Positions 1-64,000 of a stretch of 64,000 nt of DNA are shown here, piece after piece (the stretch's first letter is position 1; each line of letters starts with the position of its first letter). Location: assembly GCF_000223215.1 (NCBI RefSeq), contig NC_017243.1:186001-250000 (forward strand), in the 5' to 3' direction. The translations under genes and the position numbers were made by a program. Under the pieces are notes generated by a model. It did no database searches. It was not told the DNA's origin and saw nothing but the letters and a program-made list of their open reading frames with translations. Source of the stretch: Brachyspira intermedia PWS/A (lineage in GTDB: Bacteria > Spirochaetota > Brachyspiria > Brachyspirales > Brachyspiraceae).

Positions 1-519
1 AAAACAATTTCAAAAGATGAAAAAGAGTTTATTGATTTTAGCTTTACAGATAAATGCTATGAGAATAAATACAGGGAATTTCAATATGCTTCTTTAGATT
101 ATTTAAATTCAAAAAAGAAATATTTAAATAAAAATCATATAGAAAAATTAAAAGAATATGCACTTACAAAATCTTGGTGGGATAGCATAGATTGTTTAGA
201 CAGGATAATTGGCAGCATTGCTTTAAGAGATGAGTCTGTCAATAATATACTTTTAGAATGGTCTTTGTCTGATAATATTTGGCTTAGGAGAATAGCTATA
301 GATCATCAGCTTTTAAGAAAAGATAAAACCAATACTGAATTATTAGAAAAAATAATCATAAATAATCTAAACAACAAAGAATTTTTTATAAACAAAGCAA
401 TAGGGTGGTCTTTAAGGGATTACAGTAAAACTAATCCTGATTGGGTGAGAGATTTTATAGAAAGGCACAAGGAAAACATGGCTAATATCAGCATCAAGGA
501 AGCGAGCAAGTATATTTAA
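1..519 (+). CDS. DNA alkylation repair protein, AlkD-like (5' end missing)
   Basis: The frame is open from the first base of the window, so the gene starts upstream and about 172 C-terminal residues are visible. The segments WWDSIDCLD, NIWLRRIAIDHQLL and KAIGWSLRDYSKTNPDWV, ending in RDFIERH, are typical of the AlkD/AlkC-type HEAT-like-repeat glycosylases, which excise alkylated bases such as 3-methyladenine or 7-methylguanine without flipping them. The W-W-D-S-x-D and K-A-I-G-W-x-L-R segments are those expected to line the DNA-binding concave surface. A full-length AlkD is about 220-240 residues, so roughly 50-70 residues are missing here only because of the window edge. A dispersed repeat follows about 80 bp after the stop. 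Confidence in the family is high; substrate range is not visible. Confidence 0.85.
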   Translation, partial: KTISKDEKEFIDFSFTDKCYENKYREFQYASLDYLNSKKKYLNKNHIEKLKEYALTKSWWDSIDCLDRIIGSIALRDESVNNILLEWSLSDNIWLRRIAIDHQLLRKDKTNTELLEKIIINNLNNKEFFINKAIGWSLRDYSKTNPDWVRDFIERHKENMANISIKEASKYI

Positions 520-596
520 TTTATTATTGTTGCTAGTGATAAACTCATAATTATAAATTTCAGTACCAGCCCAAGTGTTTATTAGATTTTAAATCT

Positions 597-935
597 TTTT
601 AACGCACGGTAAACAAAATTAACAATATAATAAAAATTTGAATTGCAAATAAATCTATATATTTAGCTTTACTCTGCGTGCGGTGAATGCACTATAATTT
701 TAAATATAACTTGGGTGGGTTGTTAGAAATTCTGTTTATACTTCAAAGAAATAAAAAATCATAATTGCAAATTAAAGTAATAAGCCTAAAGGGTGGGCAA
801 ATGTAATTAAGCTTTAAAACTTTATTTACATACCCCGCCCCTTAAAATTTACTGCTTTATTTTGAATTATAATATTGATTATCTTTATAGCTTAATTATA
901 ATTTGTTAGCACCCGCCCAAGTGCTTATTATCTTG
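597..935. repeat. Composite intergenic repeat, copy 1 (gap 520-1057)
   Basis: The 538-bp gap between the repair gene and the TPR gene is mostly one copy of a repeat seen about ten times in the window. In order it shows ACGCACGGT (602-610) and CTGCGTGCGG (673-682), bounding a module of about 80 bp; CTTGGGTGGG (710-719); GGGTGGGCAAATG (791-803); TACCCCGCCCC (831-841); and CACCCGCCCAAG (910-921). The outer CTTGGGTGGG/CCCGCCCAAG and inner GGGTGGG/CCCCGCCC pairs are nested inverted repeats, so a transcript could fold into one long hairpin. No open frame of note lies in it. The remaining ~120 bp before the TPR gene is plain AT-rich sequence that should hold that gene's promoter. Confidence 0.8.
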
Positions 936-1057
936 AAAATTTGTTTAATGCATTTCAGCAAAAAAATTAATTGTTCTAATATTAAATAATAACAGCTTGA
1001 AAATACCAAAAAATGAAATATATTATTTTCATAATAAAAAATTATTTGAGGTAAAAT

Positions 1058-1831
1058 ATGTCATCAGAAAAATATTATGAAGAAGGTTTAAATTATTTTA
1101 AAGAGAGAAAATACAAAGAAGCTATAGAATCTTTTGATAAAGCAATAGAGTTAGACCCTAATAATAGTAATACTTATTATAACAGAGGAATTACTAAAGT
1201 AAATTTAGGACAGTATGAAGAAGCTATAAAAGACTATGATAAAGCTATAGAGTTAAACCCTAATGATAGTGATACTTATAATAACAGAGGAATTGCCAAA
1301 TATAATCTAGGACAGTATCAAGAAGCTATTAAAGACTATGATAAAGCGATAGAGTTAGACTCTAATGATAGTGATTCTTATAATAATAGAGGAATTGCTA
1401 AAAAAAATTTAGGACAATATAAAGAAGCTATTAAAGACTATGACAAAGCAATAGAATTAGACCATAATTATAGTTCTGCTTATAGCAATAGAGGAATTGC
1501 TAAAAAAAATTTAGGACTGTATGAAGAAGCTATAAAAGACTATGATAAAGCAATAGAATTAGACACTAATGATAGTAATGCTTATAATAACAGGGGACTT
1601 GCTAAAGGAAGTTTAGGACAATATAAAGAAGCTATTAAAGATTTTGATAAATCTATAGAGTTAAACCCTAGTTATAGCGATGTTTATAATAACAGAGGAG
1701 TATCTAAAGAAAATTTAGGACAGTATAAAGATGCATTAAAAGATTATAAAAAGGCTTTGGAATTAGATTCTAATAATAACATAGCTAAAAATAATATAAA
1801 AAATCTTCAAAATAAATATGGTTTGAAATGA
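1058..1831 (+). CDS. TPR-repeat protein, seven near-identical repeats
   Basis: A 257-residue protein made almost entirely of seven consecutive 34-residue tetratricopeptide repeats (about residues 4-241) followed by a short basic tail. Each repeat carries the canonical pattern with G-x-x-x-x-x-L-G-Q-Y-x-E-A-I-K-D-Y and D-K-A-I-E-L-x-P/D-N. TPRs form a helical solenoid that binds peptides or partner proteins. No signal peptide or catalytic domain is visible, so it is probably a cytoplasmic scaffold. The start is the ATG preceded by GAGG about 8 bp upstream. At DNA level the gene is a 102-bp tandem repeat, so copy number could change by recombination. It sits alone between two copies of the intergenic repeat. 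Its partner cannot be told from sequence. Confidence 0.9.
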   Translation: MSSEKYYEEGLNYFKERKYKEAIESFDKAIELDPNNSNTYYNRGITKVNLGQYEEAIKDYDKAIELNPNDSDTYNNRGIAKYNLGQYQEAIKDYDKAIELDSNDSDSYNNRGIAKKNLGQYKEAIKDYDKAIELDHNYSSAYSNRGIAKKNLGLYEEAIKDYDKAIELDTNDSNAYNNRGLAKGSLGQYKEAIKDFDKSIELNPSYSDVYNNRGVSKENLGQYKDALKDYKKALELDSNNNIAKNNIKNLQNKYGLK

Positions 1832-2190
1832 CTTTACGCACGGTAAACAAAATTAACAATACGATAAAATTTAAATTTCAAATAAATCTATATATTTAGC
1901 TTTATTCTGCGTGCGGTGAATGCATTATAAATTTAAAAAAACTTGGGTTGGTGTTAACAATTATGTTTAAACTTTAAAAAATAAAAAATCATAAATGTAA
2001 ATTAAAATAATAAGTATAGAGGGTGGGCAAATGTAATTAAGCTTTAAAATTTTATTTACATACCCCGCCCCTTAAAATTTATTGCTTCATTTTGAATTAT
2101 AACATTAATTATTTTTATAGCTTGATTAGAAATTTTAGTACCCGCCCAAGCAATAATTAAATTTTTTGCTTTACTCAACGCACGATTAAC
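1832..2190. repeat. Composite intergenic repeat, copy 2
   Basis: The repeat begins only a few bases after the TPR stop codon, with ACGCACGGT at 1836, CTGCGTGCGG near 1907, GGGTGGGCAAATG near 2021, CATACCCCGCCCC near 2060 and CCCGCCCAAG near 2141. A second CGCACG box follows at about 2178. It is a near duplicate of copy 1, same orientation, lying on the other side of the TPR gene, so the gene is bracketed by direct repeats about 1.2 kb apart that could recombine and delete or duplicate it. Confidence 0.8.
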
Positions 2191-2295
2191 TAAATTAAAA
2201 TATAATAAGATTTTGAATTATAAATAGTATTTGTGTATTTTTAAAAATATTAGATTATTATAACATAATTTTAAAGTGTAGTTTTAATTATAAAA

Positions 2296-2562
2296 TGTGC
2301 TTTTGCAACTTTGACGAAGTCCGGTAAAAGTTGATAAAAAATAACTTTTCAAATTTATTTTAACCCCCACCCTTTAAAGTTTGTTGCTTCATTTTGAATT
2401 TTAATATTGATTATCTTTATAGCTTAATTATAATTTGTTAGCACCCGCCCAAGTTTTATTGAAATTTTTTGCTTTACTCAACGCACGATTAATATTTAAT
2501 TTTTTATTATCAAAATTCGATTATTAATTAATGTATATTTATAATCCTATTCTGCGTGCGTT
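2296..2562. repeat. Composite intergenic repeat, partial copy 3 with CAACTTT hairpin
   Basis: This stretch starts with a short hairpin module: CAACTTT (2306-2312) and AAAGTTG (2327-2333) enclose GACGAAGTCCGG-type loop sequence. The right half of the core follows (CCCCCACCCTTTAAA near 2365, CACCCGCCCAAG near 2442), then CGCACG near 2480 and CTGCGTGCG near 2551. The left half of the core is missing. Together with copy 2 it fills the whole 757-bp gap before the next gene; no coding signal is seen. Confidence 0.75.
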
Positions 2563-2588
2563 TAAATATAAAAAAGGTATAATCAATA

Positions 2589-3069
2589 ATGAAATATTTT
2601 GAAAAAAAGAAGGCAATATATTTTTTATTCCTTTGTTTTTACCAAATGATATAAAAGATAATATTAAAAACTATTCAAAAACAAATTTTACTTCTGAAGA
2701 AAATTACGCTTTTGGAAGACTAATTGAAATTGATAAATCCGGAGGTGATTTAATCGAAATATTTAATTATACAGGTAATATTCCTAATGATAAAGATGAT
2801 ATAATTAAATCAGGACTTATGTTTGATCCACTGCATATATCAATGGCATTCACTAAAAAAAGATGGAGATTCATTTTTGAAGAATTGAATTATGATAGAG
2901 AAAGAGATTCCAATTATTCAAAAATAATTTTTTATTAGGTGATGAATATGATCCGAAATTGCGTATAGGCAGTAAAATAAAAACAATAAAAAAATATGAT
3001 GCAAATAAATATAATGAGTGGATTGTTTATACTCCTACAGAGATAGAGACAATGATAAAAAATATATAA
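2589..3069 (+). pseudogene. Imm26-like protein, broken by two single-base deletions
   Basis: Reading from ATG 2589 the frame fails in an A7 run (2602-2608) and again in a T6 run (2928-2933). Adding one base to each run restores a single protein of about 160 residues. It starts MKYFEKK, then E-G-N-I-F-F-I-P-L, Y-A-F-G-R-L-I-E and I-E-I-F-N-Y, and ends with the fragment NEWIVYTPTEIETMIKNI before the stop. The G-x-I-F-x-I-P-L start followed by Y-x-F-G-R and an E-I-F strand resembles the Imm26 family of polymorphic-toxin immunity proteins; I treat this as a tentative family call. No toxin gene is adjacent. The longest uninterrupted open piece (TTG 2633 to 2938) has no ribosome-binding site and is probably not an independent gene. 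Whether the breaks are real or sequencing errors is discussed in the findings. Confidence 0.6.
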
Positions 3070-3085
3070 TCAGTAATAAATAAAA

Positions 3086-4210
3086 TCAAGTTTGCTGGTG
3101 TAACATTGCCGTAATATTACAATCAGTACAGATTTCTATAAACAAAGTACCTTCTGCCATAGATTCAATAGTATGCCAATGAATCTGCATTAAGTATTTC
3201 ATTTTCTTTCCGCAGCTTGGGCATTTCATATATTCCCAGTCCTGAACCCAATTGGCAAATCCTCCTATTGTATTTAAAGTATCATCAAATGCACCATAAA
3301 ACAAAGGAACTTCATTTTTTGAAAGTATATAATTATTATTATGCATTGAATTTAATTCTTCTTCCTCTATATAATTTTCTTCAGAAGCATAATAGTTTTC
3401 TGACTCTTTATCGAAAGGAAGTATCTCACTTCCTCCTTTTAAGTCATACTTTGAATAAGTTGTATTGTAAATTACGCAATTAGGACAGCATGAAGCTTTT
3501 ATTATTCCATCAACACCTATAAATTTTAGTCTTTCATCTCTGCCGTCAATAATAGCCATATCCATATTTCTGCATCCGCATTCAGGACAATTTTCATCTC
3601 TTAATGAAGCTATTTTAATAGGGCTTTTTTCTTTTTCTTCTTTGATTTGAGCTTTATCTAAATAATAGCATTTATCGAAATTAAGTATTTGTCTTTTTTT
3701 ATCCTTATCAAAAGTCCAGCCTGCACATTCAGCATAAACTGAAGAATCAACATAAAGTTTCTTTCTCCATTCTCTTGGATTCATTTCAAAATCATATAAA
3801 CAGTCAAGTGCAACATCATCTCCCTGCATAGCTAAACATGATAATAAATTAGCTCCTTCAGAATAATCTTTAGTTGCTCTTATTCTTTTTATAAGTTCAT
3901 CTCTTATTTCTTCACTAGCTTTATAATAAAATACTTCAGGATAATAAATTTTTTTCTCTAATGCTTTTTTTGCTATATCTTTTAAATCTATATTTCTATA
4001 TGCAATCAGATCATAAATGTAAATGCCATTTGATAATTCTTTATCAACATTTTTTTCTTTTAAATCTTTTATATATTTATTGATAATCTCTTTTATTTCA
4101 TCATCAGTTAAAGCAAGAGTTTTATTTCTTTCTTCTTCTGCCTTACATTTAAAGCATAAACCTTTATAACCTAATTCTGTTTCGCATTTATCACATTTAT
4201 ATTCAAGCAT
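3086..4210 (-). CDS. Zinc-ribbon protein with DUF1963-like C-terminus
   Basis: About 374 residues. The start chosen is ATG at 4210 because AGAGG lies just upstream; the open frame extends 16 codons further without a ribosome-binding site. The N-terminus is a treble-clef zinc ribbon (C-D-K-C ... C-F-K-C). The middle carries C-P-E-C-G-C and C-C-P-N-C. The C-terminal part has G-G-F-A-N-W-V-Q followed by C-P-S-C-G-K-K-M and L-M-Q-I, the layout of the DUF1963/YwqG group (G-G-x-P-x-W-x-Q then a CxxC pair). At least four CxxC knuckles suggest several structural zinc ions. No signal peptide is seen. The function is unknown. It is monocistronic and convergent with the decayed gene at 2589-3069; its upstream region is repeat copy 4. 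Confidence 0.7.
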   Translation of the reverse strand: MLEYKCDKCETELGYKGLCFKCKAEEERNKTLALTDDEIKEIINKYIKDLKEKNVDKELSNGIYIYDLIAYRNIDLKDIAKKALEKKIYYPEVFYYKASEEIRDELIKRIRATKDYSEGANLLSCLAMQGDDVALDCLYDFEMNPREWRKKLYVDSSVYAECAGWTFDKDKKRQILNFDKCYYLDKAQIKEEKEKSPIKIASLRDENCPECGCRNMDMAIIDGRDERLKFIGVDGIIKASCCPNCVIYNTTYSKYDLKGGSEILPFDKESENYYASEENYIEEEELNSMHNNNYILSKNEVPLFYGAFDDTLNTIGGFANWVQDWEYMKCPSCGKKMKYLMQIHWHTIESMAEGTLFIEICTDCNITAMLHQQT

Positions 4211-4273
4211 AGTTTTACCTCTTTTAAAATAAAGCTGACTAATTTTATAACAATTCATTTTTATAATAGTTAA

Positions 4274-4905
4274 ACTCTACGCACGGTGAACAAAATTTTT
4301 AATATAATAATATTTTAATTGCAAATAAATCTGTATATATAGCTTTACTCTGCGTGCGGTGAATGCACTATAAATTTAAATACAACTTGGGTGGGTTGTT
4401 AGAAATTCTGTTTATACTTCAAAGAAATAAAAAGTCATAATTGCAAATTAAAGTAATAAGCCTAAAGGGTGGGCAAATGTAATTAAATTTTTAAACTTAA
4501 ATATTAAAATTCACTGCTTCATTTTTAATTTTTATAGATAATTAGAAATTTTAGCACTAGATCAAATATTTATTAAATTTAAGAATGATTTATAAAATTT
4601 TATATTATAAAAAATTAGCACTTTTGCAACTTTGACGAAGTCCGGGAAAAGTTGATAAAAAATAAGTTTTCAAATTTATTTTAAATCCCACCCTTTAAAA
4701 TTCATTGCTTCATTTTTAATTTTGATATTGATTGTCTTTATATCTTAATTAGAATTTGTTAGCACCCGCCCAAGCTTTATTTAAATTTTTTGCTTTACTC
4801 AACGCACGATTAACTAAATTTGTAATATAATAAAATTTGAAATAAAAATAAAACTATATTTATAACTTTGCTCTGTGTGCGTTTAAAAAATAATAAATTT
4901 AATTT
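4274..4905. repeat. Composite intergenic repeat, two partial copies (gap 4211-5050)
   Basis: First partial copy: ACGCACGGTG (4279), CTGCGTGCGG (4350), CTTGGGTGGG (4386), GGGTGGGCAAATG (4468), after which the CCCCGCCC arm is missing. Second partial copy: the CAACTTT...AAAGTTG hairpin (from 4627), CCCACCCTTTAAAA (about 4685), CACCCGCCCAAG (about 4763), CGCACG (about 4803) and a mutated GTGTGCG (about 4873). The arrangement matches copies 1-3 around the TPR gene. The last ~140 bp before the chemoreceptor gene is very AT-rich, without repeat boxes, and should hold its promoter. Confidence 0.75.
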
Positions 4906-5050
4906 TCATATATGATTTTCAAAACTACATAAAGAATAAATTTTTTTTATTTTTCTTCTAAAAAATTTTGTATTTTTTTAATATTTTTGAAAATTTTTTT
5001 TATATTTAATCTTGTAAAAATATAATTAAAAGTAAATTGTGGAGAAATTT

Positions 5051-6853
5051 ATGAAAAGAGGATTAATGTTCAAGTTTTTGAGTATTTTTTCTATATTTCT
5101 TTTTGCTGCATTTTTAGCTATATTGTTTATATACAAGCCAATATATAAAGCAAAATTCTTAAAGGAAAAATACTTTCAAACTTTAAATTCAAAAAACGAA
5201 ACAGAAGCATATGTAAAGGAAATAAAAAACACAGTCAATTTGATAGTTAATAATTTAGAAGCTAATCCTGATTTAGAAACATTCGGAAATTTTATAACCA
5301 ATGTTCAAAAAACAGGATCAGGTTATTTAAACATGTATTTTGGTGATACTGTACCATATTCAGAAGGCGGAGTATATATAAATACTTTAGAAGAATATCC
5401 GCGTACATATAATCAAATTTCAAGACCATGGTATAAAGATGCCATAGCTACAAATGATATAGCAATAAGCGATCCATACATAGACTTTGCTGTTAATGAA
5501 CTCACAGTTACATTTAGTAAGGCTATATACACAAATGGAAAATTAAAAGGAGTATTTGCTATAGACTTTGCTGATATGAATAGCATTATGAAAGATATAA
5601 AAGAAAATTTTGATGAAAGTTTTTATATAGTATCGCCTAACGGAATATATATGACTCATGAAAATAGCGATTATGTTTTAGAGGAAAATAAGAATTTATT
5701 TACAGATCCGCTTTTTACTTCTTTCAAAGGCAATCTAATATCGCATGTAGGAGAAGTTAAAGTTGTAGGCAATCAATGGTATGCTGTACAAAAAACAGAT
5801 AATGCTCCATGGATATTAATATTCAAAGGAGATGCCAGCGAATTAAATAATCAATTTATGATTTTAATGCTTGTGATATTTGTTGTTATGGTTATTCTTT
5901 TATTCCTTGAAGGATTTCTAGTTTATAAAATAGTAAAGCCATTAAAGAATACAATAAAGATTATAGACTTAATGAAAGAGGGTAATTTTAATAGCGTATT
6001 TAATAAAGAAGATTTAGCACTAAAAGATGAGTCAGGACATTTGGTTAATTCGGTTAATGATATGCAAAACAAAATATCATCTATAGTATCAGAAATAAAA
6101 ATGAATATGGCTTCTATTAATAATTCAAGCGGACAAATATCAAATGGTATAGATAATTTATCGGATAGAACATCTTCGCAGGCAGCAGCTATAGAACAAG
6201 TAAGCGGTGCTATAGAAAATTTGTTTTCTTCTATATCGGAAACATCAAAGCATACTAATGATGTAAAAGAGATGAGTAATAAAGTAGCGGATTCTACAAA
6301 GCTTGGAGTTGAGGCTGTCACTCAGATTTCAAATAATATGGTTGATATATCAGAGTCTAGTAAAGAGATATCAGATATAATAAAGCTTATACAGTCTATA
6401 GCATTTCAGACAAATATACTTGCTTTGAATGCAGCTGTAGAAGCGGCTAGGGCAGGGGATCAGGGAAAAGGTTTTGCAGTTGTTGCTACAGAAATACGTT
6501 CGCTTGCTCAAAATGTTAATGATGCTGCCGGAAAAATTACTACCATAATAGAAAATACTGTTGCCAAAATAGAAACAGGAGATGAATCTGTTAAACATTC
6601 TTTAGAAATACTTTTAAATATAGAGTCTTCTGCAAATGAAGTTTCAGAAGTTTTAACTAATCTGTATAATGCTGTTTCAGAGGAAGAAGGAAGCGTAAAA
6701 GAAATTGCACTTGCTATGAATGAATTAAATAATATCACTCAGGAAAATGCTGATCTAGTACATAACAGTGCTATTTTGGGAAGAGAAGTTTCTAATAATA
6801 CAGAAAGCGTTTATTCCGAGTTAGAATATTTTAAATTACATAAAATAGGATAA
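5051..6853 (+). CDS. Methyl-accepting chemotaxis protein with amino-acid-sensing double Cache domain
   Basis: A 600-residue transmembrane chemoreceptor: membrane segment 1 (about 8-28), periplasmic double-Cache sensor (about 35-265), membrane segment 2 (about 269-292), HAMP region, and a cytoplasmic signalling coiled coil with the hairpin tip (QTNILALNAAVEAARAGD, about 453-470). The start is ATG 5051 because GGAGAAATTT precedes it; the frame is open 4 codons further to a GTG that overlaps this Shine-Dalgarno. The sensor has Y120, R125, W127, Y143, D145 and D172 in the order and spacing known for amino-acid-binding dCache_1 domains such as PctA. It should signal to CheA/CheW. There is no CheR-tethering pentapeptide at the C-terminus (ends FKLHKIG). 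It is monocistronic. Confidence 0.92.
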   Translation: MKRGLMFKFLSIFSIFLFAAFLAILFIYKPIYKAKFLKEKYFQTLNSKNETEAYVKEIKNTVNLIVNNLEANPDLETFGNFITNVQKTGSGYLNMYFGDTVPYSEGGVYINTLEEYPRTYNQISRPWYKDAIATNDIAISDPYIDFAVNELTVTFSKAIYTNGKLKGVFAIDFADMNSIMKDIKENFDESFYIVSPNGIYMTHENSDYVLEENKNLFTDPLFTSFKGNLISHVGEVKVVGNQWYAVQKTDNAPWILIFKGDASELNNQFMILMLVIFVVMVILLFLEGFLVYKIVKPLKNTIKIIDLMKEGNFNSVFNKEDLALKDESGHLVNSVNDMQNKISSIVSEIKMNMASINNSSGQISNGIDNLSDRTSSQAAAIEQVSGAIENLFSSISETSKHTNDVKEMSNKVADSTKLGVEAVTQISNNMVDISESSKEISDIIKLIQSIAFQTNILALNAAVEAARAGDQGKGFAVVATEIRSLAQNVNDAAGKITTIIENTVAKIETGDESVKHSLEILLNIESSANEVSEVLTNLYNAVSEEEGSVKEIALAMNELNNITQENADLVHNSAILGREVSNNTESVYSELEYFKLHKIG

Positions 6854-6865
6854 AGCAAAACAAAT

Positions 6866-6902
6866 AATCATATAGTGCATGTAAGAAATGCATTATATGA
6901 TT
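6866..6902. terminator. Bidirectional hairpin terminator
   Basis: A 15-bp stem (AATCATATAGTGCAT at 6866-6880 against 6888-6902, one wobble pair) with a 7-base loop lies between two convergent genes. Its right arm overlaps the stop codon of the minus-strand ATPase gene, so it can serve both. Confidence 0.65.
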
Positions 6903-7797
6903 ATAATATATTAGTGCCGTCATCATCATCCATGTTTCTTCTACGATCTTTATTATCTCTATCGTCCATATTAAGACTTAATATTCTAAGTCCTTCAGTA
7001 CCGAGTACAGATTTTAATGCTATTAAAAATGCTGTATCCCTGCTTGATGCAATATTGCTTTTGTATAATTTCATAGCATATCTAGCCATATTAATACCAT
7101 CTCTCACAGAAAAAGAAGCATTATTAATATGAGATTTTTGTAAGAATCCTACAGTAATCTTTAATATTTCATCATCAGCAAAAGGAAGATTCATTTTTAA
7201 TATATCATACTCTTCTTTGACATCAGGGAATGGAAGTTCTATTGTAGGCTGTAAACGTGAATGAATATATTCAGGAAGCTCAAAAGTGCTGGCATCATCA
7301 TTCATAGTAACTATTACTCTAAAATCAGGATGAGCTTTTATTTTTATTCCAGCTATTACGCTTTCTACATATCTTCTGTCATCAAGAAGCGGAGCAAGCG
7401 AAGCCCAAGTCTTTTCACTCATTCTGTTTCCTTCATCTAATATGGCTACACCGCCTTTGATCATAGCAGTAACCAAACTAGAAGCATGATAGCTTATTTT
7501 ATTGTTTTCAGATATTACAGGAATAATTATAAGGTCTTCCGGTCTTGTATCTACAGTGCATTGAAAAATATAAACATCTCTATTAAGAAGCTCTTTTCCT
7601 ACATAATATGAAAGAGTAGTTTTTCCGGCACCTGGTTTTCCTACTATTCTAGGGTTTAGAGGTATATCATCTTCTGAAATTAAATGCCAAGAAGCCATTA
7701 TCTGTCTTACTAAATCATTCTGTCCTGTCCATTTTATATTCAAATTATCCGGATGTGATAATGTAAGTTCAACATTTTCTATTTGCACTTTTTCCAT
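6901..7797 (-). CDS. MoxR-type AAA+ ATPase
   Basis: A 298-residue AAA+ protein of the AAA_5/MoxR type. Walker A is G-K-P-G-A-G-K-T-T (53-61), Walker B is G-G-V-A-I-L-D-E (115-122) and sensor 1 is the asparagine in V-T-M-N-D (N166). MoxR ATPases act as chaperones that load metal or remodel partner complexes, usually with a VWA-domain protein encoded beside them. No such partner is present here, so its client is unknown. The start has AGAGG 7 bp upstream. The C-terminus is an acidic, Asp/Arg-rich tail (MDDRDNKDRRRNMDDDDG). It is convergent with the chemoreceptor gene, sharing one hairpin. Confidence 0.85.
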   Translation of the reverse strand: MEKVQIENVELTLSHPDNLNIKWTGQNDLVRQIMASWHLISEDDIPLNPRIVGKPGAGKTTLSYYVGKELLNRDVYIFQCTVDTRPEDLIIIPVISENNKISYHASSLVTAMIKGGVAILDEGNRMSEKTWASLAPLLDDRRYVESVIAGIKIKAHPDFRVIVTMNDDASTFELPEYIHSRLQPTIELPFPDVKEEYDILKMNLPFADDEILKITVGFLQKSHINNASFSVRDGINMARYAMKLYKSNIASSRDTAFLIALKSVLGTEGLRILSLNMDDRDNKDRRRNMDDDDGTNIL

Positions 7798-7960
7798 ATT
7801 TAAGCCTCTTTTTTAAGAAATTTATAGTTAATCAATGATATTATTAATTTTATAAAAAGTCAATTATTTATAATAATTTTGATGATTTGTATTGATTTAT
7901 TGGTATTAATTTATATATTAACAATTATAATATTATAGTAAAAATTAAGGGCGAGTATAT

Positions 7961-9004
7961 ATGTTTAAGAAGTCTTTGTATGTATTTATTCTTATTATGT
8001 TGTTTATTTCATGTAAGAATAATAATCAAAATAGTTCATCAGAAAAAAATAAAAATGGTTCTGAAATACAAGAGTCTAAATTTTATTTGCTTGAAGGCAG
8101 CATATCCGGAGAAAAGGCTGATATGTATCTTTACGTAAATGAAAAAGATAAAAAAGTAAGCGGTTATTATTATACAAAAAATAAAAAATCAGTGATTACA
8201 GGTACTATTAATAATAAGAAATTGAATTTGCAAGAAGTTGATGAAAATAATAATATGCATGCTTCTATAGTGGGTAATTTAAGTGATGATATAGTATTAA
8301 GTGCTGAAATAAAATATGAAGAATCAGAGGAAGTTAAAGATATGGAATTTTCATTAAATAGAAATCTTCCAGTATATTATGCTGATATAATTGATTATTA
8401 TAAAAATGAAAGCATAAGTAATTCTATATTTTCATATCATAGAACTTTATTTTTATTCAGTAAAAGTAATGATATGAATTCTGTTGATATGGAATCATCT
8501 ATTAATTATGTTGAAGAGGAATGTGATAATTATTATAATGAATGGAAAGGACTTTTAGATGTTAGCAATACCACTTATGAAATAGATAATACAATTAATG
8601 TAGGTTATATAGATAATAAAATAATAGCACTTGATAATTATTCATCTATGTATACAGGTGGAGATTATACTGCAAAAGCTAATATTCAAGAAGTATTTTC
8701 ACTAGAGAGTTCTAACCTTATTACTATAAGAGATTTAATATCAGACTTCAATAATCCTGATTTAATCTCATTAATGAGAGATAAAATATTAGAAACAGGT
8801 TATTCTAAAGAAGATTATTATGAATTTAATTCTATAACATTGGAAAGCTCATCTTTCAGAATACTTCCTAATTCTATAAATTTTGTATGGCAGGCTAATG
8901 ATATATCTCCATATTCAGTAGGAATCACAGAGATAAGTTTTACATTTGAAGAATTAAAACCTTATGTAAAAGATGTTTCTCCTCTATATTACTTGTTTTT
9001 ATAA
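7961..9004 (+). CDS. Lipoprotein with RsiV/DUF3298-like C-terminus
   Basis: A 347-residue predicted lipoprotein: basic start MFKKS, hydrophobic stretch, and lipobox L-F-I-S-C with the lipidated Cys at 18, then an Asn/Ser-rich linker. The C-terminal third (Y-T-G-G-D-Y-T, then F-V-W-Q-A-N-D-I-S-P-Y-S-V-G, then F-E-E-L-K-P-Y-V) follows the DUF3298 pattern found in RsiV and related surface proteins, which end with an aromatic-P-Y-x-x-G segment and a short E-L-K helix. The N-terminal part is a beta-rich region with repeated G-x-I/Y strands. It stands alone between the ATPase promoter region and ssb. The function is not known; membrane attachment is likely. Confidence 0.75.
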   Translation: MFKKSLYVFILIMLFISCKNNNQNSSSEKNKNGSEIQESKFYLLEGSISGEKADMYLYVNEKDKKVSGYYYTKNKKSVITGTINNKKLNLQEVDENNNMHASIVGNLSDDIVLSAEIKYEESEEVKDMEFSLNRNLPVYYADIIDYYKNESISNSIFSYHRTLFLFSKSNDMNSVDMESSINYVEEECDNYYNEWKGLLDVSNTTYEIDNTINVGYIDNKIIALDNYSSMYTGGDYTAKANIQEVFSLESSNLITIRDLISDFNNPDLISLMRDKILETGYSKEDYYEFNSITLESSSFRILPNSINFVWQANDISPYSVGITEISFTFEELKPYVKDVSPLYYLFL

Positions 9005-9088
9005 TTTTTTATTAAATTTAGGCTTAAATTGATAAAAAAATTTGTTTAACTATTAGCATAAAGACAATAAATTAATAGGAGTTTTAAT

Positions 9089-9505
9089 ATGTCAGGAAAT
9101 GCTAATATTATAGTAATTGAAGGAAGATTAACAAAAGATCCAACTTATATGAAAACTAAAAATGGAAAATCTCTATGCAAATTTTCTATAGCTAATAACA
9201 GATTCTATTATACAAACGGAACTTTGCAAAAGGAAGTATATTTCTTTGATTTAGTTACTTGGGGATATAATGCGGATAGGGCAGCAGTTACTTTATTTAA
9301 AGGAAGACATGTACTTGTAAGCGGAGAATTAAGACAAAATATTTATACAGCAAAAGACGGTACTAAAAAAAGTGCTATTTATATACTAGCATTAGATATA
9401 AAAAATTTGGATAAGAAATCTATAGGAAATACTTCTTATACAAAAACTGCCAATAATCAAATAGTATCAGATTTTATTGAAGAGAATCTAGAGGAAGTAT
9501 TTTAG
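9089..9505 (+). CDS. ssb: Single-stranded DNA-binding protein
   Basis: A 138-residue SSB: the OB-fold covers about residues 5-108 (N-I-I-V-I-E-G-R-L-T-K-D-P, F-S-I-A-N-N-R, G-R-H-V-L-V-S-G-E-L). It coats single-stranded DNA in replication and repair as a tetramer. The C-terminal tail is short and acidic and ends E-E-V-F, a departure from the usual D-D-D-I-P-F partner-docking tip while keeping acid plus terminal Phe. AGGAG lies upstream of the ATG. The 3' end overlaps the convergent tmk gene by 32 bp, so the acidic tail of SSB is encoded antisense to the tmk C-terminus. It is shorter than a typical SSB (about 160-180) because the Gly-rich linker is nearly absent. Confidence 0.9.
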   Translation: MSGNANIIVIEGRLTKDPTYMKTKNGKSLCKFSIANNRFYYTNGTLQKEVYFFDLVTWGYNADRAAVTLFKGRHVLVSGELRQNIYTAKDGTKKSAIYILALDIKNLDKKSIGNTSYTKTANNQIVSDFIEENLEEVF

Positions 9506-10085
9506 ATTCTTTTATAGTATTTAAAATTTCATCTTTAATTGATTCTTGAGTTTTTGAAGCATCTATATGATGTATATATGAAGCATTAAAGGAGTAGAAT
9601 ACTTTATCAACTTCTTCTAAATAATGCTTATTTTCAAATCTATCAACGAATCCCCTTTTTTCCATGATTCTGTTTAAAGCAGTTTCTATATTAAGATGGA
9701 GTATGAATACTAGATCAGGCTCTAATATAAAATCTTTATGTAGATTGTATATATATTCTTTATCAATTCCTTTAGCACCTTGATATGCTATAGATGAATA
9801 CATATATCTGTCCAATACTATTACATATCCGTCATTAATGGCAGGTTTTATCATATGTTTTATATGCTCTTTTCTGTCGGCTATAAATAAGGATAACTCC
9901 TCTTCAGGTTTTAAATCTTTGGAAAGCATACTTTCTCTCAATTTAGAACCATAATAAGCATGAGTTGGTTCAAAAGTATATATAGATTTTATTCCAAGAC
10001 TATTCAAAGCATCAGTGAGCATCATGCCAATGCTTGATTTTCCTGAACCGTCAATACCTTCTAATACTATTAATTTTCCTTTCAT
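9474..10085 (-). CDS. tmk: Thymidylate kinase
   Basis: A 203-residue dTMP kinase that makes dTDP for DNA synthesis. The P-loop is G-I-D-G-S-G-K-S (10-17), followed by the F-E-P-T segment and the D-R-Y-M-Y-S-S-I-A-Y-Q-G motif that binds dTMP. Length and motif order fit the family. The start ATG is the only in-frame ATG before the P-loop. The gene converges on ssb with a 32-bp overlap and lies downstream of mraY on the same strand, separated by a 360-bp gap containing a hairpin. Nothing is unusual in the active site. Confidence 0.93.
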   Translation of the reverse strand: MKGKLIVLEGIDGSGKSSIGMMLTDALNSLGIKSIYTFEPTHAYYGSKLRESMLSKDLKPEEELSLFIADRKEHIKHMIKPAINDGYVIVLDRYMYSSIAYQGAKGIDKEYIYNLHKDFILEPDLVFILHLNIETALNRIMEKRGFVDRFENKHYLEEVDKVFYSFNASYIHHIDASKTQESIKDEILNTIKESKILPLDSLQ

Positions 10086-10445
10086 ATTATTTTTTCCTAA
10101 ATTATATTTACACCCTACCCGTATTATAAATATAACAATTATTAAAAATAAATCAAATTATTTAATAAAAATTGTTATATCATTTTGAAAAATGTTTGTC
10201 CGATTTCGGTTAATTTGAAAAACGGTCAAAATTTTTATGTTATTGATAAAAAATATTTATTTGTTATTTAAAATATTTATCCTAGTTTAGAATAATTTTT
10301 ATTTTATTATTGCTAAAAAATTGTTCGCTTACAATGATGACAAATCAATTTTACATATATCTACAATTTTTTATTATTATACTAATCTCCAATAAATTAG
10401 TCAACAAATTGACCAATTTATAGTCTATATTTTAATTATATTTAA
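10086..10445. other. mraY-tmk intergenic region with a long-loop hairpin
   Basis: No gene is seen in these 360 bp. At 10314-10373 an 11-bp perfect stem (TAAAAAATTGT against ACAATTTTTTA) closes a loop of about 38 bases. Read on the minus strand its edge, AGCGAACAATTTTT then TAGCAATAATAAAA, is shared with the leader of the uptake operon at 30425-30512. A second inverted repeat lies at 10392-10421 just past the mraY stop, without a T run. The rest is AT-rich and should contain the tmk promoter on the minus strand. Confidence 0.5.
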
Positions 10446-11597
10446 TTATCTTATTTTAAGCGTAGCTATACCAATAAGAGCCATTATTATTCCTATAATA
10501 TAGAATCTAAATACCACCTGAGTTTCTTTCCAGCCCGATTTCTCAAAATGGTGATGCAAAGGGGCCATTTTGAATATACGTTTTTTATTAAAGAATTTAT
10601 AAGAAAATACTTGTAAAACTACACTTAAAGCTTCTGCCACATAAACGGCACCTATTATAACAAGAAGCAATTCATGTTTTATAAATAAGGCTATAATACC
10701 CAAAACTCCGCCTAAAGATAAACTTCCAACGTCCCCCATAAATACCTGAGCAGGGTGAGCATTAAACCATAAGAATCCTAAACCTGCACCTATTAAAGCG
10801 CCTACAAAAACTGTAACCTCTCCTGCATCTGATATGAAAGGTATTTTTAAATAAGTTGCTATTAATGAGTTTCCTGATACATAAGAGAGAACAGCCAAAG
10901 CCATAGACATTATTATTAATAGACCTATAGCAAGTCCGTCAAGTCCGTCAGTTAAATTTACAGCATTACTCATACTCACTACAACAAATGTAGCAAATGG
11001 TATATACAAAATTTTTAAGTCTATATATATTGTACTTGCAAATGGTAAAAATATAGTAGAAGAAGGAACTTGAGCCACTTTTACAGCTTCCAATACTCCT
11101 ATACCTTGATTGAGTTCAAATGTCATTAAAAATGTTGATTTATCAAAATAGTATAAGTAAACACCTATTATTATTCCTACAAAAGTTTGAAAAAATATTT
11201 TATATTTTCCCGGAAGTCCTTTTGAATTTTTATATTTTATTTTTAGGAAATCATCTAAGAAACCAGCTATTGAAAGTATTACTAATGATACAGTTAGAAG
11301 TATTATTTTTAAATTATCTAATTCAGCCCATAACAGCACACTAATCAATATGCTTCCTACTATAAATATACCTCCCATAGTAGGTGTACCTGTTTTTACT
11401 AAATGTGTTTCAGGACCGTCATCTCTTACTACTTGTCCAAAATTTAATTTTCTTAATTTCTCTATGATATTAGGAGCAAATAAAAGTACTAATATCAATG
11501 CAGTAGCTACAGCACCTGCAGTTCTGAATGTAATATATCTAAATAGGTTAAAACCAAAAAATGATTCTCTTAATGGATAAAAAATTTGATACAACAT
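10446..11597 (-). CDS. mraY: Phospho-N-acetylmuramoyl-pentapeptide transferase
   Basis: A 383-residue polytopic membrane enzyme that transfers phospho-MurNAc-pentapeptide to undecaprenyl phosphate, giving lipid I in peptidoglycan synthesis. Diagnostic segments are T-P-T-M-G-G-I (near residue 72), the catalytic pair D-D-F-L-K, N-A-V-N-L-T-D-G-L-D-G-L, F-M-G-D-V-G-S-L-S-L-G-G and the His-rich M-A-P-L-H-H-H-F-E loop. About ten transmembrane helices are expected. It is not embedded in a mur/fts cluster here, unlike in many bacteria; the neighbours are tmk and a flavin reductase. The ribosome-binding site is weak (AAGG about 12 bp upstream). The start gives the usual family length. Confidence 0.95.
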   Translation of the reverse strand: MLYQIFYPLRESFFGFNLFRYITFRTAGAVATALILVLLFAPNIIEKLRKLNFGQVVRDDGPETHLVKTGTPTMGGIFIVGSILISVLLWAELDNLKIILLTVSLVILSIAGFLDDFLKIKYKNSKGLPGKYKIFFQTFVGIIIGVYLYYFDKSTFLMTFELNQGIGVLEAVKVAQVPSSTIFLPFASTIYIDLKILYIPFATFVVVSMSNAVNLTDGLDGLAIGLLIIMSMALAVLSYVSGNSLIATYLKIPFISDAGEVTVFVGALIGAGLGFLWFNAHPAQVFMGDVGSLSLGGVLGIIALFIKHELLLVIIGAVYVAEALSVVLQVFSYKFFNKKRIFKMAPLHHHFEKSGWKETQVVFRFYIIGIIMALIGIATLKIR

Positions 11598-11755
11598 AAT
11601 TATTTACAACCTTTATATAATTGAAAAAGTTAAATGTTTATTGTAAATATACTATTATATATATATTGTTTTGTCAATTAAAAATATTATGTTAATTAAT
11701 TATTTTTTTAAAATTATAATAAAAATTATAATTGAATGATTTTATGCAAATATAA

Positions 11756-11781
11756 GGCAGTGCATATTTCTATACACTGCC
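11756..11781 (-). terminator. Hairpin terminator of the flavin reductase gene
   Basis: An 11-bp stem (GGCAGTG...CACTGCC core, one wobble) with a 4-base loop lies 35 bp past the stop codon of the minus-strand gene. Confidence 0.6.
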
Positions 11782-11815
11782 GTAAAATTGGGGTAAAAAT
11801 TAGTTTGATTTATTA

Positions 11816-12613
11816 TTATGAGATTTTTTCAAAGTTACTTTTAGGCTCACCGCATATAGGACATTTCCAATCGCTTGGTAAATCCTCGAAAGGTATATCG
11901 CCGTTATATATATGATTACAAGTTCTGCATTTATAAACTGCAGATGATTTATTTTTATTAGGCTCTACTTTTACGAAATTCTTTTTAGGTTCACCGCATA
12001 TAGGGCATACCCAATCTTCTGGTAAATCTTCAAAAGGTGTATCGCCTTTATATTCAAATCCGCAAGTTTTACATTTATAAACAGCTTTATTGCTATTGCT
12101 ATCTTCTTTCTTATAAGCATTAGCAGTTGAAGCATTAGGAGGTGTTGTGCCTTTAACAACATTATGATAATAAGCATAAGTCATAGATGCTGTTTGATTA
12201 TCAAATATATCAGCATCTAGAAGCTCTCCTATAAATATAGTATGAGTATATACTTCAAAACTGTTTACTACTTTACATACTAAATATGCATTTGCTGCTT
12301 TAATTACAGGTAAACCTTCTTTCATTTCATAAGCAACATTTTCAAATTTATTATTATCTCTTGAACTTCTAAATCCAAACCCTCCTATTAATGTAGAATC
12401 GCTTTTTTCTGAAAGTATAGATAAAGCAAATTTACCATGTTTCTTTATACATTCATTAGTATAATTGTTTCTATTAACACTAATCATAATAGTTGTAGGT
12501 GTAGCTGTTATTTGAGTAGAAGTATTTATAGTACAGCCTACAGGTTTATCATTATCCATAGTTGTTAAAATATACATTCCATAAGAAAGTTTAGTTAAAG
12601 CAAAATCGTTCAT
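11816..12613 (-). CDS. Flavin reductase fused to two rubredoxin domains (Hrb-like)
   Basis: A 265-residue fusion. Residues 1-155 are a flavin-reductase-like FMN-binding domain ([16 protein letters not shown]). Residues 178-215 and 227-262 are two compact rubredoxin domains with iron ligands C181, C184, C203, C206 and C229, C232, C251, C254. Both carry the P-F-E-D-L-P-x-D-W signature. Flavin reductase-rubredoxin fusions (high-molecular-weight rubredoxin, Hrb) pass electrons from NAD(P)H to flavodiiron or rubrerythrin partners that remove oxygen or NO in anaerobes. Two rubredoxin modules in tandem are less usual than one. No flavodiiron gene is adjacent. It appears monocistronic. Confidence 0.88.
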
Positions 12614-12711
12614 ATACCCTGTCCTTATTGATAATAATTACTAATTATATAGTTATTTTATAAAAAATCAATACTAAATAATAATTTTTAAACAAAAAAT
12701 TGAGAAGATTT

Positions 12712-13288
12712 TAAATCGAGCATCTATCAGCTTTATCTGATAGAGTTTTTAAAGCGATATTTTTTATATATAATAAGAAGTTTATAGCTAGCAATTTTAA
12801 AGCTATAAATAAGCAGCTGATAACTTTAGTTGTCAGTTATTAAAAAATAAAAAATCGAGCGTCTATCAGCTTTATCTGATAGAGTTTTTAAAGCGAGATT
12901 TTTTATATATAATAAGAAGTTTATAGCTAGTAATTTTAAAGCTATAAATAAGCAGCTGATAACTTTAGTTGTCAGTTATTAAAAAATAAAAAATCGAGCG
13001 TCTATCAGCTTTATCTGATAGAGTTTTTAAAGCGAGATTTTTTATATATAAGCAAAAATAAAAAATCGAGCGTCTATCAGCTTTAGCTGATAGAGTTTTT
13101 AAAGCGATATTTTTTATATATAATAAGAAGTTTATAGCTAGCAATTTTAAAGCTATAAATGAGCAGCTGATAACTTTAGTTGTCAGCTATTTTTGAGCTC
13201 ATTTATAGCTAGCAATTTTAAAGCTATAAATGAGCAGCTGATAACTTTAGTTGTCAGCTATTTTTGAGCTCATTTATAGCTAGCAATA
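12712..13288. repeat. Tandem array of 139-bp hairpin-rich units (gap 12614-13357)
   Basis: Near-identical units begin with TCTATCAG at 12723, 12862, 13001 and 13073: two steps of 139 bp, then a shortened 72-bp unit. The end is two copies of a ~72-bp unit containing GAGCTCATTTATAGCTAGC. Each unit holds three perfect or near-perfect hairpins: TCTATCAG/CTGATAGA, TTTATAGCT/AGCTATAAA and AGCTGATAAC/GTTGTCAGCT. No coding frame is present. A single related unit recurs at 19631-19766. The array ends at the terminator of the first protease gene and starts ~100 bp upstream of the flavin reductase start codon. Confidence 0.85.
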
Positions 13289-13296
13289 ATGAAAAA

Positions 13297-13333
13297 AAAA
13301 TCAGACTGCCATTTATAATAACAATCTGATTTT
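13297..13333 (-). terminator. Terminator of protease gene 1
   Basis: AAAATCAGA (13297-13305) pairs perfectly with TCTGATTTT (13325-13333); read on the minus strand the stem is followed by a run of T. It lies 25 bp past the protease stop codon. Confidence 0.7.
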
Positions 13334-13357
13334 ATTTTTTATTATCTATATATCTTA

Positions 13358-14629
13358 TTAATCAATTACTTTATCTATATAAAATAATTCGTCTGTTAAA
13401 TTAGCTCTTTGATATTTAATTGAAGAGTTCAAGTTATCTGCTTTCTTTATAGTAAGATTTACAACATCTTCTTTGTTAGCAAGTCCTGCTGTTGTATTTA
13501 CAGAATTATTTATCACAACAGAAAGTCCTGTTTGTCCTAATTGTCTTGTTAATAATTTATTACCGCTTATATTATTATTAGCAGTGCTATAAACTACTAA
13601 TGACTTAGGCAATAAAGGTATGCTTCCATTTTGATTAAAGTTTTTATCAGTTGGATCTATAGGAGCTATATTTAGTCCTTGAACTTCATTTTTACTGACT
13701 CCTTCTATCCAATTAAGCAAAACAGTATCCATATCATTTCCAAGACCATATTTTGATGTAATATTTAGAAGCCTTTGTTCACTTGTTAATGAAGGATCAG
13801 AATGTGCTATTTCTTTATAAATATTAAAGTTTCCGCCTGTTCTAGCATCAAGCCATTTCATAAACATTGATGAAGAAGCATAACTAAGTAATACATGACC
13901 AGGAGTAAATACAAAACTCCAATCAGTGTACATAAAATACCAAGAGTAAAAAGAATAATAAGGATTATTTATGAAAAAATTTATTCTCGAATCAGTAAGA
14001 GTTGATGAAAATAGATGAGATGTAGATTCTGAAAGTGATTCATTAAGCCATATATCCATTGCTTTATTTTTGAGCATTGCATTGTTATAATAGTTAATTA
14101 AATGCTGTAATTCATGCATCATAAGTCCTATTGTACTTTCACTGGTAGGAACATTAATATGTAAATATTCTCCAGGTACTCCAGACTTACCGTATATTAA
14201 ATCATTGGCACTAAAATATCCTCCTGTTATTGATGTGGTTATATTTGTATTAAGGTTAGCCATTAAAAATATTACTTTTCCATTTCCGTCAAAATCAGGA
14301 ATTTCTCCATATATTTCTATTTCTTTAGGTATGTAATTTTCAAACTCTCTTAAAAAAGATAATATATCTCCTTTTGTGATGCCTTTATCAATCTGACTTT
14401 CTTCTACATAAATAATTGCATTTGCTGATTCAGCTAGCTTTTTAAATGTCCCTTCAACAGCAATCATAGCATCTGTTTTGCCGTCATTTATTTTATAATA
14501 ATATGTTTTTCTTATGGCGTTATTAGGTTCATAATATGTTATATCACTTACAGAAGGTGCTGTAACTTTATTACCGCATGAAGCAATAAACATAAAGATA
14601 ATGAATAAAAATATGTAACTTTTCTTCAT
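13358..14629 (-). CDS. Lipoprotein zinc metallopeptidase, M30-like (paralogue 1 of 5)
   Basis: A 423-residue predicted lipoprotein protease. The signal peptide ends in lipobox F-I-A-S-C with Cys 18. The zinc site is M-M-H-E-L-Q-H-L-I-N (HELQH at 172-176), followed by W-L-N-E-S-L-S-E (E197/E201), one of which is the likely third ligand; this layout resembles the hyicolysin (M30) group. Other conserved blocks are E-I-E-I-Y-G, D-G-N-G-K-V-I-F-L-M-A and G-E-Y-L-H. The C-terminal ~100 residues are beta-rich. AAGGAATAACTT lies before the ATG. It is divergent from the small lipoprotein at 14815 across a 185-bp region with a palindrome. The substrate is unknown. Confidence 0.8.
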   Translation of the reverse strand: MKKSYIFLFIIFMFIASCGNKVTAPSVSDITYYEPNNAIRKTYYYKINDGKTDAMIAVEGTFKKLAESANAIIYVEESQIDKGITKGDILSFLREFENYIPKEIEIYGEIPDFDGNGKVIFLMANLNTNITTSITGGYFSANDLIYGKSGVPGEYLHINVPTSESTIGLMMHELQHLINYYNNAMLKNKAMDIWLNESLSESTSHLFSSTLTDSRINFFINNPYYSFYSWYFMYTDWSFVFTPGHVLLSYASSSMFMKWLDARTGGNFNIYKEIAHSDPSLTSEQRLLNITSKYGLGNDMDTVLLNWIEGVSKNEVQGLNIAPIDPTDKNFNQNGSIPLLPKSLVVYSTANNNISGNKLLTRQLGQTGLSVVINNSVNTTAGLANKEDVVNLTIKKADNLNSSIKYQRANLTDELFYIDKVID

Positions 14630-14653
14630 AAGTTATTCCTTATAATTTTTGAT

Positions 14654-14682
14654 TTAAGCAAATAATAATATTATTTGCTTAA
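14654..14682. promoter_or_regulatory. 29-bp perfect palindrome in a divergent promoter region, unit 1
   Basis: TTAAGCAAATAAT (14654-14666), a central base pair step and its exact reverse complement up to 14682 lie between the divergent starts at 14629 and 14815. The position, 25 bp from the protease start codon, suits an operator or a leader hairpin. The same sequence with one changed base occurs in unit 2 and a degenerate one in unit 3. Confidence 0.5.
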
Positions 14683-14814
14683 TAGTAAATTTTTTTACTT
14701 ATTATTACAATATGAAATTATCTAATATCTTATAAAATTAATTTTTTATTAATATTGAATAAATTTAGAATAGATGTTATTGTATTTTTTATAATAAAAT
14801 TATTAGAGGTAAAA

Positions 14815-15282
14815 ATGAATAAAAAAGTAAAATATATTATTTTTATTATTTCTGTATTAATTTTTATTTCAGGATGTAAAAACAATGCTACAAATCCCAG
14901 CACTTTTGAAGAAATAGGAAAATATAGAGGAACTTGGGTTGCAGACAAGTGTGAGGCTATTGATTTTAATACTGATAAATGGATTGAGAAAGAATATCCA
15001 ATATCTATTGAAATAAATAATGATACTGATGTATTAATTATGAATGTTCCTGTTGATTCCGTTAAATATTTAAAAGATACTATTGATACTTTTGATTTAT
15101 ATGTTTCAGTCGACAAAGCACCGCTATTACCGCCCCCTGAAATAACTGGTACAGTTTCTGAAGTTTATTATAGAATGGCATTCAATAGTTACAATTCAGC
15201 TACAATGGTTATGATTATAAAAACTACGGATAATATTAATTCTTCCATTTTTAGCTTGATAAGATGTTCATTAAAAAAATAA
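14815..15282 (+). CDS. Small GTW-motif lipoprotein (partner 1)
   Basis: A 155-residue predicted lipoprotein: MNKKVKYIIF start, lipobox I-S-G-C with Cys 21, an Asn/Thr linker and then G-K-Y-R-G-T-W (35-41) opening a beta-rich domain. The start is ATG 14815, which has AGAGG 6 bp upstream; the frame runs 20 codons further upstream but that stretch is the promoter region, conserved in the next unit. G-x-W near the start of a small all-beta domain is reminiscent of lipocalin-type barrels; this is a weak structural analogy only. It is divergent from protease 1 and convergent with protease 2, with its own strong terminator. Confidence 0.75.
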   Translation: MNKKVKYIIFIISVLIFISGCKNNATNPSTFEEIGKYRGTWVADKCEAIDFNTDKWIEKEYPISIEINNDTDVLIMNVPVDSVKYLKDTIDTFDLYVSVDKAPLLPPPEITGTVSEVYYRMAFNSYNSATMVMIIKTTDNINSSIFSLIRCSLKK

Positions 15283-15307
15283 GTTAATATTTTATTATAT
15301 GTAAAAA

Positions 15308-15336
15308 AACCTGCTCTATATATGAGCAGGTTTTTT
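15308..15336 (+). terminator. Terminator of small lipoprotein 1
   Basis: AACCTGCTC (15308-15316), loop TATATAT, GAGCAGGTT (15324-15332) then T run: a perfect 9-bp stem, with an A run on the left that makes it usable in both directions. Confidence 0.85.
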
Positions 15337-15382
15337 ATTATTATAAAAATTGTAAAATCAGTCTGACAATTACAATCTTATT

Positions 15383-16717
15383 TTATTGTTTTTTGATATT
15401 TTTTTCATCTTCCTCAGTAATTACTTTATCTATGAAATATTCTCTATCTTGTAAATTGAATCTTTGATATTTAATTGAAGAGTTCAAATTAGCTGCTTTC
15501 TTTATAGTAAGCTCTTCAACATTTGCTTTATCAGCAATTACTGCTGCTGCCAAATTTTGTCCTTGATTTTCAGAATTATTTATTACAACAGAAAGTCCAG
15601 TTTTTCCTAATGGTCTTGTTTCTAATCTACCGCTGGTTGTTATTTGAGGATTATCAGCAGTACTATAAACTACTAATGACTTAGGCAATAATGGTATTTT
15701 TCCATTTATATTAAATTTTGGATCAGTTGGATCTATAGCAGATAGCTTTAGTCCTGGAACAACTCCATTGTTTATATCTGCTATCCAATCAAGCAATACA
15801 GTATCCATATCATTTGCAAAACCATGTTTTGATAAAACATTCATAAGTCTTTGTTCGCTTGTTGGTGCAGAAGGAGAATGTGCTATTTCTTTATAAATTT
15901 CCTGCTTTCCGCCTGTTTTACTATCAAGCCATTTCATAAATATTGATGAAGAACCGTAACTCATCAATATATTTCCATATCCTCCAACTGGGACTGTTCC
16001 TTGAGGAGTACCGTCAGTATATACTAAATTCCAAGTGTAAAAAGAATAATAAGTAGATGTGTTAAAAATATATTCTCTTTCTTTAGCAATAGGTTCTGAA
16101 AATATAAGAGAAGTAGATTCTGAAAGTGCTTCATTAAGCCATATATCCATTGATTTGCCTTGCATTAGATTGTTATAAGCGTTAATTAAATGCTGTAATT
16201 CATGCATCATAATACCCAATGTTATATCAGAAACAGGAAGATTAACATGTAAATATTCTCCAGGTTCTCCGTTCTTACCATTAATTAAATCAGATGGCTG
16301 AAAATATCCTCCCAGTCCTGTTGTAGTTACATTTGTATTAATATCAGCCATTAAAAATATTACTTTTCCATTTCCGTCAATATCAGGAATTTCTCCATAT
16401 ATTTCTATTTCTCTAGGCAGGTAATTTTCAAATTTTCTTAAAAAAGATATTACACCAGCTTTTGTGATGCCTTTATCAATCTGACTTTCTTCTACATAGA
16501 TAATTGCATTTGCTGATTCAGCTATCTTTTTAAATGCTCCTTCTTTAGCTATCATACTTTGATCTTTGTTATCCTTTATACTATAAGTATATGTTTTTAT
16601 TATCGTATTATTAGGATCATAATATGTTATATCACTTACAGAAGGTGCTGTAACTTTATTACCGCATGAAATAATAAACATAAAAATAATGAATAAAAAT
16701 ATATGACTTTTCTTCAT
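15383..16717 (-). CDS. Lipoprotein zinc metallopeptidase, M30-like (paralogue 2 of 5)
   Basis: A 444-residue paralogue of the previous protease, nearly identical over its first ~35 residues (lipobox F-I-I-S-C, Cys 18). The zinc motif HELQH is at 172-176, followed by W-L-N-E-A-L-S-E. Compared with paralogue 1 it has an insertion around residues 235-245 (T-P-Q-G-T-V-P-V-G-G) and a longer C-terminal tail ending D-E-K-N-I-K-K-Q. AAGGAATAACTT precedes the ATG. It is divergent from the small lipoprotein at 16903 and convergent with the one at 14815. All catalytic residues are intact, so it is probably functional. The substrate is unknown. Confidence 0.8.
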   Translation of the reverse strand: MKKSHIFLFIIFMFIISCGNKVTAPSVSDITYYDPNNTIIKTYTYSIKDNKDQSMIAKEGAFKKIAESANAIIYVEESQIDKGITKAGVISFLRKFENYLPREIEIYGEIPDIDGNGKVIFLMADINTNVTTTGLGGYFQPSDLINGKNGEPGEYLHVNLPVSDITLGIMMHELQHLINAYNNLMQGKSMDIWLNEALSESTSLIFSEPIAKEREYIFNTSTYYSFYTWNLVYTDGTPQGTVPVGGYGNILMSYGSSSIFMKWLDSKTGGKQEIYKEIAHSPSAPTSEQRLMNVLSKHGFANDMDTVLLDWIADINNGVVPGLKLSAIDPTDPKFNINGKIPLLPKSLVVYSTADNPQITTSGRLETRPLGKTGLSVVINNSENQGQNLAAAVIADKANVEELTIKKAANLNSSIKYQRFNLQDREYFIDKVITEEDEKNIKKQ

Positions 16718-16741
16718 AAGTTATTCCTTATAATTTTTGAT

Positions 16742-16770
16742 TTAAGTAAATAATAATATTATTTGCTTAA
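16742..16770. promoter_or_regulatory. Palindrome in the divergent promoter region, unit 2
   Basis: The same 29-bp palindrome as at 14654-14682, with one arm carrying GTAAAT instead of GCAAAT (a G-T pair if transcribed). The whole 185-bp spacer is almost identical to that of unit 1, showing recent duplication or conversion of the regulatory region. Confidence 0.5.
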
Positions 16771-16902
16771 TAGTAATTTTTTTTACATATTATTACAATA
16801 TGAAATTATCTAATATCTTATAAAATTAATTTTTTATTAATATTGAATAAATTTAGAATAGATGTTATTGTATTTTTTATAATAAAATTATTAGAGGTAA
16901 AA

Positions 16903-17382
16903 ATGAATAAAAAAGTAAAATATATTATTTTTATTATTTCTGTATTAATTTTTATTTTAGGATGTAAAAACAATGCTACAAATCCCAGCACTTTTGAAGA
17001 ATTAGGAAAATATAGAGGAACTTGGGTTGCCGATAATGTTTATATGCTGGATCTTTCGAATGATCAATTTTTACAGTCAGGAAATGGAATGACTATTAAA
17101 ATAAATAGCGATACGGATACAGTAATTGATAATATTGTTCCTATTTCAATTAGGCATTTACCTGATACAGTTGATAGTTATTATTTATATATTTCGACTG
17201 ATGATGTTCCTCCTCAGTATTTATCAAAGATTACTGCGGAAGGTGGACAAGTTAATGGAGCTTATTATAAACTGGAATTTACTAGTCATAATTCACTCAA
17301 AATATATATGATTCTTCAATGTAGAGCAGGATTAAACCCTTTTAATTTAGTAATACAAAAAGCTGACTTAAGAAGTAATTAA
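16903..17382 (+). CDS. Small GTW-motif lipoprotein (partner 2)
   Basis: A 159-residue predicted lipoprotein. The first ~45 residues, including lipobox L-G-C (Cys 21) and G-K-Y-R-G-T-W-V-A-D, match partner 1 almost exactly; beyond that the two diverge sharply. This one instead matches partner 3 (T-I-K-I-N-S-D-T-D, H-L-P-D-T-V-D, A-Y-Y-K-L-E-F-T-S). The start with AGAGG upstream is ATG 16903. The mosaic suggests gene conversion of the 5' part between neighbours. It is divergent from protease 2 and ends in its own terminator. The function is unknown; I infer a partner role from the repeated pairing. Confidence 0.75.
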   Translation: MNKKVKYIIFIISVLIFILGCKNNATNPSTFEELGKYRGTWVADNVYMLDLSNDQFLQSGNGMTIKINSDTDTVIDNIVPISIRHLPDTVDSYYLYISTDDVPPQYLSKITAEGGQVNGAYYKLEFTSHNSLKIYMILQCRAGLNPFNLVIQKADLRSN

Positions 17383-17402
17383 TAATTTTGATGTATATAC
17401 AA

Positions 17403-17437
17403 AATAACCTGCCCTATATATGAGCAGGTTATTTTGT
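17403..17437 (+). terminator. Terminator of small lipoprotein 2
   Basis: AATAACCTGC (17403-17412) pairs with GCAGGTTATT (17424-17433), a variant of the terminators after partners 1 and 5. Confidence 0.75.
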
Positions 17438-17460
17438 TTATAAACCATTACAATCTTATT

Positions 17461-18801
17461 TTATTGTTTTTTGATATTTTTTTCATCTTCTTCAGTAATT
17501 ACTTTATCTATGAAATATCCTCTGTTTTGTAAATTGAATCTTTGATATTTAATTGAAGAGTTCAAGTTAGCTGCTTTCTTTATAGTAAGATTTTCAACAT
17601 CTGCTGTCTCAGCAATTCCTTCATATGATTCTTGATTTACAGAAGTATTTATTACTGCAGAAAGTCCTGTTTGTCCTAATGGTCTTGTTAATAATTTACC
17701 GCCGCTTGTTATTTGAGGATTATCAGCAGTGCTATAAAGTACTATTGACCTAGGCAATAAAGGTATGCTTCCATTTATATTAAATTTTTGATCATCTGGA
17801 TCTATAGCGGATAGCTTTATGCCTGGAATATCTCCATTGTTTATACCTTCTATCCAATTAAGCAAAACATCATTCATATCATTTCCAAGATTATATTTTG
17901 ATAAAACACTCATAAGTCTTTCTTCGTCTGTTAATGAAGGATCAGAATGTGCTATTTCTTTATAAATTTCCTGCTTTCCGCCTGTTTTTAAATCAATCCA
18001 TTTCATAAACATTAATGAAGAAGCGTAACTAATAAATATATTATCGTCTCCTCCAACTGAGACTGTTCCTTCAGGAGTGTTGTCAGTATATAATAACTTC
18101 CAAGTGTAAAAAGAATAATAAGTAGATGTGTTAAAAATATCCTCTCTTTCTCCAATTAGAGGTTCTGAAAATATAAGAGAAGTAGATTCTGAAAGTGCTT
18201 CATTAAGCCATATATCCATTGCTTTGCCTTGCATTAGATTGTTATAAGCGTTAATTAAATGCTGTAATTCATGCATCATAGTACCTACTGTGTCATTATT
18301 AGTAGGAACATTAACATGTAAATATTCTCCGCGTACTCCTTCCTTACCGAAGATTAAATCAGACTGATAAAAATATCCTGCCATTGCTGTTGTAGCTTCA
18401 TTTGTATTAATGTTAGCCATTAAAAATATTACTTTTCCATTTCCGTCAAAATCAGGAATTTCTCCATATATTTCTATTTCTCTAGGCAGGTATTTTTCAA
18501 ATTCTCTTAAAAAAGATATTACACCCTCTTTTGTGATGCCTTTATCAACATAACTTTCTTCTACATAAATAATCGCATTTGCTGATTCAGCTATCTTTTT
18601 AAATGCTCCTTCAGCACCTACAAAAGTACCAGTTATGCCATCATAAAGATTATAAGGATATGTTTTTATTATCGTGTTATTAGGGTCATAATATGTTATA
18701 TCACCTATGACTTCTCCTGAATTTGAAGGCTGTGTAATTGTATTGCCACATGAAATAATAAACATAAAATTAATGAATAGAAATATATAACTTTTCTTCA
18801 T
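17461..18801 (-). CDS. Lipoprotein zinc metallopeptidase, M30-like (paralogue 3 of 5)
   Basis: A 446-residue paralogue: lipobox F-I-I-S-C (Cys 18), a slightly longer linker, HELQH at 177-181, W-L-N-E-A-L-S-E downstream. It is closest to paralogue 2, sharing its C-terminal end D-E-K-N-I-K-K-Q and the T-P-E-G-T-V-S-V-G-G insertion. A good ribosome-binding site (AAGGAATAACTT) precedes the ATG. It is divergent from small lipoprotein 3. The palindrome in its upstream region (about 18827-18855) is degenerate compared with units 1 and 2. Active-site residues are intact. Confidence 0.8.
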   Translation of the reverse strand: MKKSYIFLFINFMFIISCGNTITQPSNSGEVIGDITYYDPNNTIIKTYPYNLYDGITGTFVGAEGAFKKIAESANAIIYVEESYVDKGITKEGVISFLREFEKYLPREIEIYGEIPDFDGNGKVIFLMANINTNEATTAMAGYFYQSDLIFGKEGVRGEYLHVNVPTNNDTVGTMMHELQHLINAYNNLMQGKAMDIWLNEALSESTSLIFSEPLIGEREDIFNTSTYYSFYTWKLLYTDNTPEGTVSVGGDDNIFISYASSLMFMKWIDLKTGGKQEIYKEIAHSDPSLTDEERLMSVLSKYNLGNDMNDVLLNWIEGINNGDIPGIKLSAIDPDDQKFNINGSIPLLPRSIVLYSTADNPQITSGGKLLTRPLGQTGLSAVINTSVNQESYEGIAETADVENLTIKKAANLNSSIKYQRFNLQNRGYFIDKVITEEDEKNIKKQ

Positions 18802-18989
18802 AAGTTATTCCTTGTAATTTTTAATTTAAGTAAAAAATAATATTATTTATTTAATAGTAATTTTTTTTACTTATTATTACAATATGAAATTATCTAATAT
18901 ATTATAAAATAAAATTAATTTTTTATTAATATTGAATAAATTTATAATAGATGTTATTGTATCTTTAATACTAAAATTAGAGGAAAAAA

Positions 18990-19448
18990 ATGAATAAAAA
19001 ATTGAAATATATTATTTTTATTATTTCTTTATTAATTTTTATTTCAGGCTGTAAAAATAATGCTACAAGTCCTAGTACTATTTATGGTATAGGAAAATAT
19101 AGAGGAACTTGGTTTGCAGATAATTTTGATATGCTGGATCTTTTTAGGAATCAATGGGTACAGTCAGAAACTGGAATGACTATTAAAATAAATAGCGATA
19201 CTGATATGGTAATCAATAATATTGTGCCTACTTCAATTAAGCATTTACCTGATACAGTTGATACTTACCATCTATATATTTCGACTGCTGATGTTCCTCC
19301 TGAGTATCCATCAAGCCAAATTGTTAAAGCTTATTATAAACTGGAATTTACTAGTTATAATTCAGTCAAAGTAACTATGGTTATTCAATTTATAATGGAT
19401 GGAAACTCTATTAATATGGCAATACAAAAAGCTGAATTAAAAAAGTAA
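18990..19448 (+). CDS. Small GTW-motif lipoprotein (partner 3)
   Basis: A 152-residue predicted lipoprotein with Cys 21 in I-S-G-C and G-K-Y-R-G-T-W-F-A-D at 35-44. The body is close to partner 2 (M-L-D-L, M-T-I-K-I-N-S-D-T-D, N-N-I-V-P). AGAGGAAAAAA precedes the ATG. It is divergent from protease 3 over 188 bp. The following hairpin (19477-19512) is a mutated form of the terminators after the other partners. Confidence 0.75.
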   Translation: MNKKLKYIIFIISLLIFISGCKNNATSPSTIYGIGKYRGTWFADNFDMLDLFRNQWVQSETGMTIKINSDTDMVINNIVPTSIKHLPDTVDTYHLYISTADVPPEYPSSQIVKAYYKLEFTSYNSVKVTMVIQFIMDGNSINMAIQKAELKK

Positions 19449-19476
19449 CTAATAATTTTGATGTATATATAAAAAA

Positions 19477-19512
19477 AACTACTCTTAATATATGAGCAGG
19501 TTTTTTATTTGT
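19477..19512 (+). terminator. Degenerate terminator of small lipoprotein 3
   Basis: AAACTACTC and GAGCAGGTTT flank an AT loop and a T run follows; two stem positions no longer pair compared with the copy at 15308. Confidence 0.45.
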
Positions 19513-19630
19513 AATAAAAATTGTAGATTACCAAATTTTTATAATAGCTTTATATTGTTTGATAAAATAAGTTTAATTAATTTATGTAGTTATGCAGTTT
19601 GATATATAAAAAATTGATAATATTTAAAGT

Positions 19631-19766
19631 GATAAACGAGCAGCGTATAACTTTAGTTGTCAGCTATTAAAAAATAAAAAATCTAGCGTCTATCAGCTTT
19701 AGCTGATAGAGGTTTTAAAGCGAGATTTTTTATATATAATAAGAAGTTTATAGCTAGCAATAATAA
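19631..19766. repeat. Single hairpin-rich unit related to the 139-bp array (gap 19449-19836)
   Basis: One unit of the array at 12712-13288, with the same hairpins (TATCAG...CTGATA, AACTTTAGTTGTCAGCT, TTTATAGCTAGC), lies between partner 3 and the end of protease 4. As at the first locus, it directly abuts a protease terminator (AATCAG 19770-19775 with CTGATT 19800-19805). Before it come a degenerate terminator and ~110 bp of plain AT-rich sequence. No gene is seen in the gap. Confidence 0.75.
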
Positions 19767-19836
19767 AAAAATCAGACTATTATAATTACTTATAACAGCC
19801 TGATTATTTTATGTTTTTAATTAATTATTATTTATT

Positions 19837-21147
19837 TTATTCTGTAATTACTATGTCAGTAAAATAATCCTTTTTGAACATAGTTAATTCACTTACATTA
19901 TTATTTCTAACAGCTGTTCTAGTAAGTGAAATAGGTACTATATCGCTTGCAGAAGTAAATCCTGCAGATGCATTTTTTCTAGTATTTAATACAATATAAT
20001 TACCATTTCCCAAATCTTCTTTTCTAATGTTAGAATCAGTTATCTTATCACTATCTTGCTTACTGCATACTATTAATGCTTTAGGGAGCAGCTGAGTTTG
20101 TCCGTTTATTAAGAATTCTTCATAAGATTTACTTGATGCTAAATCTGATATATTAGGAGCATTGGAAATATCTTTAATATCGCCGTTATTTATACCTTTT
20201 ATCCAATTAATAAGCAAAGTATCCATATCATTGCCTAAACTAGGAGCTAATGTTTTTACAGAATCTAGAAGTATTTGTTCACTGTCAGTTAGGCTAGAAG
20301 ATGCTATTTTTTTGTATATTTCCTGATTATTTCCTGTTTTAGCATCAACCCATTTCATAAACATTGATACAGGGGCATAACTTGCTGCATACATAGGCTT
20401 TGTAAATATATCATTATTTTTAGAATATTGAAAGTACCAAGAGTAGAAAGAATAATAAGGAGTGTCATTAAATGCTTTAGCTCTCATATTAACCATTTCC
20501 TTATCAAACATATGAGATGTAGATTCTGAAAGTGCTTCATCAAGCCAAATATCCATTGCTTTATTTTTTTTAATACCATTTACATATTTGTTAATTAAAT
20601 GCTGTAATTCATGCATCATAATGCCAATTCCATAATCTATATTATTACCGACATCTATATGTAGATATTCTCCAGCTATACCGCCTTTTCCTATAGATAA
20701 GTCCAACGGATTAAAATATCCTCCTGTACTAAAGCTTCCTCCTGCTGTATTAGTATTAAGATTAGCCATTAAAAATATTATTTTACCATTTCCATCAAAA
20801 TCTGAAGGCTGTCCGTATATTTCAACTTCTCTAGGATAATATTCTTCAAATTTTGTTATAAATGATAAAATCTTATCTTTTGTTATAGTATTAATTCCTT
20901 GCTCCAAATAAATAATTGCATTTTTAGATACAGCTAGTTTTTTAAATGTATTTTTCACAAATATATTTTGACCTGTTACATTATCTATTCTAAAGAAAGG
21001 GTATTCTTTAGTTTCTGCAGTAGCAGGGTCATAATAAGTTATACCATTAATTATTTCTGATATTGGTTCTGAAGGAGATGTAGTAGGTTTATTACAAGAA
21101 ATAATAAACATAAGAATAGCGAATAAAAATATATAAATATTCTTCAT
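19837..21147 (-). CDS. Lipoprotein zinc metallopeptidase, M30-like (paralogue 4 of 5)
   Basis: A 436-residue paralogue forming a second subclass with paralogue 5. Lipobox F-I-I-S-C (Cys 18); HELQH at 179-183; W-L-D-E-A-L-S-E downstream (Asp for Asn next to the probable ligand Glu). Shared subclass features are T-K-E-Y-P-F, K-I-I-F-L-M and a C-terminus ending D-Y-F-T-D-I-V-I-T-E. It is divergent from small lipoprotein 4 across 173 bp, in which the 29-bp palindrome is absent but a CAATATGAA element is kept. It is probably functional. Confidence 0.8.
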   Translation of the reverse strand: MKNIYIFLFAILMFIISCNKPTTSPSEPISEIINGITYYDPATAETKEYPFFRIDNVTGQNIFVKNTFKKLAVSKNAIIYLEQGINTITKDKILSFITKFEEYYPREVEIYGQPSDFDGNGKIIFLMANLNTNTAGGSFSTGGYFNPLDLSIGKGGIAGEYLHIDVGNNIDYGIGIMMHELQHLINKYVNGIKKNKAMDIWLDEALSESTSHMFDKEMVNMRAKAFNDTPYYSFYSWYFQYSKNNDIFTKPMYAASYAPVSMFMKWVDAKTGNNQEIYKKIASSSLTDSEQILLDSVKTLAPSLGNDMDTLLINWIKGINNGDIKDISNAPNISDLASSKSYEEFLINGQTQLLPKALIVCSKQDSDKITDSNIRKEDLGNGNYIVLNTRKNASAGFTSASDIVPISLTRTAVRNNNVSELTMFKKDYFTDIVITE

Positions 21148-21320
21148 ATTTATTCCTTTAATTTTTTTATTAATTTTTATAAAATAATGATAAAATATCT
21201 GATGTTAATATACAATATGAAGTTTTCAGATTTATTATAAAAATAAAATTTAATTGATTTTATTTATTAATAAAGTTATAATTAACTAGTTATGATTCAG
21301 TAAAAAATTGGAGTTATAAA

Positions 21321-21782
21321 ATGAATAAGAAATTGCTGTCAATAATTATGGTTATTTCATCATTATTTTTTATTTTAAGCTGTAAAAATAATGTTAATAA
21401 TCCTAATGTATATTTTCAGGATCAGCCTATAACAAGTTATTCTGGAACATGGAAAGGGGATATTTATGATACATTATATAATGAACAGCCTCTTTTTTTA
21501 GCAACAATTATTATAAATGATGACGGTTCAATTAATTATGATGGAGATATTGTAGCAAAAGAAGATATAATCTCTAAAGGCAATAATACTTTTGAATTTA
21601 TTTTATATGATAATTTAACCTTAGGTAATCAAATTGTTGCTTTAAGGTATGTAAATACATTAAAAATTACTGATAATTACACTATGAATTGCTTTGGAAC
21701 AATTGATATGAAATCAGGAGTCAGTGAAGAAGTTTGGGATACTTTTATGAATACATCAGGAACTTTACAAAAACAGCAATAA
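21321..21782 (+). CDS. Small GTW-motif lipoprotein (partner 4)
   Basis: A 153-residue predicted lipoprotein: MNKKLLSIIM, lipobox I-L-S-C (Cys 21), then Y-S-G-T-W-K-G at about 40-46. The segment I-I-I-N-D-D-G-S-I followed by D-G-D-I-V-A-K-E-D-I matches partner 5, not partners 1-3, so the small lipoproteins fall into the same two subclasses as the proteases. GGAG lies before the ATG. It is divergent from protease 4 and followed by a remnant of another family member. The function is unknown. Confidence 0.75.
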   Translation: MNKKLLSIIMVISSLFFILSCKNNVNNPNVYFQDQPITSYSGTWKGDIYDTLYNEQPLFLATIIINDDGSINYDGDIVAKEDIISKGNNTFEFILYDNLTLGNQIVALRYVNTLKITDNYTMNCFGTIDMKSGVSEEVWDTFMNTSGTLQKQQ

Positions 21783-21838
21783 ATATTAATTGATTTTACA
21801 GGTATTTATACAGTATGTTTATATTTAAAAATATAAAA

Positions 21839-21964
21839 ATTAATAAAAACTTCTTTTTATTATTGTTATTTTAGCATTTTCTGATATAGCAAGATATAGG
21901 CGGAAAATATGTATGAAATTGGACGTTTAATCTGATCTCTATATAAATTAGAGAGGTTTTTTAT
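21839..21964 (+). pseudogene. Remnant of a sixth small GTW-type lipoprotein gene
   Basis: The 379-bp gap 21783-22161 contains a decayed copy of the partner-5 gene. ATTAATAAAAAC (from 21839) matches its ATGAATAAAAAA start, TTATTATTGTTATTTTAGCA (from about 21858) is identical to its signal-peptide region, and GATATAGGCGGAAAATATG (about 21893-21911) matches its GATATAGGAGAAAAGTATG segment after an internal deletion. A hairpin (CTCTA 21937, TAGAG 21949) plus T run follows directly, like the terminators of the intact copies. The frame is destroyed and the start codon lost. The rest of the gap is plain AT-rich sequence that should contain the partner-5 promoter. Confidence 0.65.
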
Positions 21965-22161
21965 AATATAAAGTTTGTAATTATTAAAAAATTTTAATAA
22001 AATAAAATTTTTTTTTATTGATAAAAATATAATTAATGTTAATCTTATTATAAAAAATTGTAATTTAATTAATAAGATTCTAGAGATAAATACTTATAGA
22101 TTAATGATAATAGCAATAAATTTATTTTACAATATTTTTTATATTAATACAGGAGAAAAAA

Positions 22162-22686
22162 ATGAATAAAAAACTATTTTCAACACTTTTTATTATTGTT
22201 ATTTTAGCATCTTTTTCTGCTATAGGATGTAAAAATCCAAATACAGACCCAACTCCTACAGGTACAGATATAGGAGAAAAGTATGCCGGCACTTGGTATC
22301 TTAATGCTACAATGAAAGTGGAGTTTGGCAATCCGGCACCTCAAAATGCTGATCAGATTATTGCAGAATTTGCCCCACAACTTGATGGTACAGCAGTTAA
22401 AAATGATCAAATTATTATAAATGACGATGGAAGCATTAAGGATAGTGCAGGGGATATCATACAAAAAACAGATATAGTAAAAGAAGGTGATAAATATATT
22501 GTAAAATTAAAAAATGATTACCCTAATTTGCCACAAGATATTTTTCCTGAAGCAGGTATGGAAATTACTTTTAATGCAGACGGAGCAGGTACTGTGGCAA
22601 CATACCTTGTAATGAACCTCAATAATAATTATTATAATTTTTATTTATTTAAGGATGGAAAATTAACTAAAAATCCTGTTCAGTAA
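22162..22686 (+). CDS. Small GTW-motif lipoprotein (partner 5)
   Basis: A 174-residue predicted lipoprotein: MNKKLFSTLF, lipobox A-I-G-C (Cys 23), a Thr/Pro linker, then E-K-Y-A-G-T-W-Y-L (39-47) and a beta-rich domain with I-I-I-N-D-D-G-S-I. Unlike partners 1-4 it is not divergent from a protease; it is convergent with protease 5, with a perfect terminator between them. GGAG precedes the ATG. This is the longest member, with an extra segment of about 20 residues (N-P-A-P-Q-N-A-D-Q). It is likely exported and membrane-anchored. The function is unknown. Confidence 0.75.
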   Translation: MNKKLFSTLFIIVILASFSAIGCKNPNTDPTPTGTDIGEKYAGTWYLNATMKVEFGNPAPQNADQIIAEFAPQLDGTAVKNDQIIINDDGSIKDSAGDIIQKTDIVKEGDKYIVKLKNDYPNLPQDIFPEAGMEITFNADGAGTVATYLVMNLNNNYYNFYLFKDGKLTKNPVQ

Positions 22687-22718
22687 TTAGTTAAAATTAA
22701 TTTAATTACTATAAAATA

Positions 22719-22754
22719 TAACCTGCTTTATAAATATATAAAGCAGGTTTTTTA
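22719..22754 (+). terminator. Terminator between small lipoprotein 5 and protease 5
   Basis: AACCTGCTTTAT (22719-22730) pairs perfectly with ATAAAGCAGGTT (22737-22748) around a 6-base loop, then a T run. Confidence 0.85.
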
Positions 22755-22778
22755 TTTATAATAAATTATTATGTTCAA

Positions 22779-24113
22779 TTACTTTTTTATAATATCTTTT
22801 TCTGTAATTACTCTGTCAATAAAATAATTATCTTTGAATATAGTTGATTCAGTTATATTATTGTATCTTGAATTTGGAACTGCTGCTTTAGTAAGTGAAA
22901 TAGATACTATATCACTTTCAGCAGAATATCCAGCATATTGATTTTGGCTGGTATTTAATACTATATAATTACCGTTTTTTAAATCTTCTTTTATAATTTT
23001 AGTATCATTTATTTTATTAGCATCTTCAGCTGTACATATTATTAATGCTTTAGGAAGCAGAAGAGTTTTTCCATTTTTTAAAAATAGATTATAATAATTG
23101 TCTGATGTAGATGCAAAATTCTTAATACTAAGTCCAGGAACTTCACCATTATTTATACCTTTTATCCAATCAATAAGCAAAGTATTCATATCAGTGCCTA
23201 AACTAGGATTTAATTCTTGTGCACATTGTATAACTCTTTGTTCTCCGTCTTTTATATGAGAAGAATGTGCTATTTTTTTGTATATTTCCTGATTTCCGCC
23301 TGTTTTAATATCAAGCCATTTCATAAACATTGATGCAGGGCCATAACTTGCAAAATCCATAGGTGTTCCAAATATATTAGCATCACTGCCATCTATTGGA
23401 TATTTAAAGTACCAAGAGTAGAAAGAATAATATGGAACTTTATCAAGTGATTTAAGTCTTGAATCACTAATCTCTTTAGAAAATATATGAGATGTAGATT
23501 CTGCAAGACCTTCATCAAGCCAAACATCCATTTCTTTTCCAGTATTAAAATAATTTACATTGAAATTAATTAAATGCTGTAATTCATGCATCATAACTCC
23601 AAGTATGTAATCTTCATTAGCCACACTAGGATCTACATGCAAATATTCTCCTTTTACACCGCCTTTCCCACGTGTCAAATCAGAACCATAAAAATATCCT
23701 CCAATACCAGGTTTTTCTTTTGTTTGGTTAGTATTAAGATTACCCATTAAAAATATTATTTTGCCGTTTAGATCAAGATCTGAAGGATTTCCATATATTT
23801 CAACTTCTTTACTATAATATTCTTCAAATTGCTTGACAAAAGACATTATAGTATCTCTTGTCATTTTATTATAGCCTTTTTCTAAATAAATAATTGCATT
23901 TTGTGATTCAGCTACTTTATTGAAAGTACTTTTTGCATCTATCCAAGCACCTGTAATGACATCAGATTTTAAAAACGGGTATTCTTTAGTTTCTGCATGA
24001 GAAAGGTCATAATATGTTATACCATCTATATTTTCTGAAGGCCCTGTAATTTTATTACCGCATGAAATAATGAACATGAAGATAATGAATAAAAATATAT
24101 AAGTTTTTTTCAT
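22779..24113 (-). CDS. Lipoprotein zinc metallopeptidase, M30-like (paralogue 5 of 5)
   Basis: A 444-residue paralogue, subclass shared with paralogue 4. Lipobox F-I-I-S-C (Cys 18), HELQH at 176-180, W-L-D-E-G-L-A-E downstream, the closest of the five to the classical W-L-x-E-G-x-A-E of M30-like enzymes. AAGGAATATCT precedes the ATG. Its upstream neighbour is mnmG on the same strand, only 98 bp away, so it has no divergent small lipoprotein; the convergent partner 5 is the nearest. The upstream spacer keeps the CAATATGAA element seen at the divergent promoters, suggesting its own promoter. Confidence 0.8.
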   Translation of the reverse strand: MKKTYIFLFIIFMFIISCGNKITGPSENIDGITYYDLSHAETKEYPFLKSDVITGAWIDAKSTFNKVAESQNAIIYLEKGYNKMTRDTIMSFVKQFEEYYSKEVEIYGNPSDLDLNGKIIFLMGNLNTNQTKEKPGIGGYFYGSDLTRGKGGVKGEYLHVDPSVANEDYILGVMMHELQHLINFNVNYFNTGKEMDVWLDEGLAESTSHIFSKEISDSRLKSLDKVPYYSFYSWYFKYPIDGSDANIFGTPMDFASYGPASMFMKWLDIKTGGNQEIYKKIAHSSHIKDGEQRVIQCAQELNPSLGTDMNTLLIDWIKGINNGEVPGLSIKNFASTSDNYYNLFLKNGKTLLLPKALIICTAEDANKINDTKIIKEDLKNGNYIVLNTSQNQYAGYSAESDIVSISLTKAAVPNSRYNNITESTIFKDNYFIDRVITEKDIIKK

Positions 24114-24211
24114 AGATATTCCTTAATAATTTTATTTTAATAAATGATAAATTATAAAGACTGCAATAACAATATGAATTTTTCAAAAAAGAATCATAAC
24201 AATATAATAAA

Positions 24212-26065
24212 TTATTTCTTTTTATTAGTAAGTGCGAGTATTAGAATATGCACAACTGATTTATCTACTTCAGGTATTCTCAAAGCCTGTGATATATTAT
24301 AAGGCTTATACTGTTTCAATTTATTAATAGCATCAATTTTTACGCTTTTTAAAGTAGAGTAGTCAAAATCTTCAGGTATAAGCATATTTTCGTATTTTTC
24401 TATATCTCTTATTTCATTTAAATATCTTGCAATATAGCCTTCATACTTAATAGCGATTTCTGCATTCTCCAAAACATTTTTATTATAATCGCCGTCTATC
24501 AAATGTTTAATCATATCAATACCGCATTCCGGACGCTTTATTATAGAAGCTAAACTCATAGTACGGTACTCTTTAGCTTCTTTTGTGAATCCTAAATCTT
24601 CTGTTTCTTTTTGAGTGAGTGTGCGTTTATTTAAATATTCCACAAGTATTTGAGTTTTCTGTTTTTTATCTCTTACCTTTTCAAGTCTTTCTTTGCTTGC
24701 AAGCCCTATATTATAAGAAAGCTCTGTTAATCTTTCATCGGCATTGTCTTGTCTTAAAAGCATTCTATGTTCTGCCTGTGAAGTAAACATTCTATGAGGT
24801 TCTTTAGTTCCTTTAGTAGTTAAATCATCAATTAAAACTCCGATATATCCGTCACTTCTTTTTAATATGAATGGAGCTTCTTTTTTTATTTTTAAGCTTG
24901 CATTTATTCCTGCCATAAGTCCCTGACATGCAGCTTCTTCGTATCCGCTTGTGCCGTTAATTTGTCCTGCCAAAAATAAGCCCTCAATTTTTTTAGTTTC
25001 AAGTGTAGGTTTTAATTCTATAGGGTTCACATAATCATATTCTACTGCATAGGCTGGTTTTAATATTCTTACTTCCTCAAGTCCTTTCAATGATCTTATC
25101 ATTTTTATTTGAACTTCTTCCGGTAAGCTTGAAGAAAATCCGTTTATATAAACTTCATTAGTTCTGTAGCTCTCTCTCTCTAAATGTAATTGATGTCTTG
25201 GTTTGTCTGCAAATCTTACAACCTTATCCTCTATGCTTGGGCAGTATCTTGGACCTATGCCTGTTATAACTCCGCTGTACATTGGGGACAAATGTATATT
25301 ATCCTGAATTATTTTATGAATATTAGCGTCTGTATAAGTTATATAGCAAGGCTCTTGAACTATATCAATTTTTTCATCTAAAAAAGAGAATGGAGTTATT
25401 TCATCATCGCCTTTTTGCATTTCCAATATATCAAAGTTAATAGAATAATAATCTACTCTTGCAGGTGTTCCTGTTTTTAATCTTCCAACCTCAAGTCCTA
25501 AACTTCTCAAACTATCAGATAATCCTATTGCTGGTAATTCTCCGATTCTTCCGGCTTGTTTTTGATACTTCCCTATATGAATAAGTCCATTTAAAAATGT
25601 TCCTGTTGTGAGTATAACTGCTTGGCATTCGTACTCTCTTCCTCTTTCTGTTCTTATTCCTTTAAGTACATTATTTTCTACAATTATTTCCGTTACTATA
25701 TCCTGATGAAGTGTGAGATTATTCTCGGCATACAATGTTTTAGCAGCTTCTTCTTTATATGCGTATTTATCTGCCTGAGCTCTTGGTGCCCATACAGCTT
25801 TGCCTTTACTTCGGTTAAGCATTCTAAACTGCATCATGGTTTTATCTATTAATTTTCCCATCTCGCCGCCTAGTGCATCAATCTCTTTAACTATTGTACC
25901 TTTGGCTACTCCTCCTATAGAAGGGTTGCATGACATTTGTCCTATAGTATCCAAGTTAATAGATATGATCAAAGTTTTCATTCCTAGTCTTGCAGATGAA
26001 AGTGCTGCTTCTATTCCGGCATGTCCTGCACCTACTACTATAACATCGTATTTATTATTATTCAT
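24212..26065 (-). CDS. mnmG: tRNA uridine 5-carboxymethylaminomethyl modification enzyme
   Basis: A 617-residue FAD protein that with MnmE modifies the wobble uridine of several tRNAs. The dinucleotide-binding motif is [10 protein letters not shown] near the start, followed by the family signature [14 protein letters not shown] and later Y-C-P-S-I-E-D-K-V and G-T-S-G-Y-E-E-A-A-x-Q-G. The start at 26065 (MNNNKYD) is preferred to the ATG 5 codons upstream because GAGAA lies at a suitable distance; the upstream ATG has none. mnmE is not in the window. Length is normal. Confidence 0.95.
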
Positions 26066-26190
26066 ATATAATATTCTCATTTAAAAATTAAATTTTTATT
26101 AAAAAGATAATATATTAAAAACTTTTTATTGTCAAAGGAATATTTTTAAATACTAGTTTAAAAATTTTATTTAATATTGAAATTATATAA

Positions 26191-26619
26191 CCGCACGTAG
26201 AGTAAAGTTTTAAATATGAATAATATTTAAATTACAATTATAATAATAAATAAAAAACAGTTAACCGTGCGTTGAGTAGATTTAAAATCTAATAAAATCT
26301 AGGGTGGGTTCTAATAAATTCTAATTTAGCAATAAATATAATTAATATTAAAATTCAAAATATAGCTTTAAAACATAAAGGGCGGGGTATGTAATTAAAA
26401 TTTAGAAAATTAATTACATTTGCCCACCCTTTAGGTTAATAACTTTTATCTGTAATTATAGTTTTATATTTTCTTTTTGCTTATTTAGAATTTATAGCTG
26501 CCCATCCAAGTTTTTTTAAATTTATAGTGTTCTCACCGCACGCAAAATAATATTTTAAATATAAGATACTTTTGAATTATAATGTTAATAATAAATTAAA
26601 ATCAGCTCACCGTGCGTTG
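26191..26619. repeat. Composite intergenic repeat, complete copy (gap 26066-26717)
   Basis: The most complete copy, in the opposite orientation to copies 1-4. Left flank: CCGCACG (26191) to CCGTGCG (26265-26271), 81 bp. Core: GGGTGGGTT (about 26302), GGGCGGGGTATGTAATT (about 26379), TTACATTTGCCCACCC (about 26415), GCCCATCCAAG (26500). Right flank: CCGCACGC (26536) to CCGTGCG (about 26610-26616), again about 81 bp. Two similar flanks thus bracket a nested-palindrome core. No open frame is present; the rest of the gap is AT-rich. Confidence 0.85.
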
Positions 26620-26639
26620 AATGAATTTTATAAAAATAA

Positions 26640-26666
26640 AGGCTTCACCCTTATAAAGTAAAGCCT
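26640..26666 (-). terminator. Terminator of scpB
   Basis: AGGCTT and AAGCCT form a 6-bp stem (26640-26645 with 26661-26666); on the minus strand it is followed by TTATTTTT. It lies about 50 bp past the scpB stop. Confidence 0.6.
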
Positions 26667-26717
26667 AATATTTATTAATATTTTATTCTCAATTATTTTA
26701 TATTTGTATTCTAATAA

Positions 26718-27389
26718 TTATTCATCTTTATTAAATTCCAAATCTTTAAGCTCTCTTAATTTTGGAAGATCATCTAAACTATTTATACCGAAATGCATTA
26801 AGAACTTATCAGTAGTGCCGTAAGTTTGTCTTTTGTCTAAATAATCCTTTCTTCCTTTCCAAGCAATGAAGCCGTCTTCCATTAAAGCTCTTAAATGATA
26901 ACCGCTGTCGCTTTGTCTTATATCATCAATTTCAGCTTTAGTTAAAGGCTGTTTATATGCTATTATAGAAAGAGTTTGAAGCATAGCTTTTGATATTTTT
27001 TTCTTTCTCTTTTTGTCATATATTGCCGATAAAGTACCAAATGTAGAAGGTATTATAGTCATAAGTATAGAATCTCCTACTTCAAGTATCTCTATAGCAC
27101 TTTTAGCATTTCTATATCTATTATTGATATTTTCTATATGAGTTCTTATATCAGAATTTTCGCATTTGAAAAGAGTTCTTAATCTGCTTATTGGAACATT
27201 GCCCTCAACATATATGATAGCTTCCATAATTTTTTCAAGCTCTTCTTCATTTGCAAGTATAGAATCGTCTATCTCTAAAGCGTTTTTATTTTCAGTATTT
27301 ACTGCCTGAGTATCTGCATTATTTTCAGAATTCTTTTCTGAAATTTCATTCTCCAAAAGAGCACCGTTTGTTTCAATCATTTCATCCAT
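26718..27389 (-). CDS. scpB: Segregation and condensation protein B
   Basis: A 223-residue ScpB, the winged-helix kleisin-associated subunit of the Smc-ScpA-ScpB condensin that compacts and segregates chromosomes. The two winged-helix domains cover about residues 45-215, with the signature L-S-I-I-A-Y-K-Q-P-L-T-K-A-E-I and D-K-R-Q-T-Y-G-T-T. The first ~45 residues are an acidic Asn/Glu-rich extension not normal for the family; the core starts at about E53. scpA is not adjacent in the window. AGGG lies 11 bp upstream of the ATG. It follows the uptake operon on the same strand after 133 bp. Confidence 0.93.
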   Translation of the reverse strand: MDEMIETNGALLENEISEKNSENNADTQAVNTENKNALEIDDSILANEEELEKIMEAIIYVEGNVPISRLRTLFKCENSDIRTHIENINNRYRNAKSAIEILEVGDSILMTIIPSTFGTLSAIYDKKRKKKISKAMLQTLSIIAYKQPLTKAEIDDIRQSDSGYHLRALMEDGFIAWKGRKDYLDKRQTYGTTDKFLMHFGINSLDDLPKLRELKDLEFNKDE

Positions 27390-27522
27390 AATATTTATAT
27401 CCCTAAAAAATAACTTCCTTTTTATTTTTTAATATAAGCAGATTATAGCATATTAAAAACTTTTTTCAATCGTTTAGACATAATTTTGTGTATATATTTT
27501 TATGGGAATATAAATTTATTTT

Positions 27523-28257
27523 TTAATTAATTATAGAAGATATGTCTTTTAATATTTCATCATAATTTACATCAGGGAATATATCTTTTAATTCATTTTT
27601 ATTTATATCTTTTTTATGTATAGGATTATAATTGGAGTTTTTTGAAAATTTTATTATATAATCAGTTTTTGTAATTGATACTATATCATGAGAAGATAGT
27701 ATAATAATTTTATTTTTTTTATTGGCTTCTAAATAATGAAAAAGTTTTACTTTGTTTTGAAAATCTAAGGAACTATCAGGCTCATCTAAAAGAATGATAT
27801 TTGTATTTTTGCATAATGTCTTAGCTAAAAATACTAAAGCTCTTTCGCCTCCGGATAAGTTTTCAACATTTCTATTTTGTAAATGCAGTATGTTCAAAGA
27901 CTCCATCACTTCCAAAGATTTAGTCCTTATTTTTTTCTCATCTGAAAATATGCCATATTCTTTATGTCCCATCATCACTACTTCAATTGCTCTAAAAGGA
28001 AAATTCACATTTAAAAACTGAGGCATAAAGGCTATATCATTAAATATTACTTCTTTGGAAAGAGTTTTATTATTGACATTTATAATTCCGCTTCTTTTTA
28101 CACTGCTGTCCATTATGAGAGATTTTATAAATGTACTTTTTCCGCTTCCATTAGCTCCTAAAAGTATATATATTCCATTTTCATTTATACTAAGCTCATC
28201 TAATTGCAGAACTTTTTTGTTTTTATATTCTAAAATCAAATCTTTACAATATATCAT
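27523..28257 (-). CDS. ABC transporter ATPase (FecE/BtuD type)
   Basis: A 244-residue nucleotide-binding subunit. Walker A is G-A-N-G-S-G-K-S-T (residues ~33-41), the signature is L-S-G-G-E, Walker B is I-I-L-L-D-E-P-D and the switch histidine lies in L-S-S-H-D-I. It powers the permease encoded immediately upstream (22-bp gap), third gene of the operon 30401-27523. The family serves iron siderophore, haem, cobalamin or molybdate uptake. The substrate cannot be deduced from the ATPase. AGAG precedes the start. Confidence 0.92.
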   Translation of the reverse strand: MIYCKDLILEYKNKKVLQLDELSINENGIYILLGANGSGKSTFIKSLIMDSSVKRSGIINVNNKTLSKEVIFNDIAFMPQFLNVNFPFRAIEVVMMGHKEYGIFSDEKKIRTKSLEVMESLNILHLQNRNVENLSGGERALVFLAKTLCKNTNIILLDEPDSSLDFQNKVKLFHYLEANKKNKIIILSSHDIVSITKTDYIIKFSKNSNYNPIHKKDINKNELKDIFPDVNYDEILKDISSIIN

Positions 28258-28279
28258 ATAATAATCTCTTTATAAATTA

Positions 28280-29272
28280 TTAATCATATTTACTTCTTCT
28301 AAATAAAAATACAAATAAAAATATTGCTCCGAATAATGAAGTAGCAACAGATATAGGAAGTTCACCGGCAATTCTTCCGCCGAACAGAGGCATCTTTATT
28401 ATAGACCTTATAACTAAATCACATAATAATAAAAGTATTGCACCGCCGAATGCAGAATTGATTAGCAATTTTGAAGAAGCTGAAGTTTTCCATATTATTC
28501 TTGAAAGATGAGGTACACCCAATCCCACCCAGCTTATTATTCCTGTGGCAAGTACAGACATAGACATTAATATTGAAACTACAAAAAGTAATTGAATCCT
28601 AAAAACTCTAATATCCTTTACCTTATCATAAGCATGAAGCTCTCCCAATGTTAGAGCATCTATCTTTGATGACTGCATTAAAAAGAAAAATAGTGCTATT
28701 ATAAATACAGCTAATAATATTAATGTGTATCTTATATTAGTATTTCCTAAACTGCCCATAAGCCAAAAAGTTATTTCTCTAAGTTTACCAATTTCTGCGG
28801 CCACTTTTAATATAGAAAGCCCTGAAGAAAATACTGAATTAATTACTATACCCATAAAAAGCAATTTTAATACAGATGAACTTCTGAATGAAAAAAACAT
28901 AGGTATTAGTACGGCTATAAAAGTAAATAATGGTGCTATTAAAAATATAGGCAATGAGAATACTATAGCGAAAGCAGCCCCGAATGCTGAACCTGATGAT
29001 ATGCCTAAGAAATAAGGATCAACCAATGGATTTTGAAAACATGATTGGCATATAACTCCGCATACTCCAAGTATGGCTCCGCTTGATACCGCTAAAAGTA
29101 TTCTTGGAAGCCTTACATTGAGTATTGCTATTGCTTTATTAATATCTTCCGTTTTATTAAAAAATATATTGATTATTTCTAAAGGCGAAATATCCCATGA
29201 ACCTATAAATATAGATAATATAAATAATATTACTAGTATAGATGATAATATTATTAATGATTTATTTTTCAT
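28280..29272 (-). CDS. FecCD-family ABC permease
   Basis: A 330-residue membrane permease with about ten helices. Family signatures are S-S-G-A-I-L-G-V-C-G, Q-N-P-L-V-D-P-Y-F-L-G-I-S-S-G and G-L-G-V-P-H-L-S-R. It forms the homodimeric channel of a BtuCD-type type II importer. It starts 4 bp after the binding-protein stop codon and is probably translationally coupled; its own Shine-Dalgarno is weak. The substrate is a metal chelate or metallate taken from the binding protein. Confidence 0.92.
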   Translation of the reverse strand: MKNKSLIILSSILVILFILSIFIGSWDISPLEIINIFFNKTEDINKAIAILNVRLPRILLAVSSGAILGVCGVICQSCFQNPLVDPYFLGISSGSAFGAAFAIVFSLPIFLIAPLFTFIAVLIPMFFSFRSSSVLKLLFMGIVINSVFSSGLSILKVAAEIGKLREITFWLMGSLGNTNIRYTLILLAVFIIALFFFLMQSSKIDALTLGELHAYDKVKDIRVFRIQLLFVVSILMSMSVLATGIISWVGLGVPHLSRIIWKTSASSKLLINSAFGGAILLLLCDLVIRSIIKMPLFGGRIAGELPISVATSLFGAIFLFVFLFRRSKYD

Positions 29273-29276
29273 ATTT

Positions 29277-30401
29277 TTAATTCTTTATTTGTTCAAAAAA
29301 TGGTTCTAATTTATGAAGTACAATAAGTTTATCAGTTTCTTCTATACCGAATATGTCTGACATGTAATTATCATATACTTCTCTAATATTAACATTGTCA
29401 GGCATGTAGTATATATAGCTAAATAGAAGAAGCTGTACAGGAAGTAATAATTTAGGATCTGACCACCATAAAATCTGTCCCATACTATATACTCTATTAT
29501 TTTTTACTGCATTAATATTTTGAAATACTGCATTTTTTGTATATGTTTCTACAGCTTTTGAATATTGAGGAGAATCTATCATTGCTATGATGTCAGGATT
29601 CATTTCCAATATTTCTTCAGCACCGAGAATAGGCATTTCTGATTTTTCATAAGCATTGCTGATGCCTAATATTGATGTTGTATATGCTGCTCCGCCATAA
29701 TCTTTTCCATGAACATATCCTGCTCCTGTTTCTGAATCTGTAAGTCCCAAGAAAAGCATTTTATCTGTATCATTATCTTTTTTGAATGATGAAGCTAAAT
29801 CAACATATTCTTGAAGTTTTTTTATAAGTTCTTCTGATTTGTCTTCAGCATTAACAACTTTTGATATTATTCTTATATTATCATAGTAAGAGTTTAAATT
29901 TGTTGCTATAGTATGATCATTCAATATTATCACTGGTATTTTAAATTCATTTTCTATTCTATTAATTAATTCCTGATGATAACTGTTTTCAGATAAAGAA
30001 CCATAAGGCACTATTATAATAGCATCGGGAGAAACCTCCAATATTTTTTCAAAATTATAACTGCCGTATCCTGCCCATCCTACATTTGGAATTGATAATA
30101 TATTTGTTACTATATAAAAGTTATCGGATCTATCTGTATTATATGGTCCTGACTGAGGATATACTCCACCTGTAGCTGCTAATAAATCATCTTTTCCCAA
30201 TGCTTTTAAAGTTTGAGGTATGAAGCCTCTATCTATTGATATTATTTTTTTTATGTCTTTTTTTAAAGTTACTTTTCTTCCAAAAGCATCTGTAACAGTT
30301 ATAGTATCTGCTGAATTATTTTTATTATTTGCATCTTTGGTATTATTACATGAAATAAAAGATAAAGCTGTAAATAATATAAGCAATAAGTATTTTTTCA
30401 T
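29277..30401 (-). CDS. Substrate-binding lipoprotein of a FecBCD-type importer
   Basis: A 374-residue class III (TroA/BtuF-fold) binding protein with lipobox S-F-I-S-C (Cys 19). The first lobe starts T-V-T-D-A-F-G-R-K-V-T-L, typical for siderophore/cobalamin/metallate binders; the second lobe ends with N-A-V-K-N-N-R-V-Y and W-W-S-D-P-K-L-L-L. First gene of the three-gene operon with permease (4-bp gap) and ATPase. GGAG lies 8 bp before the ATG. An unusual folded leader (30425-30512) precedes it. The exact ligand (ferric siderophore, haem, cobalamin or molybdate/tungstate) is unresolved. Confidence 0.88.
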   Translation of the reverse strand: MKKYLLLILFTALSFISCNNTKDANNKNNSADTITVTDAFGRKVTLKKDIKKIISIDRGFIPQTLKALGKDDLLAATGGVYPQSGPYNTDRSDNFYIVTNILSIPNVGWAGYGSYNFEKILEVSPDAIIIVPYGSLSENSYHQELINRIENEFKIPVIILNDHTIATNLNSYYDNIRIISKVVNAEDKSEELIKKLQEYVDLASSFKKDNDTDKMLFLGLTDSETGAGYVHGKDYGGAAYTTSILGISNAYEKSEMPILGAEEILEMNPDIIAMIDSPQYSKAVETYTKNAVFQNINAVKNNRVYSMGQILWWSDPKLLLPVQLLLFSYIYYMPDNVNIREVYDNYMSDIFGIEETDKLIVLHKLEPFFEQIKN

Positions 30402-30424
30402 TTTTTATGCTCCTATTTTTTATT

Positions 30425-30512
30425 ATTGCTAATAAAAATTGTTCGCTGCCTATGGCAAAGGTTATGTCAAGTAAACTTACCAGAGGATAACAATTTTTAT
30501 ATTTTTAGCAAT
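30425..30512 (-). promoter_or_regulatory. Structured leader of the uptake operon (candidate RNA element)
   Basis: On the minus strand, 24 bp before the binding-protein start, a long closing stem (8 + 11 bp with a 5-base bulge; arms 30425-30443 and 30489-30512) encloses 45 bases containing two smaller hairpins, AAGT-TT-ACTT and TGCC-ATA-GGCA. No T run follows, so it is not a plain terminator of the upstream TPR gene. It shows no cobalamin-riboswitch B12 box. It could be a riboswitch-like sensor, a protein-binding leader, or a small palindromic repeat. Confidence 0.5.
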
Positions 30513-30547
30513 GAAAATTATTTAGATTATTTTTTATAAATTATATT

Positions 30548-32854
30548 TCAATTATCTAATTTGCAAAGTTTAATACTTTCATCATTAATTATTCTTCTTA
30601 TAATTTCTATATTAGAATCATCAAAGTTTTTAGGGAAGTATATGCTTTTTATTTTTATATTATTGTTATTTAAAATTGCTCTGTAAGCATAATCTTCTGA
30701 ATTATAGCTGAATATAGAAAGTAAAGTGTCATAATGAATATTATCTTCTTTAGTGATAAACTTAGCAGTTCTTCCGTAAACATTTTCTTCTTTATTATAA
30801 TTTTTTGTTTTAATTATAATTGAATCTGAAGCTTCATACTCTATACATATGCTATTATCATATAAATTATTAATAGATGAATTAAATGAAGCAAAATAAA
30901 TATTCATTTTATTATTAAAATGTTCTATAACAGGTTTTATTGCTGTTAATTTTCCTGCTTCCATAGAGTTTTCTAAAATATTGAATATATTTTCAGTTTC
31001 TGTTTTTTTATCTAATAATAATTTAAGAGTGTCTGTATTATAGTTAATATTTTTGTATAGAGTGCAAGAAGAATTATTTTTATGTATATTATGGAACTCT
31101 ATAGTTTTATTTAAAGATTTTTCAAATAAGTCTAAAAAGTCATTATATTTTATTATATTTCCTTTCAATAAAGTATATGATAATAAAAATATATTGTAGC
31201 TTGCAAAATTATCTTCTCTTAAATCAAAATTATCTATATATCTATTGTAAGTATCAAGAAGTGAATCATAATCTTTTTTCAAATAATATATAACAGCCAA
31301 ATTATTATAAAGCTCGAAAGATGATTTTTTACTTTCTATTAATTTATTATAACATATAGAGGCATTATCATAATCTTTTATTCTATAGTATGATTGAGCC
31401 AGCATATTATAAATGTCATCATCTCTTCTATCAATTCTTGATGCATATTCTATAACTTTATTATAATCTTTATTATCAAAACATATTGAAAGTAATTTAT
31501 CATAATGTTTAAATGAATTAGGATTTACTTCTATAATTTTATCTGCAATACTCAAAGCATTATCATATTCTTCTAAATCAAAGTATAGATTAAATAATAT
31601 TTCATAAGAATTGCTGTATGAAGGATTAAGCTCTAATGCTCTATTTAAATAAATTAATGATTTTTCTTTTTCGCCTAAATAATAGTAGGATAAACCTATA
31701 CCGTTATATGAATCAGCATTATTATTATTTATATCTATTGCTTTATTGAAATTCTCTATCGCATTATTATAATCTTCTAAATTATAATAAGCTAGTGCCA
31801 AATTATTATAAGCCTTATAATATCTGTCATTAATTTCTATAGATTTATTGAAATAGTTTATAGCTTTGTCATATTCTTCATTAGATGAGTAGCATATACC
31901 TATAAAGTTATAAGCCTTATAAGCATTTGGATTTTTTTCTATCACTCTTTCAAAACATTCTATAGCTTCATAATAATATTTTTTAGAATAATAGCTTATT
32001 CCTAATTTATTATAATCGGTAAAAGTATTAATATCTAATTTTTTAGCCTTATCAAAATAAAGTGCCGCTTTATCGAACATCTTTCTATTGAAATAAACTA
32101 AAGCTAAATTATTATAGGCATTGGCATATTTAGGATTAATATCTATAGCTATATTGAAATATTTTATAGCATTATCATAATCTTTTAGGAATGAATATAC
32201 TGCTCCCAAAGTATTAGCTATTTTGCATGACTTACCATTATACTGAAGGAATTTAGTAAAGCATTCTATTGCCTTTTCATAATTATTAATATTATAATAG
32301 CTCATTCCAAGCATATCATAAGCTTTAAAAACTCTTTCATCTAAAGATTTTGAATGTTCAAAAAATTCTATTGCTTCATTATATTTTTTATTTTTATAAT
32401 AGAATAAAGCTAAATTATTAAAAGCCTTATCATATTTAGGATTAATTTCTATAGCTTTATTAAAATTTTCTATAGCATTAGTATAATCTTTTTTTTCAAA
32501 ATAACTTATTCCAAGCAGATTATATGCTTTAAAAGAATTAGGGGTGATTTTTAAAGTTTCATTGAAACATTCTATAGCTTTGTCATACTGTTTTATAGCA
32601 TGATAACTTATACCAAGAAGATTATAAGATTTAAAAGTTTTTATATCTACTTTTTTAGCTTCTTCAAAATATCTTACAGCATCTTCATACTCTTTAAGCT
32701 CAACGCATACCTGTCCTTTATATAGATTTGCTCTATAATTTTTAGGAACTTTTTTTAATATAACATCTAATATTTCAAGAGTCTGATGATAATCTTCATT
32801 ATTAAGTCTGTATGAAACTTCATTTAAAAGATTTTCCATCTTTGTATTGTACAT
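30548..32854 (-). CDS. Large TPR-repeat protein
   Basis: A 768-residue protein with about fifteen tetratricopeptide repeats from residue ~10 to ~560 (recurrent A-Y-N-N/L-L-G-I-S-Y-x-x-x-K/N-x-Y-D-x-A-I-E-x-F), then ~200 residues without repeats that are beta/alpha mixed (Y-N-K-E-E-N-V-Y-G-R-T-A-K-F, I-I-R-R-I-I-N-D-E). No signal peptide is seen. TPR solenoids mediate protein interactions. The C-terminal domain is not one I recognise. The start has GGGG 7 bp upstream; an internal ATG 5 codons later is possible. It lies on the same strand as the uptake operon but is separated from it by the structured leader. Confidence 0.88.
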   Translation of the reverse strand: MYNTKMENLLNEVSYRLNNEDYHQTLEILDVILKKVPKNYRANLYKGQVCVELKEYEDAVRYFEEAKKVDIKTFKSYNLLGISYHAIKQYDKAIECFNETLKITPNSFKAYNLLGISYFEKKDYTNAIENFNKAIEINPKYDKAFNNLALFYYKNKKYNEAIEFFEHSKSLDERVFKAYDMLGMSYYNINNYEKAIECFTKFLQYNGKSCKIANTLGAVYSFLKDYDNAIKYFNIAIDINPKYANAYNNLALVYFNRKMFDKAALYFDKAKKLDINTFTDYNKLGISYYSKKYYYEAIECFERVIEKNPNAYKAYNFIGICYSSNEEYDKAINYFNKSIEINDRYYKAYNNLALAYYNLEDYNNAIENFNKAIDINNNNADSYNGIGLSYYYLGEKEKSLIYLNRALELNPSYSNSYEILFNLYFDLEEYDNALSIADKIIEVNPNSFKHYDKLLSICFDNKDYNKVIEYASRIDRRDDDIYNMLAQSYYRIKDYDNASICYNKLIESKKSSFELYNNLAVIYYLKKDYDSLLDTYNRYIDNFDLREDNFASYNIFLLSYTLLKGNIIKYNDFLDLFEKSLNKTIEFHNIHKNNSSCTLYKNINYNTDTLKLLLDKKTETENIFNILENSMEAGKLTAIKPVIEHFNNKMNIYFASFNSSINNLYDNSICIEYEASDSIIIKTKNYNKEENVYGRTAKFITKEDNIHYDTLLSIFSYNSEDYAYRAILNNNNIKIKSIYFPKNFDDSNIEIIRRIINDESIKLCKLDN

Positions 32855-32929
32855 AAAAACCCCGTATACAATTATTGTAATTATTTTACAATGAATATGT
32901 ATATTATGTCAACATTAAAATGCAATTTT

Positions 32930-33184
32930 TTATTTATTAAAATACTTTTTTAAATCATCATCATTGATATTAATAGAGATAAGTTTTTTGCTGTTTTTCT
33001 CACCCTTTAATATTTCAACATCTCTTTTTTTGATATTAAGCTCATCAGCCAAAAAATCAATTATAGCCTTATTAGCTTTACCGTCTATAGCCTTAGCCAT
33101 AATGCGAATGGAATAGGCCCCATTCTCAAATTTAAAACTGTTGGATTTAGCTCCAGCTGTTACTTTAACTTCTATGTTCATCAT
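32930..33184 (-). CDS. YggU/DUF167-family protein
   Basis: An 84-residue member of the DUF167 (YggU) family: V-K-V-T-A-G-A-K near the start, then I-R-I-M-A-K-A-I-D-G-K-A-N-K-A-I-I and I-L-K-G-E-K-N-S-K-K. The family is a small alpha/beta fold of unknown function found in most bacteria. The ATG overlaps the stop of the preceding DUF262/DUF1524 gene by 4 bp, so it is translationally coupled to it. Confidence 0.88.
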   Translation of the reverse strand: MMNIEVKVTAGAKSNSFKFENGAYSIRIMAKAIDGKANKAIIDFLADELNIKKRDVEILKGEKNSKKLISININDDDLKKYFNK

Positions 33185-35246
33185 TTTGTATATTTTTCAT
33201 AATACTCTTTATATAATTCGATAACTTTGTTTAAATGTTCCTTACATGCATTTTCATCCCATTTATTGTTTTTTAATATCAATAATGATTTTAATGACTG
33301 TACCTCGCCTTTTTTAAGTTTATCTCTTAATATAGAAAATTTATATGATTTATTATTTAATTCTGAATTTAAACTTCCGCTAATAAGAACTAAATTACCA
33401 AAACTATTTAAACATTCTTCTTTTGTTTCATCAGACCATTTATCATCGTTTGATAATTGTGTATCATTTTGCGGATATACATGTTCTATAGAATTTTTGG
33501 AAGTAATTCTAAATTTATTTAATATTTCTTTTATTTTTTTATTAATATTATCATCATTTTGATTAAAAATATTAGAATCTATATTATTATAATAATTATA
33601 CCATAAAATAAATTCTAATTTGTAAAACCAATATCTATTACATCCGTAATAATTTAAATTTTGTAATTCTTCTTTTAATTTCTTTATCATATTTTTGGTT
33701 TTGGTATTGTCATGATAATAACCATCTATATCAATAGCGGATATTTCAATAGTTTTTTCACTTAAAGTTTTTGATTTTTTAATTTTATAAAAATATAATA
33801 AATTATCTAATTTCATTAAATATTGATATAACTCATTTGCATCATTAATTTTTATACATTGATATAAAAAAGGAGTAAGCCAATACTGCGTTATTGATTC
33901 CTGAGTGTAGTATAATATACTTTGAAGCATAGATAAAGCTTTATTATTTTTATCTATCCTTCTTTCTATACTCCTACTATTTTTTCTATAAATAATATTA
34001 CATATAGATAATACTTCTCCATCTTCATTATCTGACACAAATTTAATAACATATTTATCAAATAGAACTCTTATTTTCCATAAAAGCTTAAAAAAATAGG
34101 ATGTCTTTTTAGATATATTATCATCATCAAAAATATGTTTGAATATATTGATGAGCTCTTTTTCTTTTACATCTACTGTTTTTGCTATTTTATTTTCTAT
34201 TAAAAAAATTCTTAAAGTATGTAATAAAAGCATTGGAAAACTTATTATACTTCTTATCTTTGGTGCTTCATAATTACTTTCTGAATCATTATATAAATCA
34301 TTTTCAAATTGATTATCTAAATCTTCAAAATCAGAATTCCTTTTTAAATTTAAAATGTCATAAAAATCAAGTCCTCTTTTACTTTTTAAATTATCTTGAT
34401 TTTCTGTTTCCTTTATTATAGATTTCAAATATTCTTCAATATTTTCTGATACGCCTACATCTTTCTCATCAGCCTTTCCTCTGTCATTAGCATTAACTAA
34501 TTTTCTCAGTGTTTCATTATCTATTTTTAATATATCTTTTAAATTTTTTTCAATATAGTTATCCATTATGGAACATGAATCCCATATTCTAGAATAGATA
34601 TCCCTATTATTTACTTTTGACAGCAAATAAGATTTTAATATTTCATGCTGTTTTAATTGTCTTCCTCTATTATTAAATGTTTCAAATAATTTATTTATAT
34701 ACATCTGATTTTTATTTGGCATTTTATTAATTACAAAAGTTAAATTTTTAGCAATATATTCTATAAAACTATTTAATGTTATTATGCTTTTATCAGAATT
34801 AATCCTATTCAGAAAATGATTTATTTCTTTATTTGCTATATCAAAATCTGAGTTTTGATTTTCTTCATTAAAAAGGTTAGCAAATTTCCTAGCTCTAAAA
34901 ATTAATCTTTCTTTTTTATTTTTATCTAAAAACTTTAATACAAATTCATTGTTATCAATAATTTTTTTATCTGAATTAAAAGTAAGCATATTGTAGTAAA
35001 ACGCTGCTGTCCGTCTACCAAGTCATATCTATTGTTATTGTCATCATCTCTATAAAATACAATTAATGAACCTATATAATATTCATTATTATTATTTATA
35101 ATGGCATTTTCTATATCTTCTAAAAGTTTTCTTATTTGCTCTTCTTTCCATACATAGTTTCTTTGATAATTTGGTATACTAAAATACATTTTTTCATCTA
35201 TTATTTTATTTAAACTAAATTTACCTGCTTCAACTTTATTACCCAT
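33181..35246 (-). pseudogene. DUF262-DUF1524 (GmrSD-like) protein, split by one frameshift
   Basis: Two overlapping frames (35246-34935 and 34989-33181) make one protein of ~690 residues once a single base is added to the T7 run at 34962-34968. The N-terminal DUF262 domain has I-P-N-Y-Q-R-N-Y-V-W and the nucleotide motif V-D-G-Q-Q-R-F-T-T. The C-terminus is DUF1524, an HNH-like nuclease domain with I-E-H-V-Y-P-Q and F-G-N-L-V-L-I-S. Such fusions are GmrSD/BrxU/SspE-like nucleases that attack modified phage DNA. It follows the second DUF262 gene with a 1-bp gap and is coupled to the YggU gene. It could be phase-variable, a real pseudogene or a sequence error. Confidence 0.75.
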
Positions 35247-35247
35247 A

Positions 35248-36770
35248 TCATTGTCCTTTGGAAATTATTTTTAATATACTATTTTTTCTATCTTTTAATT
35301 TATCCATTTTATAATTTATACGTTTTTTATCTTTCATCCATGTTATGTTTATATCTATACCTTTATCTTTAATAAAATTTGAATAGCTGATAATATATTT
35401 AGAAATTACTCCTGATTTTTTTATATCTATATTTTCTTTTATTTTAGGAGTGATTTTATCTATAAATTTTATAATTTCATCTGACTCAAATGACATCTGT
35501 ATAATATCTAATAAATTATCTGTCTCTTTTTCTTCTATATCAAATTTTAATATTTTAATTATAGTTTCTTTTGATATTCTAGCTTTTAATATACGATAAT
35601 TTCCTATTAAATAATCGCAATATAAAGCGAATTTAAATAAATCTTTTTCTCCATATTTATCATAATAAACAACACAAAGCAGTTCAAATAAAGATTTTAA
35701 ATATTTACTTATATTTGTTTTATATATATCTGTATATAATTTATGAAATTTTTTAATTTCATCTTCATCAGCATCTTCATCTGATACTTCATTATTATTA
35801 TCAAATAAATATTTGTATATCTCATTATATTTATTTGTATATAGAAAAAAGTTAATACCTTCCATAATTGGCTGACGTATCTTAAATGGATAATATTTTT
35901 TATCTTTAATTTTTATGTTTTTTCTTTAATATTAAATACTAAGGAATTAATATCTTTAGTAATATTTTTATCAATATACATAATATTTTCAATATTTGTA
36001 TAATATAAACATTGATCATTATCATTATGTTTAGTATTTTTTTCAAATTCTCTTTTTATTTCTTTTATATTTTCATAATGTATATTGCGTCCTGTCCATC
36101 TTCTAGCTTTCCATAGTATTTCGTTAAATAAAATATTTAAATTATTATGTTTTTTCTTTTTGTCATATTTATTATTCTTATCCCAATCTTCTGCAATAAT
36201 ATCTCTATAATTATCATTTTTTATAGCTCTTAAATGATATGATTTCAAATAATCTATTGCATCTAATGTAACGCCTCTCCCATTTTGCGTATCAAAAAAT
36301 ATAAAAGCCTCATCTTCTGAGTCAGTTTCTATTTCTGTAAATATAATATTGTTTAGTAAAGTAATTTTATTATTTTGATTATTATCTAAATATTCTTTTA
36401 CATATTTATAATTATTTCTTATGTTTTGCATAGTTATTTTATTATTAAATTTTCCTTCAATATTATATTTTTGTTGTTCAAAAACATAATTATATTTTTG
36501 TTGTTCAAAAACATATAGTATTATTAATAAAGTTAATATACGCTGCTGACCATCTATAATATTGTATTTTTTATTTGTTTTATCATTATGAAGAATTACT
36601 GTTCCTAAATAATATTCTTCATTCTCATTATTTAGGAAAAAATCTTTTAAGTCATTTAAAAGATCATCAACATTTTCTTTATCCCATACATAAAATCTTT
36701 GGTATTCAGGAATAACCAATTGTTTTTCTAGTAATTCTTTTAGAGTTAATATGTTTACATTAATACTCAT
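35248..36770 (-). pseudogene. Second DUF262 protein, split by one frameshift
   Basis: Frames 36770-35913 and 35865-35248 join into one ~507-residue protein if one base is added to the T6 run at 35918-35923. The bridging residues (I-K-D-K-K-Y-Y-P-F-K-I-R-Q-P-I-M-E-G) then read as the typical DUF262 segment R-x-P-I-x-x-G. The N-terminal part has I-P-E-Y-Q-R-F-Y-V-W and I-D-G-Q-Q-R-I-L-T-L. No DUF1524 nuclease domain is evident. A 27-bp tandem duplication near 36470-36520 encodes a repeated F-E-Q-Q-K-Y-N-Y. AAAGG precedes the ATG. First gene of a likely anti-phage operon. Confidence 0.72.
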
Positions 36771-36839
36771 ATATAAAAACCTTTAATATAATATGTTAAG
36801 TATAGTAATTTTTTTATTTATAGTCAATATTTTTATGCT

Positions 36840-37457
36840 TTATTTATTAATTTTACATATATTAGTAAACCCAGCAGTAGGCACTCCTAAACCTCTTATA
36901 AGCCTAGCCCAATAATTAACCTGAGCCGCAGTGGAAGCTAATATTAATATAGCACGTTCTGAATACTCTTTTTTTACTTCTGTGATTAATTCTTCTGATA
37001 TTATTACAGGAGTTTTTGTTATGGCTGAAATATATTTTAAAGCTGTTTTTTCTTTATTCGATAGAGTAGGGCAGGCATCTATATCTTTATTTTGTAAATA
37101 TTTTATTTCTTCATCTGAGACATTTTCTTTATCATATTCAAAGCTGTTCATATCTATACAAAACGGACATGCAACATCTATTGAAATCTGTATCCTTATG
37201 AGTTTCAAAAGCCTTTTAGGTACTTCTTTATCATCATGAGTTATTAATGCTTCCATCACACCAGAACTTATTGCAGTTTTAGGATTCCAAGCTAAAATCT
37301 TTGGAAGGAGTAAATCTTTTTTAACTTTCTTTTTTGCTATCCATATAGGCAGTTTCAAAAAGAAAGGAATTTTCTTAGGTGGATTGATGTATGCAGTAGT
37401 TTCACTTTCAAAATAATTGTCTTTATTGCTTTGTATGTCAAAGTTTATATTGTTCAT
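36840..37457 (-). CDS. Carboxymuconolactone decarboxylase/AhpD-like protein
   Basis: A 205-residue all-helical protein of the CMD/AhpD family. The redox pair lies in V-A-C-P-F-C-I-D-M-N (CxxC), the position of the AhpD active-site cysteines, followed by a conserved helix with E. The second half (E-K-T-A-L-K-Y, V-N-Y-W-A-R-L) repeats the fold. AhpD-type enzymes act as thiol-dependent peroxidase reductants; many CMD-like proteins are uncharacterised. AAGGACAATTAA precedes the ATG. It is monocistronic, upstream of the DUF262 pair on the same strand. Confidence 0.82.
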   Translation of the reverse strand: MNNINFDIQSNKDNYFESETTAYINPPKKIPFFLKLPIWIAKKKVKKDLLLPKILAWNPKTAISSGVMEALITHDDKEVPKRLLKLIRIQISIDVACPFCIDMNSFEYDKENVSDEEIKYLQNKDIDACPTLSNKEKTALKYISAITKTPVIISEELITEVKKEYSERAILILASTAAQVNYWARLIRGLGVPTAGFTNICKINK

Positions 37458-37626
37458 TTAATTGTCCTTTTTTAGAAAATTTTTTGTATATTATTATTAA
37501 GCCATATACGAATGACTAAAACTATAAAATGATTTTTTATATTAATCTATATATAATTATTTACAAGTAGCTTCAAATTTATTAAATATGATTTATAATA
37601 TAGCACTAATAGTGTAAAAGGATCTT

Positions 37627-39411
37627 ATGGAAAATATTAATAAATATCTGCATGAAGTAGATGAACATATAAAAAATAAGAACTATAGCGAGGCATTTTC
37701 CTTATGCAATGATATTTTATTGATAAACCCTAATAATATAGAAGCGATGTTTAAAGCAGGATATTGCTGTTATAGATTAAAAAAATATGATATATCTATG
37801 ATGCATTTTATAAAAGCTTCTTCATTAGAGAAATTCAGTACTAATAAAGCTATATATAAATACTATATAGGTAGATGCTACTATTCGTTGAGAGTATATA
37901 AAGAGGCACTCGAATATTTTAAAGATGCATACAATTTGGATAATAACAATAAATACTATACTCTATGGCTTGGAATAACATATTCTAAAATAGCTGTAAA
38001 TAATAATAATTATAATACAGCATTAATGTATTTGTCTATGTCTTTGGGTTCAGAAGATTATTTAGTATATGGATATATAGGGTATTGTCATATTCAATTA
38101 AAAAATTACGATAAAGCTATTATGTATTTAAATAAATCAGTAAACTTGAAGAATAATGATTATTTAAGCAGATATTATTTAGGCAATACATATTTTATAA
38201 TGCAGATATATGATAAGGCTTTAGAGCATTTAAGTGAATCTGTGAAATTAAAAGATGATGATTTTGATAATTGGTTTGCTTTGGGGTTGCTGTATAAAGT
38301 TATATATGAAAATGATTTATCAGATGAATGTTTTGAAAAGGCTAGAAATATTGCACTGGACAGTAATGATATTGATGAAGAGCTTGACTGCTTTATTAAA
38401 CTTACGGATTCTCAAAATGATGAATATTTGAATTATTTATATCTTGGTATATGCTATGCAAAACTAGAAAGCTATAAAAATGCTGTATATTATTTGCTTG
38501 AATCTATAGCAATAAATGAAAAATATAATAATGAAAATAATTATTTAGCCTATTATTGGATAGGTTATATTAATTATATAGATAGCGAATATGAAGATGC
38601 AGTAAAATATTTTGAAAAGTCATTAAATCTTAATGATGATGATGATGAAAATTATTTAGTTTTATTATGGCTTGGTGATTGTTATTTTAGATTGGGTAAT
38701 TATAAAAAAGCTTTGTTTAATTTAAAAAAATCTATAGAAATTAAAGATGATGAGGCAGAAGCTTATAAATTAATATCTGAATTGTATTTAAAAGTAGGAA
38801 AGAAAGAAAAATATAATAATTATATAAGCAAATATAAAAAACTTATAAAGAATGCTAATCTATATGATAATAATACTTCAAAAAAACATAATGATTCTAA
38901 AAATATAAGTGCTGTATTTGAATATAATGAAGATTATAACTACTCAGATAATATTTATGAAAAAGAAGAAATAGTAAACAATGATGAAGAAATGCATTCA
39001 AAAAAGAGTGATATTTACCATTTTATTAATATTTTATTTCAGAATATAGAAGAGAATGATTTATACAATTTATATTCATCTAATACCGAAAAAAAATCCT
39101 ATATAGATTTCAATGATTTCAATATAGACAATTATTTATCGTATAGAAATATAGTTAATAATGCTGTAAAAGATAATTTTGATAATACGGCTAAAATAAC
39201 AACTATAAAAAATATCATAACAAATTTTGATATAAAAAATGGTGTTATAAATGATTCAGAAATAGAGCATTCAAAAAAAGTTATAGATGATATAGAAGAA
39301 TTATTTAATTACACTTCAGAATGTATATTAAATACTATGCATTACTATTATAGGAAGAAAGATATAGAACTTTATTTAATATTGATGAATATAATAGAAA
39401 ATAATTTATAA
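37627..39411 (+). CDS. TPR-repeat protein
   Basis: A 594-residue protein with about ten TPR motifs between residues 5 and ~400 (e.g. Y-Y-I-G-R-C-Y-Y-S-L-x-x-Y-K-E-A-L-E-Y-F), followed by an acidic Asn/Asp-rich linker and a C-terminal ~130-residue segment without repeats. Cys-Tyr-rich repeat positions (G-x-C-Y) distinguish it from the TPR protein at 1058. No signal peptide. AAGGATCTT precedes the ATG. It is monocistronic and ends in a strong bidirectional terminator. The partner is unknown. Confidence 0.88.
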   Translation: MENINKYLHEVDEHIKNKNYSEAFSLCNDILLINPNNIEAMFKAGYCCYRLKKYDISMMHFIKASSLEKFSTNKAIYKYYIGRCYYSLRVYKEALEYFKDAYNLDNNNKYYTLWLGITYSKIAVNNNNYNTALMYLSMSLGSEDYLVYGYIGYCHIQLKNYDKAIMYLNKSVNLKNNDYLSRYYLGNTYFIMQIYDKALEHLSESVKLKDDDFDNWFALGLLYKVIYENDLSDECFEKARNIALDSNDIDEELDCFIKLTDSQNDEYLNYLYLGICYAKLESYKNAVYYLLESIAINEKYNNENNYLAYYWIGYINYIDSEYEDAVKYFEKSLNLNDDDDENYLVLLWLGDCYFRLGNYKKALFNLKKSIEIKDDEAEAYKLISELYLKVGKKEKYNNYISKYKKLIKNANLYDNNTSKKHNDSKNISAVFEYNEDYNYSDNIYEKEEIVNNDEEMHSKKSDIYHFINILFQNIEENDLYNLYSSNTEKKSYIDFNDFNIDNYLSYRNIVNNAVKDNFDNTAKITTIKNIITNFDIKNGVINDSEIEHSKKVIDDIEELFNYTSECILNTMHYYYRKKDIELYLILMNIIENNL

Positions 39412-39416
39412 AAAAA

Positions 39417-39448
39417 GCACATATATGAAAAATATATGTGCTTTTTTT
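39417..39448. terminator. Bidirectional terminator
   Basis: GCACATATAT (39417-39426) pairs with ATATATGTGC (39432-39441); A6 on the left and T7 on the right serve the convergent TPR and chemoreceptor genes. Confidence 0.85.
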
Positions 39449-39461
39449 GATTGTATATTAT

Positions 39462-41312
39462 TTATAGTTTGAAAAACTTCATAGCTTGCTGTAATGAATT
39501 AGCCTGAGCAACTAAATCTTTTGATGCATTTTCAGCATCATTTACCAAAGCATTATTCATTTGAGTAGCTCCGTCCATTTCGGATACAGCTCTATTAACT
39601 TGTTCAACACCTGATTGCTGTTCTACCGCTGCCGAGCTTATTCCTCTCATTATATTAGCAGTTTCATCAATTTTTGCTCTTAAATCTGCAAATATCTCTT
39701 GAGAATGATGAGCTGTTTCAGTGGCTTTATTAATTTTATCATAAGCATTTTCAACTAAATCTGTAATATCTTTTACAGATGACTGAGTAGTTTGAGCAAG
39801 ATTTCTTACTTCACTTGCTACAACAGCAAAGCCTTTTCCTTGATCTCCAGCTCTTGCTGCTTCTACAGATGCATTAAGTGCAAGTATATTAGTTTGAAAA
39901 GCAATGTCTTCAATAATTTTTGTGATATTTTTTATTTTTGTACTTGCATCATATACTTCTTCTATATTTTTAGTAGTTTGTATAATAATATCTCCTGCTT
40001 CATCTATAGAAGATTTTGAAGATATCATCATATTATTTCCTGTTATAGAGTATTCAGTAGATGATTTTATAGTAGAAGCCATTTGTTCCATAGAAGCTGC
40101 TGTCTGCTGCAAACTAGCTGATTGTGCTTCTGTTCTTCTTGATAATTCCATATTTCCTTTAGCCAATTTTTCTGAAGCATTCATTATACATATAGAAGCA
40201 TCATTAACTTCTTTGATAGTTTCAACTAATTTATGTCTCATATTAGCAAAGCTGTCTGCAAGTATTCCGATTTCATCTTTTCTAGGTTTGATTTTTCCTG
40301 TAAATTCTGTCAAATCTCCTCTTTCTATTTTCTGAGCTTCATCTACTACTAAAGATAAAGGTTTTGTTATAGATCTTATAAATATATTAATAAATATTGC
40401 TATTGCTACTATAGTAATAATACCAAGTATAATACCGCTTAATATAGCTTTTCTGCTTTCAGCAAATATTTCTTCTGAAGTCATAGTCATAGAAGTTATC
40501 CAAGGTACATATTTCATTTTTGTATATGATCCCATCATCTTATGATTATTAGCAGTATACTCAACAACTCCTTTTGATAATTTTTTATCAAATACTTCTT
40601 TATAAACTTGAGGAGCATCTGTATTAACTTTATTATAATCAGTATTCATAAGAACTTTCATGTTAGGACCTATTACATCTAGTCCGCCTGTGTCTCCTAA
40701 TTTTATGCCTTCTATATAATTTTTATAGAATTCTCTCCAGTTAAAAACGGTATATAAATAACCTATTTCTCTATTTTCATATTTTATAGGAGCAGCAAAA
40801 ATGAATGATAATTCACCATTAACTACTGAAGGAGCAAGACCATTTCCATAGCTTACACTGCCGTAGCCATATTCTTTATTATGAAGTTTATTCCAAACAT
40901 TGATATTGCTGTCTGTGAATCTAGTTCCTATCCATTTAGGATAATCGCTGTCTGCTATTACAATTCCATTTCTATCAACTATTCCTACATGTATAGCACA
41001 GGCATTTTTTTCTCTGAATGTTTTTAAAGTTGAAGTTAATGTTGTTAAACTATTTTCATTAGGATTAGACACCTGTTCTACTATTATTGGAACAGATGCA
41101 TAAGTTTCAAGTATATAAGATTGTGTTCTAAACCAAGCATCAAATACTGATGCATACCCCATTACTGTTGTTTCAAATCCTTCAAATCTGCTTTTAGATA
41201 TTCCGTTTTCTGCTATTGTAAGCGAAATGATAAGCATTATTGTTATTAATATAGTGGTAACAATACAAAGAATTACAGGAACTTTTACCGCCAAACTATT
41301 AAATTTACTCAT
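39462..41312 (-). CDS. Methyl-accepting chemotaxis protein (Cache type)
   Basis: A 616-residue chemoreceptor: membrane segment 1 (about 8-32), double-Cache periplasmic domain with V-G-I-V-D-R-N-G-I-V-I-A-D and F-I-F-A-A-P-I (to ~285), membrane segment 2, HAMP (R-S-I-T-K-P-L), signalling tip A-F-Q-T-N-I-L-A-L-N-A-S-V-E-A-A. The start ATG 41312 has GGAG at 7 bp; the frame runs 12 codons further upstream without such a site. Unlike the receptor at 5051, the Y-x4-R-x-W amino-acid signature is absent, so another ligand class is likely. It has no CheR pentapeptide (ends M-K-F-F-K-L). Monocistronic. Confidence 0.92.
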   Translation of the reverse strand: MSKFNSLAVKVPVILCIVTTILITIMLIISLTIAENGISKSRFEGFETTVMGYASVFDAWFRTQSYILETYASVPIIVEQVSNPNENSLTTLTSTLKTFREKNACAIHVGIVDRNGIVIADSDYPKWIGTRFTDSNINVWNKLHNKEYGYGSVSYGNGLAPSVVNGELSFIFAAPIKYENREIGYLYTVFNWREFYKNYIEGIKLGDTGGLDVIGPNMKVLMNTDYNKVNTDAPQVYKEVFDKKLSKGVVEYTANNHKMMGSYTKMKYVPWITSMTMTSEEIFAESRKAILSGIILGIITIVAIAIFINIFIRSITKPLSLVVDEAQKIERGDLTEFTGKIKPRKDEIGILADSFANMRHKLVETIKEVNDASICIMNASEKLAKGNMELSRRTEAQSASLQQTAASMEQMASTIKSSTEYSITGNNMMISSKSSIDEAGDIIIQTTKNIEEVYDASTKIKNITKIIEDIAFQTNILALNASVEAARAGDQGKGFAVVASEVRNLAQTTQSSVKDITDLVENAYDKINKATETAHHSQEIFADLRAKIDETANIMRGISSAAVEQQSGVEQVNRAVSEMDGATQMNNALVNDAENASKDLVAQANSLQQAMKFFKL

Positions 41313-41532
41313 CCATATACTCCATATGTTTTCATAAAAAATTATCAACGCTTTGAATATAATAATTATTTTTACATAGTCAATAAATTTTTTATATTTT
41401 TACATTTTTTCTAAAAAAAATTTAGATATTTTTAATTTTATTAATAACTAAAAAGTAATCATTAATGATTGATAAAATCCGAATATTACCTATGATATAG
41501 AATTTTTAAATATAAATTATGGTGCGAAAATT

Positions 41533-42525
41533 ATGAATATTTTTATTAATGGCAAAGAATTATCAGTAATGCTTGAAAATGAAACTAATGCCTATGAAGT
41601 ATTAAAACCTATAGAAGAATGGTGCAATTCTAATGACTTTTTAATAAATAAAATCATTATAGATAATAAAGAAATGCAGCCTTATATAGATGAAGAATAT
41701 GAGACTATACCTGTAGAAAATATACAGAAAATAGAAGTTGAAGCATTAAGTCAGGCAGAATATTCTTTGTATTCTATTATGTCTATTGTTGAGTATATAG
41801 AAAAAGTATCAAATACTGTTTCAGTTACTGCTAAAGATATAGAAGATTTAAAAGATGGTATGTATTGGGTATTGGATTCTATACCTAGAACTATATTCCT
41901 ATTTAATATGAGTTTGGATTCTTATGGGATCATTCATATATTAAAAATGCTTGAAGTGAAGTTAGAAAAATTTAACAATGCATCGGATAATATAGATAAA
42001 TTTAATGAGTTTTTTAATAATGAGTTTAAGCCTTTCTTAACTGAAAAAATGCTTCCTACTATGTACATAGTAATAGAAGAAGCTAAAATAAATACAATAT
42101 TCCTTTTTGCGGGAAATATCACTGGAAGTAATGCTTTATATAAAGTAGGAAGTCTTCCTAAATTCCTTCCTCTAATATTGGATATACTTGATTCTATAGT
42201 TAATAAACTTCAATCAGGAAATGATAAAGAAGCTTTTATATATGCAGAGAAATTTTCCCGTATAGTAAGTTATGCATTCAGCATACTTTCAAATGTGGCT
42301 TCTATTTATTCAATAGATTATTCTCAAATTTCTTTGAATTCTGTAACTCTTACAGATGCTATAAATGATTTTAATGAAATGATGAATAATGTTTTAGATG
42401 CTTTTGCAAATGAGGATTATATATCAATAGCCGATTTGCTTGAATATGAAATCAAAGAAAGAATAGAAAATATTATGAATTATATACCGCTTGTAGAGGA
42501 ACATATTGAAAAACTCAATGTTTGA
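41533..42525 (+). CDS. Hypothetical protein upstream of rarA
   Basis: A 330-residue protein of unknown function. The first ~75 residues look like a small beta-grasp-like segment (M-N-I-F-I-N-G-K-E-L, then I-N-K-I-I-I-D-N-K-E, then I-E-V-E-A-L); the rest is predicted to be nearly all helical with hydrophobic stretches but no clear membrane segment. No signal peptide or catalytic motif is visible. The 3' end overlaps rarA by 20 bp, so the two are cotranscribed and probably translationally coupled. The ribosome-binding site is weak. Confidence 0.75.
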   Translation: MNIFINGKELSVMLENETNAYEVLKPIEEWCNSNDFLINKIIIDNKEMQPYIDEEYETIPVENIQKIEVEALSQAEYSLYSIMSIVEYIEKVSNTVSVTAKDIEDLKDGMYWVLDSIPRTIFLFNMSLDSYGIIHILKMLEVKLEKFNNASDNIDKFNEFFNNEFKPFLTEKMLPTMYIVIEEAKINTIFLFAGNITGSNALYKVGSLPKFLPLILDILDSIVNKLQSGNDKEAFIYAEKFSRIVSYAFSILSNVASIYSIDYSQISLNSVTLTDAINDFNEMMNNVLDAFANEDYISIADLLEYEIKERIENIMNYIPLVEEHIEKLNV

Positions 42526-43813
42526 TTTTGAAGAGGACATTAATAATTTCAGACCTATGGCTGAAAGAATGCGTCCTCTCACTATAGAAGAAGTTTTCGG
42601 TCAGCATCATATATTAGACAAAAATAAAACTCTAAGGAAAATGATAGATAATGATAAGATTACATCTATGGTTTTCTTTGGGCCTCCCGGAGTAGGAAAG
42701 TCGACTGTTGCATCAATTATAGCTAAAAAAACTAAAAGCGAATATATAAAGCTTAATGCTGTACTTTCAAATGTTTCTGAAATAAGAGAAGCTATAAAAA
42801 AAGCTGAAAAGAATTTAGAAAACAGAAAAAAAACTATACTATTTATAGATGAGATACATAGATTCAATAAGAGTCAGCAAGATGCTTTACTTCCTGCAGT
42901 TGAAAATGGTTCGGTAATTTTAATAGGAAGCACAACATTAAATCCATATTTCTATCTTAATAATGCACTTCTTTCACGTATAATGCTTTTTGAGTTTAGA
43001 AATCTTGATGACAATGACATAAGAGAAGCCATATTAAAAGCTATTACAGATAAAAGGGGGCTTGGGGAAGATGATGTGGCTGTTGAAGATGAGGCTATTA
43101 ATTTAATAGTTCGTTATTCTCATGGCGATGTAAGAAAGGCATTTACATATCTTGAAGCTTCATACTTAGCAACTCAAATAGATGAAACTAAAGAAAAACT
43201 CACAATTACAGAAGAAATAGTAAGAGATGTTACAAGCAAGCAGTCTATAACATTTGATGAAGATGAGCATTACAATACTATAAGTGCATTTATAAAGAGT
43301 GTAAGAGGAAGCGATCCTAATGCTGCAATTTACTATTTAGCTAGAATGCTTGAATCTGGAGAAGACCCTAGATATATAGCAAGACGTTTATGTATACTAG
43401 CTTCTGAAGATATAGGACTTGCAGAACCTAATGCTATGAATATTGCTTCTTCTCTTGTGAGCATTGTTGATTTTATAGGTATGCCTGAAGGAAGAATTCC
43501 ATTAGCTGAAGTTACTATTTATTTAGCATTATGTCCTAAATCAAACTCCGCTTATAATGCTATTAATAAAGCTATTAGAGATATAAGAAATGGAGAATTA
43601 TATTCCATTCCTAACTATTTGAGAGATAATCATTCTGCAACATTCGATAAAAAAAGCAATGAAGAATATAAATATCCTCATGATTATCCTTATCATATAG
43701 TAAAACAGGACTATTTAGAGCATGGCATAAAAAAAGAGTATTATGAACCTGTGGATATAGGCGAAGAGAGAGAACTCAAAAAACGTTATGAATGGATCAT
43801 AAAACATATATAA
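42506..43813 (+). CDS. rarA: Replication-associated recombination protein A
   Basis: A 435-residue AAA+ ATPase (RarA/MgsA/WRNIP1 family) that acts with SSB at stalled forks. Walker A is F-F-G-P-P-G-V-G-K-S-T (about 57-67), Walker B is I-L-F-I-D-E-I-H-R-F, followed by the C-terminal helical oligomerisation domain (Y-Y-L-A-R-M-L-E-S-G-E-D-P and A-L-C-P-K-S-N). The start is most likely TTG 42506, since AGAGGA lies 6 bp before it; the ATG 4 codons later has no ribosome-binding site. Overlaps the upstream gene by 20 bp. Confidence 0.93.
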   Translation: MKNSMFDFEEDINNFRPMAERMRPLTIEEVFGQHHILDKNKTLRKMIDNDKITSMVFFGPPGVGKSTVASIIAKKTKSEYIKLNAVLSNVSEIREAIKKAEKNLENRKKTILFIDEIHRFNKSQQDALLPAVENGSVILIGSTTLNPYFYLNNALLSRIMLFEFRNLDDNDIREAILKAITDKRGLGEDDVAVEDEAINLIVRYSHGDVRKAFTYLEASYLATQIDETKEKLTITEEIVRDVTSKQSITFDEDEHYNTISAFIKSVRGSDPNAAIYYLARMLESGEDPRYIARRLCILASEDIGLAEPNAMNIASSLVSIVDFIGMPEGRIPLAEVTIYLALCPKSNSAYNAINKAIRDIRNGELYSIPNYLRDNHSATFDKKSNEEYKYPHDYPYHIVKQDYLEHGIKKEYYEPVDIGEERELKKRYEWIIKHI

Positions 43814-43959
43814 TTCATTTTACTTAAATAAAGTAAATCTGTTTTATCTTAGTATTATAATAAAAATAGATGTTCATGCTATTTATTATTATATGTTCCA
43901 TATTATGTGGCTCGCTTCCTTTAAGTTTAAAGTTCTCTTTATCTTTTTTGGAGGTAAAT

Positions 43960-44019
43960 ATGCATGATAATATGATTCTGGAAGATGGGGGATATGGAAG
44001 TAAATCTACAGAAGTATGA
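43960..44019 (+). CDS. Possible 19-codon leader peptide upstream of modA
   Basis: A 19-codon frame (M-H-D-N-M-I-L-E-D-G-G-Y-G-S-K-S-T-E-V) begins at an ATG with a textbook GGAGG six bases upstream, the best ribosome-binding site in this gap. It lies in the 408-bp interval between rarA and modA. Its end overlaps the left arm of a long hairpin (43980-44059). It could be a leader peptide, a chance Shine-Dalgarno, or the last trace of a gene. No family recognised. Confidence 0.3.
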   Translation: MHDNMILEDGGYGSKSTEV

Positions 44020-44059
44020 ATATCTAACAATAAATAGCTATACATATATCCCCACTTCC
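43980..44059 (+). promoter_or_regulatory. Long hairpin upstream of modA (gap 43814-44221)
   Basis: GGAAG (43980-43984) and GGGGATAT (43988-43995) pair with ATATCCCC (44046-44053) and CTTCC (44055-44059), enclosing about 50 bases; thirteen pairs in two blocks, G/C-rich against a very AT-rich background. No T run follows. The rest of the gap is AT-rich: 43814-43959 has no clear signals and 44060-44221 should hold the modA promoter. Could be a cis-acting RNA for modA or a remnant element. Confidence 0.4.
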
Positions 44060-44221
44060 GCCATAATATTTACAAAATTCTATTATTTATTTTGATATAT
44101 CTTAAAACAAATTCTGTTTTTATAACTTTAATATGAAAAAATCCCATTAACAATATGGACTAATTCTGTAAATTATATATAATTAGAGAATAAATTTGTA
44201 CATCATATATTGGAAATATTT

Positions 44222-44998
44222 ATGAAAACAAATAAGTTGAAAATAACTTTATACTTCATTACTATATCAATGTTTTTATTCTCATGTTTGAAAAATAAAG
44301 AAGAAAAAGATGATATCATAATATTCGCTTCTGCTAGTTTAATGAGTCCGTTAAGTGAAATATGCACTAATTATGAAAAGGAAACAGGTAAGAAAATAGG
44401 CTGTACATTTGATTCATCTGGAAGGCTGAGAAAACAGATACAATCCGGAGCTTATTCTGATTTATATTTTTCGGCTTCTACTAGGGAAATGAACGCATTA
44501 AAAAGTATAGATTTATTGCACAATGATAGTATAACAAATGTACTTAAAAATGATATAGTATTAGTAGTGCCAAAAAATTCAGATATATATCTTGACTCTT
44601 TTTGGGATTTAACTAATGATTATGTAACGAAAATAGCTGTTGGAGAATCAATGACTTCTTCTATAGGACAATATACAGAGGAAATATTAAAAAAATTTGA
44701 TATATATGATATTATTTCAGATAAAATTATATATGGTAAAGACACAAAAGAAGTAATTGATTTGGTAAAAAATGATAAAATAGACTGCGGAATAGTTTAT
44801 ATAACAGAAGCCATACTCAATAATAATAATGATTTACAAATAGCTGCTGAACCTAAAACTCATACGGATATAGTTTATAGTATTGCTGTACTCAAAAAAT
44901 CTTTAAAAGAAAAAGAGGCAAGAGATTTTATTAATTATTTATTTTCAGATAAAAGCATTAATATATTAAAAGGTTATGGATTTGGAATTGTTATATAA
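44222..44998 (+). CDS. modA: Molybdate-binding lipoprotein ModA (orphan)
   Basis: A 258-residue binding protein of the ModA type with lipobox F-L-F-S-C. Signatures include I-I-F-A-S-A-S-L-M-S-P-L, T-F-D-S-S-G-R-L-R-K-Q-I and Y-S-D-L-Y-F-S-A-S, which in the family contact the molybdate or tungstate oxyanion. The start ATG 44222 follows GGA; the frame extends 4 codons to a TTG overlapping that site. Normally modA is followed by modB and modC; here the composite repeat starts ~10 bp after the stop and no modBC is in the window. A 3' fragment of a related gene lies at 51944-52020. Confidence 0.85.
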   Translation: MKTNKLKITLYFITISMFLFSCLKNKEEKDDIIIFASASLMSPLSEICTNYEKETGKKIGCTFDSSGRLRKQIQSGAYSDLYFSASTREMNALKSIDLLHNDSITNVLKNDIVLVVPKNSDIYLDSFWDLTNDYVTKIAVGESMTSSIGQYTEEILKKFDIYDIISDKIIYGKDTKEVIDLVKNDKIDCGIVYITEAILNNNNDLQIAAEPKTHTDIVYSIAVLKKSLKEKEARDFINYLFSDKSINILKGYGFGIVI

Positions 44999-45007
44999 AA
45001 ACTTTAT

Positions 45008-45110
45008 TTACATACCCCGCCCTTTAAAATTTACAACTTTATTTTAAAGTTTAGTGTTATTTATATTTAAAGCCAAATTAGAATTTATTAGCACCCGCCC
45101 AAGCTTTATT
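45008..45110. repeat. Composite intergenic repeat, partial copy 6
   Basis: The right half of the core only: ACATACCCCGCCC (about 45010) and CACCCGCCCAAG (45092-45103), right after modA and before the convergent MATE gene. No CGCACG flanks are seen. Confidence 0.7.
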
Positions 45111-45135
45111 TAAATTTAGAATTTATTTTAATACT

Positions 45136-46524
45136 CTAATTATCATCTTTAGAAGCAGAGTTCAATGTGAGATTAGCATTTTTTTGCCATTTATTTGAAT
45201 AATAATAAACTAAATGGAAAACCATATTAAAGAAATTACTCACAGACATAGAAATCCACACTCCCCATAAACCTATTTTTGGAGATAATAAATAAAGAAC
45301 CGGAATTCTTACTAGGAAATGAGTAAATAAAGTAAACAGCATAATTACAAAAGTTTTTCCGGAAGCATTAATAATACCATTTGCTGAAAATATAATGGCA
45401 ACTAATATTGTTGAAGGCACACCGGCATATATATAGCTTTTCATATACGGCATTATATTATCATCTTGTACAAATATTTTTATAATATACTCTGGAAACA
45501 GCATGCATAATGCAGTCATAATCAATGCTATAGTTAAAGAAATTTTTAATCCTGTATTAAATATTTCTTTGATTCTATACATTTTATCAGCCCCTATATT
45601 CTGAGCGGCCATAGTTCCTATACCTGAAAGAATAGCAGAAAGCGGTACAAATGATAAAGCATCTATTCTAGAAGCTACAGCAAAAGATGCGGAAGATAAT
45701 TCTCCATAGGAGTTAATAACTTTATTTAAAAATATCCAGCTTATAGAAGATATCATCTGCATAAGAGTGAAAGGCAAACCTATTTTTATTATTAATTTTG
45801 TTATGCTAAAATCAAATGTAAAATTAAGCGGATTAGCCCTTACAATACTGTTTTTTACTTTTAAGTAAATCATACTTACTATTACAGATATAGCCTGTGC
45901 AAATACTGTGGCATAAGCGGCACCCTCTACACCAATAGCTGGTATTGGTCCTATTCCTTTTATTAAAATAGGATCTAATACTATATTTATCACAGAAGAT
46001 ATTATCAAAAATATTAAAGGTCTTACAGTATCTCCTATACCTCTAAGCAAAGCAGAAACAAAAGTATAATAAAATACAAATGGAAAACCAATCATACTTA
46101 TTCTAAAATAATTAACAGCATCTTCCATTATACTATCAGCAGTATTTAAAAATACCATTAGATTAGGTGCAAATATGTATCCTAATATAGCTAATGTTAA
46201 AGCAGTTATTAAACTTACAGTAGTTGAAACTTTAGAAATATATGTTACATATTCTTTATCATTAGCTCCGAAATACTGTCCTATTAAAACATTAACAGCA
46301 GTTGCTATTCCTGATGCTATAGCTGTAACAACCATAGTAAGAGGAAAACTTATTGAAACAGCTGCAAGTCCTTTAGAACCTACAATTTGTCCTATCCAAA
46401 TGGCATCAACTGTAGAGTATGCCACATTTAATAAGTTCCCCAAAACCATAGGGATAACTAATATTAAAAGCCCTTTGGCTACATTACATTCTGTTAAATC
46501 TAATAATTTTTCTTCTTTTGCCAT
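45136..46524 (-). CDS. MATE-family efflux transporter (1)
   Basis: A 462-residue MATE multidrug/toxin exporter, twelve helices in two halves, normally driven by Na+ or H+. It begins with the typical soluble lead (L-D-L-T-E-C-N-V-A-K-G-L) then L-V-I-P-M-V-L-G-N-L-L-N, followed by I-W-I-G-Q-I-V-G and F-L-N-T-A-D-S-I-M. It is closely related to the next gene, from which it is separated by 92 bp on the same strand, so the two are tandem duplicates. AGG lies 9 bp upstream of the ATG. Substrate unknown. Confidence 0.9.
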   Translation of the reverse strand: MAKEEKLLDLTECNVAKGLLILVIPMVLGNLLNVAYSTVDAIWIGQIVGSKGLAAVSISFPLTMVVTAIASGIATAVNVLIGQYFGANDKEYVTYISKVSTTVSLITALTLAILGYIFAPNLMVFLNTADSIMEDAVNYFRISMIGFPFVFYYTFVSALLRGIGDTVRPLIFLIISSVINIVLDPILIKGIGPIPAIGVEGAAYATVFAQAISVIVSMIYLKVKNSIVRANPLNFTFDFSITKLIIKIGLPFTLMQMISSISWIFLNKVINSYGELSSASFAVASRIDALSFVPLSAILSGIGTMAAQNIGADKMYRIKEIFNTGLKISLTIALIMTALCMLFPEYIIKIFVQDDNIMPYMKSYIYAGVPSTILVAIIFSANGIINASGKTFVIMLFTLFTHFLVRIPVLYLLSPKIGLWGVWISMSVSNFFNMVFHLVYYYSNKWQKNANLTLNSASKDDN

Positions 46525-46616
46525 TATAAATTTACCTAAATTATTTTTTTATATCAAATAATTCAGTAATTCTATATAGAAGATATATAAAAGTCAATAA
46601 GTAATATTTTTAATGT

Positions 46617-48002
46617 TTATAAATTATGTTCAGCTGCGGAATGAGAGGCAATATTTGCATCTTTTTTCCATTTGTTGGAGAAGTAATATAATAAACTTAA
46701 ACTCATACTAAAGAAGTTGCTTACAGCCATAGCAGTCCAAATTCCCCATAATTCCATCTTAGGAGATATCATATATGCAAGAGGTACTCTGATTATTATA
46801 TGAGCACAAAAAGCAAATAGCATAAGCATAAAAGTTTTACCAGCTCCATTAATGACACCATTAGCAGTAAACATTACAGCAAGCATTACTATAGAAGGCA
46901 TAACAACATAAATATAGCTTTTAGTATATTTCAAAACGCTCATATCTTTAGTAAACATTCTTACTATTATCTCAGGAAACAATACCGAAAAAATAGCCAT
47001 AAATGCAGATATTCCTACAGAAAGCATCATTCCAGCTTTAAATATTTCCTTTACTCTCTCCATTTTTCCTGCCCCTATATTTTGAGCTGTCATAGTGGCA
47101 ATACCAGCAGATAATGCTAAAAGCGGAAGAAATGATAAAGAATCTACTCTCATAGATACAGCAACAGATGCAGAAGCAGCTTCTCCATAAGTGTTTATAA
47201 GTCTGTTTAAAAATAACCAGCTTACAGATACTATTAATTGCATAGCAGCAAATGGAAGCCCTATCCTAAACATCAGCTTAGTTATATTAAGATCGAAAGC
47301 CAAATCAAAAGGATTAGCTTTTACAATACTATTTTTCATTTTTAAATATATCATAGATACAGCAACAGAAACGAATTGAGAAAAAGCTGTGGCATAAGCA
47401 GCACCGTCAAGTCCCATAGGTGGAAAAGGTCCTATTCCTTTTATCATAAGAGGATCTAATATTAAATTCAAAACGGATGCAATAGCTAAAAATATCAAAG
47501 GTCTTACAGTATCTCCAATTCCTCTAAGCAAAGCAGACACTAGAAAATAATAAAACATAAATGGAAAACCTATCATGCTTATTCTGAAATAGCTAACAGA
47601 ATATTCCATTATACTATCTGCAGTATTTAAAAATCTCATCATAGCAGGAGCAAATATATATCCTATTATCGCCAAAGCTAAGGCAGTTATCAAACTTATA
47701 GTAGTTGAAACTCTAGAAACATATATTACAGAATCTTTATCATTAGCACCGAAATACTGTCCTATTAAAATATTGGATGCTACTGTAACACCTGAAGCTA
47801 TAGCCATAAGTATCAATATTATTGGAAAACTTACAGCAATAGCACCAAGTCCTTTAGGGCCTATCATTTGACCAATCCAAATAGTATCAACTATATTGTA
47901 TGCGATATTTAAAAGGTTTCCTAATATCATAGGTATAACTAAGTTTATAAGTCCTCTGCTTACATTACCCTCGGTAAGCTCCAACATCTTATCTTTTTCC
48001 AT
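46617..48002 (-). CDS. MATE-family efflux transporter (2)
   Basis: A 461-residue paralogue of the downstream MATE gene, with the same blocks (L-T-E-G-N-V-S-R-G-L, L-V-I-P-M-I-L-G-N-L-L-N, I-W-I-G-Q-M-I-G-P-K-G-L, I-L-I-G-Q-Y-F-G-A-N-D-K-D). The start is ATG 48002, since TGAGGA lies just before it; the frame is open 4 codons further. The high similarity over the full length indicates a recent tandem duplication. The two may form a heterodimer or have split specificity; neither can be decided from sequence. Confidence 0.9.
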   Translation of the reverse strand: MEKDKMLELTEGNVSRGLINLVIPMILGNLLNIAYNIVDTIWIGQMIGPKGLGAIAVSFPIILILMAIASGVTVASNILIGQYFGANDKDSVIYVSRVSTTISLITALALAIIGYIFAPAMMRFLNTADSIMEYSVSYFRISMIGFPFMFYYFLVSALLRGIGDTVRPLIFLAIASVLNLILDPLMIKGIGPFPPMGLDGAAYATAFSQFVSVAVSMIYLKMKNSIVKANPFDLAFDLNITKLMFRIGLPFAAMQLIVSVSWLFLNRLINTYGEAASASVAVSMRVDSLSFLPLLALSAGIATMTAQNIGAGKMERVKEIFKAGMMLSVGISAFMAIFSVLFPEIIVRMFTKDMSVLKYTKSYIYVVMPSIVMLAVMFTANGVINGAGKTFMLMLFAFCAHIIIRVPLAYMISPKMELWGIWTAMAVSNFFSMSLSLLYYFSNKWKKDANIASHSAAEHNL

Positions 48003-48465
48003 GATTGTCCTCATTCATAAGTTTTTATAATTTATAGTGTTTTTATTTTATCATAATGTTTTCATAAAAATTGGGGCTTGAAACATATTATTTTCAAAAC
48101 CTATTAATAACTTTTTTATTATTGCATTGTTTATAGAAAAAAGTTTAAAAAGTATAAAATCATTCAAAAAAGATAAACATAATGCAAAAGATTATGTTTA
48201 TTAGACTTAATCATATTCTCAATAAGAGATAGAAATAAATGACACTTTACTGCAATGATATCAAATACAGATATTTGATAATATGAATCAAATTGCGGTA
48301 ATTTCATACAATTTCCTATATGATTATAAGTTATAAAAACGGAATATATGTTTTCTATTAAAAACTAATTAGTAATCTTATATTCTTAAAAAATAAAGTC
48401 AATATCAAAAATGTATTATTTATAAAAATTTAATATTTTATAGTATAAAATATAATTTATTGATA
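48003..48465. other. Intergenic region with two hairpins, no gene seen
   Basis: About 460 bp without a coding signal. Two inverted repeats are visible: ATAAACATAAT/ATTATGTTTAT (48173-48201, 7-base loop) and ATCAAATA/TATTTGAT (near 48259-48278). Neither has a T run. The right end should hold nothing of the minus-strand lipoprotein gene (which ends at 48466) apart from its terminator, which is not obvious; the left end contains the MATE 2 promoter. Confidence 0.4.
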
Positions 48466-49119
48466 TTATCTTCTTCTCCTAGTAGAAGACCTTCTGAAAG
48501 TAGATTTTTTTCTTGTAGAGCTTCCTGAACTAGGTTTGAATAATGTTCTTCTTTTAGTAGTAGAACTATTATTATCTACTGTTGTTTTTTTAGTTGTGGA
48601 TCTTGAATTATTAAATATGCTTCTTCTTGTTGAAGTTCTAGTATATTTGTCATCATAGTAATCTCTATTAATAGTTCTTCTCTTACCATAATCATCATAA
48701 TATGTTGGTCTTCTATCGTCCATCATATTCATAAGCATCATATATGTAAAGAAACTGTTTCCATAACCTCTGTTATTTACCACTCTTTGTGCGCTTTCAG
48801 GCTCAATTTCATCAATGAAGTTTGTATATTTAGTAAAACTATTTGTAGGAAGAGGAACATTAAATTCATATTTTCCTTTATCAAACATCATAGGACCTAT
48901 TTGAGACATAGAAGTATTAACTATGACATCATCATCATTTAAAAATTGAGAAACTAAAAATATATTTTCTGATTGTCTGCCTGATTTTTTAGCTTCTACT
49001 ACCACTTTTATGCTATCATTTTCTTTATTTGCTGATACAACATTAAAATATGATTTTGATGGTGCAAAACAAGAAATAAAAATAAAATTTAAAAATAATA
49101 AAATATAAACTTTCTTCAT
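48466..49119 (-). CDS. Lipoprotein with Arg/Ser/Thr-rich basic tail
   Basis: A 217-residue predicted lipoprotein: MKKVYILLF then lipobox F-I-S-C. The start ATG 49119 is chosen since it opens the signal peptide directly and GAGA lies 9 bp upstream; the frame extends 5 codons. The middle contains a beta-rich segment (V-K-V-V-V-E-A-K, P-M-M-F-D-K-G-K-Y-E-F-N-V-P-L). The last ~75 residues are low complexity, rich in Arg, Ser, Thr and Lys, ending R-S-S-T-R-R-R-R. Such a tail could bind polyanions such as cell-wall polymers or DNA. No family recognised. Confidence 0.7.
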   Translation of the reverse strand: MKKVYILLFLNFIFISCFAPSKSYFNVVSANKENDSIKVVVEAKKSGRQSENIFLVSQFLNDDDVIVNTSMSQIGPMMFDKGKYEFNVPLPTNSFTKYTNFIDEIEPESAQRVVNNRGYGNSFFTYMMLMNMMDDRRPTYYDDYGKRRTINRDYYDDKYTRTSTRRSIFNNSRSTTKKTTVDNNSSTTKRRTLFKPSSGSSTRKKSTFRRSSTRRRR

Positions 49120-49152
49120 AATCATAAATCTCATAATTAATTTATATATTTT

Positions 49153-49536
49153 TTATCTAGTCCAAATCAATATAAGCAATTTTTTTATACTGATTTCTAA
49201 TTCCATAAAGTTATTGGATAATGTTTTTCTTTCGCTTTTTATTAATAATTTTTGATATAAAATTTCATTAAGAAGATAAACCAAAAAATCTTCAACACTT
49301 GAATATACTTCTCCGGCACTTTCTGAAGTATAAAAAACTATTTCATTATTATTTCTTAATTCATTTGAAACGGCATTTCTGATTCTTTCTTTTTCATCAT
49401 CATCTAAATCGTATATATGATTTTCTAATTCTTCTTTATTTTTTAAAACTTCAAATTGAAAATCATCTTCATAAAGAGCTCTTAATTCAGCATACTCTAC
49501 CATATCAAAGTATTTTTTTACTTCGTCTAATATCAT
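49153..49536 (-). CDS. Hypothetical acidic protein
   Basis: A 127-residue soluble protein with no recognised family. It is acidic and mostly helical (E-E-L-E-N-H-I-Y-D-L-D-D-D-E-K-E-R), without signal peptide or membrane segment. AGGAGG five bases before the ATG is one of the strongest ribosome-binding sites in the window, so the gene is likely expressed. It is upstream of the basic-tailed lipoprotein (33 bp) on the same strand, and the two could form an operon. Confidence 0.7.
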   Translation of the reverse strand: MILDEVKKYFDMVEYAELRALYEDDFQFEVLKNKEELENHIYDLDDDEKERIRNAVSNELRNNNEIVFYTSESAGEVYSSVEDFLVYLLNEILYQKLLIKSERKTLSNNFMELEISIKKLLILIWTR

Positions 49537-49598
49537 ACAACCTCCTAAATAGGATTTTATTATATATGATATTTTTTACCTGTCAATATTTATATACT

Positions 49599-50420
49599 TT
49601 AAAGATTATGAAAAGATGGAATCATTTTATCATAAGTGCAGAATTGCTTAAATCCTATATCTTTTAGAATTTCTTTTGCTTCATTTATATGAAATCCCAA
49701 ATGACTAGGCTGATGACTGTCGCTTCCTATAGTGATAATATTTCCTCCCAATTTATGATATAGATTTAATATATCTATGGAAGGAGTAGTATCTTTCAAA
49801 CCGTATCTATGATATGAAGTATTAAATTCTATTCCTTTACCATCTTTTATAACTATTTTTAATATATCTTCTATAATAGGTTTCACTTTTTCAAAAGGGT
49901 AAACACCTTTTTTATCATATCGTATAATCAAATCTAAATGACCAAGCACTGAATAATTTTTAAACATTTTTACAACATTGAGCATTTCTTCATAATAGGC
50001 TTCATTGTATTCTTTTTGTGTTTTGTTTCTTTGAAAATCCTGAGTCCAGAATTCTTTATCATTTACCTGATGAACTGAAAATATAATAAAATCGAAATCA
50101 TATTTTTTTAAAAGAGCCTCATATTTATCTATAGTATGAGTTTGTATGCCGCATTCAAGTCCTGTTTTTATATTAATTTGTTTTCCGTATATTTCTTTCA
50201 TTCTTTTTATATCTTCTATATACTTTGTATAATTGACATTTGATATAGTTTTTTCGTCTTTTATTTCAATTTCGTTCCAATCTTTTTTTATGCCATAATC
50301 CACATGATCAGTAATACAAATATCATCTATATTTAGCTTTATAGCGTCTTTTATAACTTTTTCTAATGTATAATTAGAATCGTCACTAAACTCTGTATGT
50401 ACATGATAATCGGCAGTCAT
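49599..50420 (-). CDS. hisK: Histidinol-phosphatase, PHP family
   Basis: A 273-residue PHP-superfamily phosphoesterase. The metal-binding motifs are D-Y-H-V-H-T-E-F-S-D (H6, H8), I-T-D-H-V-D-Y, L-E-C-G, S-V-H-Q-V-N, L-G-H-L-D and G-S-D-S-H, in the order of HisK-type histidinol-phosphate phosphatases, which remove phosphate from L-histidinol phosphate in histidine synthesis. Other his genes are not in the window, so a different phosphomonoester substrate remains possible. AAGGATTATTAT precedes the ATG. Located downstream of the alcohol dehydrogenase but separated by a terminator. Confidence 0.85.
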   Translation of the reverse strand: MTADYHVHTEFSDDSNYTLEKVIKDAIKLNIDDICITDHVDYGIKKDWNEIEIKDEKTISNVNYTKYIEDIKRMKEIYGKQINIKTGLECGIQTHTIDKYEALLKKYDFDFIIFSVHQVNDKEFWTQDFQRNKTQKEYNEAYYEEMLNVVKMFKNYSVLGHLDLIIRYDKKGVYPFEKVKPIIEDILKIVIKDGKGIEFNTSYHRYGLKDTTPSIDILNLYHKLGGNIITIGSDSHQPSHLGFHINEAKEILKDIGFKQFCTYDKMIPSFHNL

Positions 50421-50485
50421 ATAATAATCCTTTTTATATTAGTAGTGATCAATAATTTATTTAATTATATCATTTATAATAAAAA

Positions 50486-50512
50486 GAGACAGCATATTTT
50501 TAATGCTGCCTC
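50486..50512 (-). terminator. Terminator of the alcohol dehydrogenase gene
   Basis: On the minus strand GAGGCAGCAT pairs with ATGCTGTCTC (one mismatch) and is followed by TTTTT. It lies about 40 bp past the dehydrogenase stop codon. Confidence 0.7.
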
Positions 50513-50551
50513 AAATTTATAAAGAATATTATGAACAAAAATTTTTTTTAC

Positions 50552-51640
50552 TTATTGAAGAGTTTTCATATCAATTACATATCTGAATTTTGCCTGACCT
50601 GTTGTAAGTTTTTCATAGGCTTCATCAATTTGATTTGCTGCGATAATTTCTGTTTCAGGGTATATTTTATGCTTTAAAGAGAAGTCCAACATCTCTTGAG
50701 TTTCTTTAATACCTCCTATCATAGAACCATAAACTTTTTTTCCGCCTGAGAATATTAATCTTGCCAAGTCTATGCTTTGTTTTAATTCTGCTGGAGGAAG
50801 TCCTACTATAGCCATTTCTCCGCCGTATTTCAATAGATCAACATAATTGTTAACATCATAACCGGTAGGAATTGTAGATATGATTAAATCGAAACGTACA
50901 GGAACATCTTTTGTAGAAGTAAATAAATCTTTAGCTCCCATTTCTAAAGCTTCTTTTTTCTTCTTATCATTTCTAGCAAATACATAAACTTGAGCACCCA
51001 TATTAACAGCATATTTTACAGCCATAGAGCCAAGTCCTCCGAAACCTGCAACGCCTACTACATCACCTTCTTTTACTCCTGAAAATTTCAAAGGAGAATA
51101 AGTTGTAATACCTGCACATAGTAATGGAGCTACTTTTTCCATTGGGGCATCTTTTGGTACAGTAATAGCAAATTTCTCGCTTACTACTATATTATTAGAG
51201 TATCCGCCGTAAGTAGGTTCATCATTATGGAAATGGTCTTTACAGTCATAGGTTAATACAGTTTGACCTCTTTCACAGAATTGTTCATGGCTTCTTTTGC
51301 ATGCTTCGCATTCTCCGCATGAGTTTACCATACATCCTACGCCTGCATAATCTCCTACTTTAAACTTAGTAACATTTTTTCCTACTGCTACAACCTTTCC
51401 GGCAATTTCATGTCCCGGAACCATAGGGTATATTCCTTCATGCCATTCACTTCTTGCTGAGTGTATATCACTATGGCATATTCCGGCATACATTATTTCT
51501 ATTAATATATCATTATCGCCCATAGAATGTCTTGAAAATTCAAATGGTTTAAAAGTATCTGTTTTGCTATGTACGGCATAACCTTTAGCATTTATTCTCT
51601 GACCTGAATTAGCTTCTTCTAAGTTTTTATCAAGTAACAT
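50552..51640 (-). CDS. Zinc-dependent alcohol dehydrogenase (YahK/CAD type)
   Basis: A 362-residue medium-chain dehydrogenase. The catalytic zinc site has A-G-I-C-H-S-D and P-G-H-E; the structural zinc lobe is C-M-V-N-S-C-G-E-C-E-A-C-K with a further C. The Rossmann motif is G-F-G-G-L-G-S-M-A. The arrangement matches cinnamyl-alcohol-type NADPH aldehyde reductases such as YahK. It probably reduces aldehydes to alcohols. AAGGAGTTATTT precedes the ATG. It is monocistronic with its own terminator; a composite repeat lies upstream. Confidence 0.92.
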   Translation of the reverse strand: MLLDKNLEEANSGQRINAKGYAVHSKTDTFKPFEFSRHSMGDNDILIEIMYAGICHSDIHSARSEWHEGIYPMVPGHEIAGKVVAVGKNVTKFKVGDYAGVGCMVNSCGECEACKRSHEQFCERGQTVLTYDCKDHFHNDEPTYGGYSNNIVVSEKFAITVPKDAPMEKVAPLLCAGITTYSPLKFSGVKEGDVVGVAGFGGLGSMAVKYAVNMGAQVYVFARNDKKKKEALEMGAKDLFTSTKDVPVRFDLIISTIPTGYDVNNYVDLLKYGGEMAIVGLPPAELKQSIDLARLIFSGGKKVYGSMIGGIKETQEMLDFSLKHKIYPETEIIAANQIDEAYEKLTTGQAKFRYVIDMKTLQ

Positions 51641-51730
51641 AAATAACTCCTTTTTATAAATATGGCATTATTATAACATTGAAGTGTACTCCAATGTCAA
51701 TAGGCAATATACATATTTTTGGAATTTTAT

Positions 51731-51935
51731 TACAAATCCCGCCCTTTAGTTTTGTTAACTTTATTTACAATTAATAGCTTTATTCACATTTAAAGCCAAT
51801 TCAGAAAAAGCATGCCCGCCCAAGTGTTTATTAGATTTAAAGTCTATTAGCCGCACGGTGAATGAATTTTTATATATAATTTAATTTCTATCAATAATTT
51901 AATTTATATTCATAGTTTTACTCTGCGTGCGTATG
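51731..51935. repeat. Composite intergenic repeat, partial copy 7 (gap 51641-52046)
   Basis: Half of the core followed by one full flank: CCCGCCC (51738), ATGCCCGCCCAAG (about 51812), CCGCACGGTG (51851) to CTGCGTGCG (about 51922), about 80 bp. It is followed without break by the modA-like remnant. The first ~90 bp of the gap before it hold the dehydrogenase promoter. Confidence 0.75.
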
Positions 51936-51943
51936 TATAAGCT

Positions 51944-52020
51944 AAAAAAATTATAAAATATTTATGTTCAGATAAAAGCATTGATATATTTAAAGATTAT
52001 GTTTTTATACATTGTGTAAT
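51944..52020 (+). pseudogene. 3' remnant of a modA-like gene
   Basis: TTTATGTTCAGATAAAAGCA and the following ~35 bases closely match the 3' end of modA at 44937-44990. In the same frame the translation Y-L-C-S-D-K-S-I-D-I-F-K-D-Y matches Y-L-F-S-D-K-S-I-N-I-L-K-G-Y of ModA. The upstream part is gone and the fragment starts at the edge of a repeat. It shows there was a second copy of modA or that part of it moved with the repeat. Confidence 0.65.
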
Positions 52021-52046
52021 AATATATAAAAATATATTTAATTATA

Positions 52047-52283
52047 CTATTTTCTATTGGCCTTTTCTAATTCTCTTTGAATTTTTCTCTCTGCTTTCTC
52101 TAATTCTTTTTCATTTTTCCTTTCAGCTTTTTCTATATTTCTTTCAGTTTTTCTTTCTGCTTTATCTATTGTTTTTTCAATTTTGTCATAAGATTTTCTA
52201 TCATTTGATGTGGTTATTGAAAAAGAAGTACAGGAAACAGTAAAGATTATAGATAATAAAGTAATAAATATAATTTTCTTCAT
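52047..52283 (-). CDS. Small lipoprotein with charged helical repeats
   Basis: A 78-residue predicted lipoprotein: MKKIIFITLL, lipobox T-V-S-C (Cys 18), then a long, very charged helix built from 7-8-residue repeats of the type E-K-A-E-R-K (five copies, residues ~40-78). No hydrophobic positions in a regular heptad are seen, so a single alpha helix or a weak coiled coil, like the spacer of Lpp-type lipoproteins, is more likely than a globular domain. AGG lies 9 bp upstream. Function unknown; it may be a surface or periplasmic spacer. Confidence 0.65.
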   Translation of the reverse strand: MKKIIFITLLSIIFTVSCTSFSITTSNDRKSYDKIEKTIDKAERKTERNIEKAERKNEKELEKAERKIQRELEKANRK

Positions 52284-52471
52284 AAGATAAAACCTAATAT
52301 TAAAATGTATATTTATATATTATCATAAATATATATAAATGCAAAATAAAAAATAATTTTATAAATAGTAATTTTATTCTTTTATTTTATTGAAATTTTA
52401 GATATAGTGCAATTTACTATTTTAAAAATAGTTGTATAATTAATACAAATTTTTATTTAAGGATTTTTATT

Positions 52472-53752
52472 ATGATAGATGTAAAATTAATAAGAGAAAA
52501 TATTGAATTAGTAGAAGAGAACTTGAGAAAGAGAAGAAGCAAAGTATCTTTAGACAAGTTAAAAGCTTTAGAGCATGAAAGATTAAACCTTTTAAAAGAA
52601 GTAGAACAGGACAGAGCAAAGAAAAATGAATCTTCAAAAAAAATCGGCGAATGCATGAAAGCCGGAAATAAAGAAGAGGCAGAAAAAATAAAAGAAGAAA
52701 TGAAAAACTTCACAGAATCCTTAAATAAAAAAGAAGAGAAGTTGTCGCAGTTGGAAGAGGCCGTTAATAATGAAATACTTTATTTGCCTAATATGCTTTC
52801 TGAAGATGTACCAGATGGAGATGATGAAAAAGCAAATAAAGAAATCATAAGATGGGGAGAGCCTCGTAAATTTGATTTTGAAGTAAAAGACCATGTTGAT
52901 ATAGCTATGGGTTTAGATATTCTTGATATAGAAAGAGCTGTTAGAATGTCAAGAACTCGTTTCTCACTTATGAAAGGAAAAGGTGCAGCATTAGAAAGAG
53001 CTTTAATTAACTTTATGTTAAAGAAACATACAAGCGAACATGGCTATACAGAATATGTACCTCCTATACTTGTTAATGGCAGAACTATGACAGGTACTGG
53101 TCAGCTTCCAAAATTTGAGGAGGATTTATTTAAAACTACAGATGATCCTGCTTTATACCTTATACCTACAGCAGAAGTTCCTCTTACAAATATATACAGA
53201 GAAGAAATTATTCCTGAAAACATGCTTCCTTTATATTGTACTGCTTATACACCTTGTTTCCGTTCTGAAGCTGGTTCTTACGGACGCGATATGAGAGGAT
53301 TAATAAGACAGCATCAATTCGACAAAGTAGAGTTAGTAAAAATTTGTGCTGCTGACAAATCTAAAGAAGAGCATGAAAAAATGCTTAAAGATGCAGAAAG
53401 TATTTTACAGGCATTAGAACTTCCATACAGAGTAGTTGTTCTTTCTTCCGGAGATATAGGAAATGCTGCTTATAAAACTTTTGATATAGAAGTTTGGCTT
53501 CCATCACAAAACATGTACAGAGAGATTTCAAGTGTAAGTAACTGTTGGGATTATCAGGCAAGAAGAATGCAGATGAGAACTAGAAGAAACGGCAAAACAG
53601 AATTAGTACATACATTAAACGGTTCAGGTATTGCTGTTGGAAGAACTTGGATAGCTATACTTGAAAATTATCAGCAGGCAGACGGAAGCGTAATAATTCC
53701 AGATGCTTTAAGACCATTTACTGGTTTTGATAAGATAGAAAAGGTTAATTAA
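52472..53752 (+). CDS. serS: Seryl-tRNA synthetase
   Basis: A 426-residue class II aminoacyl-tRNA synthetase. The N-terminal ~110 residues are the long antiparallel coiled coil that binds the tRNA-Ser variable arm. The catalytic domain has class II motif 2 (F-R-S-E-A-G-S-Y-G-R-D, then G-L-I-R-Q-H-Q-F) and motif 3 (N-G-S-G-I-A-V-G-R-T). The serine-specific T-A-E-V-P-L-T-N is present. AAGGATTTTTATT precedes the ATG. Its stop codon overlaps the start of the broken TfoX-domain gene (TAATG), so the two are coupled. Confidence 0.97.
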   Translation: MIDVKLIRENIELVEENLRKRRSKVSLDKLKALEHERLNLLKEVEQDRAKKNESSKKIGECMKAGNKEEAEKIKEEMKNFTESLNKKEEKLSQLEEAVNNEILYLPNMLSEDVPDGDDEKANKEIIRWGEPRKFDFEVKDHVDIAMGLDILDIERAVRMSRTRFSLMKGKGAALERALINFMLKKHTSEHGYTEYVPPILVNGRTMTGTGQLPKFEEDLFKTTDDPALYLIPTAEVPLTNIYREEIIPENMLPLYCTAYTPCFRSEAGSYGRDMRGLIRQHQFDKVELVKICAADKSKEEHEKMLKDAESILQALELPYRVVVLSSGDIGNAAYKTFDIEVWLPSQNMYREISSVSNCWDYQARRMQMRTRRNGKTELVHTLNGSGIAVGRTWIAILENYQQADGSVIIPDALRPFTGFDKIEKVN

Positions 53753-54077
53753 TGCCATCATCTAAAGACTTTCTTAATATAGTATTAAACAAACTAGATT
53801 CTTTAGATGATATTGATTATAAACAGATGATGGGAGAATACATAATCTATTATAACAAAAAATAACAGCTTATGTATGCGATAATCATCTTTTTATAAAG
53901 CCTACTGATAAGGCAAAAACTTTAATAAAGGATTATATATTAAAGCCGCCTTATGAAAATGCTAAAGATATGATATTTATAGAAGATATCAATAAATATG
54001 ACAATGATTTCTTTGAGTATTTATTCAAAGAGATTTATGATGAGCTTCCTTCTATAAAGAAAAAAGCTAAAAAGTAA
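53752..54077 (+). pseudogene. TfoX N-terminal-domain protein, frameshifted
   Basis: From ATG 53752 the frame stops at 53863-53865 just after an A6 run (53857-53862). One extra A gives a continuous ~108-residue protein: start MPSSKDFL, then M-M-G-E-Y-I-I-Y-Y-N-K-K, then L-F-I-K-P-T-D-K-A, ending K-K-K-A-K-K. Y-K-Q-M-M-G-E-Y followed by L-F-I-K-P is the pattern of the TfoX N-terminal domain (R-x-M-F-G-G-Y ... L-Y-L-K). The ATG overlaps the serS stop by one base. No TfoX C-terminal domain follows, as in many short family members. Function of these short forms is unknown. Confidence 0.75.
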
Positions 54078-54095
54078 AAAATAAATAAAAACATT

Positions 54096-54130
54096 AAAGT
54101 GCAAATCCTAAACAAGGTTTGCACTTTTTT
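54096..54130 (+). terminator. Terminator of the serS operon
   Basis: AAAGTGCAAA (54096-54105) pairs with TTTGCACTTT (54118-54127) and a T run follows; 19 bp past the TfoX-domain stop codon. Confidence 0.85.
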
Positions 54131-54154
54131 ATTGTAATAAATTTTCTAATACAC

Positions 54155-54345
54155 TAAACGCACGGTTAATGAAAGTTTTTTAATAATTTAAATTAAAATT
54201 CAATATTAAAAAAATTTATTCTACATGCGGTTGTAGAAAAGCCGCAACAAATAAAAACTTAAAATATATTTTTAACTTTGTCTATTTTTTATTGTTCTTT
54301 TTCCCACGACTTCGTCAAAGAACTTATATCATCGACAGGCTCTGA
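54155..54345. repeat. Diverged composite repeat and hairpin module (gap 54078-54446)
   Basis: CGCACGG (54159) with a mutated partner CATGCGG (about 54223) forms a flank-like module. Then ACTTCGTCAAAG (about 54309) is the reverse complement of the CAACTTTGACGAAGT hairpin module found at 2306, 4627 and 62934. The core is missing. The last ~100 bp is AT-rich and should contain the promoter of the next gene. Confidence 0.55.
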
Positions 54346-54446
54346 TACGCTACGCAAAAGTGCATTTTAATAATATAGCAACTATAAAATGTTTCATTTT
54401 TATTTATATGATATAAAATATATTCATTAGTGTTTAGGAAATAATT

Positions 54447-56216
54447 ATGAATGATAAAGAAAAGCAATTAAAAAAAATTTTCAAAGAAATAGAAAAATAT
54501 GATGATGGAAAACATGATTATAAAATAATAAATTTATGTGATGATGGTTTAAAAATTGATAATAAAAATCCTAAATTATATTTCTATAAAGCCAGGTCAC
54601 TTTATCAATTGGCTTTATATAATAAAGATAGTAATAAATATTTAGAAGCAATAAAAAATTTTAATATAGTTTTTGATATTGAACCAGATAATAAAGTTAC
54701 ACATTATAATAGAGGGTTATGTTATTTCTATTTAGCTTTAAATGAAAATATTAATGAAGAATATCTTCATAAAGCTATTGAAGATTTTGACAATATAATA
54801 ATCATATTACATCAATTTGAAAAAAACATAAAAACTAAAAATGATATAATAGTATTAAATAAAAAATATGATGAAAGTTATAGTATACGGGCTTTATCTT
54901 ATGTTTATTTAAATAAATATGAAGAAGCCTTAAATGATTTTAATATGGCTATTAAATATAATTCAGAATCTGGAGAATATTATTATAACAGAGGATTATG
55001 TTATTATAAATTTGCTATAAAAAATAATAATGATATAAACTATTTAAAATCAGCAATAAAAGATTTTAATAAATCTATTGAATTAAATGAAAAGAATTAT
55101 TTTGTATACTATTATATAGGAATATGTTATTATGAATTAAAAAATTATAATGAATCTATAAAAAATTATGAATTATCAGAAAAATATTGTAAATATAATT
55201 ATGATAAATTAAGTATACAAGATAAGAAAATAGAATGCCTGCTAAAATTAAATAATAAAGAAAATGAAATATATAATTTATATAAAAATATAATATTAAA
55301 TATATATAAAGAATTTGATAACGAAACCATTATTCATACCTGTGATCTTTTTAATATTTCATCATCAATAACAGAAAATGTATTATCATTAAAAAATAAA
55401 ATATATGTTAATGAAAATGAAATTATAGATAATAATAAAAATATTATCAATAAAGCAATTCAAGATGATTTTTATAATAAAAAATATTATTATGAAATAA
55501 GAAATAATAGCTTATATAATTATACAAGAGTTAATAAAGATACTTTAAGAAGCATATTAAATAATACTTTATGGTGCAGTAATACGAAAAACTTTAATGA
55601 TCCTGTTGATCCTTATATAAGAAATGTTAAAAAAGAAGAACAAAATAAATTTTATGATTATTTACTAGAGAAAATAAAAATAGCTTGTTTAACTACTCAT
55701 AATGATAATACTTTAATGTGGAGTCATTATGCTGATAAACATCAGGGTATTTGTATTGAATATGATATAAATAAAATTTTAAATGAAAATAATGATAAAA
55801 TTTTAATTAAGAAAATTAGTTATAACAGAAAAATGATATCTTATGATACATTCATAAATAAACAAAAAAAATCAATAAATAGTATTTTAATAGATGATAA
55901 GACATTAAATAATATAACAGATATATTTACAGTAAAATCAAAAGAATGGGAATATGAAGATGAATACAGAATACTTTTTTATGATGAAAAAAATGAAAAT
56001 TCAAATGGAACACTTATCAATTTATCAATAAAAAGTATTTGTTTCGGAGTACAGACATCAAAAGAAGATAAAGAACTTGTATATGATATAGTAAACTTTA
56101 TAAATTTAAAGAATGAAAACATTGATAAATATAAAAAAATTGAACTTTATGAGGCTCACTTAGATGATAATGAGCTTTTTAAGATTAATATTAAGCCTTA
56201 TAAACATAAAAAATAA
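54447..56216 (+). CDS. TPR-DUF2971 fusion protein
   Basis: A 589-residue protein. Residues ~1-270 carry about six TPR motifs (Y-N-R-G-L-C-Y-Y, A-I-K-D-F-N-K-S-I-E-L). Residues ~350-570 are a DUF2971 domain: L-W-C-S-N-T-K-N-F-N-D-P-V-D, then M-W-S-H-Y-A-D-K-H-Q-G-I-C-I-E-Y, then E-W-E-Y-E-D-E-Y-R-I-L-F. DUF2971 proteins are often found in variable or defence regions but their activity is not established. No signal peptide. AGGAAATAATT precedes the ATG. It is monocistronic and lies between diverged repeats, suggesting mobile or variable DNA. Confidence 0.82.
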   Translation: MNDKEKQLKKIFKEIEKYDDGKHDYKIINLCDDGLKIDNKNPKLYFYKARSLYQLALYNKDSNKYLEAIKNFNIVFDIEPDNKVTHYNRGLCYFYLALNENINEEYLHKAIEDFDNIIIILHQFEKNIKTKNDIIVLNKKYDESYSIRALSYVYLNKYEEALNDFNMAIKYNSESGEYYYNRGLCYYKFAIKNNNDINYLKSAIKDFNKSIELNEKNYFVYYYIGICYYELKNYNESIKNYELSEKYCKYNYDKLSIQDKKIECLLKLNNKENEIYNLYKNIILNIYKEFDNETIIHTCDLFNISSSITENVLSLKNKIYVNENEIIDNNKNIINKAIQDDFYNKKYYYEIRNNSLYNYTRVNKDTLRSILNNTLWCSNTKNFNDPVDPYIRNVKKEEQNKFYDYLLEKIKIACLTTHNDNTLMWSHYADKHQGICIEYDINKILNENNDKILIKKISYNRKMISYDTFINKQKKSINSILIDDKTLNNITDIFTVKSKEWEYEDEYRILFYDEKNENSNGTLINLSIKSICFGVQTSKEDKELVYDIVNFINLKNENIDKYKKIELYEAHLDDNELFKINIKPYKHKK

Positions 56217-56269
56217 AGTAATAATTTTAATTCATTTATATTTTTAAATATTAATATTTATAAAAATGA

Positions 56270-56485
56270 AGTCTTTTTGGTTCTTTGTGCCAACAAAAGA
56301 ACTGGGGGCTCGGGGGCTAGTCCCCGAAAATAATAACAATATAATAAAATATTTGAAAGATGTTTTATGGACTGATATAATTTTTTATTTTATCAACTTT
56401 TTTAGGACTTCATCGGTAAGCACAGCGTCGGGCTAGTCCACACAAATGATTTAATTAACGCAAATATTAGTCTTCTTACCGTACG
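56270..56485. repeat. Repeat-derived intergenic DNA (gap 56217-56550)
   Basis: GGGGGCTCGGGGGCTAGTCCCC-type sequence (about 56307-56327) is a local G/C-rich hairpin (GGGGCTAGTCCCC) in AT-rich surroundings. ATCAACTTTTTTAGGACTTC (about 56392) is a diverged reverse-oriented CAACTTT hairpin module, and GTCGGGCTAGTCC follows. CGTACG (about 56480) replaces a CGCACG box. No gene is seen. The right end contains the malic enzyme terminator. Confidence 0.5.
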
Positions 56486-56490
56486 TTATA

Positions 56491-56526
56491 AAAAAGGCTC
56501 TACCTTTATTAAATAAAAGTAAAGCC
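56491..56526 (-). terminator. Terminator of the malic enzyme gene
   Basis: On the minus strand GGCTTTACTTTTATT pairs with AATAAAGGTAGAGCC (wobbles) and is followed by TTTTTT; about 25 bp past the stop. Confidence 0.75.
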
Positions 56527-56550
56527 CAAATAAATTTTATTATTAAAAAA

Positions 56551-57837
56551 TTATTCCCAGTATTTTTTCATTCTTTCTTTTAGAGAAGATTTGTATTTTT
56601 CAAAATCAGTTATAGGTTCTCTTGCAAGCCCTTCATCACAAGCAGCCTTAGCAACAGCAGGCGATACCCATTCAATAACTCTAGGATCAAAAGGTTTTGG
56701 TACTATATAATTTTTACCAAACTCAAAAGTCTTGTTTCCATAAGCTTTGAAAACTTCTTCAGGAACTTTTTCTTTAGCAAGAGCAGCCAATGCTAATGAA
56801 GCAGCCATTTTCATTTTCTCTGATATAGCTTTTGCCTTCACATCTAAAGCACCTCTGAATATGAAAGGGAAACCTAATACATTATTAATCTGATTAGGAT
56901 AATCGCTTCTTCCTGTAGCCATGATTAAATCATCTCTTATAGCTATAGCTTTTTCGTATTGTATTTCAGGGTTAGGGTTGGCCATAGCAAATATTATTGG
57001 ATTCTTAGCCATAGATTTAACCATGTCTTCAGTAACGCAGTCAGCAACAGAAAGCCCAGCAAATACATTAGCTCCTTTCATAGCTTCTTCCAGATTTTTT
57101 ACTTTTAAATCAGTAGCAAATTCTCTTTTCTCTTCTGTAACAGATTCTATTCTATCTTTAGTGATAACACCTTTACTATCGCACATAATAATATTTTCTC
57201 TAGGCACTCCCAATGCTACAAACATTTTTGCACATGAAATACCAGCAGAACCGGCTCCATTAAATACTATCTTTGCATTTTTTCTATCTATATTTGCAAT
57301 TTCCAAAGCATTAATCAAAGCAGCAGAACATATTATAGCTGTACCATGCTGATCATCATGAAATACTGGTATATTACATTTTTCTATCAAAGTTTTTTCT
57401 ATTTTGAAACATTCAGGGGCTTTTATATCTTCTAAGTTAATACCTCCGAAAGTAGGCTCTAATGCATGCACTATATCTATAATTTTATCAGGGTCTTTTT
57501 CATTTATCTCTATATCAAACACATCAATATCGGCGAAACGTTTAAATAATATTCCCTTTCCTTCCATAACAGGTTTTGAAGCTAAAGCACCTCTATCGCC
57601 TAAACCAAGTATTGCAGTTCCATTTGAAATAACAGCAACTAGATTTCCTTTTGAGGTGTATTTGTATGCTTCATTAGGATTTTCAGCTATTTCAAGTACA
57701 GGTTTTGCAACTCCCGGAGTATATGCTAAAGATAAATCATCTGCAGTTTTACAAGGTTTGGTGGCCATAACTTCTATTTTTCCAGCTTTTCCTTTAGAAT
57801 GATATTCTAATGCTTTTGTTTTCAATTCATCTGACAT
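56551..57837 (-). CDS. Malic enzyme (malate dehydrogenase, decarboxylating)
   Basis: A 428-residue malic enzyme that oxidises and decarboxylates malate to pyruvate with NAD(P)+. Signatures are Y-T-P-G-V-A-K-P-V (substrate loop), F-H-D-D-Q-H-G-T-A (metal site), and the Rossmann segment [12 protein letters not shown]. The length corresponds to the short bacterial form lacking the C-terminal phosphotransacetylase-like domain. AAGGAAATATTT precedes the ATG. Cofactor preference is not evident. It has its own terminator and stands alone. Confidence 0.94.
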
Positions 57838-57925
57838 AAATATTTCCTTATATATTTTATATAATTTCTAATAATATATAAACAATATGATTTTGTCAAT
57901 TTTTTTATTTTTAGAATTATTCTGA

Positions 57926-58125
57926 AATCCCGCCCTTTATATTTATTGCTTTAATTAGAAATGATTAATTAATACTTTTTTATAATTTTATTTATAAAAA
58001 CATGCCCGCCCTAAATTTTTTAAATTTGCAAATGTATGTACCGCACGATGAATGAAATTTAATATAATAAATATTTTAGTAATTAAAATTTATTAAATTA
58101 TAAAGTATAATTCACCGTGCGTTAT
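57926..58125. repeat. Composite intergenic repeat, partial copy 10 (gap 57838-58145)
   Basis: Half core CCCGCCC (57930), ATGCCCGCCC (about 58002), then one complete flank CCGCACG (58041) to CCGTGCG (58115-58121), 81 bp. The half-core plus one flank structure matches copy 7 at 51731. The first ~70 bp of the gap are the malic enzyme promoter region. Confidence 0.75.
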
Positions 58126-58145
58126 ATGAATTGATATAATTGATT

Positions 58146-59132
58146 TTATAAACTTATATCATCTATTTTTCTTAATTCATCATCAGTAATAGGCATTTTA
58201 TTTATAATTTTTAGATTTTCTAATATTTGGCTTGGTTTTGAAGCACCTATTAATACGCTTGTAATTTCTTCGTCTTTTAGTACCCACCTTAAAGCCATTT
58301 GAGCTAAACTTTCTCCTCTTTCCTTTGCTAAATTATTTAGCTGTTCAATTTGAGACAATTTTTTTCTAGTTATAGCATCATGTTTCAAATATCTGCCGTC
58401 AGCTGCTATTCTGCTGTCTTTTGGAATACCATTTAAATATTTATCTGTCAATAATCCTTGAGCTAATGGGCTGAATGCTATGATTCCTTTTCCTAATTTT
58501 TTTGCTTTTAATTTTAATCCGTTATTTTCTATAGTCCTGTCAAATATAGAATATCTGTTTTGATTTATTATAAATGGTACATTAGCCATATAAAGTAATT
58601 TAGAAGCTCTTTCCATTGTGTGACCATCATAATTTGAAAGACCTACATATAAAGCTTTTCCGCTTTTTACTATTCTAGTTAATGCTTCCATAGTTTCTTC
58701 CAAAGGAGTTTCAGGATCCATTCTATGATGATAGAATATATCAACGTATTCAAGATTGAGTCTTTTTAAACTTTGATTGATGCTTGCTATTAAATATTTC
58801 TTGCTTCCAAAATCTCCGTAAGGTCCTGGCCACATATCATAACCCGCTTTAGTGCTGATTATAAGTTCATCTCTATATTTATTAAGTCCGTCATTTAATA
58901 TTTTACCCATACTAATTTCAGCAGAACCGTAAGGAGGTCCATAATTATTTGCCAAATCAAAGTGAGTGATGCCATTATCAAAAGCGGTTTTTATCATTTC
59001 TTTCATATTGTTATAATCGCAGTTTTCACCGAAATTATGCCAAAGCCCTAAAGAAACTATAGGGAGCTTTAATCCGCTTTTACCGCATCTATTATATATA
59101 ATATTGTCATATCTATTTTCAGAAATTTGCAT
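58146..59132 (-). CDS. Aldo/keto reductase (YghZ/GprA type)
   Basis: A 328-residue TIM-barrel oxidoreductase that uses NADPH to reduce aldehydes. The segments F-D-L-A-N-N-Y-G-P-P-Y-G-S-A-E (catalytic D and Y), S-T-K-A-G-Y-D-M-W-P-G-P-Y-G (catalytic K) and Y-H-H-R-M-D-P-E-T-P-L-E-E-T-M are characteristic of the YghZ subgroup, which reduces L-glyceraldehyde 3-phosphate and methylglyoxal. AAGGACATAAA precedes the ATG. It is monocistronic; the exact physiological substrate is inferred from the subgroup. Confidence 0.92.
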   Translation of the reverse strand: MQISENRYDNIIYNRCGKSGLKLPIVSLGLWHNFGENCDYNNMKEMIKTAFDNGITHFDLANNYGPPYGSAEISMGKILNDGLNKYRDELIISTKAGYDMWPGPYGDFGSKKYLIASINQSLKRLNLEYVDIFYHHRMDPETPLEETMEALTRIVKSGKALYVGLSNYDGHTMERASKLLYMANVPFIINQNRYSIFDRTIENNGLKLKAKKLGKGIIAFSPLAQGLLTDKYLNGIPKDSRIAADGRYLKHDAITRKKLSQIEQLNNLAKERGESLAQMALRWVLKDEEITSVLIGASKPSQILENLKIINKMPITDDELRKIDDISL

Positions 59133-59290
59133 TTTATGTCCTTATTTAAATTGATTATATACTCTTAAGTATAGATTTATTATTATATTATTCAAGTATT
59201 AAATGTAAAAAAAATATTCAATATTACTAAAATAGTTTCCGATAGTTTTAACAGTATTAAATTATTAAATAAAATACTTGCGGAGGCATC

Positions 59291-59851
59291 ATGATTAAGA
59301 AAATTTTTATTGCGGTTGTTTTGATGAATATACTTGTTGGATGTGTTACTATGCAGCCTAAAGATAACAATAATACAGCTACAAAAGACAATGCTGTTAC
59401 AAAAGACGATACAGCTAATAATGAAGATAAAAAAGAAGAAACTATTACCAGAGAAGATACACCAAAAATGAAAGTTACTGTTTATGGAGCAGATAAAGAA
59501 ATTCAAGCAGTAGAAATAAATGATAAAGTTTATTATGTAATAGGCGGAAAAGATGTTGAAGATATGACAGAAGCAGAGATAAAAAAATCATCTCTAGTAG
59601 CACCTTTAAAAATTACAGAAGAAACTATTAATGGCACAAAAGGAATAGTTGTAACTTATTATGATGTAAAAGTATTCTTGGGTAAAAGAACAGGAACAGG
59701 AACTACTGTAGGAATATTTGAGCCTCAGAAAAATGATTGGACTACAGGTAATGATATAGACAGAAGTTTATCTATTCAAATAAAACTTTCAAGAAATATA
59801 GCTGGTCCTATAGATATAAAAAGAGGAAGTATATCTTTAGCATTTAATTAA
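59291..59851 (+). CDS. Lipoprotein, Thr/Asp-rich linker
   Basis: A 186-residue predicted lipoprotein: MIKKIFIAVV, lipobox L-V-G-C (Cys 18), then a repetitive linker of ~35 residues (T-K-D-N-A-V-T-K-D-D-T-A) and a ~125-residue beta-rich C-terminal domain (M-K-V-T-V-Y-G-A-D, V-Y-Y-V-I-G-G-K, G-I-V-V-T-Y-Y-D-V-K-V-F-L-G). GGAGG five bases before the ATG is a strong ribosome-binding site. It ends in a good terminator. No family is recognised; a surface or periplasmic role is likely. Confidence 0.75.
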   Translation: MIKKIFIAVVLMNILVGCVTMQPKDNNNTATKDNAVTKDDTANNEDKKEETITREDTPKMKVTVYGADKEIQAVEINDKVYYVIGGKDVEDMTEAEIKKSSLVAPLKITEETINGTKGIVVTYYDVKVFLGKRTGTGTTVGIFEPQKNDWTTGNDIDRSLSIQIKLSRNIAGPIDIKRGSISLAFN

Positions 59852-59888
59852 TATTTTGAATTAGAATTAAGTTATTTATTGATAATAA

Positions 59889-59917
59889 AAAGCTGGTTTT
59901 TTAGCCGGCTTTTTTTA
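59889..59917 (+). terminator. Terminator
   Basis: AAAGCTGG and CCGGCTTT form an 8-bp stem (one G-T) around TTTTTTAG-type loop, followed by a T run; about 40 bp after the lipoprotein stop. Confidence 0.8.
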
Positions 59918-59961
59918 TGTATAAAAGAATGTTCTAATATTATTTTATTTAAAAATATTTT

Positions 59962-60387
59962 CTATTTATTTGTATATAATTTATATAGTTCATTTGCTAC
60001 TATATCTATAGTGTATGGGGTTTTATTTATTTCAAATGCATATAATTCCCATCTGTATTGATCTGTTATTTGAAACTGTATTATATATTCATTAGTATCA
60101 TATCTCGCTACTATATCTATGTAACGATTATAATCATCTTCAGATATGAAATCCTGCCATTCTACAGAACTGAAAGGGGATAGAAGTTCATTTATTGTTA
60201 TATTTGGATATGCTGTAAATGAGCTATTTTTTATCAGGCTTATTCCATCGAAATTTCTGCTTTTTATATTTATAACTTCATTTGTTTCTGATATGTTTAA
60301 TCTATATTGTTTACTTTCCAGCTTTTTATCATTACAAGATATAATGAATAGCATTATTATTATAAATGCTGAATAAATTTTATACAT
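59962..60387 (-). CDS. Small lipoprotein
   Basis: A 141-residue predicted lipoprotein with lipobox F-I-I-S-C, start M-Y-K-I-Y-S-A-F. The start ATG 60387 has AGG 8 bp upstream; the frame extends 5 codons to a TTG. The body is mixed alpha/beta (W-Q-D-F-I-S-E-D-D-Y-N-R-Y-I-D, E-Y-I-I-Q-F-Q-I-T-D-Q-Y-R-W-E). No family recognised. It is convergent with the previous lipoprotein gene, sharing the terminator region. Confidence 0.65.
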   Translation of the reverse strand: MYKIYSAFIIIMLFIISCNDKKLESKQYRLNISETNEVINIKSRNFDGISLIKNSSFTAYPNITINELLSPFSSVEWQDFISEDDYNRYIDIVARYDTNEYIIQFQITDQYRWELYAFEINKTPYTIDIVANELYKLYTNK

Positions 60388-60601
60388 ATCAAAACCTAAC
60401 AATTAATTTAATTTATTATCGGTCAAATTATTTTATTTATTGAATTATCAAATTTAATTATGAGTATTTTATAAAATTAATCAATATAAATCAATAGTTA
60501 TGTAATTTTATTTTTTTATAATAAAAAATAAGTATAGTATTGATTTTTATCAAAAATAGAATAAGAATTATATAAAAATAAAAAGTTATAGGTATAGAAC
60601 A

Positions 60602-61324
60602 ATGAAAAAAATTTTATTAATGATTTTAATAGTTTCAGTATTAGCAATAGGATGTAAGGATAATGTAACAAACCCTATGGAATATATGGTTGAAAGAGGC
60701 AGCGATTGGACTAGCAGAGCTAATGTAAGAGCAAATGAAAAAATATATTTCGGACCTATTTATATAGTTAATAACAAACATGTGTATGTAACTTCTGCTA
60801 AAATTATTCAGGTTGATAAAACTACTTCTATTACTAATGATATTCCTTCTGTTACTGAGAAAGATGAAAGAGGATATATAACATCAATCACTCCTTTAGA
60901 AAGTCAATCATCAGGAAGTATTGCCTATATAGTATTCACATATAAAAATACATTAGTATCAGCATCATTTTTAGAAGAGTATTTATATAAGTATAGCGGA
61001 GAAATCTATAGTAATACTTGGTTTGAAATTTATAATGAAAATATGCAAGTTGCTGAAATAGTTATTGTAAAAGAAATAACAGTAACTAGAAAAGTTTATG
61101 ATGATCAAGGTCAGTATATAGATACTGTAAGCGGTACCTTTTCAGGAGAGAAAACTTTTGAGGTGATTGAATCTCCTTCAACTCCTGGGAAAATATATAT
61201 TATGCTGAATCCTTCATATTTAAATTTTAAAAATGAAGATGGCCAGTATTATATTGCTCCATATCCCAATTATATCAATTATAAAGATATTGAAATTGAA
61301 ATTGTGTATACAATAATTCATTAA
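60602..61324 (+). CDS. Lipoprotein
   Basis: A 240-residue predicted lipoprotein: MKKILLMILI, lipobox L-A-I-G-C (Cys 18) and K-D-N-V-T-N-P-M after the Cys, the same opening style (C-K-x-N-x-T-N-P) as the small GTW lipoproteins at 14815-22686, but without the G-T-W motif. The rest is beta-rich (V-Y-V-T-S-A-K-I-I-Q-V, E-I-V-I-V-K-E-I-T-V-T). AGG lies 9 bp upstream of the ATG. It is monocistronic; no family recognised. Confidence 0.72.
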   Translation: MKKILLMILIVSVLAIGCKDNVTNPMEYMVERGSDWTSRANVRANEKIYFGPIYIVNNKHVYVTSAKIIQVDKTTSITNDIPSVTEKDERGYITSITPLESQSSGSIAYIVFTYKNTLVSASFLEEYLYKYSGEIYSNTWFEIYNENMQVAEIVIVKEITVTRKVYDDQGQYIDTVSGTFSGEKTFEVIESPSTPGKIYIMLNPSYLNFKNEDGQYYIAPYPNYINYKDIEIEIVYTIIH

Positions 61325-61599
61325 AAAATATTATAATTTTTTATGTGTTTTTATTACCTTTGAAACATATTTATAGTGTAAGATTACAATTATTTATTAC
61401 AATATGATAATAATACAGAATATATACTAAAAATAGTTTTATATACTACAAATTTATCATTATATATTTAAAAGCAATAATAATTACATAAAAAAATTAT
61501 AAACAAATTAAGAAAAAATTACAAAATATTATACATTTTTTATAAATAATATATATAATATTTCATCATTAAAATAATAATTGTTAGGAATAAATAATA

Positions 61600-62804
61600 A
61601 TGACTATATTGGTATACTCTATGCCGTTTCTGCTTTATTTATGCTCAAGCATATTCAGTACGGTTTTAGTTATAAATGCTTCTATATCAGGTGCTAGTCC
61701 TTTTTTGTATCATTGCTTGGGGTTTCTTATGGTATGGGTATGATGCTCACAGCTGGCACTTTTTCACGTATTAAAATACAAAAGAAATATTATACCAACT
61801 TAATATATGTTGAAGCGGTACTTCAGCTTATTATTGCTGTTGCTTGTTTGATATTTCTTCCGCCTGAAATGTCTTTATTTTATTCATTTTTATATGGATG
61901 CTGTGCTACTATATTTTTTGTATGCTTTCAATCATCATTAGATGTAGTATCAAAAGATTTGCCTGTTACATTAAGTGGGGCTTTATTTATATTTTCTTGG
62001 TCTTTAGGTTTTGCTGTAGGTCCTACTGTTACAGGGCTTATATATAAATTTGATTATAAATTGGGTTTTTATTTTGTTATAGTAGTAAGCGTAATAATGT
62101 TTATACTCTTTTATCTTTCAAGACATTTGAGATTTAAGGCTAACAACAAAAAGATAAAATGGAATATACCTTTCATGCGTGCTCCTAGATATAAAGTGCA
62201 TATAGGCTGGCTTGTAATATTTGTAGGTGCTATGGTTTTACATACTTTAAGGTTTATGTTTCTTGATTATGGAATAAAGGTAATAGGTTTTTCTGAGGCG
62301 GACTCCTCCTTATTAGTTGGAAGTTTATCTGCTTTTATGGCTGTAGGTTCTTTATCATCTGCTTTTTGTTTGAGATTTTTGGAGAAAAAAAGAGTATTTA
62401 CTATAGTAGGGCTTCTTACTCCTGCGGCTTTGCTTTTAATAACATTCACTAGGAATTTCTGGTTATTTTTGATAGCATTTATGTTTTTGGGTTTTGTTAG
62501 CGGTTTTGGTTATTTCTTTGGGCTTTATTATGCTTTGGCGGATCAGGATAATGCTCCTAGAAATGTTGCTGTTAATGAGGCTTTGACGGGGGTTGCTGCT
62601 TTATTCATACCTTTTATAATGGGTTATTTGGCTTCTAATTTTTCATATTTTGTGGGTTTTTTATTTATGATGAGTGTATCTTTAATATGTTACATTATAG
62701 CGATATATACTATGTGGCAGAAGAAAAGAACTGCTTTGCTTAAAGAAAAATTTAACAAGATGATAGATGATATAGACAGTAAATATATAAACAAAACTAT
62801 TTAA
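61600..62804 (+). pseudogene. MFS transporter, frameshifted
   Basis: From ATG 61600 (AGGA ~10 bp upstream) the frame ends after 44 codons. Adding one T to the T6 run at 61701-61706 joins it to the long frame running to 62804 and gives a ~401-residue major facilitator superfamily transporter with about twelve helices. The junction then reads S-G-A-S-P-F-F-V-S-L-L-G-V-S-Y-G-M-G. Typical elements are the R-I-K-I-Q-K-K-Y-type intracellular loop and L-G-F-A-V-G-P-T-V-T-G in helix 5. No substrate is evident. The TTG at 61713 has no ribosome-binding site and is not a credible start. Confidence 0.78.
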
Positions 62805-63132
62805 TATATTAATTATTATTTTTAATAGGGATAAGAACTAAAAGAATTATATTAGATGAGTTTTTAGAATTAATTAAATAATACTATATATTTATAATTT
62901 CAGATTCTTTTATGTATATTTTTTGTTTTTTTGCAACTTTGACGAAGTCCGAAAAAAGTTGATAAAATAAAAAACTATAATTAGTTTATAAATATTCTAT
63001 TATATAAAATGAAAAATTAAACCTTATATAGTTACTATGTTTAAGACTATAAAACAATAAAAAACATATTGAATAAAATCAAAAATATAATATAGTTTTT
63101 AATCATTAAAATTAAATATTAGAGGAATTATC
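62805..63132. repeat. Intergenic region with one CAACTTT hairpin module
   Basis: TTGCAACTTTGACGAAGTCC (62932-62951) and AAAAAAGTTGATAAAA (about 62953-62968) are one copy of the hairpin module, here free of the CGCACG flanks and the GGGTGGG core. The rest of the 328 bp has no gene. The right part should hold the dppA promoter. Confidence 0.6.
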
Positions 63133-63939
63133 ATGAAAGTTTTTATTAGTGCGGATATCGAAGGAATTACTACAACTACACAATGGCCTGATACTGATGC
63201 AGGAAGTTTAACTTATAAAGAACATACTTTGCAAATGACTAAAGAAGTTAATGCAGCATGTGAGGGAGCTATTGATGCAGGGGCAAAAGAAATATTTGTA
63301 AAAGATGCACATGACTCTGCTATGAATATAGATCAAACTGCTTTGCCTGAATGCGTGAAAATACATAGAAGATGGAGCGGAGACCCTTATTCTATGATAG
63401 AAGGTATTGATGAGAGCTTTGATGCTATAATGTTTATTGGATATCATAATGCTGCTTCTATTGGAAATAATCCGCTTTCGCATACTATGAATACTAGAAA
63501 TGTTTATGTAAAGCTTAATGAAGTTTTGGCAAGCGAATTTATGTTTTTTAGTTATGCTGCAGCTTATAGAAAAGTACCTACAGTATTTTTGTCAGGCGAT
63601 AAGGGATTATGTGAAGTGGCACAAAATATGCAGCCTAATCACCCTAATTTGGTAACACTTCCAGTTAAAGAGGGTATAGGTTATTCTACTATAAATTATT
63701 CACCTAATTTAATGGTTAAGATGATTAAAGAGAAAACTAAAGAGGCTTTGAGTCAGGATTTTAAGGGTAAATTATTAAAATTGCCTAATACTTTCAAATT
63801 AGAAGTATGTTATAAGGAACATGGATACGCTCATAAAGTATCATTTTACCCCGGAGCGAAAAAAATTAATGATACTACAGTAATTTTTGAAAATAATGAC
63901 TATTATGAAATACTAAGAGCCTTGAAATTTATATTATAA
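63133..63939 (+). CDS. dppA: D-aminopeptidase, DppA-type (M55)
   Basis: A 268-residue zinc peptidase. Residues D8 and E10 (S-A-D-I-E-G), H60 (K-D-A-H-D-S), H105 (G-Y-H-N-A-A) and E135 match the zinc ligands of Bacillus DppA, and H117 (S-H-T-M-N) corresponds to its catalytic histidine. M55 enzymes form self-compartmentalising rings that cleave D-Ala-D-Ala and similar D-peptides from cell-wall turnover. AGAGGA precedes the ATG. No dipeptide transporter genes are adjacent in the window; a further gene starts at 63969 on the same strand. Confidence 0.92.
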   Translation: MKVFISADIEGITTTTQWPDTDAGSLTYKEHTLQMTKEVNAACEGAIDAGAKEIFVKDAHDSAMNIDQTALPECVKIHRRWSGDPYSMIEGIDESFDAIMFIGYHNAASIGNNPLSHTMNTRNVYVKLNEVLASEFMFFSYAAAYRKVPTVFLSGDKGLCEVAQNMQPNHPNLVTLPVKEGIGYSTINYSPNLMVKMIKEKTKEALSQDFKGKLLKLPNTFKLEVCYKEHGYAHKVSFYPGAKKINDTTVIFENNDYYEILRALKFIL

Positions 63940-63968
63940 AATAATATAATATAGGAATCCGATAACTT

Positions 63969-64000
63969 ATGAAAGCCCCCTTAAAAAGCAGCATTCTTTT
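63969..64000 (+). CDS. Start of a gene cut by the window edge
   Basis: An ATG 29 bp after the DppA stop opens a frame (M-K-A-P-L-K-S-S-I-L) that continues to the window end. AGGA lies ~14 bp upstream, a long spacing. Only 10 codons are visible, so no product can be named; it may be cotranscribed with dppA. Confidence 0.4.
   Translation, partial: MKAPLKSSIL

Follow-up and report, generated by a model that had tools for sequence, protein, structure and literature searches.

The genome of the gut spirochaete Brachyspira intermedia PWS/A has 3,308,048 bp in two contigs, and its chromosome has 3,304,788 bp; passages of the genome paper give the plasmid as 3,260 bp (PMC3163572). The window, by which we mean the whole 64,000-nucleotide stretch of DNA analysed here, covers positions 186001-250000 of this chromosome. 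It hosts a complete copy of a composite repeat (Table 1). The flank-core-flank layout of the original prediction is present as described, including its two 81-bp flanks at 26191-26271 and 26536-26616, but the symmetry of these flanks is of another kind: they are direct repeats of one near-palindromic module, which we call A. As a whole, the element is built of two ~215-bp half units, which form an imperfect inverted dimer.

Table 1. Modules and boxes of the complete element, and further copies and fragments of its family in the window
Feature	Position	Strand	Model positions	Remarks
Complete element	26190-26619	-	2-431 of 432	A1-B1-dyad-B2-A2 on the minus strand; profile match, score 338
A1 module	26536-26619	-		plus-strand boxes CGTGCG 26611-26616 and CGCACG 26537-26542
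B1 outer GC box	26501-26507	-		GGATGGG on the minus strand; family consensus GGGTGGG
B1 inner GC box	26423-26429	-		GGGTGGG
Inner hairpin with AT dyad between the inner GC boxes	26380-26429	-		region modelled as R1
B2 inner GC box	26380-26386	-		CCCGCCC; GGGCGGG on the plus strand
B2 outer GC box	26302-26308	-		CCCACCC; GGGTGGG on the plus strand
A2 module	26191-26271	-		plus-strand boxes CGCACG 26192-26197 and CGTGCG 26266-26271
B2 outer fragment	548-609	+	295-356	adjoins the A module of the copy at 600-999
Near-complete copy	600-999	+	2-403	right A degraded
Near-complete copy	1834-2241	+	2-408	
Half copy B2-A	2339-2560	+	207-429	
Partial copy A-B1	4277-4584	+	2-340	with decayed B2
Half copy B2-A	4660-4882	+	207-430	
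Partial copy	44998-45127	+	218-346	B2 only
Half copy B2-A	51717-51931	+	214-429	
Probable lone degraded A module, at most	54155-54230	-		ACCGTGCGTTTA with one mismatch
Half copy A-B1	57929-58124	-	2-199	

The G/C-rich boxes stand out in the window as had been noted, with motif counts far above those expected from dinucleotide shuffles (CCGTGCG 8 observed and 0.07 expected, GGGCGGG 13 and 0.13, GGGTGGG 10 and 0.29). Copies in the window were located with a profile built from 12 copies. This search found ten copies or fragments, on both strands as predicted, and matched most of the ten positions that had been listed; the exceptions, 54155 and 56270, are not proper copies. At the latter position most of the sequence belongs to a different repeat, and only a degraded A-like box, near 56480, recalls the family; the GC-rich palindrome GGGGGCTCGGGGGCTAGTCCCCGA at 56300-56335, which had been named as a copy, lies outside the family. 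The claim of an intergenic location holds genome-wide, where a predicted ORF is overlapped by just one of 71 mapped copies. Several other repeats share the window. Tandem paralogous ORFs of ~420-445 aa lie at 13311-24133 with a period of ~2-3 kb and stretches that are 60-100% identical, 102-bp coding repeats lie at 1005-1814 (a TPR protein) and 31646-32798, and 139-bp direct repeats lie at 12713-13272 in two copies with 98% identity, to which a diverged one at 19679 can be added.

The anatomy of the family is best seen in 30 aligned full copies from this genome and related species, from which we derived the consensus CGCACG-73-CGTGCG-36-GGGTGGG-78-GGGTGGG-43-CCCGCCC-78-CCCRCCC-37-CGCACG-73-CGTGCG. 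Eight GC boxes are thus held at a symmetric and near-invariant spacing of 73/36/78/43/78/37/73 bp, and the AT-rich linkers between them vary freely. The standard deviation of the spacing is 0.6-1.0 bp, except for the interval between the left and right boxes of A1 (A1L-A1R; 3.9, with two outliers) and the inner interval (1.5), and 27 of 31 full copies are 425-433 bp long. This regularity is found in copies with a mean pairwise identity of just 69%; two copies differ on average by ~131 substitutions and 8.5 gap events. A third family of repeats consists of CCGCACG-32-CGTGCGG plus outer arms; it resembles the ends of the A boxes in a more compact form and occurs genome-wide, for example at L063:11055, L066:710, L067:17391, L078:17829 and L080:6867.

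Partial copies had been said to break at module borders, and conserved boundaries had been expected of a genuine family; both are borne out. The ends of partial copies are enriched in the dyad window (24, where 7.5 are expected) and at the B/A spacer (18, where 6.7 are expected). Because the ends pile up at these two places, we take the unit to be the ~215-bp half element with four GC boxes, and its usual form to be the head-to-head inverted dimer, which carries eight.

The boxes are also conserved between species. In 12 ortholog pairs box columns differ at 6.9% and linker columns at 15.0% (Fisher p 3e-8), and among G/C columns alone the figures are 7.6% (38/503) for boxes and 48.9% (438/896) for linkers, with some bias remaining in this comparison since the boxes define detection, so that the box-weighted search models may have inflated box conservation.

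The family extends well beyond the window, contrary to the outcome that would have spoken against the original prediction. Using a covariance model of the inner hairpin to score 150 candidates, we found at least 63 separate cores in the genome, and the family is found in 25 of 26 Brachyspira genomes. The one genome of the genus lacking the element (G019, 2.0 Mb) is also the most divergent in ScpB (75%). Any function is therefore not essential across all Brachyspira, and this genome offers a natural comparison for finding a putative binding protein.

Our main finding, which could not be seen from the window alone, is the position of the copies: their distribution is centred on the replication origin. 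According to passages of the genome paper, the published chromosome has been rotated so that its first position is the GC-skew origin, unlinked to dnaA (PMC3163572); dnaA lies at 1.33 Mb in this genome. Within 360 kb of position 0 there are 46 of the 63 cores, compared with 13.7 expected, and none of the 63 falls between 1.49 and 1.98 Mb. An independent marker of the origin is provided by parS-like sites at 14.7, 15.3 and 16.0 kb, in a genome with one ParB gene. This cluster of TGTTTCAYRTGAAACA (G000:C2:14726-16033, locus L062) lies outside the window, and was present in every genome tested (also G001, G004, G006, G007, G009, G010 and G015).

The same pattern is seen in four other species for which a near-complete chromosome contig exists. 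The centroid of the elements lies 58 kb from parS in this genome and 24, 2, 70 and 3 kb from it in the others. In the same order of species, the median distance between element and parS is 225, 235, 183, 188 and 205 kb, versus 826, 797, 760, 810 and 639 kb expected (simulated p 5e-5, 5e-5, 5e-5, 1.5e-4 and 0.014), the weakest signal coming from a species with six copies. The terminus region has few or no copies in any of the five, and sampled GC-skew minima are in rough agreement in three of the four other species.

Is this merely where intergenic DNA is found? A control intergenic repeat, TTTGACGAAGTCC, matches at 42 places in this genome and is evenly spread with no origin bias (p 0.27). Within the window this control repeat lies at 2310, 4631, 54307 and 62938, and often adjoins AAAAGTTGATAAAA. 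An explanation by gene density also fails. The non-coding fraction is ~0.12 elsewhere in this genome and 0.18-0.25 near the origin, a rise of less than about twofold that leaves the roughly 12-fold element density there unexplained.

The copies are mostly inherited vertically at orthologous sites. At ~15 of ~36 sites in one relative (G007) the element still sits between flanks that are both kept, with an identity of roughly 82-95%. Within this genome, copies are about equally distant from each other, a star-like divergence that is old; the exceptions are pairs less than 5 kb apart, beyond which similarity among the copies of this genome shows no relation to distance of the kind that local hopping would leave. 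No clean empty site was found at the scpB-mnmG and L015 loci across up to 27 places or at the ~36 sites in the one relative; what was met instead were orthologous, half, decayed or rearranged copies.

We propose, with a probability of roughly 45%, that the boxes are DNA sites for a putative protein acting on the origin region. The copies would be an old family of non-coding DNA, now largely immobile, whose boxes would be bound by a sequence-specific DNA-binding protein, with AT filler DNA holding them at a set helical spacing. By being bound, the elements would mark the part of the chromosome near the origin or fold it, and their role may lie in origin-domain organisation, segregation or division control, as for SlmA, Noc and MaoP sites elsewhere. 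Half copies and inversions would be a side effect of ectopic recombination between copies. We prefer this reading because it accounts for conserved boxes, fixed spacing, vertical inheritance and origin-centred placement in combination. That copies crowd around the origin in every species mapped suggests, short of proof, that they help to organise that region. Elements between tandem genes show no preferred orientation (14 same, 8 opposite), and convergent gaps are in excess, with 27 of 65 element sites compared with 14 of 99 in the background; this is as expected for DNA-level sites kept off promoters. More tentatively, and as a possibility rather than an expectation, this may be an undescribed origin-domain system, in which dozens of large inverted-dimer elements, each an eight-box platform for the putative protein, would delimit and organise the ~20% of the chromosome that surrounds parS and play at the origin the part that matS plays at Ter.

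There are objections to protein sites. The species are not independent and orthologous copies go back to common ancestors, which means that the pattern may have been inherited without being maintained; inversions symmetric about the origin preserve origin distance without selection; and half, decayed and origin-distant copies are tolerated. The main rival is a relic interspersed mosaic repeat (BIME/BOX-like) without host function, which we consider a serious contender, if itself rather doubtful. In this scenario the family spread near the origin long ago, symmetric inversions kept its distance, and recombination and decay gave rise to halves and chains. It is favoured by the modular breakage, by local duplicates in the window that are up to 87% identical, and by the fact that copies lost in relatives are decayed remnants or halves. 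Passages of the genome paper also report X-shaped alignments about the skew origin (PMC3163572). Against it, orthologs have kept both the boxes and their spacing, proximity on the chromosome does not make copies more alike (pairs within 5 kb aside), and the TTTGACGAAGTCC repeat is evenly spread in the same genome.

Recombination at the elements was part of the original prediction, and is supported both by the module-border breaks and by flanks that switch between elements in a relative. In G007 the flanks of one element map to two different elements of the PWS/A genome (3085272 and 3071860), the PWS/A stretch between elements 3214482 and 3217580 is joined at a single element, and there is a local inversion involving the PWS/A elements 187834, 190277 and 190660. 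The site 3' of scpB tells a similar story. A full element is followed by mnmG in three genomes and a half element by mnmG in one, whereas in five more the element adjoins other genes and the switch falls within it; in another genome (G017) there is no recognisable element, and unrelated sequence in place of a clean junction. One may ask whether the elements exist, or are kept, for promoting origin-flanking inversions, through homologous recombination or an unseen recombinase near the dyad, where the ends of partial copies cluster. We think this unlikely, as any dispersed repeat is able to recombine, the sites with both flanks kept are plainly orthologous, and neither a recombinase nor a fixed crossover base was identified, the halves fading across ~15-25 nt past the inner box.

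A structured or cis-regulatory RNA, transcribed from the GGGUGGG/CCCGCCC strand, is very unlikely, even though the folds of single copies are much more stable than those of shuffled sequences (z -6.0 and -6.9 for the two strands). Neither strand folds better than the other, and the element is an imperfect palindrome that also folds as DNA (z -4.9). The sole hint of RNA is an excess of G-U over A-C on one strand (71 versus 18 cells, 33 versus 12 without box centres), in a direction set by just 8 columns versus 6, which leaves this reading a small chance. In the inner hairpin and the B core covariation equals that of shuffles on every measure, RNAalifold pairs little outside the GC boxes and finds no compensatory changes in the inner hairpin, a cmscan of the window gave no Rfam match, and the indifference to gene orientation and the excess of convergent gaps also count against a transcript.

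A MITE that is or was recently active, with an unseen transposase driving it, is scarcely credible. In its favour are the many intergenic copies in both orientations and short inverted CGCACG/CGTGCG ends of 6 bp, boxes of the same sequence also recurring internally. It is opposed by the absence of target-site duplications (flank repeats of 3.74 nt in 23 full copies versus 3.82 nt on shuffled pairing), the old star-like divergence, the orthologous sites retained with conserved flanks in the relative and the lack of a clean empty site at the loci compared. With no target-site duplications, covariation, Rfam match or gene-orientation preference, the active-MITE and structured-RNA readings are unsupported. 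The modularity and recombination of the original prediction have thus stood; its MITE-like mobility and structured RNA have not.

Intergenic repeats are usually taken as scattered genomic debris. Here a repeat family with conserved boxes tracks the origin across species of a genus in which oriC is unlinked to dnaA and the origin neighbourhood has been reported as variable. If the proposed protein binding is true, spirochaetes would have an origin-domain system that can be put to the test, and its protein could be traced. Should the family be a relic, it would still supply many substrates for recombination around the origin and help in practice to locate the origin in Brachyspira assemblies. 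The element is not described in the passages available from four open Brachyspira genome papers (PMC3163572, PMC2897892, PMC2650404 and PMC3532143); what is new here is the origin-centred position.

Several known systems bear comparison. The BIME/REP (REPIN) elements of enterobacteria and pseudomonads are likewise intergenic, palindromic, many-copy mosaics with modules in alternating orientation, and passages on them describe binding of host proteins (PMC2817692). However, REP palindromes are given as 20-40 bp with GTAG or CGTC tags (PMC3733652), whereas the consensus of our 30 copies has boxes of 6-7 bp that lie 73-78 bp apart in ~80-bp two-box modules, within a 430-bp dimer with an origin-centred spread; we therefore do not place it with REP. 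The BOX elements of Streptococcus pneumoniae are also modular (boxA-boxB-boxC), intergenic and variable in module composition (PMC3049150). They are judged parasitic, with a variable number of boxB and predicted RNA structures; the Brachyspira element is a fixed eight-box dimer of constant length clustered at the origin, and so does not belong to BOX.

Like parS, the element is palindromic DNA near the origin, but the TGTTTCAYRTGAAACA sites are separate and the elements lack that motif. In the window the TGTTTCACGTGAAACA-type parS 16-mer does not occur beyond chance, with one match at 3 mismatches that lies outside the element. The bias towards one chromosomal domain seen in five species is that of SlmA, Noc and MaoP-type sites, and we claim a likeness to these in domain bias rather than membership. 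SlmA sites in E. coli and Noc sites in B. subtilis are single short operators of a known protein with no large composite, and known SlmA, Noc and matS sites fall far short of the ~430 bp of the multi-box element. MaoP/maoS and MatP/matS are systems in which a chromosomal domain, Ori or Ter, is defined by its sites (PMC5023128, PMC5441646). There, maoS is a single site and matS is specific to Ter; the Brachyspira element is present in more than 60 copies around the origin.

Follow-up and report, generated by a model that had tools for sequence, protein, structure and literature searches.

Upstream of a FecBCD-type transport operon in Brachyspira intermedia PWS/A lies a sequence that can fold into a bulged hairpin. 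The question is whether this sequence is a leader dedicated to that operon, as the first-pass annotation proposed, or a member of something more widespread. The window, i.e. the whole stretch of 64,000 nucleotides analysed, lies in the 3,304,788-bp contig of a two-contig genome (total 3,308,048 bp); the available text of the genome paper gives a chromosome of 3,304,788 bp and a plasmid of 3,260 bp (PMC3163572).

The bulged stem proposed at 30425-30512 is real. The minus-strand fold of 30405-30530 had an MFE of -23.1 kcal/mol, relative to a mean of -15.6 kcal/mol for shuffled sequences (z -2.6); only 2 of 200 shuffles were as good as the native fold. The stem lies 24 nt from the ATG of the binding-protein gene at 30401, in accordance with the 24-bp spacing first noted. 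Its length had been given as 19 bp. The stem itself is borne out, but 7 bp of extra outer pairing are peculiar to the window copy and not a general trait: they are mutated in the orthologous leader of one other species (genome G022) and missing in that of another (G024). The statement that the sequence has no T run was wrong, since AATTTTTAT is present in the 3′ arm.

A BLAST search with the window copy revealed 49 places at E≤1e-3 in its own genome; of the 26 Brachyspira species genomes, 21 gave matches. A length of exactly 71 nt was shared by 44 copies, which came from 32 independent sites. After removal of three (two with an irregular mid-region, one near-duplicate), the 41 others, a set of regular copies that does not include the window copy, were aligned and used to build covariance model R1. 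R1 detected 86 copies in the own genome. Across species it detected 10-87 copies in 18 of 26 genomes and 0-2 in the remaining 8 (at least one match in 24 of 26), with the genomes that supplied model copies matching partly by construction. In an outgroup control of 80 OppD-region loci from other bacteria, there was no match to R1 (0/80). The covariance search in related genomes, suggested earlier as a check, found a genus-wide family whose helices covary strongly. The sequence upstream of FecB belongs to this dispersed Brachyspira hairpin element, of which it is a single copy, and is not a dedicated FecBCD leader.

The 3′ arm had also been seen near mraY/tmk, apparently closing a different loop. 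The arm (AGCGAACAATTTTT..TAGCAATAATAAAA) does recur, at 10302-10329; the loop, however, belongs to a second, complete but decayed copy, of which the repeat at 10310 is the right end. The genes flanking this copy encode MraY/Glycos_transf_4 and thymidylate kinase (Pfam). Its recurrence greatly exceeds chance expectation: the exact two-part arm occurs four times in the genome and not once in a backwards control. Hairpins of other subtypes are present at 12711-13290 and 19674-19743, with the same loop, a similar tail, and outer arms of GCTATAAATGAGC type and AAAAAATC type, respectively. The 12711-13290 array is antisense to both flanking genes and was classed as codirectional-antisense. The features are listed in the table.

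Table. Hairpin element copies, their parts and neighbouring genes in the window (R1, covariance model)
Feature	Position	Strand	Basis
Element copy 5′ of FecB-like gene, 79-nt core	30422..30500	-	R1 60.7 bits, E 4.1e-10
5′ outer arm ATAAAAATTGT	30490..30500	-	R1 positions 1-11
Inner stem and TTTA loop, imperfect in window copy	30462..30485	-	R1 positions 16-39
Variable 3′ bulge, second small hairpin; 8 nt longer than model	30447..30461	-	R1 alignment; bulge length differs among copies
3′ outer arm ACAATTTTTAT	30432..30442	-	R1 positions 51-61
Conserved 3′ tail TAGCAATAAT	30422..30431	-	41-copy alignment and R1
Shine-Dalgarno AGGAG, 7 nt past tail	30410..30414	-	Sequence
Periplasmic binding protein, FecB type	29277..30401	-	Pfam PF01497, E 4e-26
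FecCD permease	28280..29272	-	Pfam PF01032, E 4.8e-65
ABC ATPase, same operon as FecB/FecCD	27523..28257	-	Pfam PF00005
Second copy, decayed, between mraY and tmk	10306..10373	-	R1 40.6 bits, E 7.6e-6
Five related hairpins in array, other subtype	12711..13290	+	R1 27.7-52.2 bits
Array members	12711-12777, 12847-12916, 13058-13127, 13153-13219, 13224-13290	+	
Related hairpin, outer arm AAAAAATC, between convergent genes	19674..19743	+	R1 54.4 bits

Two repeats of other kinds occur in the window. At 13311-19285 a gene and its flank, together ~2.08 kb, occur three times in tandem, a gene amplification with more diverged relatives near 20-24 kb. Six tandem 102-nt units at 1005-1814 lie within ORF 1058-1831, which may encode a repeat protein of variable length.

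From 5′ to 3′, the element consists of ATAAAAATTGT, a GA step, GC, a 10-bp inner stem with a TTTA loop, a 3′ bulge of variable length (7 to about 25 nt), GC, GA, ACAATTTTTAT, and the tail TTAGCAATAAT; pairing extends as far as the first T of the tail. The outer inverted arms are R1 positions 1-11 paired with 51-61. The conserved letters of the 41-copy consensus are the TTTA loop, the GAGC...GCGA internal-loop box, and the 3′ tail. Pairing is found in 94.6% of the 943 cells of the alignment, and two-sided changes in 11 of 23 pairs. Cells with two-sided changes numbered 66; shuffling gave 17.7 on average and in none of 500 rounds as many as 66, and slid controls gave 3-11. An inner stem that closes a 4-nt loop, with at least 8 of its 10 pairs of the Watson-Crick type, was seen in 114 of 174 copies, vs. 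69 of 3480 shuffled inner regions; the loop was TTTA in 101 of these 114. Of the 41 copies, 31 retain the GA/GA internal loop, four have TT/AA in its place, and two have TC/GG, replacements that would restore standard pairs (TC/GG with one G-U). In all DNA examined there were 455 distinct tails, 205 of them preceded by an outer stem and inner hairpin. GAGC/GCGA was present in 56 of these 205, whose outer arms are of two or more unrelated types (ACAATTTT and GTTTATT); in backwards DNA, 56 of 224 tails had such a structure and none had GAGC/GCGA. One copy in the own genome, at G000:C2:1200210-1200270 (L105:1511-1571), is fully symmetrical (GTCTGACAAG TTTA CTTGTCAGAC, with matching arms) and lies just 5′ of a Shine-Dalgarno sequence; the gene product starts MSYFEEGLQLFRETQFEKASELF.

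Comparison of orthologous sites with and without the element, together with changes in tandem copy number, shows gain and loss at single loci. The oppC-oppD gap holds intact copies in six genomes (G007, 2; G014, 1; G022, 3; G023, 2; G024, 1; G025, 5) and decayed copies in G021 and, by eye, G017; it is empty in the own genome (G000) and in the other species read, including G010. In a three-gene tree G000 is nested among the carriers, some of those branches being weakly supported (0.63-0.64), and it therefore probably lost the insert. The leader of the DUF362 gene contains the element in G000, G022, G025, G007, and G023; the close relative G024 has no copy there, nor have the 18 other orthologues that could be read (the G003 leader was unreadable, and no match was obtained in G019). 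Six of the 26 genomes yielded FecB orthologues; the element precedes those of G000, G022, and G024, with a different inner hairpin in each, and is missing in G004, G011, and G017. In the mraY-tmk gap it is present in G000, G007, G022, and G023 among 14 readable species. In G025 the element is missing from this gap between flanking AATAATAAAA-like direct repeats (L071 vs. L070), a pattern as expected for deletion by slippage or excision. Alignment of occupied and empty sites revealed no consistent target repeat, and the flanks are very AT-rich. Tandem arrays reach seven copies. In the leaders of aldo/keto reductase and flavodoxin genes (L186, L170, L161, L165, L181), array copy number differs between species, and in most of them the final copy is directly adjacent to AGGAGCAATTATG or a sequence close to it. 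The copy number, the empty orthologous sites, and the tandem arrays support the other suggestion of the first-pass annotation, a small mobile palindrome.

The 174 unique copies from 15 genomes form 114 arrays at 63 independent sites. Among codirectional genes, 102 copies were sense and 10 antisense, a count that omits 14 copies inside called ORFs and two at locus edges. By site, 32 were sense and 7 antisense of 39 codirectional (p 7e-5); the others were divergent (11), convergent (11), or unclassed (2), three sites with mixed calls being given the majority class. For R1 copies of all subtypes in the own genome, 21 sites were sense and 7 antisense among 41 (p 0.013). A replication-strand bias was considered and rejected: on the assumption that the terminus is at the midpoint, 24 of the 41 own-genome sites were lagging (p 0.35). 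Random positions and strands without covariation had been named as the pattern that would speak against a structured leader; the copies are scattered, yet they are mostly sense and covarying. The term "structured leader" therefore retains some use in a generic sense, but not for a leader particular to FecBCD.

A start codon with a Shine-Dalgarno sequence was found within 300 nt on the sense side at 34 of 63 sites, vs. only four on the antisense side, none of them closer than 110 nt. At 9 of the 63 sites the distance from the tail to the start of the Shine-Dalgarno sequence is -2 to +1 nt; in the rest of the 34 the distances are thinly spread. By the rule used, 54 of 63 sites do not abut a Shine-Dalgarno sequence, the window copy being 7 nt away from its own. 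The pattern AGCAAYAATAGGA-N3-9-ATG had 72 matches in the 26 genomes vs. one backwards, in a control that ignores the natural frequency of SD-ATG pairs. Of the thirty pattern loci read, several (L251-L253, L258, L267, and L270) seem to be matches by chance or within coding sequence; in most of the rest the pattern is preceded by a hairpin. Further hairpin subtypes (e.g., GTGAGCCGAAGC...GAGGCGAACAT) are among these loci (L250-L279); they too end in TAGCAAYAAT, followed directly by AGGA and the ATG of various genes.

The explanation that we favour, with a probability of about 0.7, is that the copies belong to a non-coding hairpin element, dispersed in Brachyspira, which has reached new sites, has multiplied in tandem, and would form an mRNA hairpin in leaders and operon gaps. 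On the sequence evidence, it is best read as a MITE/ERIC/bcr-like element probably transcribed in UTRs and between cistrons; a transcribed hairpin at these places is its likeliest role. Sense copies in 5′ leaders or between cistrons would be transcribed within the mRNA. The oppC-oppD inserts are expected on the mRNA because they lie between a stop codon and the next Shine-Dalgarno sequence. The transcript of a sense copy would fold into the hairpin, followed by an open AU-rich tail. Hairpin and tail may insulate the ribosome-binding site, and the hairpin may alter decay or read-through between cistrons, by analogy with intercistronic hairpin repeats elsewhere. The element presumably senses no ligand, and the enzyme that spreads it would recognise fold and tail instead of any fixed terminal sequence.

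The rival that fares best is a purely DNA-level mobile palindrome (MITE or REP-like) that folds as ssDNA during transposition, its orientation bias resulting from selection against harmful antisense insertions. This is possible, at clearly lower odds. The element is palindromic and dispersed, and empty sites were seen. Two indications of selection on the RNA were also rejected. The sense strand folded better in 118 of 174 copies, but shuffled cores were equally biased (MFE advantage -1.06 kcal/mol per site vs. -1.29 in shuffled cores). G-U-like mismatches outnumbered A-C-like ones 37:8 (15:3 by site), but the excess vanished against column shuffles (G-U minus A-C cells, 10 vs. 10.5 expected), so that this comparison shows no RNA preference. 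On the other hand, selection alone does not obviously explain the placement of tails at Shine-Dalgarno sequences, and the own genome has no Y1 transposase: RAYT-type Y1_Tnp (PF01797) gave 0 matches there, vs. 5 of 14 control genomes positive. Spread driven by RAYT was rejected on the same result. Retro-transposition by a cellular reverse transcriptase was rejected as well. RVT_1 (PF00078) is found in 7 of 26 genomes, not including the own genome and including several copy-poor ones; its presence does not follow element copy number. Carriage by phages or plasmids was rejected because BLAST gave no match when the FecB region was searched against phages and one copy against plasmids. An exact match to the tail is present in four viral contigs, but their R1 scores of 23.6-24.9 bits are far below those of real copies.

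In a second rival, the copies form a regulon of cis-acting RNAs: a shared RNA-binding protein reads the GAGC/GCGA box, the UUUA loop, and the UAGCAAUAAU tail and controls translation of many genes, the sites having spread by duplication and selection rather than transposition. The conserved internal-loop and loop letters within covarying helices, the sense bias, and the tails adjoining Shine-Dalgarno sequences are in its favour. However, many copies are convergent or antisense, gene functions are incoherent, and presence at a given gene shifts between close species (DUF362 in G023 and G024; oppD in G000 vs. five close relatives). We regard this regulon as doubtful.

It is very unlikely that the copies are ordinary bidirectional intrinsic terminators that converged on one sequence by chance. 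The outer arms carry an A-tract and a T-tract, and 11 of 63 sites lie between convergent genes; but a scan of 29200-30700 calls one terminator-like site, elsewhere than the element, sequence is shared outside the helices (tail, loop, and boxes), and copies show a sense bias and lie next to start codons and within operons.

The genes at start-codon-proximal sites encode an SDR, an ankyrin, an FkbM methyltransferase, GntR, DUF362/Fer4, HAD, and OppD proteins, EF-Tu-like and HflX-like GTPases, an aldo/keto reductase, a ferredoxin, a flavodoxin, and several unknown proteins. Pfam analysis of 17 downstream genes, together with the orthologue comparison, revealed no association with one pathway. Rfam gave no match over the window at the gathering threshold, in line with the remark that no riboswitch signature was recognisable; at E≤1, four loci gave only a sub-threshold snoZ43 (E 0.52). 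A riboswitch is unlikely because the downstream genes are mixed, the element turns over between close species, the inner hairpins of the FecB copies are unlike, and Rfam has no match; with half of the FecB orthologues lacking the element and tandem arrays of species-specific copy number, a ligand-sensing or metal/cofactor leader of the FecBCD operon has almost nothing left in its favour beyond its structure, its leader position, and some redox proteins among the neighbours (DUF362/Fer4, ferredoxin, flavodoxin, aldo/keto reductase).

The element shows two features of a MITE: its dispersed copies are short and non-coding with inverted terminal arms, and show gain and loss at orthologous sites (oppC-oppD, DUF362, FecB). 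Riboswitches and other Rfam cis-regulatory RNAs are likewise structured leaders with covariation; they differ by the points just given. REP/REPIN elements with RAYT are palindromic, intergenic, and present in many copies, as is the Brachyspira element. In the latter, however, the 41-copy consensus has no GTAG or CGTC tag at the end of the palindrome, and the genome lacks the Y1 transposase. ERIC, YPAL, NEMIS, and RUP are non-coding inverted repeats of 70-300 bp that lie next to genes, are transcribed, and affect their neighbours. They are listed as MITEs in the text available from PMC3733652. The Brachyspira element resembles them as a short non-coding inverted repeat beside genes; it differs in that the outer arms of its conserved core are only 11 bp and in that no target duplication and, in searches for PF01797 in the own genome and PF00078 in the genus, no parent insertion sequence was found. 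The bcr1-bcr18 repeats of the Bacillus cereus group are dispersed and intergenic, some MITE-like and some with conserved secondary structure, and about half of them are in mRNAs as parts of UTRs or operon gaps, according to the available text of PMC3446304. The likeness lies in dispersed intergenic repeats and, judging from the oppC-oppD position, probable presence in mRNA. Sequence and host differ; moreover, the Brachyspira tail adjoins the Shine-Dalgarno sequence at some sites, and its stems vary while loop, boxes, and tail stay. The element is not described in the available texts of Brachyspira genome papers PMC3163572, PMC3532143, PMC2650404, and PMC2897892, nor otherwise in the literature searched.

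The guess of a riboswitch at a single operon is replaced by a genome-wide feature that bears on the evolution of leaders and operon gaps in Brachyspira. The genome of B. hyodysenteriae was reported, in the text available from PMC2650404, to contain no insertion sequences, which raises the question of what moves the element. A further reading, possible but not likely, is a mobile superfamily defined by structure: elements with unlike stems would have in common one fold, the GA boxes, the UUUA loop, and the 3′ tail, and would insert preferentially in sense orientation immediately 5′ of Shine-Dalgarno sequences, through an enzyme that would read fold and tail (as RNA or ssDNA), in a genus where few insertion sequences, if any, have been recognised. 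Insertion with the tail placed at the Shine-Dalgarno sequence would be an uncommon preference for a repeat and would give rise to new 5′ UTRs directly. If this superfamily reading is true, the elements would be portable 5′-UTR modules.
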